Below are positions 1-64,000 of a stretch of DNA of 64,000 nucleotides, piece by piece (position 1 is the stretch's first letter; every line of letters begins with the position of its first letter). A model generated the notes under the pieces. That model saw only the letters and a list, made by a program, of their open reading frames with translations. It was not told the DNA's origin and searched no databases. The stretch comes from an uncultured Flavobacteriaceae bacterium. Its GTDB lineage: Bacteria > Bacteroidota > Bacteroidia > Flavobacteriales > Flavobacteriaceae. The position numbers and the translations under genes are program-made. The DNA is taken from assembly GCA_947502975.1 (NCBI GenBank), contig CANNBV010000001.1:930001-994000 (forward strand), given 5' to 3'.

Positions 1-2
1 AG

Positions 3-689
3 TGTCAAGAAGGTATATACTATCCAAATTTATCTAAATTAAAAGATAGAATATTGAATATTTCTAAGGAAGGAAATTATCATTCATATGAAATTTTTGT
101 TGTAGCCAATTGTGGCCAAGCATCAAATGGTAAAATTGAAATAAAAAATGATACTTTAAATTTAAAGTTTGAAGGTGCTTATACTTTTGTGGGCTATGAA
201 GAGATAGTTGTTAATGATAGCATTAAGGAAGTATTAGAGGTATATGAATCTGAATACACTGATTGCGATTGCGCATTTAACTTAACCTATAAAATCAAAA
301 ATCTTAAAGATAAAGATTATGTGATTTTAGTAAATGGAAAAGAGGTTAGGAAGACTAAGCACAAGTATAAGATCCGAAGAAGTCATCCTAAGTTTAAAAT
401 TATCGGCAACCAAACCGTTAATTTAGTAGATATCTATGGGTTAAAACAGGGATTGCATATTTTTGAGAGGAATGATAAGTTTTCCTCTAGAGTAATCTAT
501 TTAGACGATGAAAAAATATCAGGAGTTTTTATCAGAAGATATGAGAACTGGAAATTTGACAGAGAAGAAACCTTTATGGAAAATAAAAAATATACTAAAA
601 GGAAGTTCTATAGAAACAATAAATTAATCAAAGAATGTGACACAGATGGTACTTTTGATGAAGGTACTAATTGTGTCTTTTTTGATTGA
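3..689 (+). CDS. Hypothetical protein, 5'-truncated by window edge
   Basis: I do not recognise this protein. The frame is open from base 3, so the start lies outside the window; the first in-frame start-like codon is a TTG at 54, but there is no stop before it and the preceding codons read as ordinary protein (CQEGIYYPNL). The visible 228 residues are rich in Lys, Asn, Tyr and Glu, have no membrane segment, and contain a short Cys-rich stretch (TDCDCAFNL) near the middle. The Cys at base 3 could be a lipobox cysteine, but that cannot be judged without upstream sequence. The gene converges on the minus-strand HD/Pycsar-like gene, 23 bases away. Confidence 0.6.
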   Translation, partial: CQEGIYYPNLSKLKDRILNISKEGNYHSYEIFVVANCGQASNGKIEIKNDTLNLKFEGAYTFVGYEEIVVNDSIKEVLEVYESEYTDCDCAFNLTYKIKNLKDKDYVILVNGKEVRKTKHKYKIRRSHPKFKIIGNQTVNLVDIYGLKQGLHIFERNDKFSSRVIYLDDEKISGVFIRRYENWKFDREETFMENKKYTKRKFYRNNKLIKECDTDGTFDEGTNCVFFD

Positions 690-712
690 TTTTGATAGAT
701 GTGAAAACTCTT

Positions 713-1909
713 TTACATAGTTACTCCACTAGTAGCAAAAGCAATTCCGAAAGAAATAACACTGATAACAATTCCAATCATAAAGACTGTATAAGTTGTT
801 CTTAATAGATTATACTTTCTATTTAAAACAAGACCAAGAAAATATAAATCTTTAGTTAAAGAACCATACAAATAATCTTTGTCTTTCATCATTTCTCCCA
901 TAGCCCACTCAAAGTCATTTAAGCCCATTTGGTGAAAATTTCCAAAGAATAGTAAGTTTACTTTTTTGTTAGCAACATCGTCTTTAGTGAATTGACCTTT
1001 TGTAACATTTGGTCTGGTAGCTAATACAGATAAAACTATAGAAGCAACAGTAAAAGCAAGAAATATTAGTGTAGGGTATATTAAATAACTATTAGACGGA
1101 TTATCTAGTTTAGGTAATAAATTAGATAAAGCCACAGAAATGATAATAGCATTTACAGAGAGTAAGATGTTCGCTTTGGTGTCGGCAATATCACTCAGCG
1201 TGATGTGGTTTCTTAAAGCAACTCTAAACATGGTTTCAATACCTCTATCTGGTAATTCTACCTTGTTCTTTTTAAAACTTAATTCCTCTTTTTTCTGTTT
1301 CAGTTTTTTTGTGTCTGTGTCGAGTTTCTTTTTTGTCTTTATAAGTTCAGAAAGATTTTTACCTTTTCGTTTATCCCATATACTGGAAGCTTCAGTAGTG
1401 TAAAAACGATGCTTCGTAGATAAAAAGTGAATATTTTCATCCAACCATTCTTGTTCTGTGTAAGTTTTATCGCATAGTATTTCCCATTCTTTTCGTAGTA
1501 ACTCGCAGATTTCAAAATAGCTTTTACTACCAATATGTGAACAATCAGCATCTCTAATAATCTTTTCTAATTGTGTATTAGGAACAGCTTCCATTTTAGT
1601 TACTAGAATTAAATCACATATAGTTTTAATATCACTTTCAGAACAATCTTTTGCGCTCAAAAATTCTTTCGCTATAGCTACACTAGCTTCTTCATGATTA
1701 TCTATCCCTTTAGTGTATCCTGTATCATGTAACCAAGCCGCAACTAGGAGCAGATTTTTATCAGCTTCATTAATTTTAGATAATTCCGCAATTTCAGTAG
1801 CGCTTTCAACAACACGTTGAGTATGTGGGATATTATGATATGTAAAGGAAGTATCTAGCTTATCGTTAAGTAGATTAAGTGTGAATTTTTCAACTTCAGT
1901 AATCAACAT
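713..1909 (-). CDS. HD-domain hydrolase fused to Pycsar effector-type membrane domain (DUF5706-like)
   Basis: A 398-residue two-part protein. Residues 20-180 form an HD metal-dependent phosphohydrolase domain: H29, the H61-D62 pair (AAWLHDTGY), H72, and D120/D122 in IIRDADCSH are the expected metal ligands. Residues 180-220 are a Lys/Glu-rich coiled coil. Residues 225-398 match the transmembrane domain of Pycsar effectors (PycTM): RNHITLSDIADTKANILLSVNA is its hallmark, followed by hydrophobic helices near 250-270, 278-298 and 372-394. Pycsar effectors answer cyclic pyrimidine nucleotides made by a phage-activated cyclase and damage the membrane; no cyclase gene is visible nearby. The HD domain might degrade or sense a nucleotide (inference). 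ATG start at 1909; transcribed divergently from msrB. Confidence 0.82.
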   Translation of the reverse strand: MLITEVEKFTLNLLNDKLDTSFTYHNIPHTQRVVESATEIAELSKINEADKNLLLVAAWLHDTGYTKGIDNHEEASVAIAKEFLSAKDCSESDIKTICDLILVTKMEAVPNTQLEKIIRDADCSHIGSKSYFEICELLRKEWEILCDKTYTEQEWLDENIHFLSTKHRFYTTEASSIWDKRKGKNLSELIKTKKKLDTDTKKLKQKKEELSFKKNKVELPDRGIETMFRVALRNHITLSDIADTKANILLSVNAIIISVALSNLLPKLDNPSNSYLIYPTLIFLAFTVASIVLSVLATRPNVTKGQFTKDDVANKKVNLLFFGNFHQMGLNDFEWAMGEMMKDKDYLYGSLTKDLYFLGLVLNRKYNLLRTTYTVFMIGIVISVISFGIAFATSGVTM

Positions 1910-2040
1910 ATATATGATTTAAATAAATGATTATTAGTAAAAATACTAAACTTTAATAACATTAAAATTTGGCATGTATAACGTAATAATTTGTCGTAAA
2001 TTACAATTATACTTTCAAGAACAGTTAGAAGTACCAAAAT

Positions 2041-2071
2041 TGTTAGTTTTTGAATATATTTTCGACTAACA
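2041..2071. promoter_or_regulatory. Inverted repeat in the divergent msrB / HD gene intergenic region
   Basis: TGTTAGT (2041-2047) and ACTAACA (2065-2071) are perfect 7-base inverted repeats with a 17-base A/T-rich spacer, 48 bases before the msrB start. It could be a regulator-binding dyad or an mRNA hairpin in the msrB leader. No canonical TAnnTTTG box was found nearby. The function is unproven. Confidence 0.3.
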
Positions 2072-2118
2072 TTTCACTTGAAAGCATATACTAATTTAAC
2101 AAAGAAAGGACAAAACAT

Positions 2119-2577
2119 ATGCTAACTTGGAAAGAAGTAATTAACTTTTCTGTAAATGGAAATCCTACTCCAGACCGACGTGTCGAAAAAACGGAAGCCG
2201 AATGGCAAAATCAATTAACCCCGGAGCAATTTAGAATTACAAGATTAAAAGGTACAGAACGACCTCACAGTGGTGCTTTGTGTAGTATTCATGAAGCAGG
2301 AAAATACAATTGTGTGTGTTGTGATACGCCGTTATTTGATTCTACTATTAAGTTTGAATCTGGTACAGGCTGGCCCAGTTTTACACAACCTATTAAAGAA
2401 AATGCTATTAAGTATGAGCGCGATACCACATTTGGAATGGTGCGTGTTGAGGTGATGTGTAATGCTTGCGATGCACATCTAGGGCATGTATTCCCTGATG
2501 GCCCAGAGCCTAGTGGACTGCGCTATTGTATAAATTCTGAATCTATGCAGTTAGAAACGGAGGTTAGTAATGGATAA
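2119..2577 (+). CDS. msrB: Peptide-methionine (R)-S-oxide reductase MsrB
   Basis: Cytosolic enzyme that reduces the R epimer of protein methionine sulfoxide, using thioredoxin as reductant. The 152 residues cover one SelR/MsrB domain of normal length. Two CxxC pairs for structural zinc are present (CVCC and CNAC), the fold motif SGTGWPSF is intact, and the catalytic Cys137 lies in RYCINSES. No signal peptide, so it is the cytoplasmic form. First gene of a seven-gene plus-strand operon; its last eight bases overlap the msrA start, so the two enzymes for the two sulfoxide epimers are probably translationally coupled. Confidence 0.96.
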   Translation: MLTWKEVINFSVNGNPTPDRRVEKTEAEWQNQLTPEQFRITRLKGTERPHSGALCSIHEAGKYNCVCCDTPLFDSTIKFESGTGWPSFTQPIKENAIKYERDTTFGMVRVEVMCNACDAHLGHVFPDGPEPSGLRYCINSESMQLETEVSNG

Positions 2578-3109
2578 CAAAAATTTAAAAGTAGCCACAG
2601 TTGGTGGCGGTTGTTTTTGGTGTACAGAAGCAGTATTTCAGGAAATTAAAGGTGTTGAAAAAGTGGTGTCTGGTTATTCTGGGGGTAATGCCCCAGGAAA
2701 ACCGACGTATCGAGAAGTATGTTCTGGTTTAACAGGGCATGCTGAGGTGGTGCAAATTACTTTTGATGCTGATGTGATTTCTTATGAAGATATTTTAGTC
2801 ATTTTTATGACCACACACGATCCAACAACTTTAAATCGTCAAGGCGCAGATAGAGGAACGCAGTACCGTTCGGTGATTTATTATCATAATGAAGTTCAAA
2901 AAGAAATAGCTGAAGTCGTTGTAAGAGAAGTGGCGCCGTATTTCGAAAACCCAATAGTTACCGAAATAACAGCTTTGGATATTTTTTATGATGCTGAAGA
3001 ACATCATCAGGATTATTATCGTAACAATCAAGAGCAGGGTTATTGTAGTTTTGTAATTACGCCTAAACTAACCAAATTAAGGAAGCTTCATGCTGATAAA
3101 TTAAAATAA
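2570..3109 (+). CDS. msrA: Peptide-methionine (S)-S-oxide reductase MsrA
   Basis: Reduces the S epimer of methionine sulfoxide in proteins and free methionine. The 179 residues span one MsrA domain; the active-site motif GGGCFWC holds the catalytic Cys15, and the substrate-binding segments (GYSGG, YRSVIYYH, EEHHQDYY) are all present. The start overlaps msrB by eight bases. The spacing to the next gene is 12 bases, so it is co-transcribed with the Rieske/glutamate-synthase fusion. A second, much more divergent MsrA homologue lies at 10816. Confidence 0.96.
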   Translation: MDNKNLKVATVGGGCFWCTEAVFQEIKGVEKVVSGYSGGNAPGKPTYREVCSGLTGHAEVVQITFDADVISYEDILVIFMTTHDPTTLNRQGADRGTQYRSVIYYHNEVQKEIAEVVVREVAPYFENPIVTEITALDIFYDAEEHHQDYYRNNQEQGYCSFVITPKLTKLRKLHADKLK

Positions 3110-3121
3110 CTAACTAATAAG

Positions 3122-4732
3122 ATGTCAAAAATAGAAATAGCTAAAATTTCAGAATTAAAAGAAAAAGAACCTATCCATGCTTTGGTGAGTAATACCGATT
3201 TGGTCATCATTAAGCATGAAAAAGGTATTTCGGTATTGTATGGACGATGTCATCACAGGGGTGCTTTGCTTTCAGATGGATATATAGAAGGTGAAAATCT
3301 CTATTGTGGCGTACATAATTGGGACTATCGCTACGACACAGGTGTAAGTGAATACAATAATGACGAAAAACTACATAAGTTTAGCAATTATATAGAAGGT
3401 GATATTTTATTGGTTGATGAAAATGAAATTATTGCTTTTGAGAAAGAACATCCGCAGCCTTTTAACAGAGATGAGTATTTAGGCGATTATGCGGATACAC
3501 ATCCAGAAGATACTGAACCATACACAGGCTATATAAAAGAGTTAGCTAAAAACGGTTTGAAAAATATTGGGCATCATGGATTTTCAGCCTCTATGGGTGT
3601 AGATAGAAATACATTGCCTAAATGGAATGATATTCAGTTTTTGCCAGCCCAGTTGGCATCAAGGCCATTGTTAGATCACGAAGAAGTGGCTACCAAAGTT
3701 GTTATTGGGCCTTCAGCAAAAAAGCCAATGACTTTAGATATCCCCATTTTTGTAAGTGATATGAGTTTTGGAGCCTTGTCTCGTGAGGCGAAAATAGCTT
3801 TGTCTAAAGGTGCTGAAATGGCAGGAACAGGAATTTGTTCTGGAGAAGGCGGTATGTTGCCACAAGAGCAAGCCAATAATTCAAACTATTTTTATGAATT
3901 GGCTTCTGCACAATTTGGCTTCTCATGGGATAAGTTAGACAATGTACAAGCGTTTCATTTTAAAGGTGGACAAGGTGCGAAAACGGGAACAGGAGGACAT
4001 CTTCCAGGAAAAAAAGTAACTAAGGAAATTGCAGAAGTTAGAGGTTTAAATGAAGGTGAAACAGCAATTTCACCAGCAGCAAATCCAAATTTTCACACTG
4101 CAGAAGATTTTAAAGTATTTGGAGATAAAGTAAGAGAGCAAACAGGAGGTATTCCTATTGGTTTTAAAATTGCTGCAAGTCATATTGAAAAAGACATCCA
4201 ATTTGCTCTAAATGCAGGTGTAGATTATATCATTTTAGATGGCCGCGGGGGTGGTACAGGTTCTGCACCTACCATTTTGAGAGATCATATCAATGTACCA
4301 ACAATTCCTGCTTTAGTTAGAGGTAGAAAATATTTAGATAAAGTTGGAGCTAGTCATGTAACGTTAATTATTACGGGAGGTTTACGAGTAGCCGAAGATT
4401 TTGCAAAAGCTCTTATGTTAGGCGCTGATGCTATTGCAGTTTCAAATTCTGCCCTACAAGCCATTGGTTGTTTGGGGATGCGTGCATGTGGCACAAATAA
4501 CTGCCCTGTTGGTATTGCAACACAAAAAGAGTCGCTTCGAAGTAGGTTGATTATTGAGTCATCAGCAAAACAATTGTATAATTATTTTAATGCCACTAAC
4601 GATTTGATAAAAGTAGTGGCGAGGTCTTGTGGTTACGACGATATTTCAAAGTTTAATGATGATGATTTATCAACGTTTAACCATGATATATATCGCTTAA
4701 CGGGTATTAATTATGCCGGTGTAAATCCGTAA
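3122..4732 (+). CDS. Rieske [2Fe-2S] domain fused to FMN-dependent glutamate synthase domain
   Basis: The 536 residues carry two redox modules. Residues 1-105 are a Rieske ferredoxin with the standard ligands C43-x-H45 and C62-x2-H65. Residues 140-520 are the FMN-binding central domain of glutamate synthase (GltB-like): GTGGHLPGKK, the DGRGGGTGSAP flavin loop, and the 3Fe-4S ligands Cys450, Cys456 and Cys461. The amidotransferase and GXGXG domains of a full GltB are absent, so it is not a complete glutamate synthase. The substrate is unknown. Its position between msrA and a thioredoxin-like gene suggests a role in redox defence or repair (inference). The stop codon overlaps a possible ATG, but the next gene probably starts 33 bases downstream. 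Confidence 0.9.
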   Translation: MSKIEIAKISELKEKEPIHALVSNTDLVIIKHEKGISVLYGRCHHRGALLSDGYIEGENLYCGVHNWDYRYDTGVSEYNNDEKLHKFSNYIEGDILLVDENEIIAFEKEHPQPFNRDEYLGDYADTHPEDTEPYTGYIKELAKNGLKNIGHHGFSASMGVDRNTLPKWNDIQFLPAQLASRPLLDHEEVATKVVIGPSAKKPMTLDIPIFVSDMSFGALSREAKIALSKGAEMAGTGICSGEGGMLPQEQANNSNYFYELASAQFGFSWDKLDNVQAFHFKGGQGAKTGTGGHLPGKKVTKEIAEVRGLNEGETAISPAANPNFHTAEDFKVFGDKVREQTGGIPIGFKIAASHIEKDIQFALNAGVDYIILDGRGGGTGSAPTILRDHINVPTIPALVRGRKYLDKVGASHVTLIITGGLRVAEDFAKALMLGADAIAVSNSALQAIGCLGMRACGTNNCPVGIATQKESLRSRLIIESSAKQLYNYFNATNDLIKVVARSCGYDDISKFNDDDLSTFNHDIYRLTGINYAGVNP

Positions 4733-4764
4733 TGAAAATTAAATTTAAAGAAAGGGACAATTAT

Positions 4765-5253
4765 ATGTCTAATCAATTAGAACATCCAAATGTATTTAAA
4801 GCACCTGATTTTGAAGTAAAAGATTGGATCGATGCTAACGGAAATGAAACAGTACCTATAAAACTTTCCGATTTTAAAGGAAAGTTTAAAGTAGTGTATT
4901 GCTTTCAAAGTTGGTGCCCAGGATGTCATAAAAAAGGCTTGCCAGATTTAAAGAAAATGGTAAATGCTTTAAAGGAAAATGAGAGTGTGGTTTTTCTAGC
5001 AGTTCAAACCGTTTTTGAAGGACATCACGAAAATACTTATGATAAAATCATTGAAACCCAAAAGCAATACGATTTAAAAATTCCTTTTGGTCATGATGCA
5101 GGTATTGATGGAAAATCGGTTTCTAACATTATGAAAAATTACCAAACTGGAGGTACACCTTGGTTTTTGTTTATTGATAAACACGATAATGTAGTGTTTT
5201 CAGATTTTCATTTGAATCCAGATGCAGCTATCGAATTTCTCAAAACGATATAA
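4765..5253 (+). CDS. Thioredoxin-fold redoxin (AhpC/TlpA-like) with CPGC motif
   Basis: 162-residue thioredoxin-fold protein. Residues 8-25 resemble the N-terminal strand of redoxins (APDFEVKDWIDANG), and the redox centre is SWCPGCHKKG with Cys51 and Cys54. The cis-proline segment TGGTPWFLFID is present. There is no signal peptide, so it is probably cytoplasmic. I prefer the ATG at 4765 over an in-frame ATG at 4732 that overlaps the previous stop, because the extra 11 residues are unlike redoxins. It may act as electron donor or peroxidase for the neighbouring Msr enzymes (inference from operon context). The following gene starts 3 bases after its stop. Confidence 0.85.
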   Translation: MSNQLEHPNVFKAPDFEVKDWIDANGNETVPIKLSDFKGKFKVVYCFQSWCPGCHKKGLPDLKKMVNALKENESVVFLAVQTVFEGHHENTYDKIIETQKQYDLKIPFGHDAGIDGKSVSNIMKNYQTGGTPWFLFIDKHDNVVFSDFHLNPDAAIEFLKTI

Positions 5254-5256
5254 TTT

Positions 5257-5505
5257 ATGAAGCCTATGATCAAACTTTATGGTGCTGAAAGGTGCCATAA
5301 AAGTCAATATTATAAAAACTATTTTGAAGATTTAAATTTGAATTATGAGTTTCTTGATGTTGAATTAAATGAAGAAAACGCTGATGAACTCAGAAGTCTA
5401 TACGAAAACAGAAAACTTAATTTTCCAACCATTACCATTGGTGAAAAGAAATTGAGAAACCCTTCTGATACGGATTTAAAAAAGTGGATCGAAAAATTAT
5501 TATGA
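5257..5505 (+). CDS. Glutaredoxin-family protein with CHKS active site
   Basis: 82-residue single glutaredoxin domain. IKLYGAERCHKS gives Cys13 and Ser16, so the second cysteine of a dithiol glutaredoxin is replaced by Ser (monothiol-like). The cis-Pro loop NFPTITIGEKKLRNPS is intact, and the C-terminal helix is present. Its stop codon overlaps the selO ATG (ATGA), so the two are translationally coupled. This pairing matters because SelO of E. coli has been reported to AMPylate glutaredoxin; the protein here is a good candidate SelO substrate or partner (inference). Confidence 0.87.
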   Translation: MKPMIKLYGAERCHKSQYYKNYFEDLNLNYEFLDVELNEENADELRSLYENRKLNFPTITIGEKKLRNPSDTDLKKWIEKLL

Positions 5506-7064
5506 AACTCAACATAAAAGATAAATTTAACAACCTATTACCTTCTGATCCTCTTTTAGAAAATTCTAGGAGGCAAGTTTCTGAAGCGTGTTTTTCATAT
5601 GTAAAACCTAAACAAACGGCAAAACCTGAGATATTACATGTATCTCCAGAGATGCTAGAAAACTTAGGAATATCTGAAGATGATGCAAAAAGTGAAGCAT
5701 TTTTAAATGTCTTTACAGGAAACAAAGTGCTGGAAAACACAAACCCTTATGCGATGTGTTATGGCGGACATCAATTTGGAAATTGGGCAGGACAATTAGG
5801 AGACGGACGCGCTATTAACTTATGCGAAGTGCAGCATAATGATAAAAATTGGGCATTACAGCTAAAAGGTGCAGGAGAAACACCATATTCTAGAACTGCT
5901 GATGGTTTAGCGGTGTTACGTTCTTCAATCCGTGAATATTTATGTAGCGAAGCTATGTTTCATTTGGGTGTATCAACTACCAGAGCATTGTCTTTGGCAT
6001 TGTCGGGAGATCAAGTACTAAGAGATGTGATGTATGATGGTAATGCCGCTTATGAAAAAGGCGCTATTGTATGTAGAACTGCTGAATCCTTCTTACGTTT
6101 TGGGAACTATCAAATTTTTGCGGCGCGACAAGATGAAGCGAATCTAAAAATCTTGGTAGATTATACTATTAAATATCATTTTTCACATTTGGGCGAACCT
6201 TCAAAAGAAACATATATAGCATTTTTTAGAGAGGTTGCAAATCGTACTTTAAACATGATTATCCATTGGCAACGCGTTGGTTTTGTACATGGCGTCATGA
6301 ATACCGATAACATGTCAATTCTTGGGCTAACTATAGATTATGGGCCTTACGGTTGGTTAGAAGGGTACGATTATGGGTGGACGCCAAATACAACTGATAG
6401 ACAACATAAACGTTACCGATATGGAAATCAACCCAATATTGGTTTATGGAATTTGCTACAATTAGCAAATGCGATATATCCATTAATTGAAGAAGCTGAA
6501 CCCTTAGAAACAATTCTAAATCAATATAAGACAGATTTTGAAAGTGAATCGCTTAGTATGATGCGTTCCAAATTAGGACTTTATATTGAAGATGAAAATG
6601 ATCAAAAATTAATTCAGGATTTAGAAGATAATTTGCATCTTACAGAAACTGATATGACTATTTTCTTCAGGAACTTAGCTGATTTCAAAATGGAAGATGC
6701 TTCAAAAGGATTAAAAATTATTCATAATGCATTTTATAAGCCAGATGAGGTTATAGGTAATATTAAAAAGCGATGGGAAGATTGGTTTTTGGGGTATTCA
6801 GAAAGATTGCAAAAAGAAACATTTTCTGATGTAGAGCGTAAAATGAAAATGAACCAAGTTAATCCGAAGTATGTTTTAAGAAATTATATGGCGCAATTGG
6901 CTATTGATGATGCAGATAAAGGTGATTATGCTTTAATTGACGAATTGTTCAATATGCTAAAAAAGCCTTATGGTGAGCAGCCAGAATATGAAAAATGGTT
7001 TGCTAAACGCCCAGATTGGGCGAGACATAAAGTGGGTTGTTCTATGTTGTCTTGTAGTTCATAA
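5502..7064 (+). CDS. selO: Protein adenylyltransferase SelO (YdiU/UPF0061)
   Basis: SelO is a pseudokinase-fold enzyme that transfers AMP from ATP to Ser/Thr/Tyr of target proteins and is linked to oxidative stress. The 520 residues match the family through YGGHQFGNWAGQLGDGRA, LQLKGAGETPYSR, the loop VHGVMNTDNMSILG and DYGPYGWLE. The C terminus GCSMLSCSS holds the conserved cysteine pair; in eukaryotic SelO one is selenocysteine, here both are Cys codons. I chose the ATG at 5502, not the GTG at 5484, because it overlaps the preceding stop by a typical ATGA junction. The next gene starts on its last base. Confidence 0.95.
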   Translation: MKLNIKDKFNNLLPSDPLLENSRRQVSEACFSYVKPKQTAKPEILHVSPEMLENLGISEDDAKSEAFLNVFTGNKVLENTNPYAMCYGGHQFGNWAGQLGDGRAINLCEVQHNDKNWALQLKGAGETPYSRTADGLAVLRSSIREYLCSEAMFHLGVSTTRALSLALSGDQVLRDVMYDGNAAYEKGAIVCRTAESFLRFGNYQIFAARQDEANLKILVDYTIKYHFSHLGEPSKETYIAFFREVANRTLNMIIHWQRVGFVHGVMNTDNMSILGLTIDYGPYGWLEGYDYGWTPNTTDRQHKRYRYGNQPNIGLWNLLQLANAIYPLIEEAEPLETILNQYKTDFESESLSMMRSKLGLYIEDENDQKLIQDLEDNLHLTETDMTIFFRNLADFKMEDASKGLKIIHNAFYKPDEVIGNIKKRWEDWFLGYSERLQKETFSDVERKMKMNQVNPKYVLRNYMAQLAIDDADKGDYALIDELFNMLKKPYGEQPEYEKWFAKRPDWARHKVGCSMLSCSS

Positions 7065-7318
7065 TGGGATTATTAAATCGTATAAAAACATTGCCAGTTG
7101 GTTATTCTAAAGTGAATTATAACAATAAAACATATGGTGTAACCAGAACAGATTTTAATGAAGGTAAAAGTTTTAAAATTTATGCTGAAGAATTGGGAGG
7201 TTTAGATTTTATAAGTCTTAATTACTACATCACAACTTCATCAGAAAAATTAAAACCTTGTGAAATGCCAGATGAGAAGGTGATACATTTTCTGAATAAT
7301 TTTGAAATTTTAAAATGA
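7064..7318 (+). CDS. Small conserved protein of the Msr/SelO operon, unknown function
   Basis: 84-residue protein with no signal peptide or cysteine pair (one Cys in KPCEMP). I cannot assign a domain; similar short proteins occur beside msr genes in flavobacteria (from memory, not searched). It is the last gene of the operon and its ATG overlaps the selO stop by one base. Two pieces of this gene (7179-7195 and 7303-7321) recur in shortened form at 10787-10822, directly before the divergent msrA homologue, which suggests the two genes were once neighbours. Confidence 0.7.
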   Translation: MGLLNRIKTLPVGYSKVNYNNKTYGVTRTDFNEGKSFKIYAEELGGLDFISLNYYITTSSEKLKPCEMPDEKVIHFLNNFEILK

Positions 7319-7400
7319 AAGTTAAATCTATCCTAATCTAAAAATGACTAGTGAAAATATAAGAAAAATCAATTACAAATATTGCGTCTTCAATTTTCAT

Positions 7401-7408
7401 TATCTTTG
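7401..7408 (+). promoter_or_regulatory. Bacteroidetes -7 box (TATCTTTG) before the sortilin-like gene
   Basis: TATCTTTG fits TAnnTTTG exactly and lies 51 bases before the ATG at 7460. No well-placed TTTG -33 element was found, only a TTG at 7382-7384, 16 bases upstream. Confidence 0.5.
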
Positions 7409-7459
7409 ATATTCTTCACAAGCCATGCATCTTTATTAATACAAAACCATGACCTAAAA

Positions 7460-10400
7460 ATGAAAAACTTATTTACTTTATTGTTAATTATTTCAATAGC
7501 CTTTAATTCGTATTCGCAAAGAAGAAAAAAAGCAGAACCTCAAAAATCCGTTCTAGAGACTACTTCTTTTTCAGGGTTAAAATTCAGAAGTGTAGGGCCT
7601 GCCTTAACTTCAGGGAGGATTGCAGATATTGCTGTCAATCCTAATAATAATAGCGAATATTATGTGGCTACAGCCTCGGGCGGCGTTTGGAAAACTATAA
7701 ATTCTGGCAATACGTTTAAACCTTTATTTGATAGTCAAGGAAGTTATTCAATTGGTTGTGTAACCATAGACCCTCATAATCAAAATATTATTTGGGTAGG
7801 TACTGGAGAAAATAATAATCAGAGAAGTGTTGCTTATGGTGATGGCGTATACAAATCATTAGATGGCGGTAAAAGCTGGACGCATATGGGGCTTAAAAAC
7901 TCAGAACATATTGGTAATATTCTTGTTGATCCAAGAAACTCGAATGTGTTGTATGTTTCGGCTATTGGCCCACTTTGGAGTTCTGGTGGAGATCGTGGTT
8001 TGTTTAAATCTGAAGATGGTGGCGAAACTTGGAATAACATCTTAAATATTGATGAGCACACAGGTATTAACGAAGTTCATATGGATCCTCGTAATCCCGA
8101 TGTATTATATGCTTCCGCATTTCAAAGGAGACGTCGCGTATTTACATATCTAGGTGGAGGCCCAAGCTCTGGCATACATAAGTCTGAAGATGGTGGTAAA
8201 ACCTGGAAGAAAATAAATAAAGGGTTGCCAAAAGTAGATTTGGGTAGAATTGGTTTAGCTATTTCGCCTGTAAACCCTGAATATATTTACGCTATTGTAG
8301 AAGCTGCTCAAGGTAAAGGTGGTTTCTTCATTTCTACCAATAGAGGAGCTTCATGGGAGCGACGTAGTAAGTTTTCAACCAGTGGTAATTACTACCAAGA
8401 GATTATTGCGGATCCTATTAATCCTAATAAAGTTTACGCTATGGATACATGGATGAAAGTGACGGTTGATGGTGGAAGAACATTTAAAAACGTAGGTGAG
8501 GATTATAAACATATTGATAATCATACCATGTGGATTAATCCAAATAACACTAATCATTTGTTGAATGGAAACGATGGTGGTATTTATGAGTCCTGGGATG
8601 CTGGAAAGCATTGGAGTTTTAAGGCAAATTTACCTGTTACTCAATTTTATAAAGTTGCAGTAGATAATGCAAAACCATTTTACAATATTTATGGTGGTAC
8701 ACAGGATAACTTTAGCTTGGGTGGTCCCTCCAGAACAACAAGTTATAATGGGCCAAATAATTATGATTGGTTTATTACACACGGCGGTGATGGGTTTGAA
8801 TCTCAGGTAGCTCCTGATAATCCTGATATTGTGTATGCCCAATCTCAATATGGCGTATTGGTGCGTTATGATAAACGCAGTGGTGAAGAAAAAGGTATTC
8901 AACCAAAGGAACGTAAAGGAGAAGTTACTTATCGATGGAATTGGGATGCACCTTTATCGGTTAGCAAGCATAATCCTAAACGTATCTATTTTGCAGCAAA
9001 TAAACTATTTAAAAGTGATGATAGAGGTGATAGCTGGGAAGTTATTAGTGATGATCTGACACAGAATATAGATAGAAATAAATTAACTGTAATGGGACGT
9101 ATTTGGGGTATTGATGCTGTAGCAAAAAACAGGTCTACGTCTCCTTACGGAACTATTGTAGCATTTTCTGAATCTCCTTTAAATGAAAATTTATTAGTTG
9201 TTGGTACTGATGACGGGTTAATTCAAATTACTGAAGATGGTGGTGATACTTGGAGAAAAGTAAGCAATTTTCCTAGAGTACCAGAACGTACATATGTAAA
9301 TGCCGTTTTAGCATCTAAACACAATGAAAATGTGATTTACGCATGTTTTAATAATCATAAGAATGGTGACTTTAGCCCTTATGTTTATCGAAGTAACGAT
9401 AAAGGTAATACTTGGGCAGCTATTAGCAATAATCTTCCAGAGCGTGGTTCTACTTATACTATCGAAGAAGATTTTATAGATTCTAATTTATTATTTGTAG
9501 GTACAGAATTTGGAGCATTCTTTTCAGATAGTCAAGGTAAAGAATGGAAGCAGTTAAAAGCAGGTTTACCTACAATAGCGGTAAGAGATATAGCCATTCA
9601 AGAAGACCAAAATGATCTGGTTTTAGGTACTTTTGGTCGTGGCTTTTATGTATTAGATGACTATTCGGTTTTACGAAATATTTCTTCTACATTAAATGGA
9701 GCTGCTCAATTATTTAGTGTTAGAGACGGACTCTTATTTGAACCTTCTTATCCTTTGGGTTTGCCAGGAAAAGCATTTATGGGTGATGGATTTTATATTG
9801 GCGATAATCTGGGGTCTGAAGTATTTTTTACGTCATATTTAAAAGATAGTATTCAATCTAAAGCAGATATAAGAAAAAAAGCTGAAGAAAAGATCAAAGA
9901 AAATAACGGTAACAATGGCTATCCAACCTATGAAAGTTTAAAAGAGGAGCAAGCTGAAAAAACACCAAGGCTTGTGTTTACTATAAAAAATAATTCTGGT
10001 GATATAGTGAGAAAACTATTTTCTAAACCAGCAATAGGGCTACATCGTATACATTGGGATTTACGATATGCACCAAAAGATCCTGTAGATTTATCTAAAC
10101 CAGCTTTTTATAATCCATTTGGAGGTGGTAGTCAAGGCGGTTTAGTGCCTCCAGGAGAATATAATGTAACATTATCAAAACTCATTAATGGAAAAGAAAC
10201 ACAATTTGGTAATACTGTGACATTTAAATTAGAAGCATTGAATAATACTGTTTTGCCAGCTTCAGATAGAGATGCACTTGCAGATTTCCAACAAAAAGTA
10301 AATGCACTTGGAGGACGAATACAAAGTGTTCAAAATGCTTTAAGAGAATTAAAATCTGAAATGAAATATATCAAGGTTGCTATTGATAAAGCGCCTGTGT

Positions 10401-10735
10401 CTCAAGCTCAATTAACTCGATTATATTTAGAGATTGAGCAAGATATTACAGATATAGAAGATCTATTAAATGGTGACCGTGTGGCTTCTCGATTGGATAT
10501 AGGAAAAGTACCTTCTGTTAGTTCTCGTTTAAGATCTATAGTATATGAACAACTACATTCTACTTCCAAGCCTACACAAACGCATATAAATAGTTATACT
10601 ATTGCTAAAGAGGAGTTTGAACCTTTATATAACAAAACTAAATCGTTGTTAGATGATAAAGTAAAAGCACTAAGATCGCAATTGAAAGCTTCAGGTGCGC
10701 CATATACTCCTGGGAATTTAAAGTTTTTAGATTAA
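7460..10735 (+). CDS. Secreted sortilin/VPS10-like beta-propeller protein
   Basis: 1091-residue exported protein; a classic signal peptide (MKNLFTLLLIISIAFNSYSQ) begins at the ATG 7460, and a longer reading from a TTG at 7382 is unlikely. The body consists of repeated BNR/Asp-box units (S-x-D-G-G-x-T-W: KSEDGGETW, KSEDGGKTW, ITEDGGDTW, SNDKGNTW), which build one or two many-bladed propellers over about residues 50-750, as in sortilin and BNR sialidases. Residues 800-1090 contain a FlgD-like strand domain and a helical region. Often labelled glycosyl hydrolase, but no catalytic residues can be named. It seems to have been inserted between the 84-residue gene and its msrA-like neighbour. Confidence 0.85.
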   Translation: MKNLFTLLLIISIAFNSYSQRRKKAEPQKSVLETTSFSGLKFRSVGPALTSGRIADIAVNPNNNSEYYVATASGGVWKTINSGNTFKPLFDSQGSYSIGCVTIDPHNQNIIWVGTGENNNQRSVAYGDGVYKSLDGGKSWTHMGLKNSEHIGNILVDPRNSNVLYVSAIGPLWSSGGDRGLFKSEDGGETWNNILNIDEHTGINEVHMDPRNPDVLYASAFQRRRRVFTYLGGGPSSGIHKSEDGGKTWKKINKGLPKVDLGRIGLAISPVNPEYIYAIVEAAQGKGGFFISTNRGASWERRSKFSTSGNYYQEIIADPINPNKVYAMDTWMKVTVDGGRTFKNVGEDYKHIDNHTMWINPNNTNHLLNGNDGGIYESWDAGKHWSFKANLPVTQFYKVAVDNAKPFYNIYGGTQDNFSLGGPSRTTSYNGPNNYDWFITHGGDGFESQVAPDNPDIVYAQSQYGVLVRYDKRSGEEKGIQPKERKGEVTYRWNWDAPLSVSKHNPKRIYFAANKLFKSDDRGDSWEVISDDLTQNIDRNKLTVMGRIWGIDAVAKNRSTSPYGTIVAFSESPLNENLLVVGTDDGLIQITEDGGDTWRKVSNFPRVPERTYVNAVLASKHNENVIYACFNNHKNGDFSPYVYRSNDKGNTWAAISNNLPERGSTYTIEEDFIDSNLLFVGTEFGAFFSDSQGKEWKQLKAGLPTIAVRDIAIQEDQNDLVLGTFGRGFYVLDDYSVLRNISSTLNGAAQLFSVRDGLLFEPSYPLGLPGKAFMGDGFYIGDNLGSEVFFTSYLKDSIQSKADIRKKAEEKIKENNGNNGYPTYESLKEEQAEKTPRLVFTIKNNSGDIVRKLFSKPAIGLHRIHWDLRYAPKDPVDLSKPAFYNPFGGGSQGGLVPPGEYNVTLSKLINGKETQFGNTVTFKLEALNNTVLPASDRDALADFQQKVNALGGRIQSVQNALRELKSEMKYIKVAIDKAPVSQAQLTRLYLEIEQDITDIEDLLNGDRVASRLDIGKVPSVSSRLRSIVYEQLHSTSKPTQTHINSYTIAKEEFEPLYNKTKSLLDDKVKALRSQLKASGAPYTPGNLKFLD

Positions 10736-10786
10736 TAGATGTTTAGAAAAAGAACAATCAGTAAAGAAATAAAATAGCTTATAAAG

Positions 10787-10822
10787 TTTATGCTGAAGAA
10801 TTGTGAAGTTTTAAAATGAAAG
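10787..10822 (+). pseudogene. Remnant of the 84-residue gene upstream of the msrA homologue
   Basis: Bases 10787-10803 are identical to 7179-7195 (17 bases), and 10804-10822 match 7303-7321 with one mismatch. The intervening 107 bases of the intact gene are missing. The remnant keeps the end of the gene and its junction with the next ATG, so it looks like a decayed partial copy left by duplication and deletion. Confidence 0.6.
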
Positions 10823-11364
10823 ATAAAATAGCATTTGGTGGCGGGTGTCATTGGTGTACAGAGGCAGTGTTTCAGTCTCTAGTAGGTGTTTTAAAAGTTG
10901 AACAAGGTTTTGTCGCTTCAATTGATGAAAATGCAGCCTTTTCTGAAGCTGTAATTGTTCATTTTGATAGAACTAAGATTTCAATTGGAGTACTGATTGA
11001 AATACATTTACATACACATAGAAGTACATCAAATCACTCTATGAGAAAAAAATACCGTTCAGCAGTTTATACATTTTCAGAAGCACAAAAAAATACTGCC
11101 ACAGCACAACTGGAATTATTACAGTTTCAATTTCAAAATAAACTCATCACCCAAATATTACCATTTAGTCGTTTCAAGGCATCACGAGAGCAAATTCAAA
11201 ATTACTATTATAGTAATCACAAAAAACCGTTTTGTGAAAGTTTTATCAACCCAAAGCTACAAATACTACTGAATACGTTTTCAATATTTACAGATAAAAA
11301 TAAATTAAAGCATTTGACTAATGAATCGAGAGAGGCTTACCATAAAAAACACCAAGGGTCATAA
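10816..11364 (+). CDS. Divergent MsrA-family protein
   Basis: 182 residues related to peptide-methionine (S)-S-oxide reductase. The catalytic motif is GGGCHWC (Cys11), with Phe replaced by His, and [15 protein letters not shown] and [10 protein letters not shown] correspond to conserved MsrA segments. The central GYSGG region is replaced by [10 protein letters not shown], so substrate preference may differ, or activity may be reduced. The last 44 bases overlap the following hydrolase/OsmC gene in another frame. Co-transcription with that gene is likely. Confidence 0.75.
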
Positions 11365-12541
11365 TTTACAGGCTTATTTGGAATTACCAGCAGACCGAAA
11401 ACCACATTATTTTGCAATTTTTGCGCATTGTTTTACCTGTAATAGTAATTTGTCTGCTGTGAAAAATATCAGTAGATCCTTAACGTCTCATGGTTTTGGT
11501 GTAGTGCGTTTTGATTTTACAGGATTAGGAAGAAGTGAAGGCGAATTTGCCGACAGTTATTTCTCAGCAAATGTTGATGATTTAATTGCTGTGAATGATT
11601 ATATCACAGAACAATACAAAGCACCGGGTTTATTGGTAGGGCATTCTTTGGGAGGTGCTGCAGTTATTGTTGCTGCATCTCAATTAGATAATATAAAAGC
11701 AGTAGCTACAGTTGGAGCGCCTTCAACAGTAAGTCATGTAACGCATTTATTTTCTCATGGTATTGAAGAGGTGAAACAAAAAGGTGAAGTTGAGGTGAAT
11801 ATTGGTGGTAGACCATTCAAAATAAATAATCAGTTTGTTGAAGATTTTGGCAAAATAGATTTGCCAGAAATCACAAAGAATTTAAGGAAGCCTTTATTAA
11901 TTATGCATGCTCCTTTTGATAGTATTGTTGGAATAAATAATGCTCATGAATTGTATCATAATGCGCATCATCCCAAAAGCTTTGTGAGTTTGGATGATGC
12001 AGATCATTTATTATCCCAATCAAAAGATAGTAAATACGTTGGTAATATAATTGGGACTTGGGCAGATCGCTATTTTGAACCTCAAGATAATGCAATGTTA
12101 GATACTAAAGGTGAGCAATTAGTGGCACATCTAAATTTAGTTGAAGATAATTTTACAACGTCAATTCAAACTAAAAAGCATCATTTTATTGCCGATGAAC
12201 CTGAAACTATAGGAGGCGATGATTTTGGACCTTCACCATACGATTTCCTTAGCGCAGGATTGGCAGCTTGTACGGTAATGACTTTGAAAATGTATGCCGA
12301 ACGAAAAAAATGGGATTTACAAGAGGTGTATGCCTACATCACTTATTCTAAAAAGCATAGCGATGATTTGATGTTAGATTTAGATGAACCAAAACGTATA
12401 GATCATTTGCAAAAGCGTTTAAAATTTATTGGAAATTTAGACGAAACTCAAAAAAACAGATTAAAAGAAATAGCTTCTAGATGCCCTGTACATAGAACGT
12501 TACTATCAGAAACCATTATAGAAACTGAAGTTATAGATTAA
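11321..12541 (+). CDS. Bifunctional alpha/beta hydrolase / OsmC-family protein
   Basis: 406 residues in two domains. Residues 1-255 are an alpha/beta hydrolase with nucleophile elbow [15 protein letters not shown] and a late His in DDADHLL. Residues 270-406 are OsmC-like (Ohr/OsmC peroxiredoxin family), with the two conserved cysteines in AACTVMTLK and SRCPVHRTL; these reduce organic hydroperoxides in characterised relatives. The fusion is a recurrent bacterial architecture; the hydrolase substrate is not known. The start lies inside the msrA-like gene. The context of methionine-sulfoxide enzymes fits oxidative-stress defence. Confidence 0.9.
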
Positions 12542-12551
12542 GAGCTTAGTG

Positions 12552-12580
12552 TTGCACTAAAATTCTATTTATTATCTTTA
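12552..12580 (+). promoter_or_regulatory. Probable promoter of the phosphoesterase-barrel gene
   Basis: TTG at 12552-12554 and TATCTTTA at 12573-12580 are separated by 18 bases, close to the Bacteroidetes -33/-7 pattern; the last base of the -7 box deviates (A for G). The box ends 20 bases before the ATG at 12601. Confidence 0.45.
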
Positions 12581-12600
12581 TTCTATTAATCCAACAATAC

Positions 12601-15600
12601 ATGAAATTTCAAAAAACAGCATTTTTAATTGCCCTAATTTTAGTTGTTAATGCATGTGCTACGTATAAGCCTCAATATAAAGACAAGAGTACTCAGAATG
12701 CATTTCCAAATAAAAACATAGCGCATTCATTCTATCTTATTGGTGATGCAGGTTTGTCAGCAGAAACTGAATCTTCTGAGGCTGTTTCTAATTTTAAAAC
12801 GGAATTGGCTAAGGCTTCAAAAAATAGCACAGTTATCTTTTTAGGAGATAATATTTATCCAGAAGGTTTACCAAAAAAGAATGATGAGAGCAGAGCTTTA
12901 GCGGAAAACCAATTGAATGCTCAAATAAATGCAGTCAAAGATTTTAAAGGTGAAACGGTTTTTATACCAGGAAATCATGATTGGTATAGCAACGGTTTAA
13001 AAGGCTTAAAACGACAAGAGAAATATATTGAAGATGCGCTTGGGAAAAACACATTTTTACCAGAAAATGGTTGCCCTATTGAACGTGTGAAAATAGGAGA
13101 TGATATTGTATTGATAATTGTGGATTCTGAATGGTATATGACAGATTGGGATAAACACCCAACTATAAATGATGATTGTGAGATCAAAACAAGAACTAAG
13201 TTTTTTGATGAACTAGAAGGTGAAATAAAGAAAGCGAGAGGAAAGACTACTATTGTTGCAGTTCATCATCCTATGTTTACTAATGGGTCTCATGGTGGAC
13301 AATATTCATTTGGGAATCATATGTCACCACTTCCAATTTTAGGAACTTTAAAAAATCTCATTAGAAAAACAGGAGGTGTCATTACTGTTGATAATCAAAA
13401 TAGTCGTTACAATGAGTTCAGGAAGCGCATTATTACATTGGCACAAGAAAATGATAAAACCATTTTTGTGTCAGGGCACGATCATAATCTGCAATACATT
13501 GTTGAAGATAATTTACCACAAATAGTAAGTGGTTCGGGCTCTAAAACTAATCCAACACGTAACGTGGGCGGAGGACAATTTTCTTATGGTGCTTTGGGTT
13601 ATGCAAGACTAGATGTATTTAAAGATGGTTCTTCGCATGTGCGTTTTTATGCTGATGACAAGGTGGTATTTCAAACCCAAGTTCATGAAGAAAATGATAA
13701 AAAGGTATTTACTACCTATCCAACATCGTACCCAACAGATAAAGTAGCATCTATTTATACTGAAGAAGAAACTACAAAAGGTGGTATGTATCAATTCTTT
13801 TGGGGAGATCGTTATCGAGAAGATTTTAGTACAAAAGTAAAAGCGCCAACGGTAGATTTAGATACATTGTTTGGAGGCTTAAAAGTGATAAGAAAAGGTG
13901 GTGGACATCAATCTAAATCTTTGCGTTTAGAAGATAGAAAAGGAAGACAATATGTAATGCGAGCTCTGAGAAAAAATGCAATACAATACTTACAAGCAGT
14001 GGCATTTAAAGATCAATACATTGAAGGACAATTTGATGATACTTATACAGAGGGGCTTTTACTAGATGTGTTTACCGGCTCACATCCTTATGCGCCTTTT
14101 ACCATCGGGACGTTATCTGATGCGGTAGGTGTTTATCATACAAATCCTGTATTGTACTATGTGCCAAAACAAAATGCGTTAGGGCATTTTGCAAATGAGT
14201 TTGGAGATGAGTTGTATATGATTGAAGAACGTACAGATTCAGGTCATGGAGATAAAGCAAGTTTTGGGTTTTCTGATGAGTTAATTAGTACCGATGATGT
14301 TTTAAAAACCCTTAATAAAGATGAAGATTTTGTTTTAGATGAAGAAGCATACATTAGAGCTAGACTATTTGATATGTTAATTGGTGATTGGGATAGACAT
14401 GAAGACCAATGGCGTTGGGCTGAGTTTAAAATTGATGGGAAAAAAGTATATAGACCTATCCCAAGAGATCGTGATCAAGCGTTTTCAATTATGGCAGACG
14501 GAGCGTTACTTAGTGTTGCTACTAAAATAGTGCCAGGACTTCGTTTAATGCAAAGTTATGATGAAGAACTTAAGAGCCCTAAGTGGTTTAATTTAGAGCC
14601 TTATCCGTTAGATATGGCACTAATTAATCAATCAGGTAAATCGGTTTGGGATGCTCAAGTAAAGCGTATTGTGGATAATTTAACGGAAGATGTTATTGAC
14701 GAAGCGTTTAACAACTTTCCTTCCGAAGTGAATCAAAACACCATTCAGGAGATTAAACAAAAACTAATAGGAAGAAAAGCAAATCTTCAAAAAATATCTG
14801 ATGCTTATTACCATCATATGAATAAATATGGTGTGATTAAAGGCACAAATAAAGACGATTGGTTTGATATTGAACGTTTGCCAAACGGAGCAACTAAGGT
14901 TATTGCTTATAGAATAAAAAAAGGAAAGAAAGCAGATAAATTTCATGAGCGTACGTACACTTCTTCCAAGACTAAAGAAATCTGGATTTATGGTTTAGAT
15001 GATGATGATAGGTTTGAAGTCTTTGGAGATGGAGATAATTTGATTAAGGTTCGGATTATCGGAGGTCAAAACAATGATGTATATAATATTACAAATGGAA
15101 AACGTTTGAAAATTTACGACCATAAAACTAAAGACAATACATTTTTAACTAACAAAGGCGGTAAGAAACTAACAGACGATTATGAAACTAATGTTTACGA
15201 TTATAAAAAGCTAAAAAACAGTTCCAATCAGTTTATTCCTGCTATTGGCGCAAACCCTGATGATGGTTTAAGTATTGGTTTTACGAATACCATAACCAAT
15301 TATGGTTTTGAGCGTAATCCGTTCAGTTCGCAACATATAATTTCTGCCGGGTATTACTTCGCTACAAATGGTTTTAACTTAGGTTATCATGCAGAATTTG
15401 CAAATGTAGTTGGACATTGGAATTTAGCAATAGACACTAAATTTACAAGCCCTAATTACGCCATCAACTTTTTCGGTTTTGGAAATGAAACTACAAACCC
15501 AAATGCTGAAGATGATGATATGTTCGATTTAGATTATAATCGTGTAAAATTAAGAACTTTTAAAGTAGCGCCAGCATTAACTTGGAGAGGTAAATTAGGA

Positions 15601-16272
15601 GCAAAATTAAAAATAGGTGTGTCTTATGAATCTAATGAAGTAGACATGACTTCGGGGCGATTTATATCAGAACCTGCTGTAATAAATACCTCGGTTTTTG
15701 ATCAACAGGATTTTTATGGTGCAGATGCTAAATATGAATATGCAAATACTGATAATGTTGCATTCCCAACTTTAGGAATGCTATTTGCAATTCAGGCAGG
15801 TTACAGAAATAATGTCAGTACTTCTAAAGGGTTTGGATATATCATTCCAGAATTAGGGTTTGATTATAAGTTAATACCTAGTGGACAATTAGTTTTAGCT
15901 ACAAAACTTAGAGGGCATTTTAATTTAGGAGATGATTTCGAATTTTATCAAGCGGCTAGCTTAGGAAGAAATAATGGTTTAAGAGGATACAGAGATGAGC
16001 GTTTTATTGGTAACTCGGCGTTTGTACAAACTACAGATGTTCGTGTAAACCTTAGGAAAGTTAAAACGGGTTTACTACCATTGAATATAGGATTATATGG
16101 AGGTTTAGATTACGGGCGTGTATGGTTAGATGGTGAAGACTCTGATACATGGAATAATTCTATTGGTGGTGGTATTTTTGCCAATGCCGCAGATATGATG
16201 ACCTTAAACATTTCTGCTTTTAATAGTGATGATGGTTTGCTTTTAGCATTTAAATTAGGATTTGGGTTTTAA
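12601..16272 (+). CDS. Metallophosphoesterase lipoprotein fused to outer-membrane beta-barrel
   Basis: 1223-residue surface protein. The N terminus is a lipoprotein signal (LVVNACATYK). Residues 45-330 are a calcineurin-type metallophosphoesterase with all five metal motifs: IGDAG, LGDNIYPEG, PGNHDWY, VHHPM and SGHDHN. Residues 400-800 form a middle region of unknown fold with GDWDRHEDQWRWAEFK and IPRDRDQAFS, which resembles a kinase-like or CotH-like active loop (tentative). Residues 860-1223 are a BamA/surface-antigen-type beta-barrel ending in an aromatic residue (KLGFGF). Substrate unknown. Proteins of this architecture occur in Bacteroidetes. Monocistronic as far as can be seen. Confidence 0.87.
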   Translation: MKFQKTAFLIALILVVNACATYKPQYKDKSTQNAFPNKNIAHSFYLIGDAGLSAETESSEAVSNFKTELAKASKNSTVIFLGDNIYPEGLPKKNDESRALAENQLNAQINAVKDFKGETVFIPGNHDWYSNGLKGLKRQEKYIEDALGKNTFLPENGCPIERVKIGDDIVLIIVDSEWYMTDWDKHPTINDDCEIKTRTKFFDELEGEIKKARGKTTIVAVHHPMFTNGSHGGQYSFGNHMSPLPILGTLKNLIRKTGGVITVDNQNSRYNEFRKRIITLAQENDKTIFVSGHDHNLQYIVEDNLPQIVSGSGSKTNPTRNVGGGQFSYGALGYARLDVFKDGSSHVRFYADDKVVFQTQVHEENDKKVFTTYPTSYPTDKVASIYTEEETTKGGMYQFFWGDRYREDFSTKVKAPTVDLDTLFGGLKVIRKGGGHQSKSLRLEDRKGRQYVMRALRKNAIQYLQAVAFKDQYIEGQFDDTYTEGLLLDVFTGSHPYAPFTIGTLSDAVGVYHTNPVLYYVPKQNALGHFANEFGDELYMIEERTDSGHGDKASFGFSDELISTDDVLKTLNKDEDFVLDEEAYIRARLFDMLIGDWDRHEDQWRWAEFKIDGKKVYRPIPRDRDQAFSIMADGALLSVATKIVPGLRLMQSYDEELKSPKWFNLEPYPLDMALINQSGKSVWDAQVKRIVDNLTEDVIDEAFNNFPSEVNQNTIQEIKQKLIGRKANLQKISDAYYHHMNKYGVIKGTNKDDWFDIERLPNGATKVIAYRIKKGKKADKFHERTYTSSKTKEIWIYGLDDDDRFEVFGDGDNLIKVRIIGGQNNDVYNITNGKRLKIYDHKTKDNTFLTNKGGKKLTDDYETNVYDYKKLKNSSNQFIPAIGANPDDGLSIGFTNTITNYGFERNPFSSQHIISAGYYFATNGFNLGYHAEFANVVGHWNLAIDTKFTSPNYAINFFGFGNETTNPNAEDDDMFDLDYNRVKLRTFKVAPALTWRGKLGAKLKIGVSYESNEVDMTSGRFISEPAVINTSVFDQQDFYGADAKYEYANTDNVAFPTLGMLFAIQAGYRNNVSTSKGFGYIIPELGFDYKLIPSGQLVLATKLRGHFNLGDDFEFYQAASLGRNNGLRGYRDERFIGNSAFVQTTDVRVNLRKVKTGLLPLNIGLYGGLDYGRVWLDGEDSDTWNNSIGGGIFANAADMMTLNISAFNSDDGLLLAFKLGFGF

Positions 16273-16321
16273 TATATTGAACTCCTGAACCAAATTAATT
16301 TTCATCAAACATTAAAACTAT

Positions 16322-16339
16322 TTACCGAACGTTTGGTAA
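16322..16339. promoter_or_regulatory. TetR operator 1, overlapping the tetR -33 element
   Basis: TTACCGAACGTTTGGTAA: two 8-base arms around a central CG, one mismatch; symmetry extends to 24 bases (16319-16342). It shares the pattern TTACCGAAYGTTYGGTAA with the dyad at 16951. The TTTG of the promoter -33 box (16332-16335) lies inside the right arm, so bound repressor would block RNA polymerase: autorepression. Confidence 0.75.
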
Positions 16340-16363
16340 ATATTATTTAATTATATATATTTG
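16332..16363 (+). promoter_or_regulatory. tetR promoter (TTTG - 20 bp - TATATTTG)
   Basis: Consensus -33 TTTG (16332-16335) and -7 TATATTTG (16356-16363) with 20 bases between them. The GTG start codon lies only 5 bases after the -7 box, so the transcript should start at or next to the GTG and be leaderless. Confidence 0.7.
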
Positions 16364-16367
16364 CTCT

Positions 16368-16931
16368 GTGAGACCTCAGAAAGTATTAGATAAAGAGATT
16401 TTAGCTAGCCTAACAAAGGTATTTCGTTCGAAGGGATACGAAGGTGCAAGTTTAAGCGATTTAGCTGCAGCGAGTGGCTTAAAAAAAGCAAGTTTATACC
16501 ATAGATTTCCTGGAGGAAAAGAAGAAATGGCAAATGCAGTTCTTAACTATTTGGATGCTTGGGTAAGTGAAAATATTTTTTATGCTTTAAATAATAAAAA
16601 TGCTATTCCTGAGCAGAGGTTAAAAGACGGATTGAAACAAATAGGAGTGTTGTATGATCAAGGTAATGAAACATGTATATTTCGTGCTTTATCAATGCAA
16701 GCAGGTTTACAACTATTTGAAGAACAACTGAAAAACGGTATGAAAGAATGGATATCTGCTTTAAAAGGTATAGGTGTTAATTTAGGATTAACCTCCAAAT
16801 CTTCAGAAGAAAATGCTATTCAAACGTTAGTTGAAATTCAGGGAAGTCTTATAGTATCTAGAAGTTTAAATAACACTAATATTTTTGAAAATACATTGCA
16901 AAATATTGAAAAAAGATACTTGAAGAAATAA
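16368..16931 (+). CDS. TetR/AcrR-family transcriptional repressor
   Basis: 187-residue regulator. Residues 8-55 form the TetR helix-turn-helix (FRSKGYEGASLSDLAAASGLKKASLYHRFPGGKEEM region), with the typical SLYHRF recognition-helix end. The C-terminal part is a helical ligand-binding domain whose inducer is unknown; it holds the motif ETCIFRALSM. The start is a GTG at 16368 and probably leaderless. Two near-identical dyads flank the gene, one over its own promoter and one before the SnoaL-like/hydrolase genes, so it most likely represses itself and that pair. Confidence 0.92.
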   Translation: MRPQKVLDKEILASLTKVFRSKGYEGASLSDLAAASGLKKASLYHRFPGGKEEMANAVLNYLDAWVSENIFYALNNKNAIPEQRLKDGLKQIGVLYDQGNETCIFRALSMQAGLQLFEEQLKNGMKEWISALKGIGVNLGLTSKSSEENAIQTLVEIQGSLIVSRSLNNTNIFENTLQNIEKRYLKK

Positions 16932-16950
16932 AAAAATTTAATTAATAATT

Positions 16951-16968
16951 TTACCGAATGTTCGGTAA
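16951..16968. promoter_or_regulatory. TetR operator 2, upstream of the DUF1348/hydrolase operon
   Basis: TTACCGAATGTTCGGTAA: perfect 8-base arms around TG, matching operator 1 at 16 of 18 positions. It ends 13 bases before the ATG at 16982, a position where bound repressor would hinder transcription of the two target genes. Confidence 0.75.
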
Positions 16969-16981
16969 TAAATAATGTGAT

Positions 16982-17389
16982 ATGAAAAAATACCCTTTGC
17001 CTCCCTTTGATAAAGAGACGGCACAACAAAAAGTTCAAATAGCTGAAGATGCTTGGAATAGTAAAAACCCTATTCAAGTTTCCCAGGCTTACACATTGAA
17101 TACGGAATGGCGAAACCGAAATCAATTTATTAATGGAAGAGAAGCGGTACAGGCATTTTTAACTGAAAAGTGGAAAACCGAATTGGATTATAAGTTAAAG
17201 AAGAAATTATGGGCTTTTGAAGATAATAGAATTGCAGTACGATTTGAATACGAATACAGAAATGAAATAGGAAAATGGTTTCGAGCTTATGGGAATGAAA
17301 ATTGGGAATTTGATGAAAATGGGCTAATGCAAAAACGCTTTGCAAGCATTAATGACTTAGAAATAAATGAATCTGACAGAAAATTATAA
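16982..17389 (+). CDS. DUF1348 / NTF2-like (SnoaL-fold) protein
   Basis: 135-residue protein of the nuclear transport factor 2-like superfamily, DUF1348 type, recognised by [21 protein letters not shown] at the start (residues 5-25), then [20 protein letters not shown] and [18 protein letters not shown]. The fold is a small alpha+beta barrel used as enzyme or binding pocket; no reaction is known for this subfamily. No signal peptide. It sits directly behind TetR operator 2, and its end lies 10 bases before the hydrolase ATG, so the two are co-regulated, probably in response to a small organic compound. Confidence 0.88.
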
Positions 17390-17399
17390 AAACAAAAAA

Positions 17400-18374
17400 A
17401 TGAAAACTTTAAATCTATTCTATTCTTTATTGATACTACTCATTTTAGGGTGCCAACAAGATATAAATACAAAAGAAAAAGATATGACAATGATTAAAAA
17501 CAAGGAAGAAATGAAACAAATAAAGTATAAAATACTCGATGTTAATGGTGTAAATATAGCATATAGAGAAGCAGGAAGTATAGGAAAACCAACTATTGTT
17601 TTATTACATGGTTTTCCTTCATCTTCACATCAATATAGAAAGGTACTAAATCAGTTATCAGACGAATTTTATCTAATAGCTCCTGATTATCCTGGATTTG
17701 GAAATAGTGATTTTCCATCATCTGAGGATTACGAATATACTTTTGATAATATTGCTGAAACCATTAAAGCCTTTTTAGAATTAAAGGACATCAAATCTTA
17801 TGCGTTAATGATTCAAGATTATGGAGCTCCCATAGGTTTTAGAATTGCAACTACCCATCCAGAAAAGATTACGGCTATTATTAATCAAAATGGAAATGCT
17901 TATGAAGAAGGCCTTGGAGAATCATGGGCGGGCATAAGAACATTTTGGGCTAATAGAAATGAAGCTACTGAAAATGCTTTATTACATACGTTCTCTTTAG
18001 AAGGTTTGAAATGGCAATATACACATGGTACAAGAGATGAAGAAAACGTTAACCCTGATACTTGGCATTTGGATTATCTGAGATTATCAAGACCAAATGC
18101 ACATGCGGTTAATTTGGATCTGTTTTATGATTATCAAAATAATTTAAAATTATACCCAAAATGGCAGCAATACTTAAGAGATAACCAACCGCCATTATTG
18201 ATAGTTTGGGGTAAAAACGATGCTTTTTTTCCTGAAAGTGGAGCAGAAGCATTTAAAAAAGATGTAAAACATATTGATTATAACATTTATGATACCGGGC
18301 ACTTTGCTTTAGAAGAAGATGGGGAGGAAATTATAGAAAAAATGAGAAGTTTTATGAGAAAGTTATCGAAATAA
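17400..18374 (+). CDS. Alpha/beta hydrolase lipoprotein (haloalkane dehalogenase / epoxide hydrolase-like)
   Basis: 324 residues from the ATG at 17400 (a TTG-like start at 17367 is less likely). A lipoprotein signal (LLILLILGCQQ) places it in the envelope. The fold has oxyanion motif HGFPSSS, a nucleophile elbow with aspartate (MIQDYGAP), an acidic residue in VWGKNDAFFP and His in DTGHFALEEDG. An Asp nucleophile is the mark of haloalkane dehalogenases and epoxide hydrolases rather than esterases. Substrate unknown. Probable target of the TetR regulator. Confidence 0.87.
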   Translation: MKTLNLFYSLLILLILGCQQDINTKEKDMTMIKNKEEMKQIKYKILDVNGVNIAYREAGSIGKPTIVLLHGFPSSSHQYRKVLNQLSDEFYLIAPDYPGFGNSDFPSSEDYEYTFDNIAETIKAFLELKDIKSYALMIQDYGAPIGFRIATTHPEKITAIINQNGNAYEEGLGESWAGIRTFWANRNEATENALLHTFSLEGLKWQYTHGTRDEENVNPDTWHLDYLRLSRPNAHAVNLDLFYDYQNNLKLYPKWQQYLRDNQPPLLIVWGKNDAFFPESGAEAFKKDVKHIDYNIYDTGHFALEEDGEEIIEKMRSFMRKLSK

Positions 18375-18530
18375 GAGTTTTTCCAAGTGTAGTTGGATAT
18401 TATAACATATATTCAGCTGCACTTAAATTTATTACCACCTTAATATCTTTTTAATTTGAAGTAAAGGAAGGCTATAAATGTAATTTATCATGGATTTTAA
18501 CGACTTAATAATTATACATAATTCAATTAT

Positions 18531-18842
18531 ATGAAAAGTAGTTTTAACGATATAATAAACTCAGAAAAAGTAGTTTTAGTAGACTTTTTTGCAACTTGGT
18601 GCGGACCATGTCAAGTATTATTGCCAATTCTTAAAGATGTAAAAGATGAAATAGGAGATGCTGTAAAAGTTGTAAAAATTGACATTGATAAAAATAACTC
18701 TCTAGCGGTAAAATATCAAGTAAGAAGTGTACCAACTATGATGTTATTTGTAGATGGAGAACCAAAATGGAGACAGTCTGGAGTGCTTCAAAAGAAAGAC
18801 ATCTTAAACGTTATTCAAACGCACTCTGGGATTGCAGTTTAA
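18531..18842 (+). CDS. trxA: Thioredoxin
   Basis: 103-residue cytosolic thioredoxin with the canonical WCGPC centre (Cys24, Cys27), the buried Asp18 in LVDFFATWC, and cis-Pro in VRSVPTMMLF. Length and motifs are those of a general protein disulfide reductase, which would also feed the Msr enzymes. I use trxA as the family name; other thioredoxins probably exist in the genome. It converges with the next gene, and the two coding ends overlap by four bases. Confidence 0.9.
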   Translation: MKSSFNDIINSEKVVLVDFFATWCGPCQVLLPILKDVKDEIGDAVKVVKIDIDKNNSLAVKYQVRSVPTMMLFVDGEPKWRQSGVLQKKDILNVIQTHSGIAV

Positions 18843-19639
18843 TTCAATTTGAATTCATATAATTTTCCGCCTTCGCCTTTAGTTTTTTCATCAGTAATAT
18901 ACACAGAATTTCCATTTTTAAAACAGATCCCTTCTTTTTGGGAATTATGATCAAATTCTAGTTCTTGTATATTGCCTTCAAAGAAATTATCGCCTTTAAA
19001 ATCAGTTAGTTTCCATAGTTTATCATGATTTAATAACACTAAAGTTTGGCCATCTTCACTAATATCTGCTGCCGTTATTTTTAAGTTTTTTCCTTTCAGA
19101 TTAAATTTAAAGGCTTTTTGCGCTATGTGTTTACCAATTCTGTTAGGTACTTTAAATAGCATACTAGATTTATTTTCTTTACTAAAGAGATAGAAATAGT
19201 TATTCAAAAGAAAAAAAGCTTCAAAATCTTTTGGTTTTACATCATTAGGTAATAGAAACGTTATGAGTTCTGCTTTGGTTTCATTACTATTTAAATCAGA
19301 AACTTTATAAATGGTGAAATCGTCTCTGTTTTTACTGTTATTACCAAAATCTCCTATGTAAAGATTTCCTTGTTTGTCTGAGGTTAAATCTTCCCAATCA
19401 ATATTACTTGAGTTTTTTATATCAATATCTTTTACAATAGTTCCTTTTAGGTCTATACCATAAATATTGTTTTTATTTCCAGAATCCTCAATTGTCCAGA
19501 GTAACTCTGAGTTTGCTACTTTTTCTACAGCAGAAGCTTCCTTTAAACTCTTAGGTAAATCTGCAATGACATCCAATTTCCCTGAATTACAAGAAGTTAA
19601 AAAAATAAAAAGAAAAACTAATTTTTGAAAATGATACAT
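18839..19639 (-). CDS. Lipoprotein, probable beta-propeller (SdiA-regulated-like)
   Basis: 266-residue lipoprotein; MYHFQKLVFLFIFLTSCNSG gives a lipobox with Cys17. The mature part has regularly spaced strands with aromatic and Asp residues (LLWTIEDSGNKNNIYGIDLKG, DWEDLTSDKQGNLYIGDFGN, EGICFKNGNSVYITDE), as in six-bladed propellers of the SdiA-regulated / NHL type. No catalytic residues can be named. I chose the ATG at 19639 over the TTG at 19645. A TAATTTTG -7 box lies on the minus strand at 19660-19667. Confidence 0.7.
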   Translation of the reverse strand: MYHFQKLVFLFIFLTSCNSGKLDVIADLPKSLKEASAVEKVANSELLWTIEDSGNKNNIYGIDLKGTIVKDIDIKNSSNIDWEDLTSDKQGNLYIGDFGNNSKNRDDFTIYKVSDLNSNETKAELITFLLPNDVKPKDFEAFFLLNNYFYLFSKENKSSMLFKVPNRIGKHIAQKAFKFNLKGKNLKITAADISEDGQTLVLLNHDKLWKLTDFKGDNFFEGNIQELEFDHNSQKEGICFKNGNSVYITDEKTKGEGGKLYEFKLN

Positions 19640-19659
19640 GCTCAAGATTTTAATAGTCC

Positions 19660-19667
19660 CAAAATTA
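19660..19667 (-). promoter_or_regulatory. -7 box of the 18839-19639 lipoprotein gene
   Basis: Minus-strand TAATTTTG matches TAnnTTTG and lies 20 bases upstream of the ATG. No TTTG is found at the expected -33 position, so this is a partial match only. Confidence 0.45.
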
Positions 19668-19772
19668 CAATTTAGTAAAGTAACTAAAAGCTAAAAAAGG
19701 AAAACTATTTACAAAAGATAGTCAAAGCCTCATAATATTTAATAATTTTATGCTGAAATTGAAAGATAGTAT

Positions 19773-20639
19773 ATGACTACAGTTGACGATTTATTAAACC
19801 TTTTGGTGCTAGATAAAGTAGGTGACAACGAATTTAATGGTGTAAGTAAAACAGTTGGTAGTCCAATTGTTTTTGGTGGTCAGGTTTTAGCCCAGGCTAT
19901 AAATGCAGCTAGCAGAACTATAACCAATGGCAGAGTATTACACTCTATGCATTCTTACTTTTTAGAAGCAGGAGATTTAGAATGTGCAATTACTTATAAT
20001 GTTAGTAAGGTTAGAGATGGAGGAAGCTTTTCTGTAAGACGTGTTACAGCACATCAGAAAGGTAAAACTATAGGTATTCTATCAGCATCTTTTCATCAAA
20101 AAGAAGAAGGTTATGAACATCAAATACAAATGAAAACTAATGTTAAGCAACCTGAGGAATTATTGAGTTGGACAGATATGCGGAACGAATTTGGTGATGC
20201 CTTACCAAAAGGCCTTAAAGCGTTTTTGGAAGTAAAACGTCCTGTAGAATTTAAACCAACAGCAATTGCAAATCCATTACAACCCAAAGATATGCCACCA
20301 AATCATGATGTTTGGTTTAAGTTAAAAGGAGATGTAAAAACATTAGATTTAGCAACGAATCAACAAATTTTGACTTATATTTCGGATTATAACATCTTGG
20401 TGTCGGCAATGAATCCGCACGCAAGTCAAGCAAATTGGGGTAATACTCAAACTGCAAGTTTAGATCATTCTATGTGGTATTTTCGAGATTTTGACTTTTC
20501 TGATTGGTTGTTGTATACTATGGAATCTCCTAGTGCATCAAAAGCCAGAGGATTTGCTAGAGGAAATATTTTTACAAGAGAAGGAAAATTAATAGCTTCG
20601 GTGGCTCAAGAAGGTCTAATACGCCCTTTAAAAAAATAA
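19773..20639 (+). CDS. tesB: Acyl-CoA thioesterase II
   Basis: 288-residue double hot-dog thioesterase that hydrolyses acyl-CoA to free fatty acid and CoA. VFGGQVLAQAINAASRT and LHSMHSYFLEAGD are the N-terminal hot-dog hallmarks; ASLDHSMWYFRDF carries the Asp of the C-terminal active site. Full length compared with E. coli TesB. First gene of a plus-strand run; the next gene begins five bases after its stop. Confidence 0.92.
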   Translation: MTTVDDLLNLLVLDKVGDNEFNGVSKTVGSPIVFGGQVLAQAINAASRTITNGRVLHSMHSYFLEAGDLECAITYNVSKVRDGGSFSVRRVTAHQKGKTIGILSASFHQKEEGYEHQIQMKTNVKQPEELLSWTDMRNEFGDALPKGLKAFLEVKRPVEFKPTAIANPLQPKDMPPNHDVWFKLKGDVKTLDLATNQQILTYISDYNILVSAMNPHASQANWGNTQTASLDHSMWYFRDFDFSDWLLYTMESPSASKARGFARGNIFTREGKLIASVAQEGLIRPLKK

Positions 20640-20643
20640 AAGT

Positions 20644-21318
20644 ATGTTAAAAATAGGACATAGAGGTGCAAAAGGACATCTTGCTGAAAATACAATTGCT
20701 TCAATTCAAAAAGCTTTGGCGCTACGAGTCGATGGTATTGAAATCGATGTACACCGTTGTGCTTCGGGAGAGTTAGTAGTGTTTCATGATTTTACCTTAG
20801 ACAGAATGACAAATGGAACAGGAGAGGTTTCAAAGTTTAACTATCGAGAATTAAAAAAGTTAAAAACAAAGGGAAATTATGAAATTCCAACTTTAGCACA
20901 AGTTTTGGCATTTGTAGATAATAGATGTTTGCTAAATGTGGAGTTAAAAGGACATGATACAGCTAAAGAAGCAGCCAGGATTATCAAATTTTATGTAGAT
21001 AAAAAAGGTTGGGAGTACAAGAATTTCTTAGTATCTAGTTTTAAGGAAGATTTGTTAGAAAACGTTTTTAATACTAATAAAGATATTCCACTTGGTGTAC
21101 TTACTGATAATAATTTAGAAAGAGCTGTTGCGTTTGCTAAAACCATTAATGCGGTTTCTATTCATGTCGATTACACTATGTTAACAGAAGAAATTGTTGA
21201 AGATTTAAAGCAAAATTTTAAAGTATTTGCCTTTACCGTTAATAACTTAAATCCGCTGGCTAGAATCCAATCATATGGTGTTGATGGTATTATTTCCGAT
21301 TATCCGGATAGAATATGA
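20644..21318 (+). CDS. Glycerophosphodiester phosphodiesterase
   Basis: 224-residue GDPD-family TIM-barrel enzyme that cleaves glycerophosphodiesters to glycerol 3-phosphate and an alcohol. The catalytic signature GHRGAKGHLAENT is at residues 5-17, followed by EIDVHR and VVFHDFTLDR with metal and acid-base residues. There is no signal peptide, so it is probably the cytoplasmic UgpQ-like form. It overlaps the next gene by four bases (ATGA). Confidence 0.92.
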   Translation: MLKIGHRGAKGHLAENTIASIQKALALRVDGIEIDVHRCASGELVVFHDFTLDRMTNGTGEVSKFNYRELKKLKTKGNYEIPTLAQVLAFVDNRCLLNVELKGHDTAKEAARIIKFYVDKKGWEYKNFLVSSFKEDLLENVFNTNKDIPLGVLTDNNLERAVAFAKTINAVSIHVDYTMLTEEIVEDLKQNFKVFAFTVNNLNPLARIQSYGVDGIISDYPDRI

Positions 21319-22532
21319 TTGAAAAAGATGTTATTATAATTGGTGGTGGCGCGGCAGGCTTTTTTGCAGCGATTAATATCGCAGAACGGCATCCAAATTT
21401 AAAAATAACTATTCTAGAGCGTGGTAAGGAAGGATTAACCAAAGTGAAAGTATCAGGTGGTGGGCGCTGTAATGTGACGCATGCAGAGTTTATTCCTCAG
21501 GATTTAATTTTGAATTATCCACGTGGTGAAAAAGAACTGTTAGGACCTTTTCATCAATTTATGACAGGAGATACTATTGAGTGGTTTGAAAAAAGAGGAG
21601 TAGCACTAAAAATTGAAGATGATGGGCGCATGTTTCCAGTTTCAAATTCATCTCAAACCATAATTGATTGTTTTTTAAATGAAGCCGATAAGTATGGTGT
21701 TGAGATATTGTACAATCATTCAGTAAAGGCGATAGGCAAAAAAGGGCAGTACTTTGAAATTGACACTACTAAAGATGCTTTTATTACAGATAAAATTTTA
21801 GTGGCAACAGGAAGTAACCCTAAAGTGTGGAACTTACTTGAAAACTTAGGTCATACCATTTCTCAACCAGTACCGTCTTTATTTACGTTTAATATTAAAG
21901 ATGAGCGTATTAAAAATATTCCTGGAGTAGTAGCTAAAAATGTTGAGGTAAAAGTTTTAGAAACTGATTTGTGGAGTGAAGGACCACTATTGATTACACA
22001 TTGGGGTATGAGTGCGCCTTCTATATTGAAACTGTCAGCTTTTGGCGCTTTAGAGCTAGCTGAACGTAATTATAAATTTAAAATAGAAGTCAATTTTATC
22101 AAGCAATCTTTTGAAGATTGTTTAGATACTCTAAAGGCTGTAAAACATGATCTAGCAAAAAAAACAGTATTTAAATCTACGCAATTTGATATCCCAAAAC
22201 GTTTATGGCATCAATTAGTTTTAGCTTCAACGATGACTTCAGAAACGCGCTGGGCAGATTTAAATAAGCAGCAATTAGAAAATTTAGCAAATCAATTAAC
22301 TCAAGCCATTTTTAATGTTGACGGAAAAAGCACATTTAAAGAAGAGTTTGTAACTGCTGGAGGTGTCAATCTTAAAGAAGTCAATTTTAAGACTTTTGAA
22401 AGTAAAAAGGTTGATAATTTGTACTTTGCAGGTGAAGTATTGAATATTGATGCTATTACTGGTGGTTTTAACTTTCAAAATGCTTGGACTGGAGCTTATA
22501 TAGCTTCAAAAGCAATTGTAAATTCTCAATGA
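21315..22532 (+). CDS. HI0933-family NAD(P)/FAD-dependent oxidoreductase
   Basis: 405-residue flavoprotein. The N-terminal dinucleotide fold has GGGAAGFFAAINIA, and the family hallmark VSGGGRCNVTHAE is at about residue 50. The C terminus ends with the second FAD motif (NLYFAGEVLNIDAITGGFNFQNAW). Most members have no known substrate; relatives include BaiN. The start overlaps the GDPD stop by four bases; the DUF4174 gene follows after one base. Confidence 0.9.
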   Translation: MIEKDVIIIGGGAAGFFAAINIAERHPNLKITILERGKEGLTKVKVSGGGRCNVTHAEFIPQDLILNYPRGEKELLGPFHQFMTGDTIEWFEKRGVALKIEDDGRMFPVSNSSQTIIDCFLNEADKYGVEILYNHSVKAIGKKGQYFEIDTTKDAFITDKILVATGSNPKVWNLLENLGHTISQPVPSLFTFNIKDERIKNIPGVVAKNVEVKVLETDLWSEGPLLITHWGMSAPSILKLSAFGALELAERNYKFKIEVNFIKQSFEDCLDTLKAVKHDLAKKTVFKSTQFDIPKRLWHQLVLASTMTSETRWADLNKQQLENLANQLTQAIFNVDGKSTFKEEFVTAGGVNLKEVNFKTFESKKVDNLYFAGEVLNIDAITGGFNFQNAWTGAYIASKAIVNSQ

Positions 22533-22533
22533 T

Positions 22534-22944
22534 ATGATACGTATAGTATTATTGATTTTATTGTTTTCTAATGTTATGTGGTCACAAAATGTGAAGTCGC
22601 ATCAATGGAAAAATCGTGTTGTCGTAATATCAGCAGATAAAACCAATGCAACACTTGCTGAGTATCAGTCTAGTATATTAATTAGAGAAAAAGAAAAACT
22701 TGTTGATAGAAGCATTGTAATCTATAAATGTATCGACAAACAGTGCATGTTTTATGATGAGAATCAGAATTTAAAAAAAGTACAATTTGATAAGCCTGTA
22801 AAAGGATTTAGTGTAGTACTAGTAGGTTTAGATGGTGGAGAAAAATTTAAATCGAATAATATTGAAAAAGCTAGTGTTTTTTTTGATTTGATTGATAAAA
22901 TGCCAATGCGGAGGCAAGAACTTAGAAATCTAGATAATGATTAA
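22534..22944 (+). CDS. DUF4174 secreted protein
   Basis: 136 residues with an N-terminal signal peptide (MIRIVLLILLFSNVMWSQ). The mature part NVKSHQWKNRVVVISADKTN matches DUF4174, a thioredoxin-like fold usually without the CxxC motif; Cys residues occur only in YKCIDKQCMF. Function unknown, probably periplasmic. It overlaps the DUF1697 gene by eight bases, so these genes form one operon from 19773. Confidence 0.8.
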   Translation: MIRIVLLILLFSNVMWSQNVKSHQWKNRVVVISADKTNATLAEYQSSILIREKEKLVDRSIVIYKCIDKQCMFYDENQNLKKVQFDKPVKGFSVVLVGLDGGEKFKSNNIEKASVFFDLIDKMPMRRQELRNLDND

Positions 22945-23467
22945 ATACATCGCACTTTTAAGAGGCATAAATGTTAGCGGTCATAAAAAAATACCAATGG
23001 CAGAATTGCGTGATTTGTTGTCCAAATCAGGATTAGAAAATGTGCAAACCTATATTCAGAGCGGAAATGTGATTTTTGAGTCTTCAGAAAGTGATACAGC
23101 AAAGCTAGAGTTAAAAATACACGAAGCGATTCACACATATTTTGGTTTTGAAGTACCTATTCTAGTACTAAAACCAGAAGCATTACAGCAAATTTTTGAT
23201 AGCTGTCCGTTTCCACAAGAAAAGAAGGAGAAGAGTTATTTTATGATGCTTTATTCAAAAGCAAATAAAGATATAGTTAAGAGTGTTTCTGAGTTGTCCT
23301 ACCCAAATGAAGAATTTTTAATCACTGATAACTGTGTGTATTTTTATTGTGCTGTGGGGTATGGGAAAGCAAAATTCAGTAATAATTTTTTCGAACGAAA
23401 ATTAAAAGTTGTTGCTACAGCTAGAAACTATAAAACAATGCTAAAGTTGTTATCTTTGTCAAGTTAA
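22937..23467 (+). CDS. DUF1697 family protein
   Basis: 176-residue cytosolic protein. The family start YIALLRGINVSGHKKIPMAEL (residues 4-24) and the segment YIQSGNVIFES identify DUF1697, an alpha+beta protein widespread in bacteria without a proven activity. No membrane segment. A -7 box for the following gene (TATCTTTG) lies within its last codons. Confidence 0.9.
   Translation: MIKYIALLRGINVSGHKKIPMAELRDLLSKSGLENVQTYIQSGNVIFESSESDTAKLELKIHEAIHTYFGFEVPILVLKPEALQQIFDSCPFPQEKKEKSYFMMLYSKANKDIVKSVSELSYPNEEFLITDNCVYFYCAVGYGKAKFSNNFFERKLKVVATARNYKTMLKLLSLSS
23451..23458 (+). promoter_or_regulatory. -7 box for mevalonate decarboxylase, inside the previous gene
   Basis: TATCTTTG, an exact TAnnTTTG match, lies 18 bases before the ATG at 23477. 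A matching -33 element was not found. It suggests that mvaD may be transcribed separately from the upstream operon. Confidence 0.45.
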
Positions 23468-23476
23468 AAAAGATTC

Positions 23477-24574
23477 ATGACAGAAAAAGAATTTATTCCT
23501 AAATCATATTCAAATACTATTGAAAACGGAAGTGTTACTTGGTCCTCACCAAGTAATATAGCTCTGGTGAAATATTGGGGAAAGAAAGCGCATCAAATAC
23601 CAGAAAATCCATCAATTAGCTTCACACTTAACAATTGTAAAACAGTAACAAAATTAAGTTTTTCTAAAAAGGAAAGTCAAACAGATTTTTCTTTTGAAGT
23701 GTATTTAGATGGTGAAAAAAAAGACGATTTCAAACCAAAAATTAAAACGTTTTTCGAAAGAGTGGAAGTGTATTTACCATTTTTAAAAGCATATCATTTT
23801 AAAATTGAAACGTCTAATACATTTCCTCATAGTTCAGGAATTGCCTCTTCTGCATCAGGAATGAGTGCTTTAGCCCTATGTTTGATGAGTATTGAAGGGG
23901 AATTGATAGAAACCAATGTCATTCCGAGCGCAGTCGAGGAATCTCACTTCATCAAAAAAGCATCATTCTTAGCGCGTTTAGGTTCAGGTAGTGCTTGTAG
24001 AAGTTTGGAAGGGGATTTAGTAGTTTGGGGAAAACATGATGAAATTAAAGGGAGTTCAGATTTATTCGGTGTAAAATATCCTTATAAAGTACATCCTAAC
24101 TTTAAAAATTATCAAGATACCATCTTGCTAGTGGATAAAGGTGAAAAGCAGGTGAGTAGCACGGTTGGTCATAATTTAATGCATGGACATCCATTTGCGC
24201 AAGAACGTTTTAAGCAAGCTGATAAAAACCTTTCAGATGTAATTTCAATTTTAAATGAAGGCGATTTAGATAAATTCGTTGCATTAGTGGAAAACGAAGC
24301 ATTAACACTGCATGCCATGATGATGACTAGTATGCCATATTTCATATTAATGAAACCAAATACCCTAGAAATTATTAATAAAATATGGGCTTATAGAAAA
24401 TCAACTGGCTCCAAAGTTTGTTTTACTTTAGATGCTGGTGCAAATGTGCATGTGCTTTATCCAGAGTATGAGAGTGGGAAAGTATTGGAATTTATTAAAA
24501 ATGAATTAGTTGCATATTGCCAAAATGGACAGTATATTTGCGACGTTATTGGTTTGGGGGCTAATAAATTATAG
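23477..24574 (+). CDS. mvaD: Diphosphomevalonate decarboxylase
   Basis: 365-residue GHMP-family enzyme that converts mevalonate diphosphate to isopentenyl diphosphate with ATP, in the mevalonate pathway. WSSPSNIALVKYWGKK (residues 22-37), the ATP loop SSGIASSASGMSALAL and ARLGSGSACRS are diagnostic. Unusual: residues 147-157 (NVIPSAVEESH) are encoded by a copy of the dispersed 31-base palindromic repeat (23917-23947), read in frame in the loop before KKASFLARLGSG. Both sides of the active site are intact, so the enzyme is probably functional. Confidence 0.95.
   Translation: MTEKEFIPKSYSNTIENGSVTWSSPSNIALVKYWGKKAHQIPENPSISFTLNNCKTVTKLSFSKKESQTDFSFEVYLDGEKKDDFKPKIKTFFERVEVYLPFLKAYHFKIETSNTFPHSSGIASSASGMSALALCLMSIEGELIETNVIPSAVEESHFIKKASFLARLGSGSACRSLEGDLVVWGKHDEIKGSSDLFGVKYPYKVHPNFKNYQDTILLVDKGEKQVSSTVGHNLMHGHPFAQERFKQADKNLSDVISILNEGDLDKFVALVENEALTLHAMMMTSMPYFILMKPNTLEIINKIWAYRKSTGSKVCFTLDAGANVHVLYPEYESGKVLEFIKNELVAYCQNGQYICDVIGLGANKL
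23917..23947 (+). repeat. Dispersed palindrome (repeat family 2) inside mvaD
   Basis: The segment begins TGTCATTCCGAGCG and ends GAGGAATCTCAC. It is a copy of the common Bacteroidetes intergenic repeat (TCATtCcGAa...TTc-AGaATCT), seen here within a coding frame with no stop. Related copies lie at 25601, 28419, 28473, 46451 and 48172. Confidence 0.8.
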
Positions 24575-24602
24575 AATTAAAATATTTTGTTTAAAAATTT
24601 AG

Positions 24603-24610
24603 TATATTTG
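24603..24610 (+). promoter_or_regulatory. -7 box of the mevalonate kinase gene
   Basis: TATATTTG matches TAnnTTTG exactly and lies 32 bases before the ATG at 24643. A TTTG at 24586 is too close (13 bases) to serve as the -33 element. Confidence 0.4.
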
Positions 24611-24642
24611 TTAAACAATTCACCTCAAGCAAAATAGCTACT

Positions 24643-25572
24643 ATGAAGGGACCCTTATTTTACTCAAAAATTTTGCTCTTTGGAGAGTATGGTATCATTA
24701 AAGATTCTAAAGGATTATCAATTCCATATAGTTTCTACAATGGTGCGCTAAAGAAAGACGAAAACCCTTCTGAGGAAGCTATAAAATCCAACGAAAATTT
24801 AAAACGTTTTGCGTATTATATTCAAAATATAGATGATGCAATTGTTCGCTTTGATAATGAACGTTTGCACAGTGATGTGAATTCTGGGATGTATTTTGAC
24901 TCATCTATCCCTCAAGGTTATGGTGTAGGAAGTAGTGGCGCTTTAGTAGCTGCACTTTATGATAAATATGCATTTGATAAGATTACAGTTCTTGAAAATT
25001 TAACTCGAGAAAAACTCTTAAAATTAAAGACAATATTTTCTGCAATGGAATCTTTTTTCCATGGAAAATCCTCTGGGTTAGATCCTCTAAACAGTTATCT
25101 AAGCATTCCGATTTTAATCAATTCAAAAGATAACATTGAAGCCACAGGTATTCCTGCGCAACAGACGAAAGGTAAAGGTGGTGTATTTTTATTAGATAGT
25201 GGAATTATTGGAGAAACAGCACCAATGGTTAGCTTGTTTATGGAAAATATGAAGCAAGAAGGTTTCCGAAGTATGCTTAAAAATCAATTTATAAAACATA
25301 CCGATGCTTGTGTGGATGATTTCTTAAGAGGTGATGTAAAATCATTATTTAGAAATACGAAACAGTTATCTAAGGTTGTTTTAAATCACTTTAAACCTAT
25401 GATTCCGCAACAGTTTCATGAACTTTGGAAAAAAGGTATTGAAACCAACGAATACTATCTAAAGTTGTGTGGTTCTGGCGGTGGTGGCTATATTCTCGGT
25501 TTTACTGAAGACATGGAGAAAGCAAAACAATCACTCTCAAATTATAAATTAGAAGTAGTTTATAACTTCTAA
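24643..25572 (+). CDS. Mevalonate kinase (GHMP family)
   Basis: 309-residue GHMP kinase. YSKILLFGEYGII is motif 1, SSIPQGYGVGSSGALVAALY the ATP-binding motif 2, and KLCGSGGGGYILGF motif 3; the segment SAMESFFHGKSSGLDPLNSY fits mevalonate kinases with the catalytic Asp. It would phosphorylate mevalonate upstream of MvaD. Phosphomevalonate kinase is related in fold, so that activity cannot be excluded. Context with mvaD and a UbiA prenyltransferase supports isoprenoid synthesis. Confidence 0.87.
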   Translation: MKGPLFYSKILLFGEYGIIKDSKGLSIPYSFYNGALKKDENPSEEAIKSNENLKRFAYYIQNIDDAIVRFDNERLHSDVNSGMYFDSSIPQGYGVGSSGALVAALYDKYAFDKITVLENLTREKLLKLKTIFSAMESFFHGKSSGLDPLNSYLSIPILINSKDNIEATGIPAQQTKGKGGVFLLDSGIIGETAPMVSLFMENMKQEGFRSMLKNQFIKHTDACVDDFLRGDVKSLFRNTKQLSKVVLNHFKPMIPQQFHELWKKGIETNEYYLKLCGSGGGGYILGFTEDMEKAKQSLSNYKLEVVYNF

Positions 25573-25600
25573 ATTTCATTTATCTTTATTTAAAATTTTA

Positions 25601-25637
25601 TTGTCATTCCGAACTTGTTTCAGAATCTCACTAATTC
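25601..25637 (+). repeat. Dispersed palindrome (repeat family 2)
   Basis: TTGTCATTCCGAACTTG...CAGAATCTCACTAATTC, between mevalonate kinase and the UbiA gene, ending 7 bases before the latter's ATG. The core CCGAACTTGTTTCAG is an imperfect palindrome. It could influence translation of the UbiA gene or the mRNA ends (inference). Confidence 0.75.
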
Positions 25638-25644
25638 TTAATAG

Positions 25645-26547
25645 ATGCTTTCCAGAAGACAGAAACATATTTTTCTAAAGTTTTTCAGTATGTTTTCTGT
25701 AATTAGAGGTTATAATATACTAGTTGTAGTGTTAGCGCAATACCTCACATCTATTTACATATTAGCCCCTGATAAACCATTGAAAGATGTTGTTTTTGAT
25801 TGGAATTTACTCGCACTAGTGTTGGCATCTGCTGCGACAATTGCAGGAGGATATATCATCAATAGTTTTTACGATTCAGAAAAAGATTTGATAAATCGTC
25901 CTATAAAATCAAGATTGGATAGGTTGGTAAGTCAAAACACCAAATTATCATTCTATTTTGTATTGAATTTTATTGCAGTGATTTTAGCAAGTTATGTGTC
26001 GTTTAAGGCTGTACTGTTCTTTTCTATTTATATTTTCGGTATTTGGTTTTATTCGCACAAGTTGAAAAAATTGCCTTTTGTAGGGAATTTAACCTCGGCT
26101 GTTTTGACCATTACACCCTTCTTTGCCATTTTTATGTATTACAAAAATTTTGAAACTGTAATTTTTGTACATGCGATATTTTTGTTTCTAATGATTTCCA
26201 TGCGAGAACTAACTAAAGATTTAGAAAATATAAAAGGCGATATTGCTCAAAATTATATTACAATTCCAGTAGCTTACGGAGAAAAAACCTCTAAGATGAT
26301 GTTGACGGCACTTGCAACAACTACGTTAATCCCAATGTATTTATTGTTGTTCCGCTTTGAAGTTGGTCACATGTATCTATTTTTTTACTTGAGTTTATTT
26401 TTAATTGTAGTGTTTTTGATATTATTATGGAAATCTTCGACTAAAATGCAATATTTAATATTACATAATATTTTAAAATTTATAATTCTTGCAGGTGTAT
26501 TTAGTATTTTACTAATTGATGTAAGTGTTATTTTAAATCGAATTTAA
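25645..26547 (+). CDS. UbiA-family prenyltransferase (geranylgeranylglycerol-phosphate type)
   Basis: 300-residue integral membrane protein with about eight hydrophobic helices. The two Asp-rich prenyl-diphosphate/Mg sites of UbiA enzymes are present: NSFYDSEKDLINRP (residues 73-86) and RELTKDLENIKGD. Flavobacterial homologues are annotated as geranylgeranylglycerol-phosphate geranylgeranyltransferases (archaeal-lipid-like chemistry); that substrate is inherited annotation, not seen here. The ATG at 25645 follows a repeat element; an alternative ATG at 25690 begins at the first helix. The nitrilase gene starts immediately after the stop. Confidence 0.85.
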   Translation: MLSRRQKHIFLKFFSMFSVIRGYNILVVVLAQYLTSIYILAPDKPLKDVVFDWNLLALVLASAATIAGGYIINSFYDSEKDLINRPIKSRLDRLVSQNTKLSFYFVLNFIAVILASYVSFKAVLFFSIYIFGIWFYSHKLKKLPFVGNLTSAVLTITPFFAIFMYYKNFETVIFVHAIFLFLMISMRELTKDLENIKGDIAQNYITIPVAYGEKTSKMMLTALATTTLIPMYLLLFRFEVGHMYLFFYLSLFLIVVFLILLWKSSTKMQYLILHNILKFIILAGVFSILLIDVSVILNRI

Positions 26548-27498
26548 ATGCAAAATTTATTGAAAGTAGCGATGGCTCAAATTTCACCAGTGTGGTTGAA
26601 TAAAGCTGAAACGTTAAAAAAAGTTGAAGAAGCTATTCTTGATGCTTCAAAAGAAAATTGTGAATTAATAGTTTTTGGTGAAGGCTTAGTTCCTGGATAC
26701 CCATTTTGGTTAGCGCTAACTGGTGGTGCAGAGTGGAATAAAGATGTAAATAAGGAGATTCATGCACATTATGTAAAAAACTCGATTACTATAGAAGATG
26801 GTGATTTAGAATCTATTTGCGCACTAGCTAAAACACACAACGTTGCAGTGTATTTGGGAGTTATTGAACGTCCATTAGATAGAGGTGGTCATAGTATCTA
26901 TGCCTCTTTAGTATACATAAATCAAGTAGGAGAAATTAAATCGGTACACCGAAAATTACAACCAACGTATGATGAACGCTTAACTTGGGCACCTGGAGAT
27001 GGAAATGGCTTACAAGTACATCCATTAAAGGATTTTACTGTTGGAGGCCTAAACTGTTGGGAAAACTGGATGCCATTGCCCAGAGCGGCACTCTATGGTT
27101 TAGGTGAAAATTTACATATAGCTGTTTGGCCAGGAAGCGACCACAATACAAAAGATATAACACGTTTTATAGCTCGAGAATCACGTTCTTTTGTGATTTC
27201 AGTCAGTAGTTTAATGAATAAAACTGATTTTCCAGAAAATACACCACGTTTAAATGAAATATTAGAGAAAGCACCAGATGTTTTGGCTAATGGAGGTAGT
27301 TGCATTGCTGGGCCAGATGGAGAATGGATCGTGGCACCTGTTTTACATAAACACGGATTAATCATCGAAACCATTGATTTTAACCGTGTATATGAAGAAC
27401 GCCAAAACTTTGACGCTGTTGGTCATTATTCAAGACCAGATGTTACGCAATTAGCAGTTAATACTGAAAGGCAATCTACTGTAAGGTTTAACAAATAA
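26548..27498 (+). CDS. Nitrilase-type carbon-nitrogen hydrolase
   Basis: 316-residue cytosolic enzyme with the catalytic triad of the nitrilase superfamily: Glu in VFGEGLVPGYP, Lys in HRKLQPTYDERLTWAPGDG, and nucleophile Cys170 in GGLNCWENWMPLPR. The CWENWMP context is that of true nitrilases (nitrile to acid plus ammonia) rather than amidases. Its substrate is unknown. It starts on the base after the UbiA stop, so it is translated from the same mRNA, although no link to isoprenoid metabolism is evident. Confidence 0.9.
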   Translation: MQNLLKVAMAQISPVWLNKAETLKKVEEAILDASKENCELIVFGEGLVPGYPFWLALTGGAEWNKDVNKEIHAHYVKNSITIEDGDLESICALAKTHNVAVYLGVIERPLDRGGHSIYASLVYINQVGEIKSVHRKLQPTYDERLTWAPGDGNGLQVHPLKDFTVGGLNCWENWMPLPRAALYGLGENLHIAVWPGSDHNTKDITRFIARESRSFVISVSSLMNKTDFPENTPRLNEILEKAPDVLANGGSCIAGPDGEWIVAPVLHKHGLIIETIDFNRVYEERQNFDAVGHYSRPDVTQLAVNTERQSTVRFNK

Positions 27499-27541
27499 AT
27501 AAATAGCATATTTAAAACCTTCAATCGTAAATTAATAGATA

Positions 27542-27549
27542 TATCTTTG
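27542..27549 (+). promoter_or_regulatory. -7 box of the pseudouridine-synthase-like gene
   Basis: TATCTTTG, exact TAnnTTTG, 16 bases before the ATG at 27566. No clear TTTG at the -33 position. Confidence 0.45.
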
Positions 27550-27565
27550 CAAAAAATTATATGTA

Positions 27566-28408
27566 ATGAACAGACAACAAGGCGGTAAAGGAAAAGGAAG
27601 ATCATCAGAACGCTCAAATAGAGAAAATCGTTCCACAGGTTATGCCAAAGGAAATACGCCAGTTAAAAAGTCAAATGCCAAGAAAAGCCCTGCTAGTAAT
27701 TCTAATGAAATCCGATTAAATAAGTATGTTGCTAATGCTGGAGTTTGCTCTCGTCGTGAAGCCGATGTGCATATTGCTACAGGTTTAGTTTCTGTTAATG
27801 GAAAGGTAATTACAGAAATGGGTTTTAAAGTAAAACCAGGTGATGAGGTGCGTTATGATGGTGCTAGAATCAATCCAGAGCAAAAGGTATATGTCCTTTT
27901 AAACAAACCTAAAGGCTTTGCCACCACTACAAGCGAAGGTAAAGGTAGAACAGTAATGGATTTAGTAGCCAATGCCACAAATGCCAGAATTAAACCTATT
28001 GGGCGTTTAGGTAGAAACTCTAAAGGTTTATTATTTTTTACTAATGATGATGCTGTTCATAAAAAATTCACGAATTCTAAGAATGGTGTCCCACGTTTGT
28101 TTCATCTTGAATTAGATAAAAATTTAAGACTTGAAGATTTAAAAAAGATTCAAAATGGATTTAAGTTTGAAGGTAAACTAGTTGAAGTAGAGGAAATTAG
28201 TTATATTGATGGTGCTAGTAAAAAAGAAATTGGTTTAAAAATTAAGAACACTGGAAACACTATTATAAGAACTATTTTTGAGTATTTTAACTACGATATT
28301 TTAAGTTTAGATTGCGTTGCTATAGGACATCTAACAAAAAAAGATATTCCAAGAGGACATTGGAAACATTTAACTGAGCAAGAGTTGAATACTTTGAGAA
28401 TGTTATAA
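27566..28408 (+). CDS. RsuA/RluB-family pseudouridine synthase homologue lacking the catalytic Asp
   Basis: 280 residues. Residues 1-48 are a basic low-complexity tail (Gly/Lys/Arg/Ser); 49-95 an S4 RNA-binding domain (IRLNKYVANAGVCSRREAD); 108-280 the RsuA/RluB catalytic fold (YVLLNKPKGFATT, KDIPRGHWKHLTEQEL). The active-site motif GRLD of the family reads GRLG: Gly149 (codon GGT at 28010) replaces the Asp needed for pseudouridine formation, and the conserved Tyr of the next motif appears as Phe (RLFHLEL). It may bind rRNA without catalysis, or be inactive. Monocistronic with its own -7 box. Confidence 0.88.
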   Translation: MNRQQGGKGKGRSSERSNRENRSTGYAKGNTPVKKSNAKKSPASNSNEIRLNKYVANAGVCSRREADVHIATGLVSVNGKVITEMGFKVKPGDEVRYDGARINPEQKVYVLLNKPKGFATTTSEGKGRTVMDLVANATNARIKPIGRLGRNSKGLLFFTNDDAVHKKFTNSKNGVPRLFHLELDKNLRLEDLKKIQNGFKFEGKLVEVEEISYIDGASKKEIGLKIKNTGNTIIRTIFEYFNYDILSLDCVAIGHLTKKDIPRGHWKHLTEQELNTLRML

Positions 28409-28418
28409 GATGCTACTA

Positions 28419-28448
28419 GATTCTGAAATAAATTCAGAATGATATGAC
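28419..28448 (-). repeat. Dispersed palindrome (repeat family 2), reverse copy
   Basis: AGATTCTGAAATAAATTCAG...ATGATATGAC, reverse orientation relative to the copy at 28473. The hairpin ATTCTGAA/TTCAGAAT has a five-base loop. It lies 10 bases after the preceding gene and may act as an mRNA 3' end. Confidence 0.7.
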
Positions 28449-28472
28449 CTGAGTTTTTGGTCTATTTGCTAA

Positions 28473-28510
28473 CTTGTCGTCATGCTGAACTTGTTTCAGC
28501 ATCTAATAAT
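28473..28510 (+). repeat. Dispersed palindrome (repeat family 2), forward copy
   Basis: CTTGTCGTCATGCTGAACTT...CAGCATCTAATAAT, facing the reverse copy 24 bases away. The stem is ATGCTGAA/TTCAGCAT. The 300-base gap 28409-28709 is otherwise empty except for the short dyad at 28659. Confidence 0.7.
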
Positions 28511-28658
28511 AAAATTAGTTTTATAGACGAGATGGGCCATTTGTGTTAAAGTTATTGTAAAAGCGTTTTTGTAAAATCTAAAGTACACTTGAGCGCGTAT
28601 GTATTATAATTGTGTGTTGTTTTTGACGTCGAATAATGTGCAATGTGAACTTAACCTA

Positions 28659-28674
28659 ACAGGAGAATTCCTGT
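28659..28674. promoter_or_regulatory. Short inverted repeat ahead of the small secreted protein gene
   Basis: ACAGGA and TCCTGT are perfect 6-base arms around GAAT, 35 bases before the ATG at 28710. It could be an operator or leader hairpin. No standard -7 box is visible nearby. Confidence 0.25.
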
Positions 28675-28709
28675 AAATTATTTTATTTTAATCTATAAAT
28701 TTTATCAAA

Positions 28710-29045
28710 ATGAGGACAAAATTTTTGTTTATGTTATGTAGCTTCTTGATGTTATTTTTTACACTATCAAGTTTTACAACTGAAGTAACTTCTGATGAAT
28801 TATCGTTTGTAATTCAAGATTCTGAGGAAGTCAATGCCATTTATAAAGGCAGTAGTGATGATGGTTATAACTTTGAAGCTGAATCGACTACAATGGTTTT
28901 TCAACAAATAGATGAACCAGTATTAAGTGTTTTCGATTTACATTCTGAAACTTTTGTTGGTGTTAATTTTAAAGTGACCTACACCACAAAAATGGATGAC
29001 AATGGTAATGAAATTAAAACCATTACCAATTTAGAAAAGTTATAG
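28710..29045 (+). CDS. Small secreted protein, unknown function
   Basis: 111 residues, not recognised. The first 24 residues are a signal peptide (MRTKFLFMLCSFLMLFFTLSSF). The mature part is acidic with alternating strand-like segments (YKGSSDDGYNFEAES, FKVTYTTKMDDNGNEIKTIT), suggesting a small beta protein in the periplasm or outside. A good rho-independent terminator follows 27 bases downstream, so it is a single-gene transcript. The preceding gap holds only repeats and a dyad. Confidence 0.7.
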   Translation: MRTKFLFMLCSFLMLFFTLSSFTTEVTSDELSFVIQDSEEVNAIYKGSSDDGYNFEAESTTMVFQQIDEPVLSVFDLHSETFVGVNFKVTYTTKMDDNGNEIKTITNLEKL

Positions 29046-29072
29046 TATAAGTAGTGATAAGTATATATACTT

Positions 29073-29100
29073 AAAGCCACCTTTATGGGTGGCTTTTTTT
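29073..29100 (+). terminator. Rho-independent terminator
   Basis: GCCACC (29076-29081) pairs with GGTGGC (29088-29093) around a six-base loop; flanking AAA/TTT extends the stem, followed by a run of T. It ends the transcript of the small secreted protein. The remaining gap to 29369 shows no gene. Confidence 0.85.
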
Positions 29101-29369
29101 GTGATATGTATAACAATAAGACTTTGAGTAATATAAATTGTAATTATCTAATTAAGACATACTTTTCATTTAATGTGTTCTATTCTAAAGTCTTGATGTC
29201 TTCTTCTATCAAATTAAAACACTAATAAAGTATTTGTTTACATACTATTACCTAAAATAATTGATGGTATGTCAAAAAAAATTAGTGCAAAATATAGTTT
29301 GTTATTGTTATGATTTTATTTTTTGTTTATTTTAGTTAAGTGAATTAACCAAATCATATTCGGCCAACC

Positions 29370-29690
29370 ATGAAACAAAAAAATGATAGCTTAAAACGGG
29401 TTATTGTTGATTTTAAAAAATTAACCCCTGAAATCTTAGCATTGTTAGTTGCGAAGTATCCTGATGGATATGATGATGATCATATTATTTCCTTCAGAAA
29501 CCATCATAATGACTTAATTGAAGCTGTAGAAGTTACAACAGAAGATACCAAATATTTGGTAAAAGTCAGCTCGAAGTTATCGGTGACTATGGAGAATTAT
29601 GATGAAGATGATTATGAAGGTTTTGCTGGAGATAATCCAGAGGCGGTGCAACCACCAAAGCTAAATGAAGAAGATGAAAATGATACATAA
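29370..29690 (+). CDS. Small acidic conserved protein, unknown function
   Basis: 106 residues, cytosolic, very acidic at the C terminus (YDEDDYEGF ... NEEDENDT). The N-terminal half LKRVIVDFKKLTPEILALLV followed by KYPDGYDDDHIISF is familiar from hypothetical proteins of flavobacteria (from memory, no domain name known). No cysteine, no membrane segment. It is followed 26 bases later by another small acidic protein with which it is probably co-transcribed. Confidence 0.75.
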   Translation: MKQKNDSLKRVIVDFKKLTPEILALLVAKYPDGYDDDHIISFRNHHNDLIEAVEVTTEDTKYLVKVSSKLSVTMENYDEDDYEGFAGDNPEAVQPPKLNEEDENDT

Positions 29691-29715
29691 CACAATATTT
29701 ATATAATTAATTGCT

Positions 29716-29937
29716 ATGAGAACTGCTGTTTTTAAGTCTTACAAAAACGGTTATTACAATTTTTGGTTTGAAAACGGAGAGGAGTTAGCCTTTGAAGAGG
29801 TACATCCTCGTGTTTTAAAACAATTTGACTTAGAGAATGATAAAAGCTTAATTGATACAAGCTTTAGAATCACATTTGTTGAAGACTTGGATGGTGAAGA
29901 TGAGATTTACCGTGTGCAGAGTTTAAAACTGATTTAA
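29716..29937 (+). CDS. Small conserved protein, unknown function
   Basis: 73 residues, cytosolic, acidic, predicted mostly beta strands (AVFKSYKNGYYNFWFENGEEL, FRITFVEDLDGEDEIYRVQSL). No domain recognised. It follows the 106-residue protein and converges with the mannosyltransferase-like gene, whose stop lies one base beyond its own stop region; no terminator is evident between them. Confidence 0.7.
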   Translation: MRTAVFKSYKNGYYNFWFENGEELAFEEVHPRVLKQFDLENDKSLIDTSFRITFVEDLDGEDEIYRVQSLKLI

Positions 29938-29938
29938 G

Positions 29939-31342
29939 CTAACTATTTAAGTCTTTTTTAGGAGTCTTTTTAAAAAATACTTCCCAAAGAAATATACCAT
30001 AAACTATGGTGTACTCTATAGCTATTATCCAAAGATTTTCTGATTTATCAGCCTTGTTTAAATTAACATAAGCAAGGTAGCTTAGAATAATTACAAAACT
30101 CCAAACCAGTGGGAATTTGTACTTGGTAAACACTGATAAAATTAAAAGTGTTGCTACGTACCAAGGATGCACTGTTGTTGTTGTGAAGTAATAAAACGAT
30201 AAAATAAATAACATAGCTGTTATGAGTTCTATCATAGTTTTGTTCTTCCGAAAAAATGTGATGATTAGGGTTACTACTACAACCACTATGGGTATCACTT
30301 TTCCTATTGTTGCTATTTCATTATACCCTCTAAACAAATATCCAATTTCTCTAGCGATATAGTAGATACTCGCATTAAATTCAAAATTTTGAAACCAAAG
30401 TGCTACAGTTTTGGAATAATTATTTATGAATTCTGACGAATAAAATGGCGAAAACAATAGAATTGTAGTTGCTATAACTATGGTATAGAATCCGATTAAT
30501 ATTGTCAGGTTATGCAAAGTTGCTTTATCTTTTTTATCACCTCTATGTTTTATAAACCATTGAAAAAATACTGGTAAAAATATGAGTGGAATCAATTTCA
30601 CAGAAATGGAAAGCGCCAAAACTACTGATGCCCATTGCCATTTACCTATATAAAGTAAATACAAACTCCATATTAAAAAGAAAATCATCACACCCTCAAA
30701 ATGTAAATTTCCAGTAAGTTCAATGATAATAAATGGGTTTAAAATATACCAAAAGAGATTGTGAGCAGGAAGTTTTAGTTTTTCTAAGAGCTGCTTTCCA
30801 AAGTATAATGTGCCAAAATCTGCGGCAATAATTAATAATCGCATAACTATTACCGATCCTAATATGTTTTTTCCAGCGAAAAAGCCTGCGATTACAAAGC
30901 ATAATTGATTAATGGGCGGGTAATTCGTAAAATGTCCTGCATTTAAACTTCCCATACCTTCTCTAAGCTCTTGTGCTTGGGCTACAGGAAATGTACTCTG
31001 ACTAGTAGTAAAAGATTCTACGGTATATAAATAAGGATTAAACCCTTCTAAAATCATACGTCCATCCCAAATAAAACGGTAAAAATCTTGTGAGAGATTT
31101 GGAATGGCAAGAATAAAAATGGCCCTAAAACCAAAAGCCAAATAAGCCAAAAATTTTAAATGGCTTTTAAAAACTTGAATAATTTTATAAAATAGAAAGA
31201 ATAAGGCAGCATAAATCGAAACTAGTTTTACGTAATCTGTTCTAACCAAACCATATGCGAAAACCCAGTATAACATGATGCTTGCAATGACTGTTAACAA
31301 AGATGTTTTGTGTGTTTTGAAAAATGTTGGGTTCAGAAGCAT
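29939..31342 (-). CDS. Multi-pass glycosyltransferase (mannosyltransferase-like, GT-C fold)
   Basis: 467-residue integral membrane protein with about 10-12 hydrophobic helices. An early loop has DFYRFIWDGRMILEGFNPY, the usual acidic motif of GT-C/GT87-type polyprenyl-phosphate-sugar transferases, and NYPPINQLCF follows. Lipid-linked mannose donor is inferred by family. It is the distal gene of a minus-strand group with two GT2-family enzymes and could complete a glycolipid or glycan. 179 bases separate it from the next upstream gene, with no terminator or strong promoter seen. Confidence 0.8.
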   Translation of the reverse strand: MLLNPTFFKTHKTSLLTVIASIMLYWVFAYGLVRTDYVKLVSIYAALFFLFYKIIQVFKSHLKFLAYLAFGFRAIFILAIPNLSQDFYRFIWDGRMILEGFNPYLYTVESFTTSQSTFPVAQAQELREGMGSLNAGHFTNYPPINQLCFVIAGFFAGKNILGSVIVMRLLIIAADFGTLYFGKQLLEKLKLPAHNLFWYILNPFIIIELTGNLHFEGVMIFFLIWSLYLLYIGKWQWASVVLALSISVKLIPLIFLPVFFQWFIKHRGDKKDKATLHNLTILIGFYTIVIATTILLFSPFYSSEFINNYSKTVALWFQNFEFNASIYYIAREIGYLFRGYNEIATIGKVIPIVVVVVTLIITFFRKNKTMIELITAMLFILSFYYFTTTTVHPWYVATLLILSVFTKYKFPLVWSFVIILSYLAYVNLNKADKSENLWIIAIEYTIVYGIFLWEVFFKKTPKKDLNS

Positions 31343-31521
31343 GAATTAAATATAGAACTGTATTAATATGTTAGTATTTTCTTGGTCACAATATTAGTAA
31401 AAAGGTTATAGGTGAATCTCCTAGAAGAGAGCACCTTCCGAAATAGTTATATTCACGAATTCAATTATTTGAAATTCAAATTAATGAGTAAATTCCAACC
31501 TTTATAGAAACTTAAAAAAAA

Positions 31522-33009
31522 TTAAACTTTAGAAGCTAAAGATTTAAAAAACACATAACCGAAACCTACAAAAAGCATTAGATGAAATGGGAAAAGACCA
31601 AAATCACCGCCTTGGTCGCCTACTATAAAAGCACTATACATACCAAAGCCAAAGTATGCCATTAAAAGACCTTCGAAAACAACGTGTACAGATATGCTGC
31701 GTTTGATATATTTATTGTTTTTCCAGTTGTCTTTATACTTGCTGATATTAAATTTAGGTGTTCTTATAAATTCACTTTTTTTACCTAGATGACCTTCTAA
31801 AACAGCAATAGAATTATGTAATGAAAACCCCATAGCAATCGAGAAAAACACAAAAAACATACCTATATAACCCATGAAATTCTTAATGCCTCCACCATAT
31901 GTTTTTCGGTACATAATCCAATAACAGATAAAGAAAATGACCGTGCTTATGACGAAAAAACTCATGACGAAGAAATAAGATTTTAGGTGTGCGTATTCGT
32001 TTTTTATGTATAGCATTGGGATACTTAAAACTGCCACAATAAGAATGTTTAAAAACATGGTGCTATTGAGCAAATGAAGTAATCCATGTACTTTAGTTTT
32101 GGCAGAGATGTTTTTGTTTTTTAAAACTCGCCAAAGCATTTTCCTAAAGTTTTCTGCTCCACCTTTGTTCCATCTGAATTGTTGTGAACGTGCTGCACTA
32201 ATTACGATTGGTAATTCTGCGGGGGTTTCTACATCTTCTAAATACTTGAATTTCCAGTTTTTTAATTGTGCTCGATAACTTAAATCTAAATCTTCAGTTA
32301 GTGTATCACCTTCCCAATTTCCAGCATCAATAATACATTGCTTTCGCCAAATTCCTGCTGTTCCGTTAAAGTTGATAAAATGACCTTTGCTATTTCTTCC
32401 TACTTGTTCTAGTGTAAAATGAGCATCTAAAGCAAATGCTTGAATTCTGGTTAGTACAGAATAATTACGATTGATATGTCCCCAACGTGTTTGCACCACG
32501 CCAAGATCTTGGTTTTTAAAATAGGGTACCGTACGTTTTAGCCAATCTTTTTGAGGTAAAAAATCAGAATCAAAAATGGCAATGAATTCTCCTTTTGCAA
32601 TTTCTAGTCCTTCTTTAAGAGCACCAGCTTTAAACCCTGTTCGTACCTGTCTGGTAATGTGTTTTATGTCTAGCCCTGTTGCCTGTAGTTTTTCAATATG
32701 GATTTTCGTACTATGTACAGTTTCATCTGTAGAATCATCTAGAACTTGAACTTCTAATTTGTCTTGAGGATATTCTATTTGGGCAATATTATCTAAAAGC
32801 CGCTCCATAACATACATCTCGTTGTATACAGGAAGTTGTATGGTGACGTGAGGTGTTTCCTTAGAGTTGGATAGGTCAAACTTCGGCTCGTTAGTATTTT
32901 TTTTAGCCGATAAATAATTAAATAACAGATTGAGTTGTGCCAGTGCATACATGAAAATGAGCAACAACGCAATGGTATAAACGACTATAATTATGGTTTC
33001 TATATACAT
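31522..33009 (-). CDS. Cellulose-synthase-like processive glycosyltransferase 2
   Basis: 495-residue membrane glycosyltransferase. An N-terminal helix, a GT-A domain (residues 50-280) with DDSTDET, DSDF and TEDLDLSYRA, and the QxxRW motif (QQFRWNKG) mark a processive or cellulose-synthase-like enzyme; at least four C-terminal helices follow. The sugar donor and product are unknown; bacterial homologues include glucosylceramide-synthase-like enzymes. It overlaps the upstream GT2 gene by one base. Confidence 0.88.
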   Translation of the reverse strand: MYIETIIIVVYTIALLLIFMYALAQLNLLFNYLSAKKNTNEPKFDLSNSKETPHVTIQLPVYNEMYVMERLLDNIAQIEYPQDKLEVQVLDDSTDETVHSTKIHIEKLQATGLDIKHITRQVRTGFKAGALKEGLEIAKGEFIAIFDSDFLPQKDWLKRTVPYFKNQDLGVVQTRWGHINRNYSVLTRIQAFALDAHFTLEQVGRNSKGHFINFNGTAGIWRKQCIIDAGNWEGDTLTEDLDLSYRAQLKNWKFKYLEDVETPAELPIVISAARSQQFRWNKGGAENFRKMLWRVLKNKNISAKTKVHGLLHLLNSTMFLNILIVAVLSIPMLYIKNEYAHLKSYFFVMSFFVISTVIFFICYWIMYRKTYGGGIKNFMGYIGMFFVFFSIAMGFSLHNSIAVLEGHLGKKSEFIRTPKFNISKYKDNWKNNKYIKRSISVHVVFEGLLMAYFGFGMYSAFIVGDQGGDFGLFPFHLMLFVGFGYVFFKSLASKV

Positions 33010-33698
33010 TATTTTAGACTGTATTTAAAAATCCAACCTAGTATTTTTATGCCTGCAAATATAGCACCTTTTACTGTTCCTGAAACTTTTGAGACCCCAA
33101 TTCTATTTCTATAATTAACAGGTACTTCGGTGTATGTTAGTTTTTGTTTTAAAGCTTTAAGTTGCATCTCTACGGTCCAACCATAAGTTTTGTCTTCCAT
33201 GCTAAGGGCTAGCAATTTATTGTACTTTATGGCTCTAAATGGCCCTAAATCCGTAAATTTTGCGCCAAAAAATAATTTCATTAATGTAGTTGCTAACCAA
33301 TTTCCAAATATTTGAGGGATGGTCATAGCGCCTTCCTCTCTGAGTCGTTTCACTCTAGCTCCAATTACAAAATCTATATCTTTTTCGAGAATAGGTGCAA
33401 CAATTTTGTCCAGTTCTTCTGGATAATCACTATAGTCTCCATCTAAAAAAACGATTATATCTGGTTTTTCGTCTTTTGCAGAAATGTAATCCATACCTTT
33501 TAAACAGGCAAAGCCATAACCACGATTATCTTCAGAAAGTACAGTTGCTCCTGCGTTTTGTGCATTTTCTATTGTTGCGTCACTTGAGTTATTACTCACT
33601 ACAATAATGTCTTCAACTATAGAAGGAATATCCTTGATAACATGAGCTATGGAATCAGCTTCGTTGTAGGCTGGAATGATAACGCTTATTTTGGTCAT
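33009..33698 (-). CDS. Glycosyltransferase family 2 (dolichol-phosphate mannose synthase-like)
   Basis: 229 residues, GT-A fold: VIIPAYNEADSI at the start, VFLDGDYSDYPEEL with the DxD-type metal site, and NRIGVSKVSGT near the C terminus, as in DPM1-like enzymes that make polyprenyl-phosphate sugars. No C-terminal membrane helices except a short hydrophobic end. It could supply lipid-linked sugar for the multi-pass transferase downstream. A consensus promoter lies just upstream. Confidence 0.87.
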   Translation of the reverse strand: MTKISVIIPAYNEADSIAHVIKDIPSIVEDIIVVSNNSSDATIENAQNAGATVLSEDNRGYGFACLKGMDYISAKDEKPDIIVFLDGDYSDYPEELDKIVAPILEKDIDFVIGARVKRLREEGAMTIPQIFGNWLATTLMKLFFGAKFTDLGPFRAIKYNKLLALSMEDKTYGWTVEMQLKALKQKLTYTEVPVNYRNRIGVSKVSGTVKGAIFAGIKILGWIFKYSLK

Positions 33699-33715
33699 AA
33701 ATAGTTATTGTGCTG

Positions 33716-33747
33716 CAAAAGTACAATAAGCTAAGTCGTTCATCAAA
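33716..33747 (-). promoter_or_regulatory. Consensus promoter of the glycosyltransferase operon
   Basis: On the minus strand TTTG (33747-33744), 20 bases, then TACTTTTG (33723-33716), an exact Bacteroidetes -33/-7 pair. The ATG at 33698 is 17 bases beyond the -7 box, so the leader is about ten bases. Confidence 0.75.
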
Positions 33748-33833
33748 TCATGAACTAACAACATTTTTCTACTATTTTCAAAAATTAATAAAGAGTATGA
33801 TCAATGCTTCCTATTAATTTTTTAGTAATCGCT

Positions 33834-34763
33834 TTAAGCTAGAATATGTTTACAAATAGAATGTATATGTGTTGTGTCTGTACCACAACACCCACCAAAG
33901 ACAGTAAGTTCAGGAATATATTTTTTTAAGATTGAATGAAGCACTCCTAACTCTTTTATATCTCCAATATCAAGTTTAGTCGCATTATCTAATTCAGCAT
34001 GACTTTTACAAGACGCATTGGCACGAATGCCTTTAATCCTTGATTTCCATTTTGAATCTGATTTAATCTTTTCTAAAAAATGTGTAGGATGTGCACAGTT
34101 TATCATGAAATAAGAAGGATACTTTTCTGTAGCATTATCAATACTGATAATTGCATCTTCAAGAGTTTCCCCACTTGGCAAATTGCCATTGGTTTCAACA
34201 GTAAATGAAATAACAACAGGTGTGTTATAAGACTTTGCCGCATTGACAATTCCCAAGGCTTCAGCAGTATAGTTCATTGTTATTGCGGTAATCATATCTA
34301 CTTTAGCTTCCGTAAAAGCTTTTACTTGTAGGGTATGATAATTCTTGGCCTCCACAGATGTCATTGCCTCATCAATATGGTAGGCATCACCTCTTGGGCC
34401 AATCTGTCCACTTATTAAAATAGAATCTATCTTATCGTAAAAAAGAGTTTTTAACGAATTAAGTTCGTTAATGGCTGATTTATTAATACGTACTAGATCA
34501 TCCATAGAATAGCCTAATTTATAGCCCCAATCTTTGTTAGCGCGCCATGTTGGACTTTCTAAAATAAAATTGGTTTTAAAAGTTTTGGCCAATTCTAAAT
34601 ATTCTAGATAGTAGTTTTTTAGAATTTCTTTTTGCTGAGGACGTTCTAAAAGAGGAAATGCAGCAAAGTGTGGTAAGTCAATATTCTTGTTGAATATCAA
34701 ATCGGTTTCTAAACCACCATCTGTTAAATAGACGGTGGATGAGTTACTATTAGTGAGGCACAT
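33834..34763 (-). CDS. Homocysteine S-methyltransferase family protein
   Basis: 309-residue TIM-barrel methyltransferase domain that transfers methyl groups to homocysteine in characterised relatives (S-methylmethionine as donor). LTDGGLETDLIF begins the barrel; the zinc ligands are the Cys of MINCAHPTHF and the pair in FGGCCGTDTTH. No B12 domain is present. It follows the sterol-desaturase-family gene by two bases, so they are co-transcribed; the functional link is unclear. Confidence 0.9.
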   Translation of the reverse strand: MCLTNSNSSTVYLTDGGLETDLIFNKNIDLPHFAAFPLLERPQQKEILKNYYLEYLELAKTFKTNFILESPTWRANKDWGYKLGYSMDDLVRINKSAINELNSLKTLFYDKIDSILISGQIGPRGDAYHIDEAMTSVEAKNYHTLQVKAFTEAKVDMITAITMNYTAEALGIVNAAKSYNTPVVISFTVETNGNLPSGETLEDAIISIDNATEKYPSYFMINCAHPTHFLEKIKSDSKWKSRIKGIRANASCKSHAELDNATKLDIGDIKELGVLHSILKKYIPELTVFGGCCGTDTTHIHSICKHILA

Positions 34764-34765
34764 AA

Positions 34766-35521
34766 CTATTGTTTTTGTTTGTTGATATCTTGAAATGTTA
34801 ACATCTCCATAATTTTTGATGAAGCACCGTGATAAAAACCTGTATCGTGCTCGTAATTTTTTGGGTTTATAAATGAACCAAAAATGATATCAAATATTGG
34901 TAAGTCTGAATAGTTATGTTTGTGAATTCCTTTAGCATGATGTACAGTATGGCTTTCGGGACGTTGAATAATATACCCAAGCCAATACGGTGTTTTAATA
35001 TTTGTATGTTGAAAAATACCTAAGAAGAGTGTGCCTAAAAGCATTATAGTAACAGCTTGAGGAGTAACCCCTATTAATAATGCTAAACAAATACTTCCTA
35101 AAAATGTGAAACCTATCATATCAAAAAGACTAAAATAGAATGCGCCATAAGTATCCATCCGTTCTGCACTATGATGCATTTGATGAAATGTTCTCCAAAG
35201 AAAATCTGATTTGTGCATAGCGCGGTGCCAAATAAAAACACCAAATTCGTAAAGTAGAATAGCTATAATACCACCTCCAATATTACCCAAGCTTGTCAAA
35301 TCAAATAATTGATATTCAGATAAAAATGGATCAGTTAACAATGGTAAATACGATGATAAGAAGAAAAATATCATAAAAGATGTTAAGCCTCTTAACTTCC
35401 AATGTTTAACTTTTGGTAAAGGTCTTGCAGGGAAAAGTGCCTCCCATATAATAAGTAAAGCATACATTGCTAATGCAATAAGTGAAATAGGGTCTAATAA
35501 AATTTCTAAAGGCGTTGGCAT
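34766..35521 (-). CDS. Sterol desaturase / fatty acid hydroxylase family protein
   Basis: 251 residues from ATG 35521 (the TTG at 35557 is unlikely). Several hydrophobic helices and the di-iron histidine motifs of the family are present: HRAMH, HQMHH and HTVHH. Members hydroxylate or desaturate lipids in the membrane; the substrate is not known here. The leader contains a 9-base-stem hairpin (35531-35564). A second family member is at 49163. Confidence 0.85.
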   Translation of the reverse strand: MPTPLEILLDPISLIALAMYALLIIWEALFPARPLPKVKHWKLRGLTSFMIFFFLSSYLPLLTDPFLSEYQLFDLTSLGNIGGGIIAILLYEFGVFIWHRAMHKSDFLWRTFHQMHHSAERMDTYGAFYFSLFDMIGFTFLGSICLALLIGVTPQAVTIMLLGTLFLGIFQHTNIKTPYWLGYIIQRPESHTVHHAKGIHKHNYSDLPIFDIIFGSFINPKNYEHDTGFYHGASSKIMEMLTFQDINKQKQ

Positions 35522-35530
35522 AATAAAATG

Positions 35531-35564
35531 TTTAAGGTTAATAATTTTTGCTCTCAACCTTAAA
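35531..35564 (-). promoter_or_regulatory. Leader hairpin before the sterol-desaturase-family gene
   Basis: TTTAAGGTT (35531-35539) and AACCTTAAA (35556-35564) are perfect 9-base inverted repeats with a 16-base spacer, starting 10 bases upstream of the ATG. Immediately beyond lie three direct repeats GTAAGTTTT at 35568, 35588 and 35610 (spacing 20 and 22 bases), about two helical turns apart, as in sites for a dimeric regulator. Role unproven. Confidence 0.4.
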
Positions 35565-35625
35565 GGCGTAAGTTTTTGCCTTACGATGTAAGTTTTAAAA
35601 AAAATGAATGTAAGTTTTTAGGAAA

Positions 35626-37395
35626 TTATAAAGTCCAATTGGTGTTAACTTCAGGGCTATAGACACAAAAAGTACCCGTTTTAATGGATTTAGAGAGGTG
35701 TTTGGCTAATTCTGGATGGTTGGTTTCTATCTTTTTAATGCTATTTCGTATGCGCCATGTTACAGCAGAACGGGCTTTTTCCAATGTTGATCCTACTTTT
35801 CTTGTTTTACCAGCTAACCCAAGAGATTGCGATAGATGATCCAAAATGCCATCATATTCTTCTCTCAGAGACGAAATTCTCTCTATTTGATTATGGTTTT
35901 CTGCTTCTTCAAGCTCTATTTGAAGTATTTTAATTCTATTCTGATATTCAGTTTTTGCCTTTTTATCAAATACAATTGTAGTATTTGATTCATCTACCCC
36001 AGATCGCATTAAATCTAAGCAATGATGCGTCTCATTGGGTTGTTTTAAAAGCTTATGAATATCATGAAGTCCTTTTGCATCTTTCAAAATTATTGAAGTG
36101 TTTTTAAAATAAATTTCCCAGACATCCCCAGTAAGATGAAATGAATTTTCACCTTTGGTAATAGATTTTTCAGATTTTGAAATTCGCTTTTCTGTTTTTA
36201 TATAATCAATGAGTTTATGTAAACTAGATGTGTTTTTAAATGGATTTACAACCAAAAGCCATTCTAGAGCTTCTTCTTCTAAATTCTTTTTACCAGAATA
36301 AGCTTCTCTTCTAAAAAGGTCTAAATACACGTCCCAGTATTGCCACATTAGCTCGAGTTCTTCAGTTTGTAAATATGCAGATGCAATAAACGCAGGAAAG
36401 TCAGTCCAGTGATCAATAGGGGCTTTTTTTGCCAGCTCAATACTTTTGTTAAAATCACCTATTTCTAAATAATAAATGGCACCATGTGCGTAATAATGAT
36501 TTGAATGAAATGGGTTTAAGCCAATTGATTTATGATATAATTTTAAAGCTTCATTTGTATATCCTAAAAACATAAAGGAGAATGCTACTCTAAGCATATT
36601 GGAGCAGTCGTTAGGGTTCATGCGTAATGATTTTCTCAAATAATGTTCTGCTTTTTCATATTCGCCCAAATACACAAACGTTCTACCTAAAATTCCTAAT
36701 GCTGTATAGTCATCTTCATCTAGTTCAATAGCTTTTAGAGCGTATTTATGAGCCCCTTTCATGTTTTCATCCCATCGGTCCCATAATAAACAAGACCAAA
36801 AGTTGAAATAGCTTAACGATAATCCAGTGTATGCTAAGGAATAATTTGGGTTGATCTCTAAAGCAGCATAAAAGAACGCTCTAGATTTTATATCATTGTC
36901 ACCAGAGCCTTTTTTTAAAGTATGCATGCCCATGAGGTAATTCTCATAAGCAGCAAGATCAACAGAGTTTTTTTTATAAGAATAGGATAAGAGATTATAA
37001 TTTATTTTTTCTTCTAGTACAGTGGTTATTTGATGGACAATAGCGTCTTGTGTTTCTAATAAAGCATCTAATGATTCATCATATTGGTTTCCAAAAACAA
37101 TACTTTGATCTTCATTTTTTATGAGTTGAATGGAGATCCTGAGTTTAGATTGATGTTCACGAACGCTTCCAAATACAAAATAATCAGCACCTAACTTGTC
37201 GATTTCTTCATGATTAGAGATGTCTTTTATTCTATTGGTAGAAAAAGAAGAAATTACAGAAAGTCCAATAAATTTCGAGAAACTGGTGATGATATCTTCT
37301 GTAAAGCCATTAAAAAGAGCAGCAATTCTTGAATCATTGCTCACCACTTGAAAAGGCAAGACTGCAATAGCAATATTTCTGTTTTTGACTAGCAT
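35626..37395 (-). CDS. TolB-like / TPR protein with conserved C-terminal regulator module
   Basis: 589 residues from ATG 37395 (TTG at 37440 less likely). Residues 1-130 resemble the TolB-like domain found in adenylate-cyclase and regulator proteins (IAIAVLPFQVVS, GFTEDIITSFSKF, ADYFVFGSV). Residues 150-330 hold tetratricopeptide repeats (KALEINPNYSLAYTGLS-like units). Residues 430-589 match a module seen at the C terminus of bacterial regulator-like proteins: the KDAKGLHDIHKLL element, a coiled coil, SLGLAGKTRKVGSTLEKAR and KTGTFCVYSPE. No DNA-binding or cyclase domain is visible. Role unknown, probably signalling. A TATTTTTG -7 box lies at 37438-37445. Confidence 0.72.
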   Translation of the reverse strand: MLVKNRNIAIAVLPFQVVSNDSRIAALFNGFTEDIITSFSKFIGLSVISSFSTNRIKDISNHEEIDKLGADYFVFGSVREHQSKLRISIQLIKNEDQSIVFGNQYDESLDALLETQDAIVHQITTVLEEKINYNLLSYSYKKNSVDLAAYENYLMGMHTLKKGSGDNDIKSRAFFYAALEINPNYSLAYTGLSLSYFNFWSCLLWDRWDENMKGAHKYALKAIELDEDDYTALGILGRTFVYLGEYEKAEHYLRKSLRMNPNDCSNMLRVAFSFMFLGYTNEALKLYHKSIGLNPFHSNHYYAHGAIYYLEIGDFNKSIELAKKAPIDHWTDFPAFIASAYLQTEELELMWQYWDVYLDLFRREAYSGKKNLEEEALEWLLVVNPFKNTSSLHKLIDYIKTEKRISKSEKSITKGENSFHLTGDVWEIYFKNTSIILKDAKGLHDIHKLLKQPNETHHCLDLMRSGVDESNTTIVFDKKAKTEYQNRIKILQIELEEAENHNQIERISSLREEYDGILDHLSQSLGLAGKTRKVGSTLEKARSAVTWRIRNSIKKIETNHPELAKHLSKSIKTGTFCVYSPEVNTNWTL

Positions 37396-37437
37396 TAATA
37401 AAATTAGAAATGTTACCTCTAAATTAATAATTTTAGA

Positions 37438-37445
37438 CAAAAATA
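37438..37445 (-). promoter_or_regulatory. -7 box of the TolB/TPR gene
   Basis: Minus-strand TATTTTTG matches TAnnTTTG, 42 bases upstream of the ATG at 37395; no clear -33 element. This placement also supports the ATG start over the TTG at 37440, which would lie inside the box. Confidence 0.4.
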
Positions 37446-37476
37446 GGGTTTAATTAAAAATGAACTCTAAAAACTC

Positions 37477-38322
37477 TTATCTCAAGTCACTTAATCTATT
37501 TTCCTTTTTAAAGGATTCTAAATCCGTCCATTCTTTAATTTTTTTACCCGAATGGTACTTTCTTGCAGATATTAATTCTTCATTGTTATACATTAAACAA
37601 TAGCCATTTTTTATACCATCTTTTAATTGGCATTTATGGTTTACTTTATCCATGGTGTCATAAAACAACCACCATTTATTCTTTTTCCCATTTACAAAAT
37701 GACCTTCCATTTGCTTAGCGCCGTCTTTTCTATAGAATACCCAATATTTTGAGGCCATTCCTTTAGTAAATTCACCTTTCTTTTCTAATTGTCCATTATC
37801 AAAAAAGAATTGCCAGTATCCTGATGATTTATCATTTTTAAAGCGCCCTTTTTTTTGAGTAGTCCTATTAGCGTGATAAAATATCCAATATCCAGTTTTT
37901 TGATTACTTAAATAATTTCCTTCAGATTGAAGCATACCAGAAGAAAAATAACTTTTCCAATAACCAGATTTCAAGTTGAAAATATAATTACCTTCTTCTT
38001 TTAGAGACGTATTAGGATGATAATACTTCCAGAATTTATCCTTTTTATTATTTTGAAAATAGCCTTCACTTTTTAAATTTCCATTTTCAAAGAAAAAGCG
38101 CCAATAATTTGAATAACTATCATTTTTAAAATGCCCTTGTTTTTCGATATTACCAGATGCATAATAAAATTTCCAATATCCAGTTTTTTGATTGTTTTCA
38201 ATCCAACCTTCGGCTTTTATTTTACCATTTTCGTGATACGTTTTTTTATATATATTTTGAGCGTTTAAACTAAAAAAACATATAAGAAAAGCAACTGAAA
38301 TGAAGGTTGATGAAAGCTTCAA
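37477..38322 (-). CDS. Secreted MORN-like repeat protein (YwqK family)
   Basis: 281 residues with a signal peptide (MKLSSTFISVAFLICFFSLNAQ). The rest is about nine tandem 23-residue units of the form Y-x-x-G-x-L-x-x-E-G-x-F-x-x-x-x-K-x-G-Y-W-x-F-Y (for example YHENGKIKAEGWIENNQKTG), as in MORN/YwqK-type antitoxin-like proteins. Such repeats build long beta hairpin solenoids; binding partner unknown. Each unit corresponds to about 69 bases of DNA, and these are diverged, so no recent expansion is seen. It ends 82 bases before the TolB/TPR gene start. Confidence 0.88.
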   Translation of the reverse strand: MKLSSTFISVAFLICFFSLNAQNIYKKTYHENGKIKAEGWIENNQKTGYWKFYYASGNIEKQGHFKNDSYSNYWRFFFENGNLKSEGYFQNNKKDKFWKYYHPNTSLKEEGNYIFNLKSGYWKSYFSSGMLQSEGNYLSNQKTGYWIFYHANRTTQKKGRFKNDKSSGYWQFFFDNGQLEKKGEFTKGMASKYWVFYRKDGAKQMEGHFVNGKKNKWWLFYDTMDKVNHKCQLKDGIKNGYCLMYNNEELISARKYHSGKKIKEWTDLESFKKENRLSDLR

Positions 38323-38323
38323 A

Positions 38324-39961
38324 CTAATTTTTATTAACCAATTCCATTAAATCTACATCGTTCCCTAATAAGATTTCAGTAGGATTGATACGTCCATCTA
38401 AAGTATCATTTTCTAATTTAAGAACACCACGAGGACACACTGCTGAGCAAACACCACATCCCACACAACTAGAGCGTACAATGTTTTCACCTTTTTGAGC
38501 ATAAGCTCTTACATCAATTCCCATTTCACAACTGTTAGAACAGTTGCCACAAGAAATACATTGCCCTCCATTTGTAGTAATTCTAAATTTAGAGAATAAA
38601 CGTTGTTGTATACCCAAAATACCAGCCATTGGACATCCCATACGGCACCAAACGCGATTACCTAGAATAGGGTAGAAACCAGTTCCAATAACTCCAGAGA
38701 AGATAGAACCAATACCAAACCCGTAGAAGGTACGCATTGCACCATCTAAGGCATATTCATTAGTATTTAATCCAAAAGAGAAGTAAGTAGCATTGATTTT
38801 AATTTGACTAAAATCTATAAATGCCATAGCGACAAAAAAGCCTAAAGTAATGGCTAAAGCACCAATAGCACCTTTAAAAGCATCAGTTTTTAATTGATCA
38901 CGTTTGTAGTATGCAACAATAGCAAATATAATTACTAGAAAAGCACCAGTGCTAATTAAAAACGTGTTTTTAGTAAACCAATATTTATTGCTATCATACC
39001 CTAAAAAGGTTGAAATAACAGCAGTTGTCATCACTACTGAAAATACTAAAACAGCATTAATCATCCATCTTTCTAATTTCCATGTAGATAATTTTTTAGA
39101 TGATAAGTGTCTGTAAGGGTCTCCTGCAGTTTCAGCAAGGCCACCACAACCACAAACCCAACTACAATACCAACGTTTTCCGTATTTGTAAGTAAGAAAT
39201 GGAGAGATTACGAAGATCATCAACACACCTAAAATCAAGAAAAATAATCCAATATTCTGTGCGTTTATAAACTGATCTACACGCCATTGGTCGAAGGCAT
39301 AGTAGTTTAATGGCCACATATTTTTTAAATCGTTATATGGTAATGAAAAATCATTTGAATTTAAACGAGCCATTAATTCTGGAATTACAAAAGCAAAAGC
39401 TGTTTGAAAGAACATAACACTCAAGGTGCGTAATTGTTCATACCTGTTGTGCTTGTATTTCCACATGAACTTGATACCAAAAGCTAAAATAGCTATGGTG
39501 TATAATGTACCATATACAAACCATTGGCTTGCCGGATTTCCACTTAATGCTCGACTTAATGGATCAAATAGGCCAACTAGTCCAGTATTTGTGCCATCAG
39601 TGCCTTGTCCAAGCCCTAATAAATCAGCATAAAAATATAGGATGATATAAAAACCTGTGAGTACAATACCTGCTATCCATGCTAAAACACCTTTAGAAGT
39701 CATGGATTTAAACCAAACCCCATCATTTTTAATACCGGGAAGCTTGTGTGCATAAGCACCTTTTGCGAAAATAACAATACCGCCAAATATTGCTGATAAT
39801 GAAATGGTAAGCCATAATGCAGTGTTACCTAAATTTAGACCTAATGTTGCCAGTACAAGAATAAAAAGGCCTGCCATTCCTGTAATAACACCTATTTTTT
39901 GGGTTGTATTGATACTTACTGGTGGTTGTCCAGTAAGAGACATATTTCTTTCTATTGCCAT
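38324..39961 (-). CDS. Membrane polyferredoxin (NapH/YccM-like 4Fe-4S protein)
   Basis: 545-residue integral membrane protein with about nine to eleven helices. Cysteines in CSWVCGCGG and CRMGCPMAG follow the pattern of NapH/RdxA-type proteins, and the C terminus has two 4Fe-4S ferredoxin motifs (CISCGNCSNSCEMG and CVGCGVCSAVCPRG). It would move electrons across or along the inner membrane to an unknown acceptor. The FAD oxidoreductase gene lies 64 bases upstream in the same direction, and the pair could form a chain from NAD(P)H to the membrane. Confidence 0.87.
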   Translation of the reverse strand: MAIERNMSLTGQPPVSINTTQKIGVITGMAGLFILVLATLGLNLGNTALWLTISLSAIFGGIVIFAKGAYAHKLPGIKNDGVWFKSMTSKGVLAWIAGIVLTGFYIILYFYADLLGLGQGTDGTNTGLVGLFDPLSRALSGNPASQWFVYGTLYTIAILAFGIKFMWKYKHNRYEQLRTLSVMFFQTAFAFVIPELMARLNSNDFSLPYNDLKNMWPLNYYAFDQWRVDQFINAQNIGLFFLILGVLMIFVISPFLTYKYGKRWYCSWVCGCGGLAETAGDPYRHLSSKKLSTWKLERWMINAVLVFSVVMTTAVISTFLGYDSNKYWFTKNTFLISTGAFLVIIFAIVAYYKRDQLKTDAFKGAIGALAITLGFFVAMAFIDFSQIKINATYFSFGLNTNEYALDGAMRTFYGFGIGSIFSGVIGTGFYPILGNRVWCRMGCPMAGILGIQQRLFSKFRITTNGGQCISCGNCSNSCEMGIDVRAYAQKGENIVRSSCVGCGVCSAVCPRGVLKLENDTLDGRINPTEILLGNDVDLMELVNKN

Positions 39962-40025
39962 ATCTTTTTTGATTTAATTCTTGTGTTTAAAACAAGAGCT
40001 ATGTTTTTTTATTCTTTTTAATATG

Positions 40026-41327
40026 TTATACTATAACCGCTTTAGACTTATATGCGTTTAAAATATCTTTTTCAAAACGTTTATAAAACTCAGGATCGAA
40101 GTTAGCTTCAGCTAAATGCTCAACTACATAATCTGTGGTGCGTTCTTCTGTAAGCCAACGATCAAAAACCTCATGTCTTAGTCTAATTCCAAAATTGTTA
40201 ATACCAATAAACTTACCAGTTGCAGCTTCTGTATTTATAGTAATACATTTCGTGTCGTCTTCATGTTTCCAGTGGAAATGTGTTTCACCTTCTCTAGGAG
40301 ACGCAAACACCCAACCATAAGTTTGATATTCTATATCTAAAAATTTAGCGGAGTTAAACCAATGTCCAGGATTGTATTGTATACGATTACCACAAATGGT
40401 TTGCGCTACTGTTTCTCCCATCATTCTCCCAGTATACCATACCGCTTCAATAGGACGACGGCCATTAATACCTTCATGTTGTTCGGCACAATCACCAATA
40501 GCATATACATCAGGAATATTAGTTTCTAAGTAACGGTTTACTTTTACACCACGCCCAGTTTCAATATCAGAATCTTTAATAAAATCAATATTAGGAGAAA
40601 CACCGGCTGTTAAACCAACAACATTACAAGCAATTTCTTCACCTGTTTCTGCAATAACAGCAGATTTAACTTGTCCGTTTTCATCTGCTTTTATTTCTTT
40701 TAGGTTAACCCCAAGTCTTAAATCTATATGATGATTTTTTATGTGTCTATTAATCATAGCACTTTCGCCTTCTGGCAATACACCATTCCAGAAACTATTC
40801 TCACGAACTAAGAAGGTTACAGGGATTTCTCTAGAATTTAACATTTCAGCTAATTCTATACCTATTAAACCACCACCAACAATTACAGCATGTTTACATA
40901 CTTTTTTATTAGGAGCATATTTCTCAAGATTATCTAAATCTTGTTTGTGATACATACCCATAACACCATTTAAATCTTGACCAGGCCACCCAAATTTATT
41001 GGGTTTGCTTCCTGTAGCAATGATTAATTTATCGTATTGTAAGGTGTCACCTTCTGCAAAATGCAAAGTTTTAGAAGTGGTTTCTATTTGTTTTACAAAC
41101 CCTTTTCTAAGTTCAATTCTATTTTTCTCCCAAAACCAATTTTCGTAAGGTTGTGTATGTTCAAATTTCATGTGTCCCATGTACACATACATTAATGCAG
41201 TACGAGAAAAAAAGTAATCGGTTTCAGCAGAAACAATAGTGATTTTTTTGTCGGAAAGCTTTCGAATATGTCTAGCAGCTGTAACACCAGAAATTCCATT
41301 TCCTATTATAACAATATGTTCTTCCAT
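40026..41327 (-). CDS. NAD(P)/FAD-dependent oxidoreductase
   Basis: 433-residue class I pyridine-nucleotide-disulfide-type flavoprotein without redox-active cysteines. The first dinucleotide motif is GNGISGVTAARHI, the second (NADH) is VGGGLIGIELAEML, and the third FAD motif is DVYAIGDCAEQ. It resembles nitrite- and rubredoxin-reductase subunits (inference). It is followed downstream by the polyferredoxin, for which it could be the electron donor. Upstream is a family-1 repeat. Confidence 0.88.
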   Translation of the reverse strand: MEEHIVIIGNGISGVTAARHIRKLSDKKITIVSAETDYFFSRTALMYVYMGHMKFEHTQPYENWFWEKNRIELRKGFVKQIETTSKTLHFAEGDTLQYDKLIIATGSKPNKFGWPGQDLNGVMGMYHKQDLDNLEKYAPNKKVCKHAVIVGGGLIGIELAEMLNSREIPVTFLVRENSFWNGVLPEGESAMINRHIKNHHIDLRLGVNLKEIKADENGQVKSAVIAETGEEIACNVVGLTAGVSPNIDFIKDSDIETGRGVKVNRYLETNIPDVYAIGDCAEQHEGINGRRPIEAVWYTGRMMGETVAQTICGNRIQYNPGHWFNSAKFLDIEYQTYGWVFASPREGETHFHWKHEDDTKCITINTEAATGKFIGINNFGIRLRHEVFDRWLTEERTTDYVVEHLAEANFDPEFYKRFEKDILNAYKSKAVIV

Positions 41328-41354
41328 AATTTGATTGTTAGTGCATTTTTATTT

Positions 41355-41441
41355 TGGGCGTTACCACGCTTTTGGGCGTGGTCGGGCTTTCGGCAGTCGC
41401 TCTCTGCGAGGAGCTTCAACAAATGCCTCAATCCCTAACGC
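41355..41441 (+). repeat. Dispersed repeat family 1, copy A
   Basis: Starts TGGGCGTTACC and ends CAATCCCTAACGC, so the ends GCGTTA/TAACGC are inverted. The inside has a G/C-rich hairpin around GCTCTCTGCGAGGAGC. Copies are at 46401, 58088 (reverse) and 60191. In the divergent gap between the FAD oxidoreductase and a DUF547 gene; the rest of that 350-base gap shows no gene. Confidence 0.85.
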
Positions 41442-41682
41442 GGGCAAATTTGCTAATGTAATACATCACCTAAAATTAGTGCGTGTCATTAACAATATGC
41501 TATTAGGTCGCATCTAAAGATAAGAACTTAACAGGTTTGTTTAATTTAGAACAAGTTTAAATTGAACTTTATTTGTAAGGATTTGTAATAACGTAAGACG
41601 CGAAAAACTTTAACTTTTTTTGAAAGTTTCTTGAAATAATATAGACTTAGGGTTTAGAAAATTGAAATTCAAATTGATAAAA

Positions 41683-42396
41683 ATGAGAAAAATCATAATA
41701 ACAATAACCGTAATATTAAGTAGTATTTCTATTCACGCTCAAGACTTAGAAACGTTCTTTAAAAAAGCAGATGCGTTTTTTAAAGCAAATGTGGCTAATG
41801 GAAAAGTAGCATATTCAAAAATACATGAAAATCCTGAACAACTTAATGATGTATTGAAAATAGCCCAAGGTATTTCAATAACTAAAGATGATGCTAAAAA
41901 TTACCAAGCATTTTGGATTAATGCCTATAATTTATCTGTTATTAAAGGATTAATAGATAACTACCCTACAAAATCTCCGTTAGATAATGCAGGTTTTTTT
42001 GATAAAACAAAACATAGTTTAGGAGGAAAACAAATTACCTTAAACGATATAGAACACAAGCTTTTAAGAGGTCAATTTAATGATGCACGTTTCCATTTTG
42101 TATTGGTATGTGGTGCAGTTGGTTGTCCTCCTTTAATTAGTGCTGCGTATTTACCAAATACTTTAGATGCACAGCTAACAACTCAAACTAAAAAGGCTAT
42201 TAATGGTAGCTTTATTAGAGTTAATGACAAGAAAAACCGTGTACAAGTATCTCAAATTATGGAATGGTATAAAGGCGATTTCAAAATGGATGGTATGGAT
42301 GAGATCGATTTTATCAACAAATACAGAAATGAAAAACTGGAAGGTAAATGGAAGCTTAGCTACTTTCCATACGACTGGACGATAAATAAACAATAA
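41683..42396 (+). CDS. DUF547 secreted protein
   Basis: 237 residues from ATG 41683 (a TTG at 41662 is unlikely). A signal peptide (MRKIIITITVILSSISIHAQ) precedes the DUF547 domain, seen from YQAFWINAYNLSVIKGLI, through HKLLRGQFNDARFHFVLVCGAVGCPPL, to the C terminus. The Cys pair in CGAVGC is conserved. The domain resembles a thiol-protease or oxidoreductase-like fold but has no proven reaction. A paralogous lipoprotein lies at 48207. Start of a plus-strand group. Confidence 0.87.
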   Translation: MRKIIITITVILSSISIHAQDLETFFKKADAFFKANVANGKVAYSKIHENPEQLNDVLKIAQGISITKDDAKNYQAFWINAYNLSVIKGLIDNYPTKSPLDNAGFFDKTKHSLGGKQITLNDIEHKLLRGQFNDARFHFVLVCGAVGCPPLISAAYLPNTLDAQLTTQTKKAINGSFIRVNDKKNRVQVSQIMEWYKGDFKMDGMDEIDFINKYRNEKLEGKWKLSYFPYDWTINKQ

Positions 42397-42444
42397 TTAA
42401 TAAACACTTCATTCAATATAATTAATAAACCAAAAATCAAAATA

Positions 42445-43314
42445 ATGAAAAGAGTAATAGCAATAATAGCAATAGTAGTAATATCCTTTAATGGGTTTTC
42501 TCAAGAGGAGGAACAAGATACACAAGCAAGTAATATTCAAACATATACACCATCTAAGTTATTGAAGAAAGGACAATGGGACATCAAATGGTTTAACAAC
42601 TTGTATACAGAAACTGAATCTAGATTTAACGGAGTAAAGGCTGATAAACCTCGCGAAACATATTTCACATCTAGTTTTGATATTTTTACAGGAGTATCTG
42701 AGAATAGTACATTTAATGTTGGTGTTTTATTTGATATAAGATCTAATGTAATAGGAGATAGAAGCGCCTTAGATGTACTTTCTTTTGACGGTGAAAGAGG
42801 AACAGCGCGCTCTGGGTTAACGTCTATAGCACCAGTGGTTAAGTTCAATCCAATAAAAAGTGTTAGTAATTTTACGATTCAATCTGCATTTCATATTCCT
42901 CTTTTCGGAGAAGAATCTGATAGTCAAGGTGTGTTTTTAGATCAAACTGCATACACATTTCAAAATCGTTTTTTCTATGATTATACTTTACCAAGTGGAA
43001 ACTGGCAACTTTTTACAGAGTTGAATACAGAATATAACTTTGGAGACGATGATAGTTTTGCCAACAATACCTTTGTATTAGCACCAGGAGTTTTCATGAG
43101 CTATTTCCCAAGTGATAAGTCTACGGTTTTAGGTTTTGTACAGCATTTTCAACGAGTTGGAGATTTTGATCAGGACTTTACAGCATTAGGTTTTGGAGGT
43201 AAATATCAACTTACCAAAGAATTAAACTTAGAGTTACTTTACAGTAAATTTGTAAGAGGAGAAAATACAGGCTTAGGACAATCCTTTAATATTGGCTTAA
43301 GAGCATTATTTTAA
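42445..43314 (+). CDS. Outer-membrane beta-barrel protein, unknown function
   Basis: 289 residues with a signal peptide (MKRVIAIIAIVVISFNGFSQ). The remainder alternates amphipathic strands with aromatic girdle residues (YDYTLPSGNWQLFTELNTEYNF, ELNLELLYSKFVRG) and ends in Phe (NIGLRALF), as in small barrels inserted by Bam. Ligand or transport role unknown. It follows the DUF547 gene by 48 bases and precedes the glycoside-hydrolase-like lipoprotein. Confidence 0.78.
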   Translation: MKRVIAIIAIVVISFNGFSQEEEQDTQASNIQTYTPSKLLKKGQWDIKWFNNLYTETESRFNGVKADKPRETYFTSSFDIFTGVSENSTFNVGVLFDIRSNVIGDRSALDVLSFDGERGTARSGLTSIAPVVKFNPIKSVSNFTIQSAFHIPLFGEESDSQGVFLDQTAYTFQNRFFYDYTLPSGNWQLFTELNTEYNFGDDDSFANNTFVLAPGVFMSYFPSDKSTVLGFVQHFQRVGDFDQDFTALGFGGKYQLTKELNLELLYSKFVRGENTGLGQSFNIGLRALF

Positions 43315-43362
43315 TAGAATTATCAGATTAAATAGTAAATTAGGAGTTTAAAAGCTATGTAG

Positions 43363-44370
43363 ATGAAGCATTTTAAACTCCTTTTTTTTGTTCTAATACT
43401 TAATTTTCATTCCTGTAAAACTCAAACTAATAAGATAAATGGGGTGAGTTTTGTGGCTGCAAATGCCGAGGTAAATACTAAACATACTGATCCAGTTGTA
43501 AATGTAAATGCCAATTATGCCGCCATAATGCCGTTTGGATTTATAAAAAATTTAAAACACCCTGAAATAATTTACAACACACATAGGCAGTGGTTTGGTG
43601 AAACTGTAGATGGTGCGAAGCAATACATTAAAGAACTTCGAAAAAAAGATATAAAGGTAATGTTAAAGCCTCAAATTTGGGTTTGGCATGGCGAGTTTAC
43701 AGGGTATATTGAAATGGATAGTGAAGCTGATTGGAAAACCCTAGAAAACACCTACTCAAAATTTATTTTGGAGCATGCAGTGTTAGCTAAAGACCTTAAT
43801 GTCGACTTATTTTGTATTGGTACAGAGTTAGAACGCTTTATTACAAATAGAACACCATATTGGTTGGATTTAATAAAGCAGATTAAAACCATTTATAAAG
43901 GAAAATTAACCTATGCCGCAAATTGGGATGAATTTAAGCGCACACCATTTTGGAATGAATTAGATTACATTGGAGTGGATGCCTATTTCCCTGTTAGTAA
44001 TAGCAAAACTCCATCACTAGAAGAGTGTTTAAACGGTTGGAAACCGCATAAAAAAGTAATTGAAAGTATGTCAACTAAATTCAATAGACCAATTCTATTT
44101 ACAGAATTTGGATATAGAAGCGTAGATTATGCAGGAAAAGAACCATGGGTAAGTGATAGAAATATGAACCAAGTAAACTTAGAAGCACAAACAAACACTA
44201 CAAAAGCATTATTTGAAACCTTTTGGAAAGAAGATTGGTTTGCAGGTGGATTTGTTTGGAAATGGTTTATAAATCATGATGACGTAGGTGGGCATGATAA
44301 CGCAATGTTTACGCCGCAAAACAAACCAGTGGAAACTTTAATTCGTAAATATTACAAAACAAGTCCGTAA
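43363..44370 (+). CDS. Glycoside hydrolase-like TIM-barrel lipoprotein (GH113-like)
   Basis: 335 residues; signal and lipobox LNFHSC with Cys near residue 18. The barrel resembles GH113 and related families: IKVMLKPQIWVW, the acid/base candidate in FCIGTELERF, the nucleophile candidate in ILFTEFGYRS, and FVWKWFINHD. The substrate, possibly a mannan, is not determined. Surface exposed or periplasmic. Its stop overlaps the next ATG by one base (TAATG). Confidence 0.85.
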   Translation: MKHFKLLFFVLILNFHSCKTQTNKINGVSFVAANAEVNTKHTDPVVNVNANYAAIMPFGFIKNLKHPEIIYNTHRQWFGETVDGAKQYIKELRKKDIKVMLKPQIWVWHGEFTGYIEMDSEADWKTLENTYSKFILEHAVLAKDLNVDLFCIGTELERFITNRTPYWLDLIKQIKTIYKGKLTYAANWDEFKRTPFWNELDYIGVDAYFPVSNSKTPSLEECLNGWKPHKKVIESMSTKFNRPILFTEFGYRSVDYAGKEPWVSDRNMNQVNLEAQTNTTKALFETFWKEDWFAGGFVWKWFINHDDVGGHDNAMFTPQNKPVETLIRKYYKTSP

Positions 44371-45098
44371 TGCAGAAATTGCAATATATATCCTTTATTG
44401 TTATGATTATGCTGTCATGCACAGACGCAGACGACAACATCGAGCAGACTTTAGCGGTATATACTTCTGGTAATACAATTGAAACAGGTGCCGTAATTGC
44501 ATGTGCAGCAAGTGATGCTAATACTGGAGAAGTTTTAACGTTTTATTATCCAGAAGAAGGCGCTAGCAACATCAGATTTTATGAAACTAAAAATATAGAA
44601 GTGGATCATGAAGACTATACCAATTATAATCAAATAGTCATATCTAGTTCGCCATTTTTTAATGGTCATTTAGGGAAATTTACTCAGGAATCATCTAACG
44701 AAAAATGGGTTATTATTACTTTTGAACTAGATGGTGAGATAAAAATTTCAAACCCAATTCGAATTAAGCATTTAACCAAACCCACAGTTTGGACAGAAGA
44801 TGTTACAATTAATCAATCCATTTCTGGAATGCCTATTTTTTCTTGGGAATTTGATGCTGTTGGCGATAATGCTATCTATTTTCAGGTAATTTCAGATAAT
44901 GAAGATAATTTATTGTCAGGGACATATACTTACGAAAGTTCATTTCAATATTATAATACTAACAATGTGGTGCTAAATGTCACCACTCAAACACCCCCAG
45001 ATTTAGTTATAGGAAACGATTATAATTTCACTTTAATGGATGTAAGTTTAGATAATTGGGTAAATTTGGTTGTTACTAAATCTTTTACTGCCCAATGA
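44370..45098 (+). CDS. Lipoprotein, unknown function
   Basis: 242 residues, not recognised. A lipobox is clear (IVMIMLSCTDADDN, Cys17). The mature part is rich in Asn, Thr and aromatic residues with beta-strand periodicity (WVIITFELDGEIKISNPIRI, PIFSWEFDAVGDNAIYFQVIS), suggesting immunoglobulin-like domains. It lies between the GH113-like lipoprotein and an outer-membrane protein, overlapping both by one and four bases, so it belongs to the same surface-protein operon. Confidence 0.7.
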   Translation: MQKLQYISFIVMIMLSCTDADDNIEQTLAVYTSGNTIETGAVIACAASDANTGEVLTFYYPEEGASNIRFYETKNIEVDHEDYTNYNQIVISSSPFFNGHLGKFTQESSNEKWVIITFELDGEIKISNPIRIKHLTKPTVWTEDVTINQSISGMPIFSWEFDAVGDNAIYFQVISDNEDNLLSGTYTYESSFQYYNTNNVVLNVTTQTPPDLVIGNDYNFTLMDVSLDNWVNLVVTKSFTAQ

Positions 45099-46354
45099 TA
45101 AAAAGAATTTTAGCCCAAATACTTTGTTTTTTGTTTATGTTGACTGCATTGGCGCAACAAAATTATGTGGCTGATCTTAAAATTCAAGGTAACGAAAAAC
45201 TTAAATCCTCTTTTGTAAAAAAAATAGCGTCTTTAAAAGCTGGTGATGTGCTAGACTCATTACTAATTGAAGAAGACATTAAACTTTTAAAGCGGTTACC
45301 GTCTGTGTCCCATGCGTCATATCAAGTATTTCCTGCAGAAGATAATCAATTCAACGTATTTTATAACATTGAGGAAAACTTTACCCTAATACCTTCTGTA
45401 AATATTTATACAACTGATGATGATGAATTTGCATATCGTGTAGGTTTGTATGAGTTTAATACCTTAGGAAGGAATATTATTTTCGGAGGTTTTTTTCAGC
45501 ACGACATATATAACTCTCATGCCATAAATTTTAGAGCGCCGTTTTTATTTTCAAGACATTTTGGTCTTGCATTAAACTATCAGGATTTAACGACCCAAGA
45601 ACCTGTTTTTTTTGAAGATGAAACAGCAAATTACAAATACAATAATATCTCTTATGAGATTTTAGGTTTATATCGACTAAATTTTAATAATCGATTTGAA
45701 TTAGGTGTGAATTACTTTGTAGAAGATTATAGTTTTAAGGGTGAAAATATTAATAATAGGCCAGAACTTAATGTACACAAATGGTTGGCAAAAGGTATTT
45801 ACGAATACAATAACCTCAATTATTTTTATCAGTACATATCTGGATTTAGGAGCACCTTAAATTTGCAATATGTAACCTCTATGGACGCAATGTTACCCGA
45901 CTTCTTTATTGGCTGGAATGATTTTTTCTATTTCAAGCGCATTGGAGAAAAAGGTAATTGGGCAAATAGGTTACGTATGGGCTTGTCTTCTAATGATGAT
46001 ACGCCATTTGCTCCGTTTTCAGTAGATAATAACTTAAATGTTCGTGGTGTTGGTAACACCATTGATAGAGGTACTGGAGTTATAGTTTTAAATACTGAAT
46101 ATCGTCATACTTTATATGAAAAAAATTGGTTTGTACTTCAAGGCAATGCGTTTATTGATGCTGGTACATGGCGAAACCCTGGGGGCGATTTTGGAGATTT
46201 TAGTAACAAAGACAATCTTAAAGTTCACCCTGGTTTAGGATTGCGTTTTATTCATAAAAAAATCTATAATGCTATTTTTAGAATAGATTATGGTTATGGA
46301 ATTACTGAAGATACTACCAAAGGATTTGTATTCGGTATTGGGCAGTATTTTTAG
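45095..46354 (+). CDS. BamA/TamA-type outer-membrane protein
   Basis: 419 residues. Signal peptide (MIKRILAQILCFLFMLTALAQ), one POTRA-like domain (DLKIQGNEKLKSSFVKKIASL and EEDIKLLKRLPSV, residues 28-100), then a barrel of about 300 residues with the surface-antigen region NNLNVRGVGNTIDRGTG and a terminal FGIGQYF. Much shorter than BamA itself (one POTRA), so an Omp85-family secretion or assembly paralogue. Last gene of the operon; a palindrome-rich gap follows. Confidence 0.83.
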   Translation: MIKRILAQILCFLFMLTALAQQNYVADLKIQGNEKLKSSFVKKIASLKAGDVLDSLLIEEDIKLLKRLPSVSHASYQVFPAEDNQFNVFYNIEENFTLIPSVNIYTTDDDEFAYRVGLYEFNTLGRNIIFGGFFQHDIYNSHAINFRAPFLFSRHFGLALNYQDLTTQEPVFFEDETANYKYNNISYEILGLYRLNFNNRFELGVNYFVEDYSFKGENINNRPELNVHKWLAKGIYEYNNLNYFYQYISGFRSTLNLQYVTSMDAMLPDFFIGWNDFFYFKRIGEKGNWANRLRMGLSSNDDTPFAPFSVDNNLNVRGVGNTIDRGTGVIVLNTEYRHTLYEKNWFVLQGNAFIDAGTWRNPGGDFGDFSNKDNLKVHPGLGLRFIHKKIYNAIFRIDYGYGITEDTTKGFVFGIGQYF

Positions 46355-46400
46355 TCTCACTAATCCCGCTAAAAGCGGTATCAATATTTACATAATTCCT

Positions 46401-46557
46401 TTGGCGTTACCCTATCGGGTCGGGCTTTCTACTATATCTTTCTGCGAAGCAGTCCCGAACTTGTTTCGAGATTTCTTTACTAATTAATACTTCATCTAAA
46501 ATTTTAGTACCGGCATTTAAGGCTTCGCAAAAAGGATGTCGTTACAATCCCTAACGC
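46401..46557 (+). repeat. Dispersed repeat family 1, copy B, with nested family 2 element
   Basis: Begins TTGGCGTTACCCTATCGGGT and ends ACAATCCCTAACGC. The copy is longer than the others because it contains a family-2-like palindrome (46451-46480, CCCGAACTTGTTTCGAG) and an AT-rich stretch. Its middle could pair TCTGCGAAG with CTTCGCAAAA. The gap 46355-46678 otherwise holds only a CCGCT/AGCGG hairpin at 46366-46378 and a -7 box. Confidence 0.75.
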
Positions 46558-46653
46558 ACTTGTCAGCCAAAGCAAATCAGAATACAAAAAACAATAATTA
46601 TTTGCATACTATATTTCTTATAAAAAAACCACCGTTTTTAGGTAAGATTCTAC

Positions 46654-46661
46654 TAGTTTTG
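46654..46661 (+). promoter_or_regulatory. -7 box of the phosphatase gene
   Basis: TAGTTTTG matches TAnnTTTG, 17 bases before the ATG at 46679. No TTTG at the -33 position. Confidence 0.4.
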
Positions 46662-46678
46662 CCAAAAATTATTTCAAT

Positions 46679-47410
46679 ATGCGAACCTTAGCTATAGGCG
46701 ATATTCATGGCGGATTAAAAGGGGTAATTCAACTTTTAAATAAACTAGAACTAAAAGATGAAGATACTCTTATCTTCATGGGTGATTATGTAGATGGTTG
46801 GAGCGAATCTGCACAAGTTATTCAGTTTTTAATAGAACTTTCAAAAAAGTTCAAGTGTACTTTTATTAAGGGCAATCATGATGTTTGGGCAGAAGATTGG
46901 TTGAAAAATGGAGAGGTTAACCCAACTTGGTATATGCATGGAGGTAAAGAAACCATGGAAAGTTATGAAGGATTTTCACATGAGGAAAAGAAACGTCATT
47001 TAGAATTTTTCGAAAATCTTAAGATGTATCATATTGATGCTGAAAACCGATTATTTCTTCATGCAGGTTTTACCTCTATGCATGGTGTTGAAAAAGAAGT
47101 ATTTCAAACAACATTGTATTTTGATAGAACACTTTGGGAAATGGCATTAACAATGGATAAGCGTATTGAAAAATATTCAGAGTTATATCCAAAACGATTA
47201 ACACATTATAAAGAAATTTATATAGGTCATACCCCAACTATCAACTATAATAGTTATGTGCCTATAAATGCTATCAACGTATGGAATATTGATACAGGTG
47301 CTGCATTTTATGGAAAGTTGTCAGCAATAAATATCGATACTAAAGAAGTTTTTCAAAGTGATGTGGTCAAAGATTTATATCCAGAAGAAAAGGGACGAAA
47401 TAAACATTAA
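46679..47410 (+). CDS. Serine/threonine-phosphatase-like metallophosphoesterase
   Basis: 243-residue cytosolic phosphoesterase with the PPP-family motifs in order: GDIHGG (residues 7-12), MGDYVDGW, IKGNHDVW, and later LHAGF and IGHTP. It is smaller than eukaryotic phosphatases and similar to bacterial PrpE/ApaH-like enzymes; substrate unknown (protein, dinucleotide or small molecule). It converges with the arsenosugar-cluster glycosyltransferase, overlapping it by four bases. Confidence 0.88.
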   Translation: MRTLAIGDIHGGLKGVIQLLNKLELKDEDTLIFMGDYVDGWSESAQVIQFLIELSKKFKCTFIKGNHDVWAEDWLKNGEVNPTWYMHGGKETMESYEGFSHEEKKRHLEFFENLKMYHIDAENRLFLHAGFTSMHGVEKEVFQTTLYFDRTLWEMALTMDKRIEKYSELYPKRLTHYKEIYIGHTPTINYNSYVPINAINVWNIDTGAAFYGKLSAINIDTKEVFQSDVVKDLYPEEKGRNKH

Positions 47411-48129
47411 GTCTTCGTTAAATGCTGGAAATAATACGATTTGAGCTCAGAAGGTGAGGCACCGAGTTTACTTTTTAGGTGTATACGCCAAAAATGAAAT
47501 TGTGTTTTCCACACACCATGTTTTTTATAACACCTTGCAGATGTAGTTAGCCATTTTTGGATTACTACAAAATCATTAAGCGCATATAGTTTTTTAATTA
47601 AATCGTTATCCTCATAAATAGTAAAAGACTCGTCGTATCCACCAATTTTTTTAAAAAGCTGTCGTGTTATAAATTGGCTTTGATCGCCACCTCTACTCGC
47701 TTTTAGGGGTAAAGCGGTTAACCAACCTGCTAGTTTTAACCACCAATGATTACTGTCAAATCTCATTTTAAAACAGCCAGCATTATTACCTTTTTCAATT
47801 TCGGAGATAATGTATTGGTCAAAATTCTTCGGAGGAAAAGAATCAGCATGTAAAAAATATAGAATTTCACCTTTAGCAGCTTCAGCACCTTGGTTCATTT
47901 GCTTAGCACGGCCTTTTTTTGACTCTATTAACCTAATGTCAGTTCGAGTGTTTTTACTTTGCGACAACGTATCGAGAACCATATGTTGTGTACCATCAAC
48001 ACTACCGCCGTCAACCACGATAATGTCTTTAATATGTTCTTCAGAAGAGTTTTCAATAAGATGATTCAGCAATTTTTCAATCGTTGCTGCTTCGTTTAAA
48101 GTAGGTATGATTATGGATAGTTTATACAT
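47407..48129 (-). CDS. TIGR04283-family arsenosugar-biosynthesis glycosyltransferase
   Basis: 240-residue GT2-type enzyme of the subfamily called mycofactocin-glycosyltransferase-like that accompanies arsenosugar genes. LSIIIPTLNEAATIEKLL and VVDGGSVDGTQ start the fold, followed by KGRAKQMNQGAEAAKGEILYFLHADSFPP and GGYDESFTIYEDNDLIKKL. The donor and acceptor are not proven; a sugar or alcohol addition to the arsenical ribose is inferred from context. First (most downstream) gene of the minus-strand arsenosugar cluster. Confidence 0.88.
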   Translation of the reverse strand: MYKLSIIIPTLNEAATIEKLLNHLIENSSEEHIKDIIVVDGGSVDGTQHMVLDTLSQSKNTRTDIRLIESKKGRAKQMNQGAEAAKGEILYFLHADSFPPKNFDQYIISEIEKGNNAGCFKMRFDSNHWWLKLAGWLTALPLKASRGGDQSQFITRQLFKKIGGYDESFTIYEDNDLIKKLYALNDFVVIQKWLTTSARCYKKHGVWKTQFHFWRIHLKSKLGASPSELKSYYFQHLTKT

Positions 48130-48171
48130 CTAAATATTTTTAGCTTTTTCTAAAATTGATTCAGAATTTAT

Positions 48172-48199
48172 GAGATCCTGAAATAAATTCAGGATGACA
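48172..48199 (-). repeat. Dispersed palindrome (repeat family 2), reverse copy
   Basis: GAGATCCTGAAATAAATTCAGGATGACA (in two halves: GAGATCCTGAAA and TAAATTCAGGATGACA). Stem ATCCTGAA/TTCAGGAT with a five-base loop, just after the stop of the DUF547 lipoprotein gene. It may serve as a transcript processing or termination structure. Confidence 0.7.
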
Positions 48200-48206
48200 C
48201 AATGTG

Positions 48207-49142
48207 TCATTCATTTAAATCCCAGTTATAATCTTTAAAACGAGTTTTTGCTGTGTTCGAAATTTTAGTTTCAGAATATGTGTTAAGAAAATCTATTAAA
48301 GAACCATTCTGTTTAAAATCCTTAGCAAACCATTGAAATACTTTTGATAGCTCTAAACTGTTTTTAGAAATAGTATTTCTCTCAGAATCACTTAGGAATT
48401 CTTTGGTTGCGCTAGTTAATTGTTGTTCTATATTATGAGCTGTGAATGCTTTGTTTTGAAGTTTAGGACAGGAGTAAGATGCACAAACAATAGCAAAATG
48501 AATACGAGGCTCATCCATTTTACGTAAAATTTGATGCTCTATTTCATCTAAATTAAACCACTTTTTTCCTAGTTGCCAATAGCGTTGTTTCCAAGGATTT
48601 TTAATGTCTTTGATGCTTTTTATAGGGTAATGACGCAAAATTAAATCTACAGTCATAGCATTGTATGCATTGATCCAAAAGGCTAGTTTTTCTTCTATAG
48701 AAACTGATTCAAAATCATCATGAGAGTATATTAAATCTAAAAGACGGATGTAATCTAGCAACTTCTTATATTCTTTTTTAAGTGATTTGTAATTTACATT
48801 TCCATCTTTAGAAACATGCTTTGTTAACAATTCGTCCCATAGCTCATGAATTTTGATGGTTTTTTTATTGAGTATTTGATTGGATTCTTCTTCAGGTTTT
48901 TCGATGATTTCTTTAGCTTCAATAATTGGCGTATCAACAATCTCAATGTCATTATCTGATTGTGGCACGTACAACGAATCTGTATATTTAATAATTTCAG
49001 TAGTTTTAGTCACTATAGAATCCTTATTCTTTTTTACTGATGTTGGGGCAGATGAAGATGTTTCTGTATCAGAGATAACTTTTTTAGTTCCAGAACATGA
49101 TACTATAAAACCAAAAAGTATTAATAATTGTAGGTATTTCAT
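48207..49142 (-). CDS. DUF547 lipoprotein
   Basis: 311 residues. A lipobox (LFGFIVSCSGTKK, Cys16) is followed by a Ser/Thr/Glu-rich linker to residue 95 and a DUF547 domain: LAFWINAYNAMTVDLILR, HQILRKMDEPRIHFAIVCASYSCPKL and TISKNSLELSKVFQWF. Paralogue of the secreted DUF547 protein at 41683. DUF547 proteins recur in arsenosugar neighbourhoods, but the role is unknown. It lies 20 bases after the sterol-desaturase-like gene. Confidence 0.85.
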   Translation of the reverse strand: MKYLQLLILFGFIVSCSGTKKVISDTETSSSAPTSVKKNKDSIVTKTTEIIKYTDSLYVPQSDNDIEIVDTPIIEAKEIIEKPEEESNQILNKKTIKIHELWDELLTKHVSKDGNVNYKSLKKEYKKLLDYIRLLDLIYSHDDFESVSIEEKLAFWINAYNAMTVDLILRHYPIKSIKDIKNPWKQRYWQLGKKWFNLDEIEHQILRKMDEPRIHFAIVCASYSCPKLQNKAFTAHNIEQQLTSATKEFLSDSERNTISKNSLELSKVFQWFAKDFKQNGSLIDFLNTYSETKISNTAKTRFKDYNWDLNE

Positions 49143-49162
49143 TTTGAAGCCAAATTTAAAAA

Positions 49163-50062
49163 CTAATCTGTGTCTTTCTTTTCAGAAAATAAGGGATATA
49201 GTTCTTGTTTTACAAAACTTTCAGGAAAAGATTCGTCGCCACTAAATCCTAATTCAATGTCTTTTCCACTGTATGGGACATAATTTGTTTTAAATAAATA
49301 ATCCCAAACACTTAAAGTAAGTCCAAAATTTATGCCATACCTTACATGTGTTGGTAATGCTTTAGCATGATGCCATATGTGCATTTTTGGGTTGTTGAAA
49401 ATGTATTTTAAAATACCATAGTCCCAGCCCAGATTAGCATGATTTAAATGCCCAATACAAATAGCAAAAAAATAAACAATAGCAACGTCTTGAGCATTAT
49501 AATTAGCAATTAAAGCCAAAGGAATATATAAAAGGGATTTATAAACAACTGGCTCCATCCAATGGTAACGCAAATGAGCAGCAAACCCCATTTCTTTTAC
49601 TGAATGGTGGACTTTATGAAAATTCCATAAAGAAGGAATTCTATGTAAAAGTCTATGTGTATTCCATTGCACAAAATCACTCACTAAAAAGAACATTAAT
49701 AGTCCTAGCCATTTTGGCAAATCGTTAGCGTTATATAATTGGAAACTTGATAGAGATAATCCAATAAAGCCCAAAACATCATTAAATAATGTTGCAGCAG
49801 TATTAGAAAGTGCGATAAGTACAATTAGATTTAATAGGAAAAAATTGAAAAACATATAAAATGTATCCAACCAAAAATCTTTACGGAAAATGGACTGGTT
49901 TTTTCGCCAAGGAAAAATAATTTCTAGTATCCAAACTACAAGTGAAATCGCAATAAGACCATAAAAATAATTATCCCAATTATTTTGAAGTAAAATCTCG
50001 TTTTTGAGATAATTCCAATAATCGGAATAAGAATTTTTTATTAGTTCTAGATACCTTTCCAT
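49163..50062 (-). CDS. Sterol desaturase / fatty acid hydroxylase family protein
   Basis: 299-residue membrane protein with about five helices and the clustered histidines of the di-iron hydroxylase family: NTHRLLHR, HKVHHSVKEMG and HIWHHAK. It may hydroxylate or oxidise a lipid; in an arsenosugar cluster it could act on an arsenolipid (inference). It lies ten bases after arsM in the same transcript. A paralogue is at 34766. Confidence 0.85.
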   Translation of the reverse strand: MERYLELIKNSYSDYWNYLKNEILLQNNWDNYFYGLIAISLVVWILEIIFPWRKNQSIFRKDFWLDTFYMFFNFFLLNLIVLIALSNTAATLFNDVLGFIGLSLSSFQLYNANDLPKWLGLLMFFLVSDFVQWNTHRLLHRIPSLWNFHKVHHSVKEMGFAAHLRYHWMEPVVYKSLLYIPLALIANYNAQDVAIVYFFAICIGHLNHANLGWDYGILKYIFNNPKMHIWHHAKALPTHVRYGINFGLTLSVWDYLFKTNYVPYSGKDIELGFSGDESFPESFVKQELYPLFSEKKDTD

Positions 50063-50071
50063 ATTTTGGAA

Positions 50072-51043
50072 TTAGCAACATCCACCACCATCATAATGAT
50101 ATGTAGACTCGCTAATATAAATATCGTCTCTGTTCAATGATGCTATTGCCTCAGCGGTTTTATCACAAATAGCCAAAGGTTGATTTTTCAATAACACATG
50201 TCCCTTTTTATCATCAAAATAATCGTCTTCACCATAATATATTGCTGCTTTTCCTGTGAAAATACAAGGCCCATCTTCTGGCATAGGGTCTTTAATAGCA
50301 GCAACTTCAATAGATTCTATATAGATAAGCTCGTCTGTAGGATAATGTTTTGGATCTAAAATTCTGTATGGTTTTCTTGCTCTAATTTCAATAGTACCAA
50401 AACCTGCATCGGTTAAAGCTTTTACATATTCGGAAATTGGTAAACTTCCACTTAAACATAAAGCTCTTAAACGTTCGTCATTACGTAAAGTGTCATTCAT
50501 AGGCTGTTCACACGTAGGATCACTCATTACTAAACGTCCGTGAGGCTTTAAAACACGATACATTTCGGCAATAGCTTTTTTTAAATCGTCAGCTTTAAAA
50601 ATATTAAACAAGCAGTTTTGTGCTGCAACATCAATGCTATTATCTTCAACAGGTAAGTTTAAAGCGTCCCCTTTTTTAAGATCAATAAACTCACTTTTAA
50701 ACCAATCGTTTTGTGCTTCAGCCTCTAAAAAGTTTTTACGAGAAGCTTCCAACATTTCATCAACAACATCCACACCAACTACACCTCCTTTTTGACGGTT
50801 AAAATATGCGAATTGTAATAATTCCATGCCGCCACCTACACCAACATACAACATTTTTGGGTTATTGGTTAAATCTCTAGCGTGCACTGTAGAACCACAA
50901 CCGTAGTTCATCTCTTGCATAATTTTTGGAATTTTTAAACCAGGTAATTCCCAAATAGGGTTGGTTGTACAGCATAATCCAACATCTGGAGTTAAGGCTG
51001 CTTCTTTGTATACGTCGTGCGTTGTTTCTAAGTATGTACTCAT
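50072..51043 (-). CDS. arsM: Arsenosugar-type arsenite methyltransferase ArsM
   Basis: 323-residue SAM-dependent methyltransferase. An N-terminal Cys pair (Cys24-Cys25) and Cys48 in MNYGCGST suit arsenite binding; MLYVGVGGGMELLQFAYF and VVGVDVVDEMLEASRKN form the SAM site; AAQNCLFN, SDPTCEQP and LRALCLSGS give further conserved cysteines. The C terminus ends DGGGCC. In the pathway ArsM makes dimethylated arsenical for ArsS. The long C-terminal region separates this class from the simple detoxification enzymes. Upstream is a short 13-base tandem duplication. Confidence 0.92.
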   Translation of the reverse strand: MSTYLETTHDVYKEAALTPDVGLCCTTNPIWELPGLKIPKIMQEMNYGCGSTVHARDLTNNPKMLYVGVGGGMELLQFAYFNRQKGGVVGVDVVDEMLEASRKNFLEAEAQNDWFKSEFIDLKKGDALNLPVEDNSIDVAAQNCLFNIFKADDLKKAIAEMYRVLKPHGRLVMSDPTCEQPMNDTLRNDERLRALCLSGSLPISEYVKALTDAGFGTIEIRARKPYRILDPKHYPTDELIYIESIEVAAIKDPMPEDGPCIFTGKAAIYYGEDDYFDDKKGHVLLKNQPLAICDKTAEAIASLNRDDIYISESTYHYDGGGCC

Positions 51044-51051
51044 ATTTTTAG

Positions 51052-51077
51052 TTTTCAGTCTCCGTTTTCAGTCTCCG
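51052..51077. repeat. Tandem 13-base duplication upstream of arsM
   Basis: TTTTCAGTCTCCG occurs twice in direct tandem (51052-51064, 51065-51077), in the 74-base gap between arsM and the purine phosphorylase. Low-complexity sequence of this kind (CAGTCTC / GACTGCGACTG) continues to about 51115. Confidence 0.65.
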
Positions 51078-51117
51078 TCAGTATAGCTTTTTGTAAACAA
51101 TGACTGCGACTGTAAAC

Positions 51118-51930
51118 TTATAGTGATTTAATCAATTCTTTAAAAAGGACTACCATATTTGGTTCTGCTTTACCTGCCATTGCAATAATTTCGGCGATAT
51201 CTACAGGTTTTAGATTATCTGGGTCGCATTCATCTGTTAAAACTGACACTGCAGCCACTTTTAATTTTAAATGATTGGCAACAATGATTTCAGGAACAGT
51301 ACTCATACCAACAGCATCAGATCCAATAAGTTTTAACATTCTGTATTCTGCTCTAGTCTCTAGCTGCGGCCCAACAACGCTTGCATAGACACCTTCATGA
51401 AGCGTAATTTTATGTTCCTGAGCTATTTGTTTAAATTTTGCGTTAATTTCTAGGTCATAAGGTGCGCTCATATCCACAAAACGATCTCCCATTTGTTCAA
51501 TACCTCTTACCGCAAGTGGCGAACTTCCTTGAAGATTAATATGGTCATCAATAAGCATTAATTCTCCCTTCTTAAAATTTAAATTAATAGCACCAGCCGC
51601 ATTAGAAACTAAAAGTGTTGAAATACCTAATTGTTCCATGATGCGCACAGGATAGGTGACATCCTGCAAAGAATACCCTTCATAAACATGAAAGCGTCCT
51701 TGCATTACAACAACCTTTTTATTGCCTAAATTTCCATAAATGAGTTTACCTTTATGAAATTCAACAGTTGCTGTTGGGAAATTGGGAATATGATTATAAC
51801 TTACTTCTTTTAAAATCTCTACTGCATCAATAAGTTGTCCAAGACCAGTACCAAGTATGATGCCTACTTCTGGATTATCAAAACCTTTGTCTTTAAGATA
51901 ATCTACAGTTTCTTTAATAAATTTAACCAT
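51118..51930 (-). CDS. Purine nucleoside phosphorylase
   Basis: 270-residue trimeric-type phosphorylase (PNP-I) that splits purine nucleosides with phosphate to base and ribose 1-phosphate. GIILGTGLGQLIDAVE holds the phosphate-binding loop, LLVSNAAGAINLNFKKGELMLIDDHINL and GPQLETRAEYRML the base and ribose sites, and MSTVPEIIVANHLKLKVAAVSVLTD the Met/Asn specificity region. Within this cluster it could cleave adenine from the deoxyadenosyl arsenical made by ArsS. It may also serve general purine salvage. Overlaps the upstream TIGR04282 gene by eight bases. Confidence 0.92.
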   Translation of the reverse strand: MVKFIKETVDYLKDKGFDNPEVGIILGTGLGQLIDAVEILKEVSYNHIPNFPTATVEFHKGKLIYGNLGNKKVVVMQGRFHVYEGYSLQDVTYPVRIMEQLGISTLLVSNAAGAINLNFKKGELMLIDDHINLQGSSPLAVRGIEQMGDRFVDMSAPYDLEINAKFKQIAQEHKITLHEGVYASVVGPQLETRAEYRMLKLIGSDAVGMSTVPEIIVANHLKLKVAAVSVLTDECDPDNLKPVDIAEIIAMAGKAEPNMVVLFKELIKSL

Positions 51931-52555
51931 TGAGTTGTTTAATTTTTTCTTGTAATTGTAAGTTCGACTTATAAAATTCTGAAGCTATTAAATCTTCAAA
52001 AGTATCTATGTCGTTTAAAGTATCTAAAGTACTAAATGTAATTGCGTTTTTCTCTAATTCTTTTAGCGTTTCTTTCAACAAATTTGATTTGCTCCAGGGC
52101 TTATCATCGAACACACAATCATAAACTTTGGAAAGCCCGATAAGGTAATAACCACCATCTACAGCTGGTCCAAAAACGGCATCAGATTGTTCTAATGCTT
52201 TTAATCCACTTGATACATGATCTACATTGATATCTGGTAAATCAGAGCCAATAAGTACAATACGCTCATAACCATCTTCAAATCCTTTATTGAAAGCATT
52301 TTTCATTCTAACACCTAAATCATCACCTTGCTGAACAAATTTTTCAAAACCATTCCATTTAGTTTCTAAAATAGCATCCGAAAAATAAATGCGTTTATCT
52401 GCTTCAATTTCTGAGGTAGCTTTTTCTGTGATGTTTACCAGGGCTTTATATACTTCAAATGCGCCTTGGTTACCTATGGTTTTTGCAAGTCTGGTTTTTA
52501 CTTTTCCTAGCTTTATATTTTTTACAAAAACTATAACGAGATCTTTAGTCATCAT
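51923..52555 (-). CDS. TIGR04282-family arsenosugar-biosynthesis glycosyltransferase (CofC-like)
   Basis: 210-residue protein with a nucleotidyl/glycosyl-transferase GT-A-like fold: LVIVFVKNIKLGKVKTRLAKTIG, IVLIGSDLPDIN, FGPAVDGGYYLIGLSK and DTLNDIDTFEDL. This subfamily is named for its tie to arsenosugar clusters and its likeness to F420 enzyme CofC. Start is either Met at 52555 or 52552, overlapping the rhodanese gene by 11 or 8 bases. A more divergent paralogue is at 56296. Confidence 0.87.
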   Translation of the reverse strand: MMTKDLVIVFVKNIKLGKVKTRLAKTIGNQGAFEVYKALVNITEKATSEIEADKRIYFSDAILETKWNGFEKFVQQGDDLGVRMKNAFNKGFEDGYERIVLIGSDLPDINVDHVSSGLKALEQSDAVFGPAVDGGYYLIGLSKVYDCVFDDKPWSKSNLLKETLKELEKNAITFSTLDTLNDIDTFEDLIASEFYKSNLQLQEKIKQLNG

Positions 52556-53042
52556 ACACTTTAATTCCTTTTTTTAGCCATTGACTCCATTCTAAAGAGA
52601 ATGTGTGTACACTGTCTGTTACTTTTTCTACTGAATTGTATACTGGTAAATTATTATTCTTCCATTCAAAAATACCTCCAAAAAGATTTTTTATATTGGT
52701 ATAACCAGCCTTTTTTAAACTGTCTCCAATAGATTCCGAGCGAATACCAACGGAGCAGTAGACAATGATTTGCGAATTTTTATTTGGTATTTTTTGCGCA
52801 ACACTATCCATTTTAAAATGATCATATCCTACATGAATTGCATTTTTTAAATGACTTGTGTTGTATTCTCTCAATTCTCTTGAATCTAGAAGTATAATGT
52901 CTTTATCTAATGCGTTTAATTGCTGAGTTGTGATATACGGAATACTGTTGTCGTTGTATTCTTTTAGCAATTTTTTGATAGATTTTTGAGCTATTCCTGA
53001 TGCAGATGTTAGCACAAATATGTACACTAATAGATATTTCAT
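52545..53042 (-). CDS. Rhodanese-like secreted protein
   Basis: 165 residues. A signal peptide (MKYLLVYIFVLTSASGIAQ) leads into a rhodanese domain: IILLDSRELREYNTSHLKNAIHVGY, then the active-site loop IIVYCSVGIRSE with Cys96. Such proteins transfer sulfur or act in thiol chemistry; periplasmic location follows from the signal. In this cluster it could act on arsenic-sulfur chemistry (inference only). It lies 16 bases after the TonB receptor gene. Confidence 0.87.
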   Translation of the reverse strand: MKYLLVYIFVLTSASGIAQKSIKKLLKEYNDNSIPYITTQQLNALDKDIILLDSRELREYNTSHLKNAIHVGYDHFKMDSVAQKIPNKNSQIIVYCSVGIRSESIGDSLKKAGYTNIKNLFGGIFEWKNNNLPVYNSVEKVTDSVHTFSLEWSQWLKKGIKVYDD

Positions 53043-53058
53043 AACATTTAAGACGTTT

Positions 53059-56000
53059 TTAAAATTTAAAGTTTACACCAAACTGCATACGCCATCTTGA
53101 ATTTTGATTGTCTACAACCCATGGTGTATCATCAGTATTAGTATACTGAAATTGAGGTTGGTTATTTTCTATGCCTCTAAATCGTAAAAGACTAAAATTA
53201 GAGTTCACCACATTTGGAACAAATACCAAACGTCCCCATTTTCGGTTGAGAAAGTTAGGAATATTAAAAACATCCATAGAAAAAGCAATGCTTTTTTTTC
53301 CTCCTAATTTTTTATTGAATTGAATTTTTCCGTCTAAGCGATGATTCCATGGTGTTTTTGGCCCGTTTCTTTCAGCATAGCTACCTCTGTTTTTACTTAG
53401 ATAATTATTGTTTTCTATAAAATTATTTAATCTGTCCCACTGCTCACTTGCTGTTTGTAAAACAATACCATTACCATCTACAACATCTATTAGGTTAATC
53501 TCAGAAGCATCTCTTGGAATATAGATTAAATCGTTTCTAGAAGAACCATCTCTATTAACATCACCTTGGTATACAAATGAAAATGGACTTCCAGATGTGC
53601 CATTGTACAATAATGAAAGGTCAAAATTACTAGTAGCATTCAATTTGAAATTATAAGATTGTGTACTTACAATTTTATGTCTCAAATCAAAATTAGAAAA
53701 CGATAAGGCTGGATCATTTGAATTTAGTGCTTGATTCCACTCAAAATTAGCAGCAGGTGAACTTCTTACGGTGCTGGATACATCTTTACTTTTTCCATAA
53801 GTGTAACCTAAATATCCAGAATAATTGATGTTGTTTTTAGATAGACCTAGGGTTAAATTATAACGGAACCCTTTATTTGAATTACTCAATAAAAAGACAT
53901 TGGTAAAATTTGGATTGATTTTAATAGCATCACCCGTGGCAAGAAAGTAGGTCCTATTATCTGCGCCATCAAATTGGCCCACATTAGTTTCTCTATTAAC
54001 AGATTTAAAAAAGATACCTTTTAATACTTTGGTATAAGAGGCATCAAAAGTGAGATTGAAATTATCAGGTAGCTTTACATTTACTCCTACATTTGACTTC
54101 CATTCTCTAGGTAATTGAAAATCAGTGTCAACTAAATTAATTTCTGCGATAGGTTGTCCGTTTGATAAATCGCTGATATTATTCACTAATTGTTGTTCGC
54201 TATCTGGTCTAACATCTACATTAAAATATTGGGTTCCTGAGATATATTCAGCATAAGCAAACCATAAATAGGGAAGACGACCTGTAAATAAACCAGAGCC
54301 GCCTCTTAGTTTTACTTGATCGTTTAGATGATATTCAAAACCAAATCTGGGATTTAAGTGAGGTGCTGTTTTAATTTCATTATTAAAGTTTGAAAATTCT
54401 GGAGTGTTTTTAACCTCATCACTCACAGGTAATTCATCTAAAAGAAATTGAGAATCTAATCGAAGTCCGAAAGTTAGAGCCAAATTATCATTAACTCTGT
54501 AACGATCTTGAGCATATAATCCTGCCACTAAAACATCAACAGTAGCCGAAGGTGTATTTTGTACAAAATCGAACGTATTGTTTTCCAGACGATATACACC
54601 TCTAATTCGTGATGGTCTATCTGCCAAGAAATTGTCTACAGAACTATATTCCCACCTGCCATTCCATGCTGATAAGAACCCGTAATCTATATCGTTATAT
54701 TGCGCTATGCCTCCTACTGTAAATGAATGCCTATTCTTGGTGAAGCTGTATTTATTATTGATTTGGAATGTGGATAAATCCGTGTTATATACTGAAGCTT
54801 CTCTATATGTTCCTGCAAATAGTCTATTTGAAGCATCAGAAACTTGAATGTGTGGAAACACATCACCATCAAAGGTTCTGTCTTCTTTACCAATGTTATA
54901 GCCTATGCTTAATAAATTAGTTGCGTTATTATTGAATTTAGAATTTAATTCTGCCGTGAAACTATTGGCTATGCTGTTATGTCTAAATCCTTGATTTCCA
55001 AAATTGAATATAGATTCATTCCATTCTAAATTATCAGCATAACTACTCACAAAATTATTTCTTACAGTGAGTTTGGTTTGATCTGAAATGTTATAGTCTA
55101 ATCTGAAAAATAACTTTGAACTATTGGTTTTTAAAGAAGCATTTGTAAAACTACCGGGATCATAATTATAATCGTTTATCAATTTGTTAGAAATTGCAGT
55201 AACAGTTTCTAAGGAGATATTTGAAGAAGAAGATCCAGGTGCATTTAAAACAGGGTTACTAGAATTTGCTTGTTCAAAATTTATAAAATAGAACAATTTA
55301 TCTTTTTTTAAGGCACCACCAGTGGTAAAGCCAATTTGAAAGTCATGAAAATCACCAACATTTTGTTTTTTATTATCAGCATAACGGCCTATTAAAACCT
55401 GGTTATTTCCATATGCATAAACTTCTGACATTCTAGTATTAGTACCATTTTTGGTGACCACATCTATGTTGGCCCCACTAAAATTACCAATGCTCACATC
55501 AAAAGGTGTCGTTTTTATGGATAACTGTTTTATACTGCCAAAAGCAATAGGCTGTGTTCTGGCCAAACTTCCTGGACTTCCGTTAGCTGAGGATCCTGCG
55601 GCACCACTAGAAGGTTCTTGGAAACCAATGACATCATTATTAGCAACACCATCAATGTTTAAATTGTTGAATCGATTACTAGCTCCAGCAAATGAATTTA
55701 AATTGGCTTCAGGGAGATTTCTCGTTAAATCCTGTATGCTTCGTGTTATTGTTGGCGTATTTTTTATAAGACTGGAATTAATCGTTTTTTCGTTACCTGT
55801 TGTTTTTTGTTCTGAAGTAATTAAAACTTCATCAAGTGCATTGGTGTCTTCTTTTAAAACGGTATTAACTCTAGTGATGGCTCCAAGATTAATATGTACG
55901 TTTTCAATAATTTCGGTTTTATAACCTATGTAGCTTATTTCAATTTTGTAGGCTGTTCCAGGCGGAATACTGTTAACTATATAATAGCCTGATTCTTGAG

Positions 56001-56172
56001 AAACTGCCCCAAATCTAGAATTGGTTTCTGTATCTGTAACTATGATGTTTGCGAGCTCAATAGGTGTATTATCGCTTAGCGTTATCTTTCCTTCCAGTTT
56101 GCCTGTAGTTTCTTGAGCATAGATAGAAGTTAACGTTAAAAGTGCTAATAATAGTAGCAATATTTTTTGCAT
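53059..56172 (-). CDS. TonB-dependent outer-membrane receptor
   Basis: 1037 residues. Signal peptide MQKILLLLLALLTLTSIYAQ; residues 25-115 are a carboxypeptidase regulatory-like domain (GKITLSDNTPIELANIIVTDT, NSIPPGTAYKIEISYIGYKTEII); residues 130-240 the plug (RSIQDLTRNLPEANLNSFAGASNRFNNLNIDG); the rest a long beta-barrel with the C-terminal QFGVNFKF. There is no SusD partner, so glycan uptake is not indicated. It lies inside the arsenosugar cluster and might take up or export an arsenical (inference). Confidence 0.92.
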   Translation of the reverse strand: MQKILLLLLALLTLTSIYAQETTGKLEGKITLSDNTPIELANIIVTDTETNSRFGAVSQESGYYIVNSIPPGTAYKIEISYIGYKTEIIENVHINLGAITRVNTVLKEDTNALDEVLITSEQKTTGNEKTINSSLIKNTPTITRSIQDLTRNLPEANLNSFAGASNRFNNLNIDGVANNDVIGFQEPSSGAAGSSANGSPGSLARTQPIAFGSIKQLSIKTTPFDVSIGNFSGANIDVVTKNGTNTRMSEVYAYGNNQVLIGRYADNKKQNVGDFHDFQIGFTTGGALKKDKLFYFINFEQANSSNPVLNAPGSSSSNISLETVTAISNKLINDYNYDPGSFTNASLKTNSSKLFFRLDYNISDQTKLTVRNNFVSSYADNLEWNESIFNFGNQGFRHNSIANSFTAELNSKFNNNATNLLSIGYNIGKEDRTFDGDVFPHIQVSDASNRLFAGTYREASVYNTDLSTFQINNKYSFTKNRHSFTVGGIAQYNDIDYGFLSAWNGRWEYSSVDNFLADRPSRIRGVYRLENNTFDFVQNTPSATVDVLVAGLYAQDRYRVNDNLALTFGLRLDSQFLLDELPVSDEVKNTPEFSNFNNEIKTAPHLNPRFGFEYHLNDQVKLRGGSGLFTGRLPYLWFAYAEYISGTQYFNVDVRPDSEQQLVNNISDLSNGQPIAEINLVDTDFQLPREWKSNVGVNVKLPDNFNLTFDASYTKVLKGIFFKSVNRETNVGQFDGADNRTYFLATGDAIKINPNFTNVFLLSNSNKGFRYNLTLGLSKNNINYSGYLGYTYGKSKDVSSTVRSSPAANFEWNQALNSNDPALSFSNFDLRHKIVSTQSYNFKLNATSNFDLSLLYNGTSGSPFSFVYQGDVNRDGSSRNDLIYIPRDASEINLIDVVDGNGIVLQTASEQWDRLNNFIENNNYLSKNRGSYAERNGPKTPWNHRLDGKIQFNKKLGGKKSIAFSMDVFNIPNFLNRKWGRLVFVPNVVNSNFSLLRFRGIENNQPQFQYTNTDDTPWVVDNQNSRWRMQFGVNFKF

Positions 56173-56295
56173 ACCAAGTGTTTGTATATCATTTATATTA
56201 AAAACCTTTTTGCATTAGATTTTTATTGAAATGAAATTTTTTAATTTATTTATTTGGATGTTTTGAGCTAGTAAAGACCTTGCTTTTACTTTATG

Positions 56296-56979
56296 CTAGT
56301 AAGAAAAATAAAGAGGAGACCCTTTGTTTAAATAATGATTAATAACAAAACAATATGAGCCTATGTCTAGACGCGTGGTTATTATTTTATTAAGAGAAGT
56401 ATATTTAATTAAAAGTTTTTTTATAGTTCTAGAAAGTGTTTTAGAATGATTTAAAACAGTTTCTATGTCAGATATGGTATCAATATCTGTTAGGGATTCT
56501 AAAAAAGTAACACTTAATTTTACTGAAGCTACTAATTTGGTAAAACTTCTATTTAATTTAGAAGTTTGCCAAGGGAGTTTTAAAAAAGTATTAGCATTAA
56601 AATGCGCTTTTTTAAGTCCCATTAAATAAAAACCGCCGTCTGTTGAAGGCCCTAAAACAATATCATGTATTTTAAGTTTTTCAACTGCTTTTACTATATG
56701 TTTTGAGGTTAAATGTGGTGTATCGTTTCCAATGGTTATAACAGCATCAAATCCTTTGTTGTACACAGACTGAATGGCATTAGTAAATCGTTCTCCGAAG
56801 GATTGACCAATTTGCTGTGTTTCAGAATGTATAAAGAAAGGTAAGCCAGTGTTCTTCGCAATGGTATATGTTTTATTGTTTAAAACTTCAAATACCCGTT
56901 TTGATGAAAAAGATTTTGTTGTAATTTCTTTTTCGGCAGAATTGGCAAAAATTAATATAGCTGTTTTACCGTTTTTCAT
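56296..56979 (-). CDS. DUF2064 / TIGR04282-like transferase paralogue
   Basis: 227 residues from ATG 56979 (TTG at 56991 would overlap arsS). The N-terminal half has the CofC-like DUF2064 signature (GKTAILIFANSAEKE, AVITIGNDTPHL, LGPSTDGGFYLMGLKK, LTDIDTISDIETVL). The motif is less regular than in the 51923 paralogue, and the C-terminal 70 residues (SLNKIITTRLDIGSYCFVINHY) are not typical, so function may have shifted. It lies 4 bases downstream of arsS and is probably co-translated. Confidence 0.8.
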   Translation of the reverse strand: MKNGKTAILIFANSAEKEITTKSFSSKRVFEVLNNKTYTIAKNTGLPFFIHSETQQIGQSFGERFTNAIQSVYNKGFDAVITIGNDTPHLTSKHIVKAVEKLKIHDIVLGPSTDGGFYLMGLKKAHFNANTFLKLPWQTSKLNRSFTKLVASVKLSVTFLESLTDIDTISDIETVLNHSKTLSRTIKKLLIKYTSLNKIITTRLDIGSYCFVINHYLNKGSPLYFSY

Positions 56980-56983
56980 ATCA

Positions 56984-58048
56984 TTAAGCAACTACACCTT
57001 GGCAACTACTACCTGCACCAGCAGTACACCCATAACAATGTTGAGAAATCACGATATTCCTACCTTCTAATAAATCTTCGTTGTATTCAGAAATGTGTTT
57101 TACTTTACTGTTTACAGGAAGTTCTAGCATTTGATTAAAATCACAGTCATACAGATAACCATCCCAACTTATAGAAAGGGTATTTGTGCACATCACATTT
57201 GCTACAGCAGCAGGATTATAAGCTTCAACCAATTGATACATGTAATCTTCGTAGTTTTCTGAAGCGATAAGGAAATCTAGAAATCTAGAGATTGGTAAGT
57301 TTGTTATAGCAAATAGATTGTGAAACTGAATACCAAAGTCATCCATCAATGCTTTCTTAAAGTCTTTTTCCATAGACATTTGGTCTCCAGGTAAAAAAGC
57401 TCCTGAAGGATTGTACACCAAATCTAAACGTAAATCGCTATCTGGCATTCCATAGCCTACAGCATTCAATTCTTGTAATGCTTTTATAGAAGCATCAAAA
57501 ACACCGTCACCACGTTGTTTATCGGTTTTACCACGTGTCCAGTGTGGCATAGAACTTACAACATGAACATTATGTTTTTTAAAGAATTCGGGTAAGTCGT
57601 AATACTTTTTATTAGCGCGAATAATGGTAAGGTTAGAGCGTACTATAAAATCTTTAATACCAGCTTTCGCAGCTTCTTCTACAAACCACCTGAAATCAGG
57701 ATTCATTTCTGGTGCACCTCCAGTTAAATCTAAAGTATGAGCTCCTGTATTTTTTATGACTTCCAAGCATTGTTGCATGGTCTCTCTTGTCATGATTTCT
57801 TTTCGGTCTGGACCAGCATCAACATGACAATGCTCACATACTTGGTTACACATATAACCCACATTTATTTGAAGAATCTCAAGCTTTTTAGCTTTTAATG
57901 GAAACTGATTGGTTTCTGATATTTTATCTTTAAATGTTGGTAATTCTCCGTTTTGAAAAATGCCATTAGACAAAATTTCCAATTGTCGGTTACTTTGCGC
58001 TAAATCGCTGTCGCGCTTGTGTAGTGATTGTGTTTTTATTTTCGTCAT
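56984..58048 (-). CDS. arsS: Arsenosugar biosynthesis radical SAM protein ArsS
   Basis: 354-residue radical SAM enzyme of the ArsS family. The 4Fe-4S cluster motif is C67-x3-C71-x2-C74 in VGYMCNQVCEHCHVDAG; LDLTGGAPEMNPDF, SNLTIIRANKKYYDLPEFF and MCTNTLSISWDGYLYDCDFNQML are family segments. The Cys-rich C terminus CYGCTAGAGSSC (Cys338, 341, 349) is a hallmark; some homologues carry selenocysteine there, here it is Cys. It joins a 5'-deoxyadenosyl group to dimethylarsenite. A family-1 repeat lies between it and the peroxidase-like gene. Confidence 0.93.
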   Translation of the reverse strand: MTKIKTQSLHKRDSDLAQSNRQLEILSNGIFQNGELPTFKDKISETNQFPLKAKKLEILQINVGYMCNQVCEHCHVDAGPDRKEIMTRETMQQCLEVIKNTGAHTLDLTGGAPEMNPDFRWFVEEAAKAGIKDFIVRSNLTIIRANKKYYDLPEFFKKHNVHVVSSMPHWTRGKTDKQRGDGVFDASIKALQELNAVGYGMPDSDLRLDLVYNPSGAFLPGDQMSMEKDFKKALMDDFGIQFHNLFAITNLPISRFLDFLIASENYEDYMYQLVEAYNPAAVANVMCTNTLSISWDGYLYDCDFNQMLELPVNSKVKHISEYNEDLLEGRNIVISQHCYGCTAGAGSSCQGVVA

Positions 58049-58087
58049 ATTCTTTTTTACGGATATTATCTTAGGACGTTCTGATTT

Positions 58088-58172
58088 CGCGTTAGGGATT
58101 GAACGGCATGTGGAGCTCCCGACCTAAGGAGGAGCGACTAGTGAAAGCCCGACCCCTTGTGGGTAACGCCCA
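58088..58172 (-). repeat. Dispersed repeat family 1, copy C (reverse)
   Basis: Reads GCGTTAGGGATTGAACGG at the left and GTGGGTAACGCCCA at the right, the reverse complement of copies A and D. The interior pairs GGAGCTCC with the neighbourhood of GGAGCG. It lies in the 129-base gap between arsS and the peroxidase-like gene and may split that transcript. Confidence 0.85.
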
Positions 58173-58177
58173 AAAAG

Positions 58178-58513
58178 CTAACCGTCTAACTTATTTACTT
58201 TATTCATCATTTGTACGCCATGTACCAATGTTGCGCCACTTTTTATAGCAGCACCAACGTGTATGGCTTCCATCATTTCTTCTTTAGTAACACCGCGTTG
58301 TAAACCGTCTTTGGTGTAAGCATCAATGCAGTAAGGGCATTGTTCTGTATGCGCAACCGCTAATGCAATTAAAGATTTTTCTCTAGCCGTAAGTGCACCT
58401 TCTTCGAAAACTTTACCATAATATTCAAAGAATTTGTTGCCTAATTCTTCACTCCATTCTGTGATTTTTCCAAATTTTCTAAGGTCTGCGGGGTCGTAAT
58501 ATGTTTTTTGCAT
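58178..58513 (-). CDS. Arsenosugar-biosynthesis-associated peroxidase-like protein (CMD/AhpD family)
   Basis: 111 residues from ATG 58513 (a TTG at 58564 is unlikely). Carboxymuconolactone-decarboxylase/AhpD fold: LTAREKSLIALAVAHTEQCPYCIDAYTKDGLQRG holds the CxxC pair Cys59/Cys62 and His55, followed by EEMMEAIHVGAAIKSG. The CPYC pair with nearby His suits a peroxidase or thiol-redox role. This subfamily travels with ArsS. It is the first gene of the minus-strand cluster; a weak -33/-7 pair is seen upstream. Confidence 0.88.
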   Translation of the reverse strand: MQKTYYDPADLRKFGKITEWSEELGNKFFEYYGKVFEEGALTAREKSLIALAVAHTEQCPYCIDAYTKDGLQRGVTKEEMMEAIHVGAAIKSGATLVHGVQMMNKVNKLDG

Positions 58514-58531
58514 GTTAAATTTCTTTTCAGG

Positions 58532-58565
58532 TAAAGATAAGCATCTGCTGGTTTTTGTCGGCAAA
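58532..58565 (-). promoter_or_regulatory. Weak promoter before the peroxidase-like gene
   Basis: Minus-strand TATCTTTA (58539-58532) with a TTTG at 58565-58562, 22 bases away. The last base of the -7 box is A rather than G, and spacing is slightly long. Confidence 0.35.
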
Positions 58566-58658
58566 AAGTGATGGACTTAACAAAAAAATCAGATAATTTG
58601 ATTACTTAAATTTTTCGTAGAAATGGAATTGATATTTTCTGAAACAGGATTGAATACT

Positions 58659-58678
58659 AAAGGTGAATACTTACCTTT
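58659..58678. promoter_or_regulatory. Imperfect dyad before xylulokinase, candidate LacI-type operator
   Basis: AAAGGT at 58659-58664 and ACCTTT at 58673-58678 are perfect 6-base arms around GAATACTT; 16 of the 20 bases are symmetric. It lies 27 bases before the GTG start of the xylose operon, where the LacI-family protein at 63452 could bind. No TAnnTTTG promoter was recognised here. Confidence 0.4.
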
Positions 58679-58705
58679 CATAATTCTAATTTTAAAACCA
58701 ATTAC

Positions 58706-60187
58706 GTGTATTACATAGGGTATGATTTGGGAAGCTCTTCAGTTAAAGTGTCCATTGTTGATGCTAAAACAGGAACAAATGTAGTGACACTTAATGAGCC
58801 AACTAATGAGATGGAAATTGTTGCGCCACAGCAAAACTGGGCAGAACAAGATCCAAATATGTGGTGGCATTATGTGTGTGTGGCTACAAAACGTGCCATT
58901 AAAGAAGGTAATATTGATGCTTCAAAAATTGAAGCTATAGGGATCTCGTATCAAATGCATGGATTGGTTGTTGTAGATAAGTCTGGTGAGCCTTTGCGGA
59001 ATTCAATTATATGGTGCGACAGTCGCGCTGTAGAAATTGGGAACACCGCTTTTGAAACTTTAGGCGAAAGCCAGTGCATGGAAAAACTACTAAATTCTCC
59101 TGGTAATTTTACAGCTTCTAAATTAAAATGGGTGCGAGATAACGAACCTGAAATTTATAATAAAATAGATAAATACATGCTTCCTGGAGACTTTATCGCG
59201 ATGAAGTTAACAGGAGAAATTAATACTACCAAAAATGGTTTATCTGAAGGTATGCTTTGGGATTATAAAACTGATACAGTTGCCAATTGGTTATTAGAGC
59301 ATTATGATATCAACACGACGTTAACGCCAAATATTGTTGAGAATTTTACCATTCAAAGTAAGGTAAACGAAATAGGAGCAAATGCAACAGGATTACCAGA
59401 AGGTATTCCAGTAACCTACAGAGCTGGAGATCAACCTAACAATGCCTTATCTCTTAATGTGTTTAATCACGGAGAGGTAGCAGCAACAGGAGGTACTTCG
59501 GGTGTTGTATATGCCGTAACTAATGTTTTAAAATCAAAAGAATCGTCACGAATTAACCATTTTGCGCATGTTAATTACACCAAAGAGAATGCCACTTTAG
59601 GTAAGTTGTTATGTATTAATGGTGCGGGAATTCAATACCGATGGTTAAAGGACAATTTAGCATCAGATTCTTATGAGGCTATGAACCAAAAAGCAGAAGA
59701 CGTACCCGTTGGGTCAGAAGGTGTATGTGTTATTCCCTTTGGAAACGGTGCAGAACGCATGTTCAACAATGCCATAGTTGGCACTCATATTAGCAATTTA
59801 AATTTGAACATGCATGGCGAAGGGCATTTGTGTCGCGCAGCTTTAGAAGGTATAGCGTTTTCATTTGTGTATGGTATGGACATTTTAAAAGCAGATAATG
59901 CAGAGATAAAAGTAATTCGTGCTGGTAATGATAATTTATTCCGTTCAGAAATTTTTTCAAATACCGTAGCGACTTTAATCGGTCACGAAATCGAAATTTA
60001 TAACACAACTGGAGCCATAGGTGCAGCAAGAGCCGCAGGATTAACCGATGGCGATTTTAAGAAATTTGGCGACAACATTACAGCTAACGATCATGTAATG
60101 ACATATAAACCTTTAGGGAATAAAGCCCCGTATGAAGCGGCATATGAAAACTGGAAAAAGGCATTGGAAAACGTTTTAAATAAGTAA
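58706..60187 (+). CDS. xylB: Xylulokinase (FGGY family)
   Basis: 493-residue FGGY carbohydrate kinase that phosphorylates D-xylulose to xylulose 5-phosphate. The GTG start at 58706 opens the ATPase motif YIGYDLGSSSVKVSIVD; QMHGLVVVD is the sugar-binding segment typical of xylulokinases, and the second half has GGTSGVVYAV and VIRAGNDNLFRS. The GTG is the only sensible start; no ATG lies in frame upstream. First gene of the xylose operon; a family-1 repeat separates it from xylA by 162 bases. Confidence 0.92.
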   Translation: MYYIGYDLGSSSVKVSIVDAKTGTNVVTLNEPTNEMEIVAPQQNWAEQDPNMWWHYVCVATKRAIKEGNIDASKIEAIGISYQMHGLVVVDKSGEPLRNSIIWCDSRAVEIGNTAFETLGESQCMEKLLNSPGNFTASKLKWVRDNEPEIYNKIDKYMLPGDFIAMKLTGEINTTKNGLSEGMLWDYKTDTVANWLLEHYDINTTLTPNIVENFTIQSKVNEIGANATGLPEGIPVTYRAGDQPNNALSLNVFNHGEVAATGGTSGVVYAVTNVLKSKESSRINHFAHVNYTKENATLGKLLCINGAGIQYRWLKDNLASDSYEAMNQKAEDVPVGSEGVCVIPFGNGAERMFNNAIVGTHISNLNLNMHGEGHLCRAALEGIAFSFVYGMDILKADNAEIKVIRAGNDNLFRSEIFSNTVATLIGHEIEIYNTTGAIGAARAAGLTDGDFKKFGDNITANDHVMTYKPLGNKAPYEAAYENWKKALENVLNK

Positions 60188-60190
60188 TAT

Positions 60191-60278
60191 TTGGGCGTTA
60201 CCCACAAGGGGTCGGGCTTTCGGCAGTCGCTCTCTCCTGCGTCGAGGAGCTTCAACAAATGCCTCAATCCCTAACGCG
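60191..60278 (+). repeat. Dispersed repeat family 1, copy D
   Basis: Begins TTGGGCGTTACCC and ends CAATCCCTAACGCG; almost identical to copy A apart from an insert in the central loop. It lies between xylulokinase and xylose isomerase, inside one operon, so it is transcribed and could fold or be processed in the mRNA. Confidence 0.85.
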
Positions 60279-60349
60279 AAAGCAACTTTAGGAAAACAAT
60301 AACATATATATATAAACGAATAAACATATAAACTCATAAACAATAAGAA

Positions 60350-61675
60350 ATGGCAATTTTAGGAGACAAGGAATACTTTAAAGGTATAGGAGAGATTAAG
60401 TTTGAAGGAAAAGATTCAGACAATCCATTAGCATTTAAATATTACAATCCAGACCAGGTAGTAGCTGGTAAAACCATGCGTGAGCATTTTAGATTTGCAA
60501 TAGCGTATTGGCATACATTCTGCGGACAAGGAGCTGATCCGTTTGGGCCTGGTACACAAAACTTTGAGTGGGATCAAGCTAATGACCCAATACAAGCCGC
60601 AAAAGATAAAGCCGATGCAGCTTTTGAATTCATTACGAAAATGGGCTTTGATTATTTCTGTTTTCACGATTATGATTTAGTAGCAGAAGGTGCCACTTTA
60701 GCAGAATCAGAAAAAAGACTTGCAGATATTACAGAGTACCTAAAAGGTAAAAAAGCAGCATCTGGAGTAAAATTACTTTGGGGAACAGCGAACTGTTTTT
60801 CAAATCCAAGATACATGAATGGTGCAGCTACCAATCCAGAATTTAATGTCGTAGCCAGAGCAGGTGCACAAATAAAATTAGCCTTAGATGCAACTATCGC
60901 TTTAGACGGTGAAAACTATGTGTTTTGGGGTGGTCGTGAAGGTTATATGTCTTTGTTAAATACAGATATGGGACGTGAGTTAGATCATATGGCACAAATG
61001 CTAACTATGGCAAGAGATTATGCCAGAGGACAAGGGTTTAAAGGGACATTCTTTATCGAACCAAAGCCTATGGAGCCAATGAAACATCAATACGATTTTG
61101 ATGCAGCTACAGCAATAGGTTTCCTTCAAAATTATGGCCTAGACAAAGACTTTAAAATGAATATTGAAGTAAATCATGCCACTTTAGCACAACACACGTT
61201 TCAACATGAATTAGAAGTTTCGGCTAAAGCAGGTATGCTAGGAAGTATTGATGCCAACCGAGGAGATTATCAAAACGGATGGGATACCGATCAATTTCCG
61301 AATAATATCCAAGAAACTACCGAGGCAATGTTAGTGTTCTTAAAAGCTGGGGGCCTGCAAGGTGGAGGTGTTAATTTTGATGCTAAAATTAGAAGAAATT
61401 CTACAGATTTAGAAGATATATTTTTAGCACATATTGGTGGTGCAGACACCTTTGCTAGAGCATTACTTACTGCCGATAAGATTATAACATCTTCAGCTTA
61501 CGATAAATTAAGAGAAGCGCGTTACGCGTCATTCGATTCTGGTAACGGAAAAGCTTTTGAAAATGGAGATTTAAATTTTAACGATCTTTACAAAATTGCT
61601 CAAGACAATGGAGAATTACCATTAAAAAGTGGCAAGCAAGAATTATTTGAAAATATTATTAACCAATATATATAA
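60350..61675 (+). CDS. xylA: Xylose isomerase
   Basis: 441-residue class II xylose isomerase converting D-xylose to D-xylulose with two divalent metals. Catalytic His and Asp in [12 protein letters not shown], the metal site in [23 protein letters not shown] and [18 protein letters not shown] are all present at the usual spacing, and the long N-terminal domain ([21 protein letters not shown]) is that of the class II enzymes. Preceded by an operon-internal repeat. Followed 5 bases later by the transporter. Confidence 0.96.
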
Positions 61676-61680
61676 TTAAT

Positions 61681-63333
61681 ATGAGTTCAGTATTAGAAGG
61701 ATTAGATTGGGTTGTTTTAGGTATTTATTTTTTGGCCTTAGTGGCAGTTGCTGTATGGGTAGTACTTCAAAAAAATAAAAATACAGAAGATTATTTTTTA
61801 GCAGGAAGGAATGTTGGCTGGTTTGTAATTGGAGCTTCAATTTTCGCCTCTAATATTGGTTCAGAACATGTTGTTGGTTTAGCGGGAACAGGTTTTGAAT
61901 CTGGAACGCCAATGGCACATTACGAACTCCATGCCTGGATAGTATTGCTTTTAGGCTGGCTCTTTTTACCATTTTATATTCGAAGTGGTGCATTTACAAT
62001 GCCTGAATTTTTGGAAAAACGTTTTGATTCGCGTTCACGTTGGTTTTTATCCGTATTCTCCTTAGTAGCTTATGTACTTACTAAAGTATCGGTAACTATT
62101 TATGCAGGGGGAATTGTAGTATCTGAATTATTAGGCATCCCATTTTGGTATGGTGCCATAGGTATTGTTATTTTTACAGGAATATATACCGTGATAGGAG
62201 GTATGAAAGCTGTGATTTATACAGAAACATTGCAGACCGTAATTTTAATTTTAGGCTCTATCATTATAACTTATTTAGGATTACAAGAAGTAGGAGGCTG
62301 GTCGCAATTACGAGATACTGTAACAGCTGTTAGCCCAGATCATTTTAACATGTGGCGTCCTATGAACGACCCACAATTTCCTTGGACAGGATTATTAATA
62401 GGAGGAACTATTGTTGGTATTTGGTATTGGTGTACAGACCAATATATCGTGCAGCGTACCCTAGCAGCTAACAATATAAAAATAGGTAGACGTGGTGCTA
62501 TTTTTGGAGCCTATTTAAAGTTATTACCTATATTAATTTTCTTGGTACCTGGTATTATAGCATTTGCCTTATCCATTCAAAACCCAGAAGTGTTTTCAGT
62601 TGAAAAAGCCGATAGAGCATTTCCAATGCTAGTAAAAACATTATTACCAGTAGGTTTAAAAGGATTAGTAGCAGGTGGTTTGATGGCAGCTTTAATGAGT
62701 TCGTTAGCATCAGTGTTTAACTCATGCTCAACCATTTTTACTATAGATATTTACAAGAAATTAAAACCAAATATGACCGAAGCTAAACTGGTGAAAATTG
62801 GTCAGATAGCAACTGGATTTATTGTGGTTTTAGGAATTATTTGGATTCCAATTATGGAAAAAATAGGAGGCGGTGTTATGTACCAATACCTTCAAAATGT
62901 CCAGTCCTATATTGCACCTCCAGTAACAGCTGTGTTTCTTTTAGGGATTATATGGAAACGTGTAAATGCAAAAGCAGCAATTACAACCTTAATGGCTGGT
63001 TTTGTTCTTTTAGTATTAAGGTTGGGTTCAGAAATCTATTATCGACCACAAATTGCAGCTGGTGAATCTTTAGATGGGATTATGTATGGTTTTGCAACCA
63101 TCAACTTTGCACATATGGCCATATTCATGTTTATATTTTCAGTTATTCTGTGTATATCTGTAAGTATGGCAACCACAGCACCAGATTATAAAACCATTAT
63201 TGGGTTATCATTTGGTACCTTAACACCAGAGCAAAAACAAGAAAACAAAGGCAGCTATGATAAAGTAGATGTTGTTCTTTCTGTCATCCTTGTTATTTTA
63301 GTGATAGGTGTATTAAGCTATTTTACGGGCTAA
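61681..63333 (+). CDS. Sodium/solute symporter (SSS family), probable xylose transporter
   Basis: 550-residue membrane protein with about 14 helices. Family motifs: NTEDYFLAGRNVGWFVIGASIFASNIGSEHVVGLAGTG (residues 34-71) and the sodium-binding helix SLASVFNSCSTIFTIDIYKKL, as in SGLT/SSS transporters. Sugar uptake, specifically xylose, is inferred from the operon; the sequence alone does not fix the substrate. A hairpin terminator follows. Confidence 0.9.
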   Translation: MSSVLEGLDWVVLGIYFLALVAVAVWVVLQKNKNTEDYFLAGRNVGWFVIGASIFASNIGSEHVVGLAGTGFESGTPMAHYELHAWIVLLLGWLFLPFYIRSGAFTMPEFLEKRFDSRSRWFLSVFSLVAYVLTKVSVTIYAGGIVVSELLGIPFWYGAIGIVIFTGIYTVIGGMKAVIYTETLQTVILILGSIIITYLGLQEVGGWSQLRDTVTAVSPDHFNMWRPMNDPQFPWTGLLIGGTIVGIWYWCTDQYIVQRTLAANNIKIGRRGAIFGAYLKLLPILIFLVPGIIAFALSIQNPEVFSVEKADRAFPMLVKTLLPVGLKGLVAGGLMAALMSSLASVFNSCSTIFTIDIYKKLKPNMTEAKLVKIGQIATGFIVVLGIIWIPIMEKIGGGVMYQYLQNVQSYIAPPVTAVFLLGIIWKRVNAKAAITTLMAGFVLLVLRLGSEIYYRPQIAAGESLDGIMYGFATINFAHMAIFMFIFSVILCISVSMATTAPDYKTIIGLSFGTLTPEQKQENKGSYDKVDVVLSVILVILVIGVLSYFTG

Positions 63334-63360
63334 TAAAGAAATTGATTTAATAGTAGCAAT

Positions 63361-63408
63361 CAGGGATGGTATTCAATTTTACAATTGAATACTGTTCCTG
63401 TTTTTTTG
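63361..63408 (+). terminator. Rho-independent terminator of the xylose operon
   Basis: GTATTCAATT (63369-63378) pairs with AATTGAATAC (63383-63392) around TTAC, outer CAGG/CCTG reinforce the stem, and a run of seven T follows (63401-63407). Confidence 0.85.
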
Positions 63409-63451
63409 TTTTCTGAAGTTATAGTGATAAAGAAATCACTCATGAAGTTTA

Positions 63452-64000
63452 TTATGATATAGATTTTGTACTCTCTCTCTTAATTAAACTAGTCTTCACT
63501 ACTTTGGTTGTGAAAGGTTTGTTTTGGTCTTCGTTTTCAATACGATCAATCAACATGCTTGCTGCAGTTTCTCCAATATGTTTTCCATGCTGGCTTATCG
63601 CAGAAATTGAAGGTGTAAGATGCTGTAATAACTTACCATTTGTGAAACAAATAATAGACATCTCTTCAGGAATATTATATTGCATATGTTTAACAATTTG
63701 TAAAGCATTAACCGCGGCACTTTCTTCAAGACATAATAGTCCATCAATACTTTTATCAGCAAGTACAATTTTCATAGCAGTATCAAAATCTTCATTATGT
63801 CCAATTTTAACAATGAGTTTGTCTTGAATAGGAATATGATGCTCCTGTAGTGCTTTTCTATACCCTTCTACACGTAGCTTGCCAACACTTAAATTATCAA
63901 TCACAGAAATAAGAGCAACGCGTTTACAACCAGTATTTATGAGGTGTTTGGTTGCATGATAAGCGCCTTCTAAATCATCTACAATAACTTTATCACAATC
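63452..64000 (-). CDS. LacI-family transcriptional regulator, 5'-truncated by window edge
   Basis: The visible 183 residues are the effector-binding domain of a LacI/GalR regulator; the frame is open to the end of the window and reads back through DDLEGAYHATKHLINTGCKRVALIS, so the DNA-binding half lies outside. Segments GLLCLEESAAVNALQIVKHM, ISIICFTNGKLL and SISQHGKHIGETAASMLIDRIE are typical. It faces the xylose operon across a terminator and most likely controls it; xylose as effector is inference. Confidence 0.88.
   Translation of the reverse strand, partial: DCDKVIVDDLEGAYHATKHLINTGCKRVALISVIDNLSVGKLRVEGYRKALQEHHIPIQDKLIVKIGHNEDFDTAMKIVLADKSIDGLLCLEESAAVNALQIVKHMQYNIPEEMSIICFTNGKLLQHLTPSISAISQHGKHIGETAASMLIDRIENEDQNKPFTTKVVKTSLIKRESTKSIS

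Follow-up and report, generated by a model that had tools for sequence, protein, structure and literature searches.

How a cell might carry the product of ArsS onward to a finished arsenosugar or arsenolipid is the question raised by an operon in the window, by which we mean the whole 64,000-nucleotide stretch of DNA that was analysed. ArsM converts arsenite to dimethylarsenite, and ArsS joins the arsenic of dimethylarsenite to the 5'-deoxyadenosyl group of SAM, forming a C-As bond. For the steps after ArsS we propose a route of three enzymes whose intermediates, arsenoribose-1-phosphate and NDP-arsenoribose, can be tested for.

A recurrent arsenosugar-type operon

The 11 minus-strand genes at 47407-58564 form one operon, and all of the ORFs reported in the first-pass annotation are present in the window:

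58178-58564, minus strand: peroxidase/CMD-like protein (TIGR04169, 192.9 bits, cut-off 120; PF02627)
56984-58048, minus strand: ArsS, radical SAM enzyme (TIGR04167, 443.4 bits, cut-off 300)
56296-56991, minus strand: CofC2, diverged TIGR04282-like paralog (TIGR04282, 109.2 bits, below the cut-off of 134)
53059-56172, minus strand: TonB-type outer-membrane receptor, in the slot discussed below (PF25183, PF13620 and PF13715 [CarboxypepD_reg] above cut-off)
52545-53042, minus strand: rhodanese with a signal-like N-terminus (NF045521, 201.7 bits, cut-off 145)
51923-52555, minus strand: CofC1, probable nucleotidylyltransferase (TIGR04282, 188.6 bits, cut-off 134)
51118-51930, minus strand: purine nucleoside phosphorylase, PNP (NF006054, 343.7 bits, cut-off 218)
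50072-51043, minus strand: ArsM, arsenosugar-type arsenite methyltransferase (NF038099, AsSugarArsM, 581.8 bits, cut-off 400)
49163-50062, minus strand: membrane fatty-acid hydroxylase (FAH)/sterol-desaturase family protein, OlsE-like (PF04116, 89.1 bits)
48207-49142, minus strand: DUF547 protein with a lipoprotein-like N-terminus (PF04784, 102.7 bits)
47407-48129, minus strand: TIGR04283 GT2 glycosyltransferase (TIGR04283, 234.4 bits, cut-off 182; PF00535)

Judged by its sequence, this operon belongs to a cluster type that already has a name in NCBIfam, 'arsenosugar biosynthesis', and is thus of a known kind. Five families (NF038099, TIGR04167, TIGR04169, TIGR04282 and TIGR04283) score above their curated cut-offs within it; all five are shared with the ArsM/ArsS arsenosugar pathway, whereas PNP, the rhodanese, the hydroxylase, the DUF547 protein, CofC2 and the receptor are additions here. 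The first-pass annotation had proposed an arsenosugar cluster, and two of the checks that it suggested bear this out: ArsM and ArsS match their curated family models at the scores listed above, and the gene order recurs across 100 family neighbourhoods. It had placed the outer end at 58513, which fits an internal ATG that is likely the start of the peroxidase-like gene, while the mechanical TTG start lies at 58564. The window ArsS is among the 119 of 120 ArsS ORFs that have the CxxxCxxC motif, and excerpts of a review credit a radical SAM enzyme with arsenic adenosylation (PMC12159101). An Rfam search of 46000-60000 gave zero structured-RNA matches at the gathering threshold.

Our comparison covered 199 genomes of the family from 198 genera, ArsS being counted as present when above its cut-off. 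TIGR04282 occurs in 148/148 genomes with ArsS and in 10/51 without it (Fisher p 2e-33, with no correction for shared ancestry in either the counts or the test), and this distribution, together with the recurring gene order, argues that the cluster is not a product of chance. Across the 100 family neighbourhoods the conserved order is peroxidase-ArsS-[slot]-rhodanese-CofC1-PNP-ArsM-FAH-DUF547-GT2, in which the peroxidase-like protein is labelled in 94, the DUF547 protein in 66, the TIGR04283 GT2 in 62, the rhodanese in 61 and FAH in 41; the window's FAH scores 81 bits against NF052566, below that model's cut-off of 475. A bare peroxidase-ArsS-CofC1-GT order is found in 5 of 20 loci from the wider phylum.

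CofC1 as a predicted nucleotidylyltransferase

The TIGR04282 protein CofC1 is predicted to be, probably, a nucleotidylyltransferase and not a glycosyltransferase, because its model resembles CofC, FbiD and 3-PG guanylyltransferase and because it keeps an invariant K20, R22 and three metal/phosphate aspartates. The AF2 model (pLDDT 96.0) returned 3cgx, FbiD (6bwh/6bwg), CofC (2i5e) and 7p97 as its top Foldseek matches, with E-values of 1.6e-10 for 6bwh_A, 2.5e-9 for 2i5e_A and 4.5e-9 for 7p97; GT-A glycosyltransferases appear further down the list. K20, R22, D105, D182 and D184 are invariant in 86/86 CofC1 copies. In excerpts of PMC6450877, two Mg2+ ions and the residues D116/D188/D190 hold the substrate phosphate of FbiD. 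CofC1 aligns weakly with FbiD in its KTRLA and D-x-D segments, and sequence matches are weak as well (E 0.54 to 2i5e, E 1.3 to FbiD); the residue correspondence with FbiD is a motif reading plus a weak alignment, made without coordinate superposition. With the CofC/FbiD guanylyltransferases (6bwh, 2i5e, 7p97) and 3cgx, CofC1 shares its fold, the three aspartates and the K-T-R segment; it would differ from the CofC/FbiD enzymes in its presumed substrate, a sugar-1-phosphate.

These observations suggest that the curated family name, which calls TIGR04282 a glycosyltransferase, is wrong. For TIGR04282, kinship with FbiD has already appeared in print in the form of a gene name: the label 'arsenosugar biosynthesis gene fbiD' is given to a TIGR04282 gene in parts of PMC8801600. 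Within the portions of PMC12159101, PMC8787705 and PMC8801600 available to us, none assigns TIGR04282 a tested function. The earlier proposal that the transferases finish the sugar is thereby refined, with TIGR04283 still GT2-like and the first TIGR04282 protein resembling a nucleotidylyltransferase. The claim of two TIGR04282 proteins held for CofC1, but the second copy is a loop-less paralog that falls below the cut-off.

A proposed route from the ArsS product to a beta-riboside

The nucleotidylyltransferase reading of CofC1 leads to a route from arsenoribose-1-phosphate through NDP-arsenoribose to a beta-riboside. Dimethylarsenite from ArsM would receive a 5'-deoxyadenosyl group on its arsenic from ArsS; PNP would phosphorolyse the ArsS product to 5-deoxy-5-dimethylarsinoyl-alpha-ribose-1-phosphate and adenine; CofC1 would move a nucleotide from an NTP onto the arsenoribose-1-phosphate, giving NDP-arsenoribose; and the inverting TIGR04283 GT2 would transfer arsenoribose to glycerol, or to a lipid that contains glycerol, and so form the natural beta-riboside. 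The membrane hydroxylase and the DUF547 protein may act on the lipid-linked product, which is a guess. The phosphorylase is inverting, nucleotidyl transfer is retaining and the GT2 is inverting, so a beta-D-Ribf form is the expected outcome. Arsenosugars are in fact listed as 5-dimethylarsenoyl-beta-D-Ribf in excerpts of PMC10456119. An arsenosugar or arsenolipid operon using this PNP-CofC1-GT2 route is our best explanation and, although we infer all catalysis after ArsS, we give it slightly better than even chances.

If TIGR04282 and TIGR04283 were instead both glycosyltransferases, either hydrolysis or PNP would take off the adenine, with no nucleotide sugar involved. The NCBIfam name of TIGR04282 agrees with this, as does an adenosyl-nucleosidase route proposed for an algal arsenolipid in parts of PMC10456119, but we think it unlikely in view of the best structural matches and invariant residues of CofC1, which are of the nucleotidylyltransferase type.

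Other observations count against the PNP-CofC1-GT2 route itself. PNP is the single match of its kind in 23 of 26 genomes searched, including that of the window (G000), and is found in ArsS-less genomes too; it may therefore be the cell's ordinary enzyme. We rejected an Asp-for-Asn change, which we take to be an adenine switch, as a cluster-specific feature: Thr-Asp is present in all 77 cluster PNPs, but it also stands at 232-233 in 23/23 PNPs read, including all 16 from ArsS-less genomes. PNP is labelled in 0/20 wider-phylum loci, the five compact ones included, where it may be encoded elsewhere or another enzyme may supply the sugar phosphate. It seems rather improbable, however, that PNP is a housekeeping bystander or supports arsenate reduction, an activity reported for PNP in vitro in excerpts of the review PMC12608789, given that it directly follows CofC1 in 70/76 family loci with CofC1 and lies beside CofC1 in 6 of 8 ArsS-less modules.

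Also counting against the route are modules of rhodanese, CofC1, PNP and GT2 that occur without ArsS or ArsM, and one genome (G046, of 10 ArsS-positive genomes checked) that has ArsS without ArsM above cut-off. The eight loci examined in ArsS-less genomes hold CofC1 and GT2 in 8/8, rhodanese in 7/8, and PNP and DUF547 in 6/8 each, the GT2 of one locus (L219) being probably of another GT2 type as judged by its neighbours; ArsM is above cut-off in 0/10 ArsS-less genomes carrying TIGR04282. The rhodanese-CofC1-PNP-DUF547-GT2 half is thus separable, and perhaps not arsenic-specific. It is possible, and we hold this tentatively, that it serves as a general module for ribosyl activation whose product is a ribose glycoside, with ArsM and ArsS only supplying it with an arsenic-bearing ribose in some species, a reading compatible with the arsenosugar/arsenolipid route. 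Genes for an ADP-ribosylglycohydrolase and an APH-type kinase lie near 3/8 ArsS-less loci (most of the others falling outside the neighbour scan), two of these three also having a nucleoside hydrolase gene, which fits such a module. The ArsS-less sets may, on the other hand, be remnants of a lost pathway, and the presence of TIGR04282 in every ArsS-positive family genome also speaks against a general module.

CofC2 and an exchangeable slot beside ArsS

CofC2 adds to the operon a conserved protein with no NCBIfam model of its own. It is above no NCBIfam cut-off, its TIGR04282 match spans profile positions 72-189 only (a relative at L102 scores 105.7 bits), and of the Pfam models just DUF2064 and CofC, both broad, exceed their cut-offs. 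CofC2 copies form their own clade, on one side of a branch with an SH-aLRT of 100. Unlike the CofC/FbiD guanylyltransferases, they lack the K-x-R pair and carry an added tail: the pair of CofC1 is in 0/24 readable copies (the 25th ORF is too short), and a K-x-R search of the first 45 residues found it in 0/80. The three aspartates are retained in 25/25, 25/25 and 24/25 copies. The C-terminal tail reads N-K-G-S-P, with an NKGSP-like tail in 78/80 of the best CofC2-found loci. Its codons differ synonymously among the 25 copies read, and we therefore rejected a DNA element and consider conservation at the protein level likelier. CofC2, with its phosphate/metal aspartates kept and K-x-R gone, would probably be a non-catalytic or altered partner beside ArsS.

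Between the ArsS/CofC2 pair and the rhodanese lies an exchangeable slot, occupied mostly by importer genes and here by one TonB-type receptor. Across loci it holds a SusCD-symporter-phosphoesterase set, a receptor plus ABC genes, or, as in the window, a lone receptor; elsewhere, one operon has PstSCAB. Relatives' slots contain SusC (TIGR04056) and SusD-like (PF12771) genes, whereas the window slot has its PF25183 receptor, no SusC with adjacent SusD, and zero further minus-strand ORFs of at least 80 aa; the receptor itself matches zero NCBIfam models. The first-pass annotation had counted it as part of the cluster, but it is not conserved: among the matches listed from a search of 200 loci, one close relative appears (L121, 70.6% identical). 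We rejected a receptor shared with the receptor-plus-ABC loci, those of L246, L272 and L274 being only 23-29% identical to it over parts and that of L260 being absent among the matches listed; the low identity makes those loci an analogy and not a case of the same receptor.

This comparison ties the arsenosugar pathway to uptake genes. SusC is adjacent in 62/80 of the best CofC2-found loci, and CofC2 and SusC are associated across all 100 family loci (Fisher p 4.9e-5, shared ancestry not considered) and across the 82 without the TetR arrangement (p 1.8e-9, ancestry ignored, in a subset picked after the orders were seen). One may speculate that CofC2 is a new, ArsS-dedicated partner, a pseudoenzyme derived from a nucleotidylyltransferase, which retains its phosphate-binding side and whose NKGSP tail docks on or completes an active site, and that the adjoining importer slot lets the operon acquire and recycle arsenic or ribosyl-phosphate compounds, such as algal phosphate-arsenosugars or arsenate under phosphate shortage. 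We regard this as a long shot; if true, it would take the operon beyond mere detoxification. Equally doubtful is the idea that a detoxification operon carries CofC2 and the slot genes along as neutral hitchhikers. CofC2 was not found in 76/100 family loci, and the locus of a congener (L075, in G132) lacks CofC2, the receptor and FAH, as hitchhiking would allow, but the retained aspartates, a tail conserved through synonymous codon changes and the presence of ArsS within the flank of 78/80 best loci retrieved with CofC2 alone speak against it.

The sequence of the symporter in relatives' slots has zero matches in G000, where general SSF matches number 11 and are uninformative on this point.

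Gene content and conservation of the cluster

The first-pass annotation listed eleven minus-strand genes for an arsenosugar cluster, and all of them are present in the window as open reading frames:

47407-58564 (-), eleven ORFs, in transcription order: peroxidase-like TIGR04169 protein, ArsS, CofC2, TonB-type receptor, rhodanese, CofC1, purine nucleoside phosphorylase (PNP), arsenite methyltransferase (ArsM), fatty-acid hydroxylase (FAH), DUF547 protein, TIGR04283 glycosyltransferase (GT2)
51923-52555 (-), CofC1, the TIGR04282 protein
56296-56991 (-), CofC2, a diverged TIGR04282-like paralog

The same annotation counted two TIGR04282 copies, which holds for CofC1; CofC2 scores under the cut-off (109.2 versus 134 bits), and its match in the profile search is confined to profile positions 72-189. 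The cluster is of a known kind, real and well conserved. What is new beside it is an accessory protein (CofC2, which is conserved and so far has no NCBIfam model of its own), a swappable slot between ArsS/CofC2 and the rhodanese, and a proposed route for the missing steps that can be put to the test.

ArsS exceeds its cut-off in 148 of 199 Flavobacteriaceae genomes (198 genera) and in 156 of 395 genomes of a Bacteroidota sample. We compared 120 ArsS neighbourhoods of about 20 kb each, 100 from the family and 20 from other families; the former were drawn from the 147 other ArsS-positive family genomes by descending score rank, with contig-end places and some lower-ranked ones passed over, and 5 of the 100 are truncated by contig ends. 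Because genes were labelled by phmmer matches to the window proteins (E 1e-5) within the fetched stretch, the counts cover that stretch alone. By these labels, the family loci hold the peroxidase-like protein (94), CofC1 (76), PNP (76), DUF547 (66), ArsM (62), GT2 (62), rhodanese (61), FAH (41), CofC2 (24) and a window-type TonB receptor (1), and in 70 of the 76 loci with CofC1 the very next gene is that of PNP. The 20 wider loci hold, by subtraction, 18 peroxidase-like, 9 CofC1, 9 GT2 and 3 ArsM labels, with PNP labelled in none within the fetched ~20 kb; five (L179-L183) show the bare order peroxidase-ArsS-CofC1-GT, which looks like the core of the cluster. Across whole genomes of the family, TIGR04282 occurs in 148 of 148 with ArsS versus 10 of 51 without it.

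The operon's surroundings in the window include the following:

33834-35557 (-), second OlsE-like hydroxylase gene adjoining a homocysteine S-methyltransferase-like gene, with two GT2-like genes downstream of the pair
38324-41327 (-), FAD/NAD oxidoreductase-like and NapH-like ferredoxin membrane protein genes, whose family matches resemble a gene pair in the fetched locus L081
41662-42396 (+), another DUF547 protein, on the strand opposite to the operon
43363-44370 (+), GH113-like protein; many ArsS loci carry a GH113-like cluster downstream of GT
46679-47410 (+), calcineurin-like phosphoesterase whose gene converges on that of GT2; 23 of 120 loci hold relatives
58706-63333 (+), genes for a xylulokinase-like protein, a xylose isomerase and a sodium/solute symporter; this xylose locus adjoining the operon looks ordinary

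The oxidoreductase/NapH-like pair, as read in L081, falls in clusters found in 37 and 32 loci, frequently downstream of GT, and in L184 immediately precedes the peroxidase-like gene and ArsS; it is a possible candidate for electron supply.

A proposed route after ArsS

The predicted structure of CofC1 (pLDDT 96.0), built from an alignment holding 45 of 86 copies, has as its top Foldseek matches 3cgx (E 2.6e-22), FbiD 6bwh (1.6e-10), CofC 2i5e (2.5e-9) and 7p97 (4.5e-9), the last a product complex. Lower matches are to nucleotidylyltransferases such as Kdo cytidylyltransferase, with some glycosyltransferases further down. In FbiD, according to PMC6450877, the substrate phosphate is bound by two Mg2+ together with D116, D188 and D190. 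K20, R22, D105, D182 and D184 are kept in all 86 CofC1 copies, their correspondence with FbiD being drawn from motifs and a weak alignment, without superposed coordinates. CofC1 thus probably activates a sugar 1-phosphate. We infer all steps after ArsS, the radical SAM enzyme that forms the C-As bond, and regard the full route from PNP through CofC1 to GT2 as modestly favoured. Given the stereochemistry of these enzymes, GT2 being inverting, a beta-riboside product would be expected because PNP precedes CofC1 and an inverting GT2 succeeds it. This would agree with the arsenosugars, listed as beta-ribosides in PMC10456119.

Are these enzymes dedicated to arsenic? PNP gave a single match in 23 of 26 genomes searched and none in 3, and in ArsS-less genomes its gene stands apart from other labelled genes or inside a reduced module; for these reasons, the operon has probably recruited the gene of the cell's ordinary PNP. 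Among the ten ArsS-less family genomes retaining TIGR04282, ArsM exceeds its cut-off in none (the match in genome G104 scores 89.8 bits), versus 9 of 10 ArsS-positive genomes in the same search, G046 being the exception. Loci from 8 of these ten hold rhodanese (7), CofC1 (8), PNP (6), DUF547 (6) and GT2 (8), although the GT2 of L219, judged by its neighbours, is probably of another type. Rhodanese-CofC1-PNP-DUF547-GT2 modules without ArsS occur in L213, L214 and L217, and the existence of such a module in ArsS-less genomes disfavours the view that CofC1 and GT2 are arsenic-specific; a general ribosyl-activation role for this half of the operon fits. In L213 there is, in addition, an ORF distantly related to the peroxidase-like protein (39% identity). 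ADP-ribosylglycohydrolase and APH-type kinase genes lie near these same three of the eight loci, and a nucleoside hydrolase near two of the three.

The diverged paralog CofC2

Near ArsS we collected 25 CofC2 copies, including the window's own. The K-x-R pair is found in none of the 24 readable at that site (the 25th ORF, in L158, is too short), and the three aspartates are kept in 25, 25 and 24 of 25. CofC2 forms one side of a branch with SH-aLRT 100 in a tree of 111 proteins made by a quick method without bootstrap. Its model (pLDDT 91.1) has the CofC1 fold and a low-confidence C-terminus, where a variable linker leads to an N-K-G-S-P tail (23 of 25 copies aligned) whose codons differ synonymously among copies.

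Using the CofC2 alignment alone to search genome_contigs was meant to avoid selection on ArsS, although the alignment rows themselves come from ArsS loci. CofC2 relatives are encoded by 375 stretches; among the best 80 of 375, 78 have ArsS inside the flank and 76 have it as the adjacent upstream gene on the same strand, 78 show an NKGSP-like tail, and none has the K-x-R motif. In 10 family loci CofC2 accompanies ArsS and a TetR regulator, with the peroxidase-like protein labelled in 9. CofC1 is absent from the 20 kb around these loci, so there CofC2 accompanies ArsS and not CofC1.

An exchangeable slot

In the same best 80 of 375, the next same-strand gene behind CofC2 encodes SusC (62), rhodanese (8), ArsM (5), a TonB-type receptor (4) or other/none (1). 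The SusC-type slot, as read in L102, also holds SusD, a symporter with weak similarity to SSF and a phosphoesterase of the calcineurin-like type. In the TonB-type locus L274, the six genes scanned encode a receptor, a binding protein, two permeases, an ATPase and one more radical SAM protein; the genes scanned in L246 encode a binding protein and one permease. The window's slot is filled by one receptor, whose only close relative among the matches listed from fetched loci (L121, 70.6% identical) is located behind ArsM. The slot may serve import. Among the 82 family loci that lack the TetR arrangement, 12 have both CofC2 and SusC, 2 CofC2 only, 4 SusC only and 64 neither, so the two tend to occur together; over all 100 the counts are 12, 12, 7 and 69, a weaker association.

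The phosphoesterase and the peroxidase-like protein form a single open frame in four loci (L126, 5499-6752; L133; L140; L169), with both domains confirmed by Pfam in L126 only. Outside the slot, the arsenosugar operon of L070 carries Pst-type phosphate transporter genes (4857-8268) between ArsM and the hydroxylase, the PstS-like and PstB-like proteins scoring below their cut-offs and PstC and PstA above theirs.
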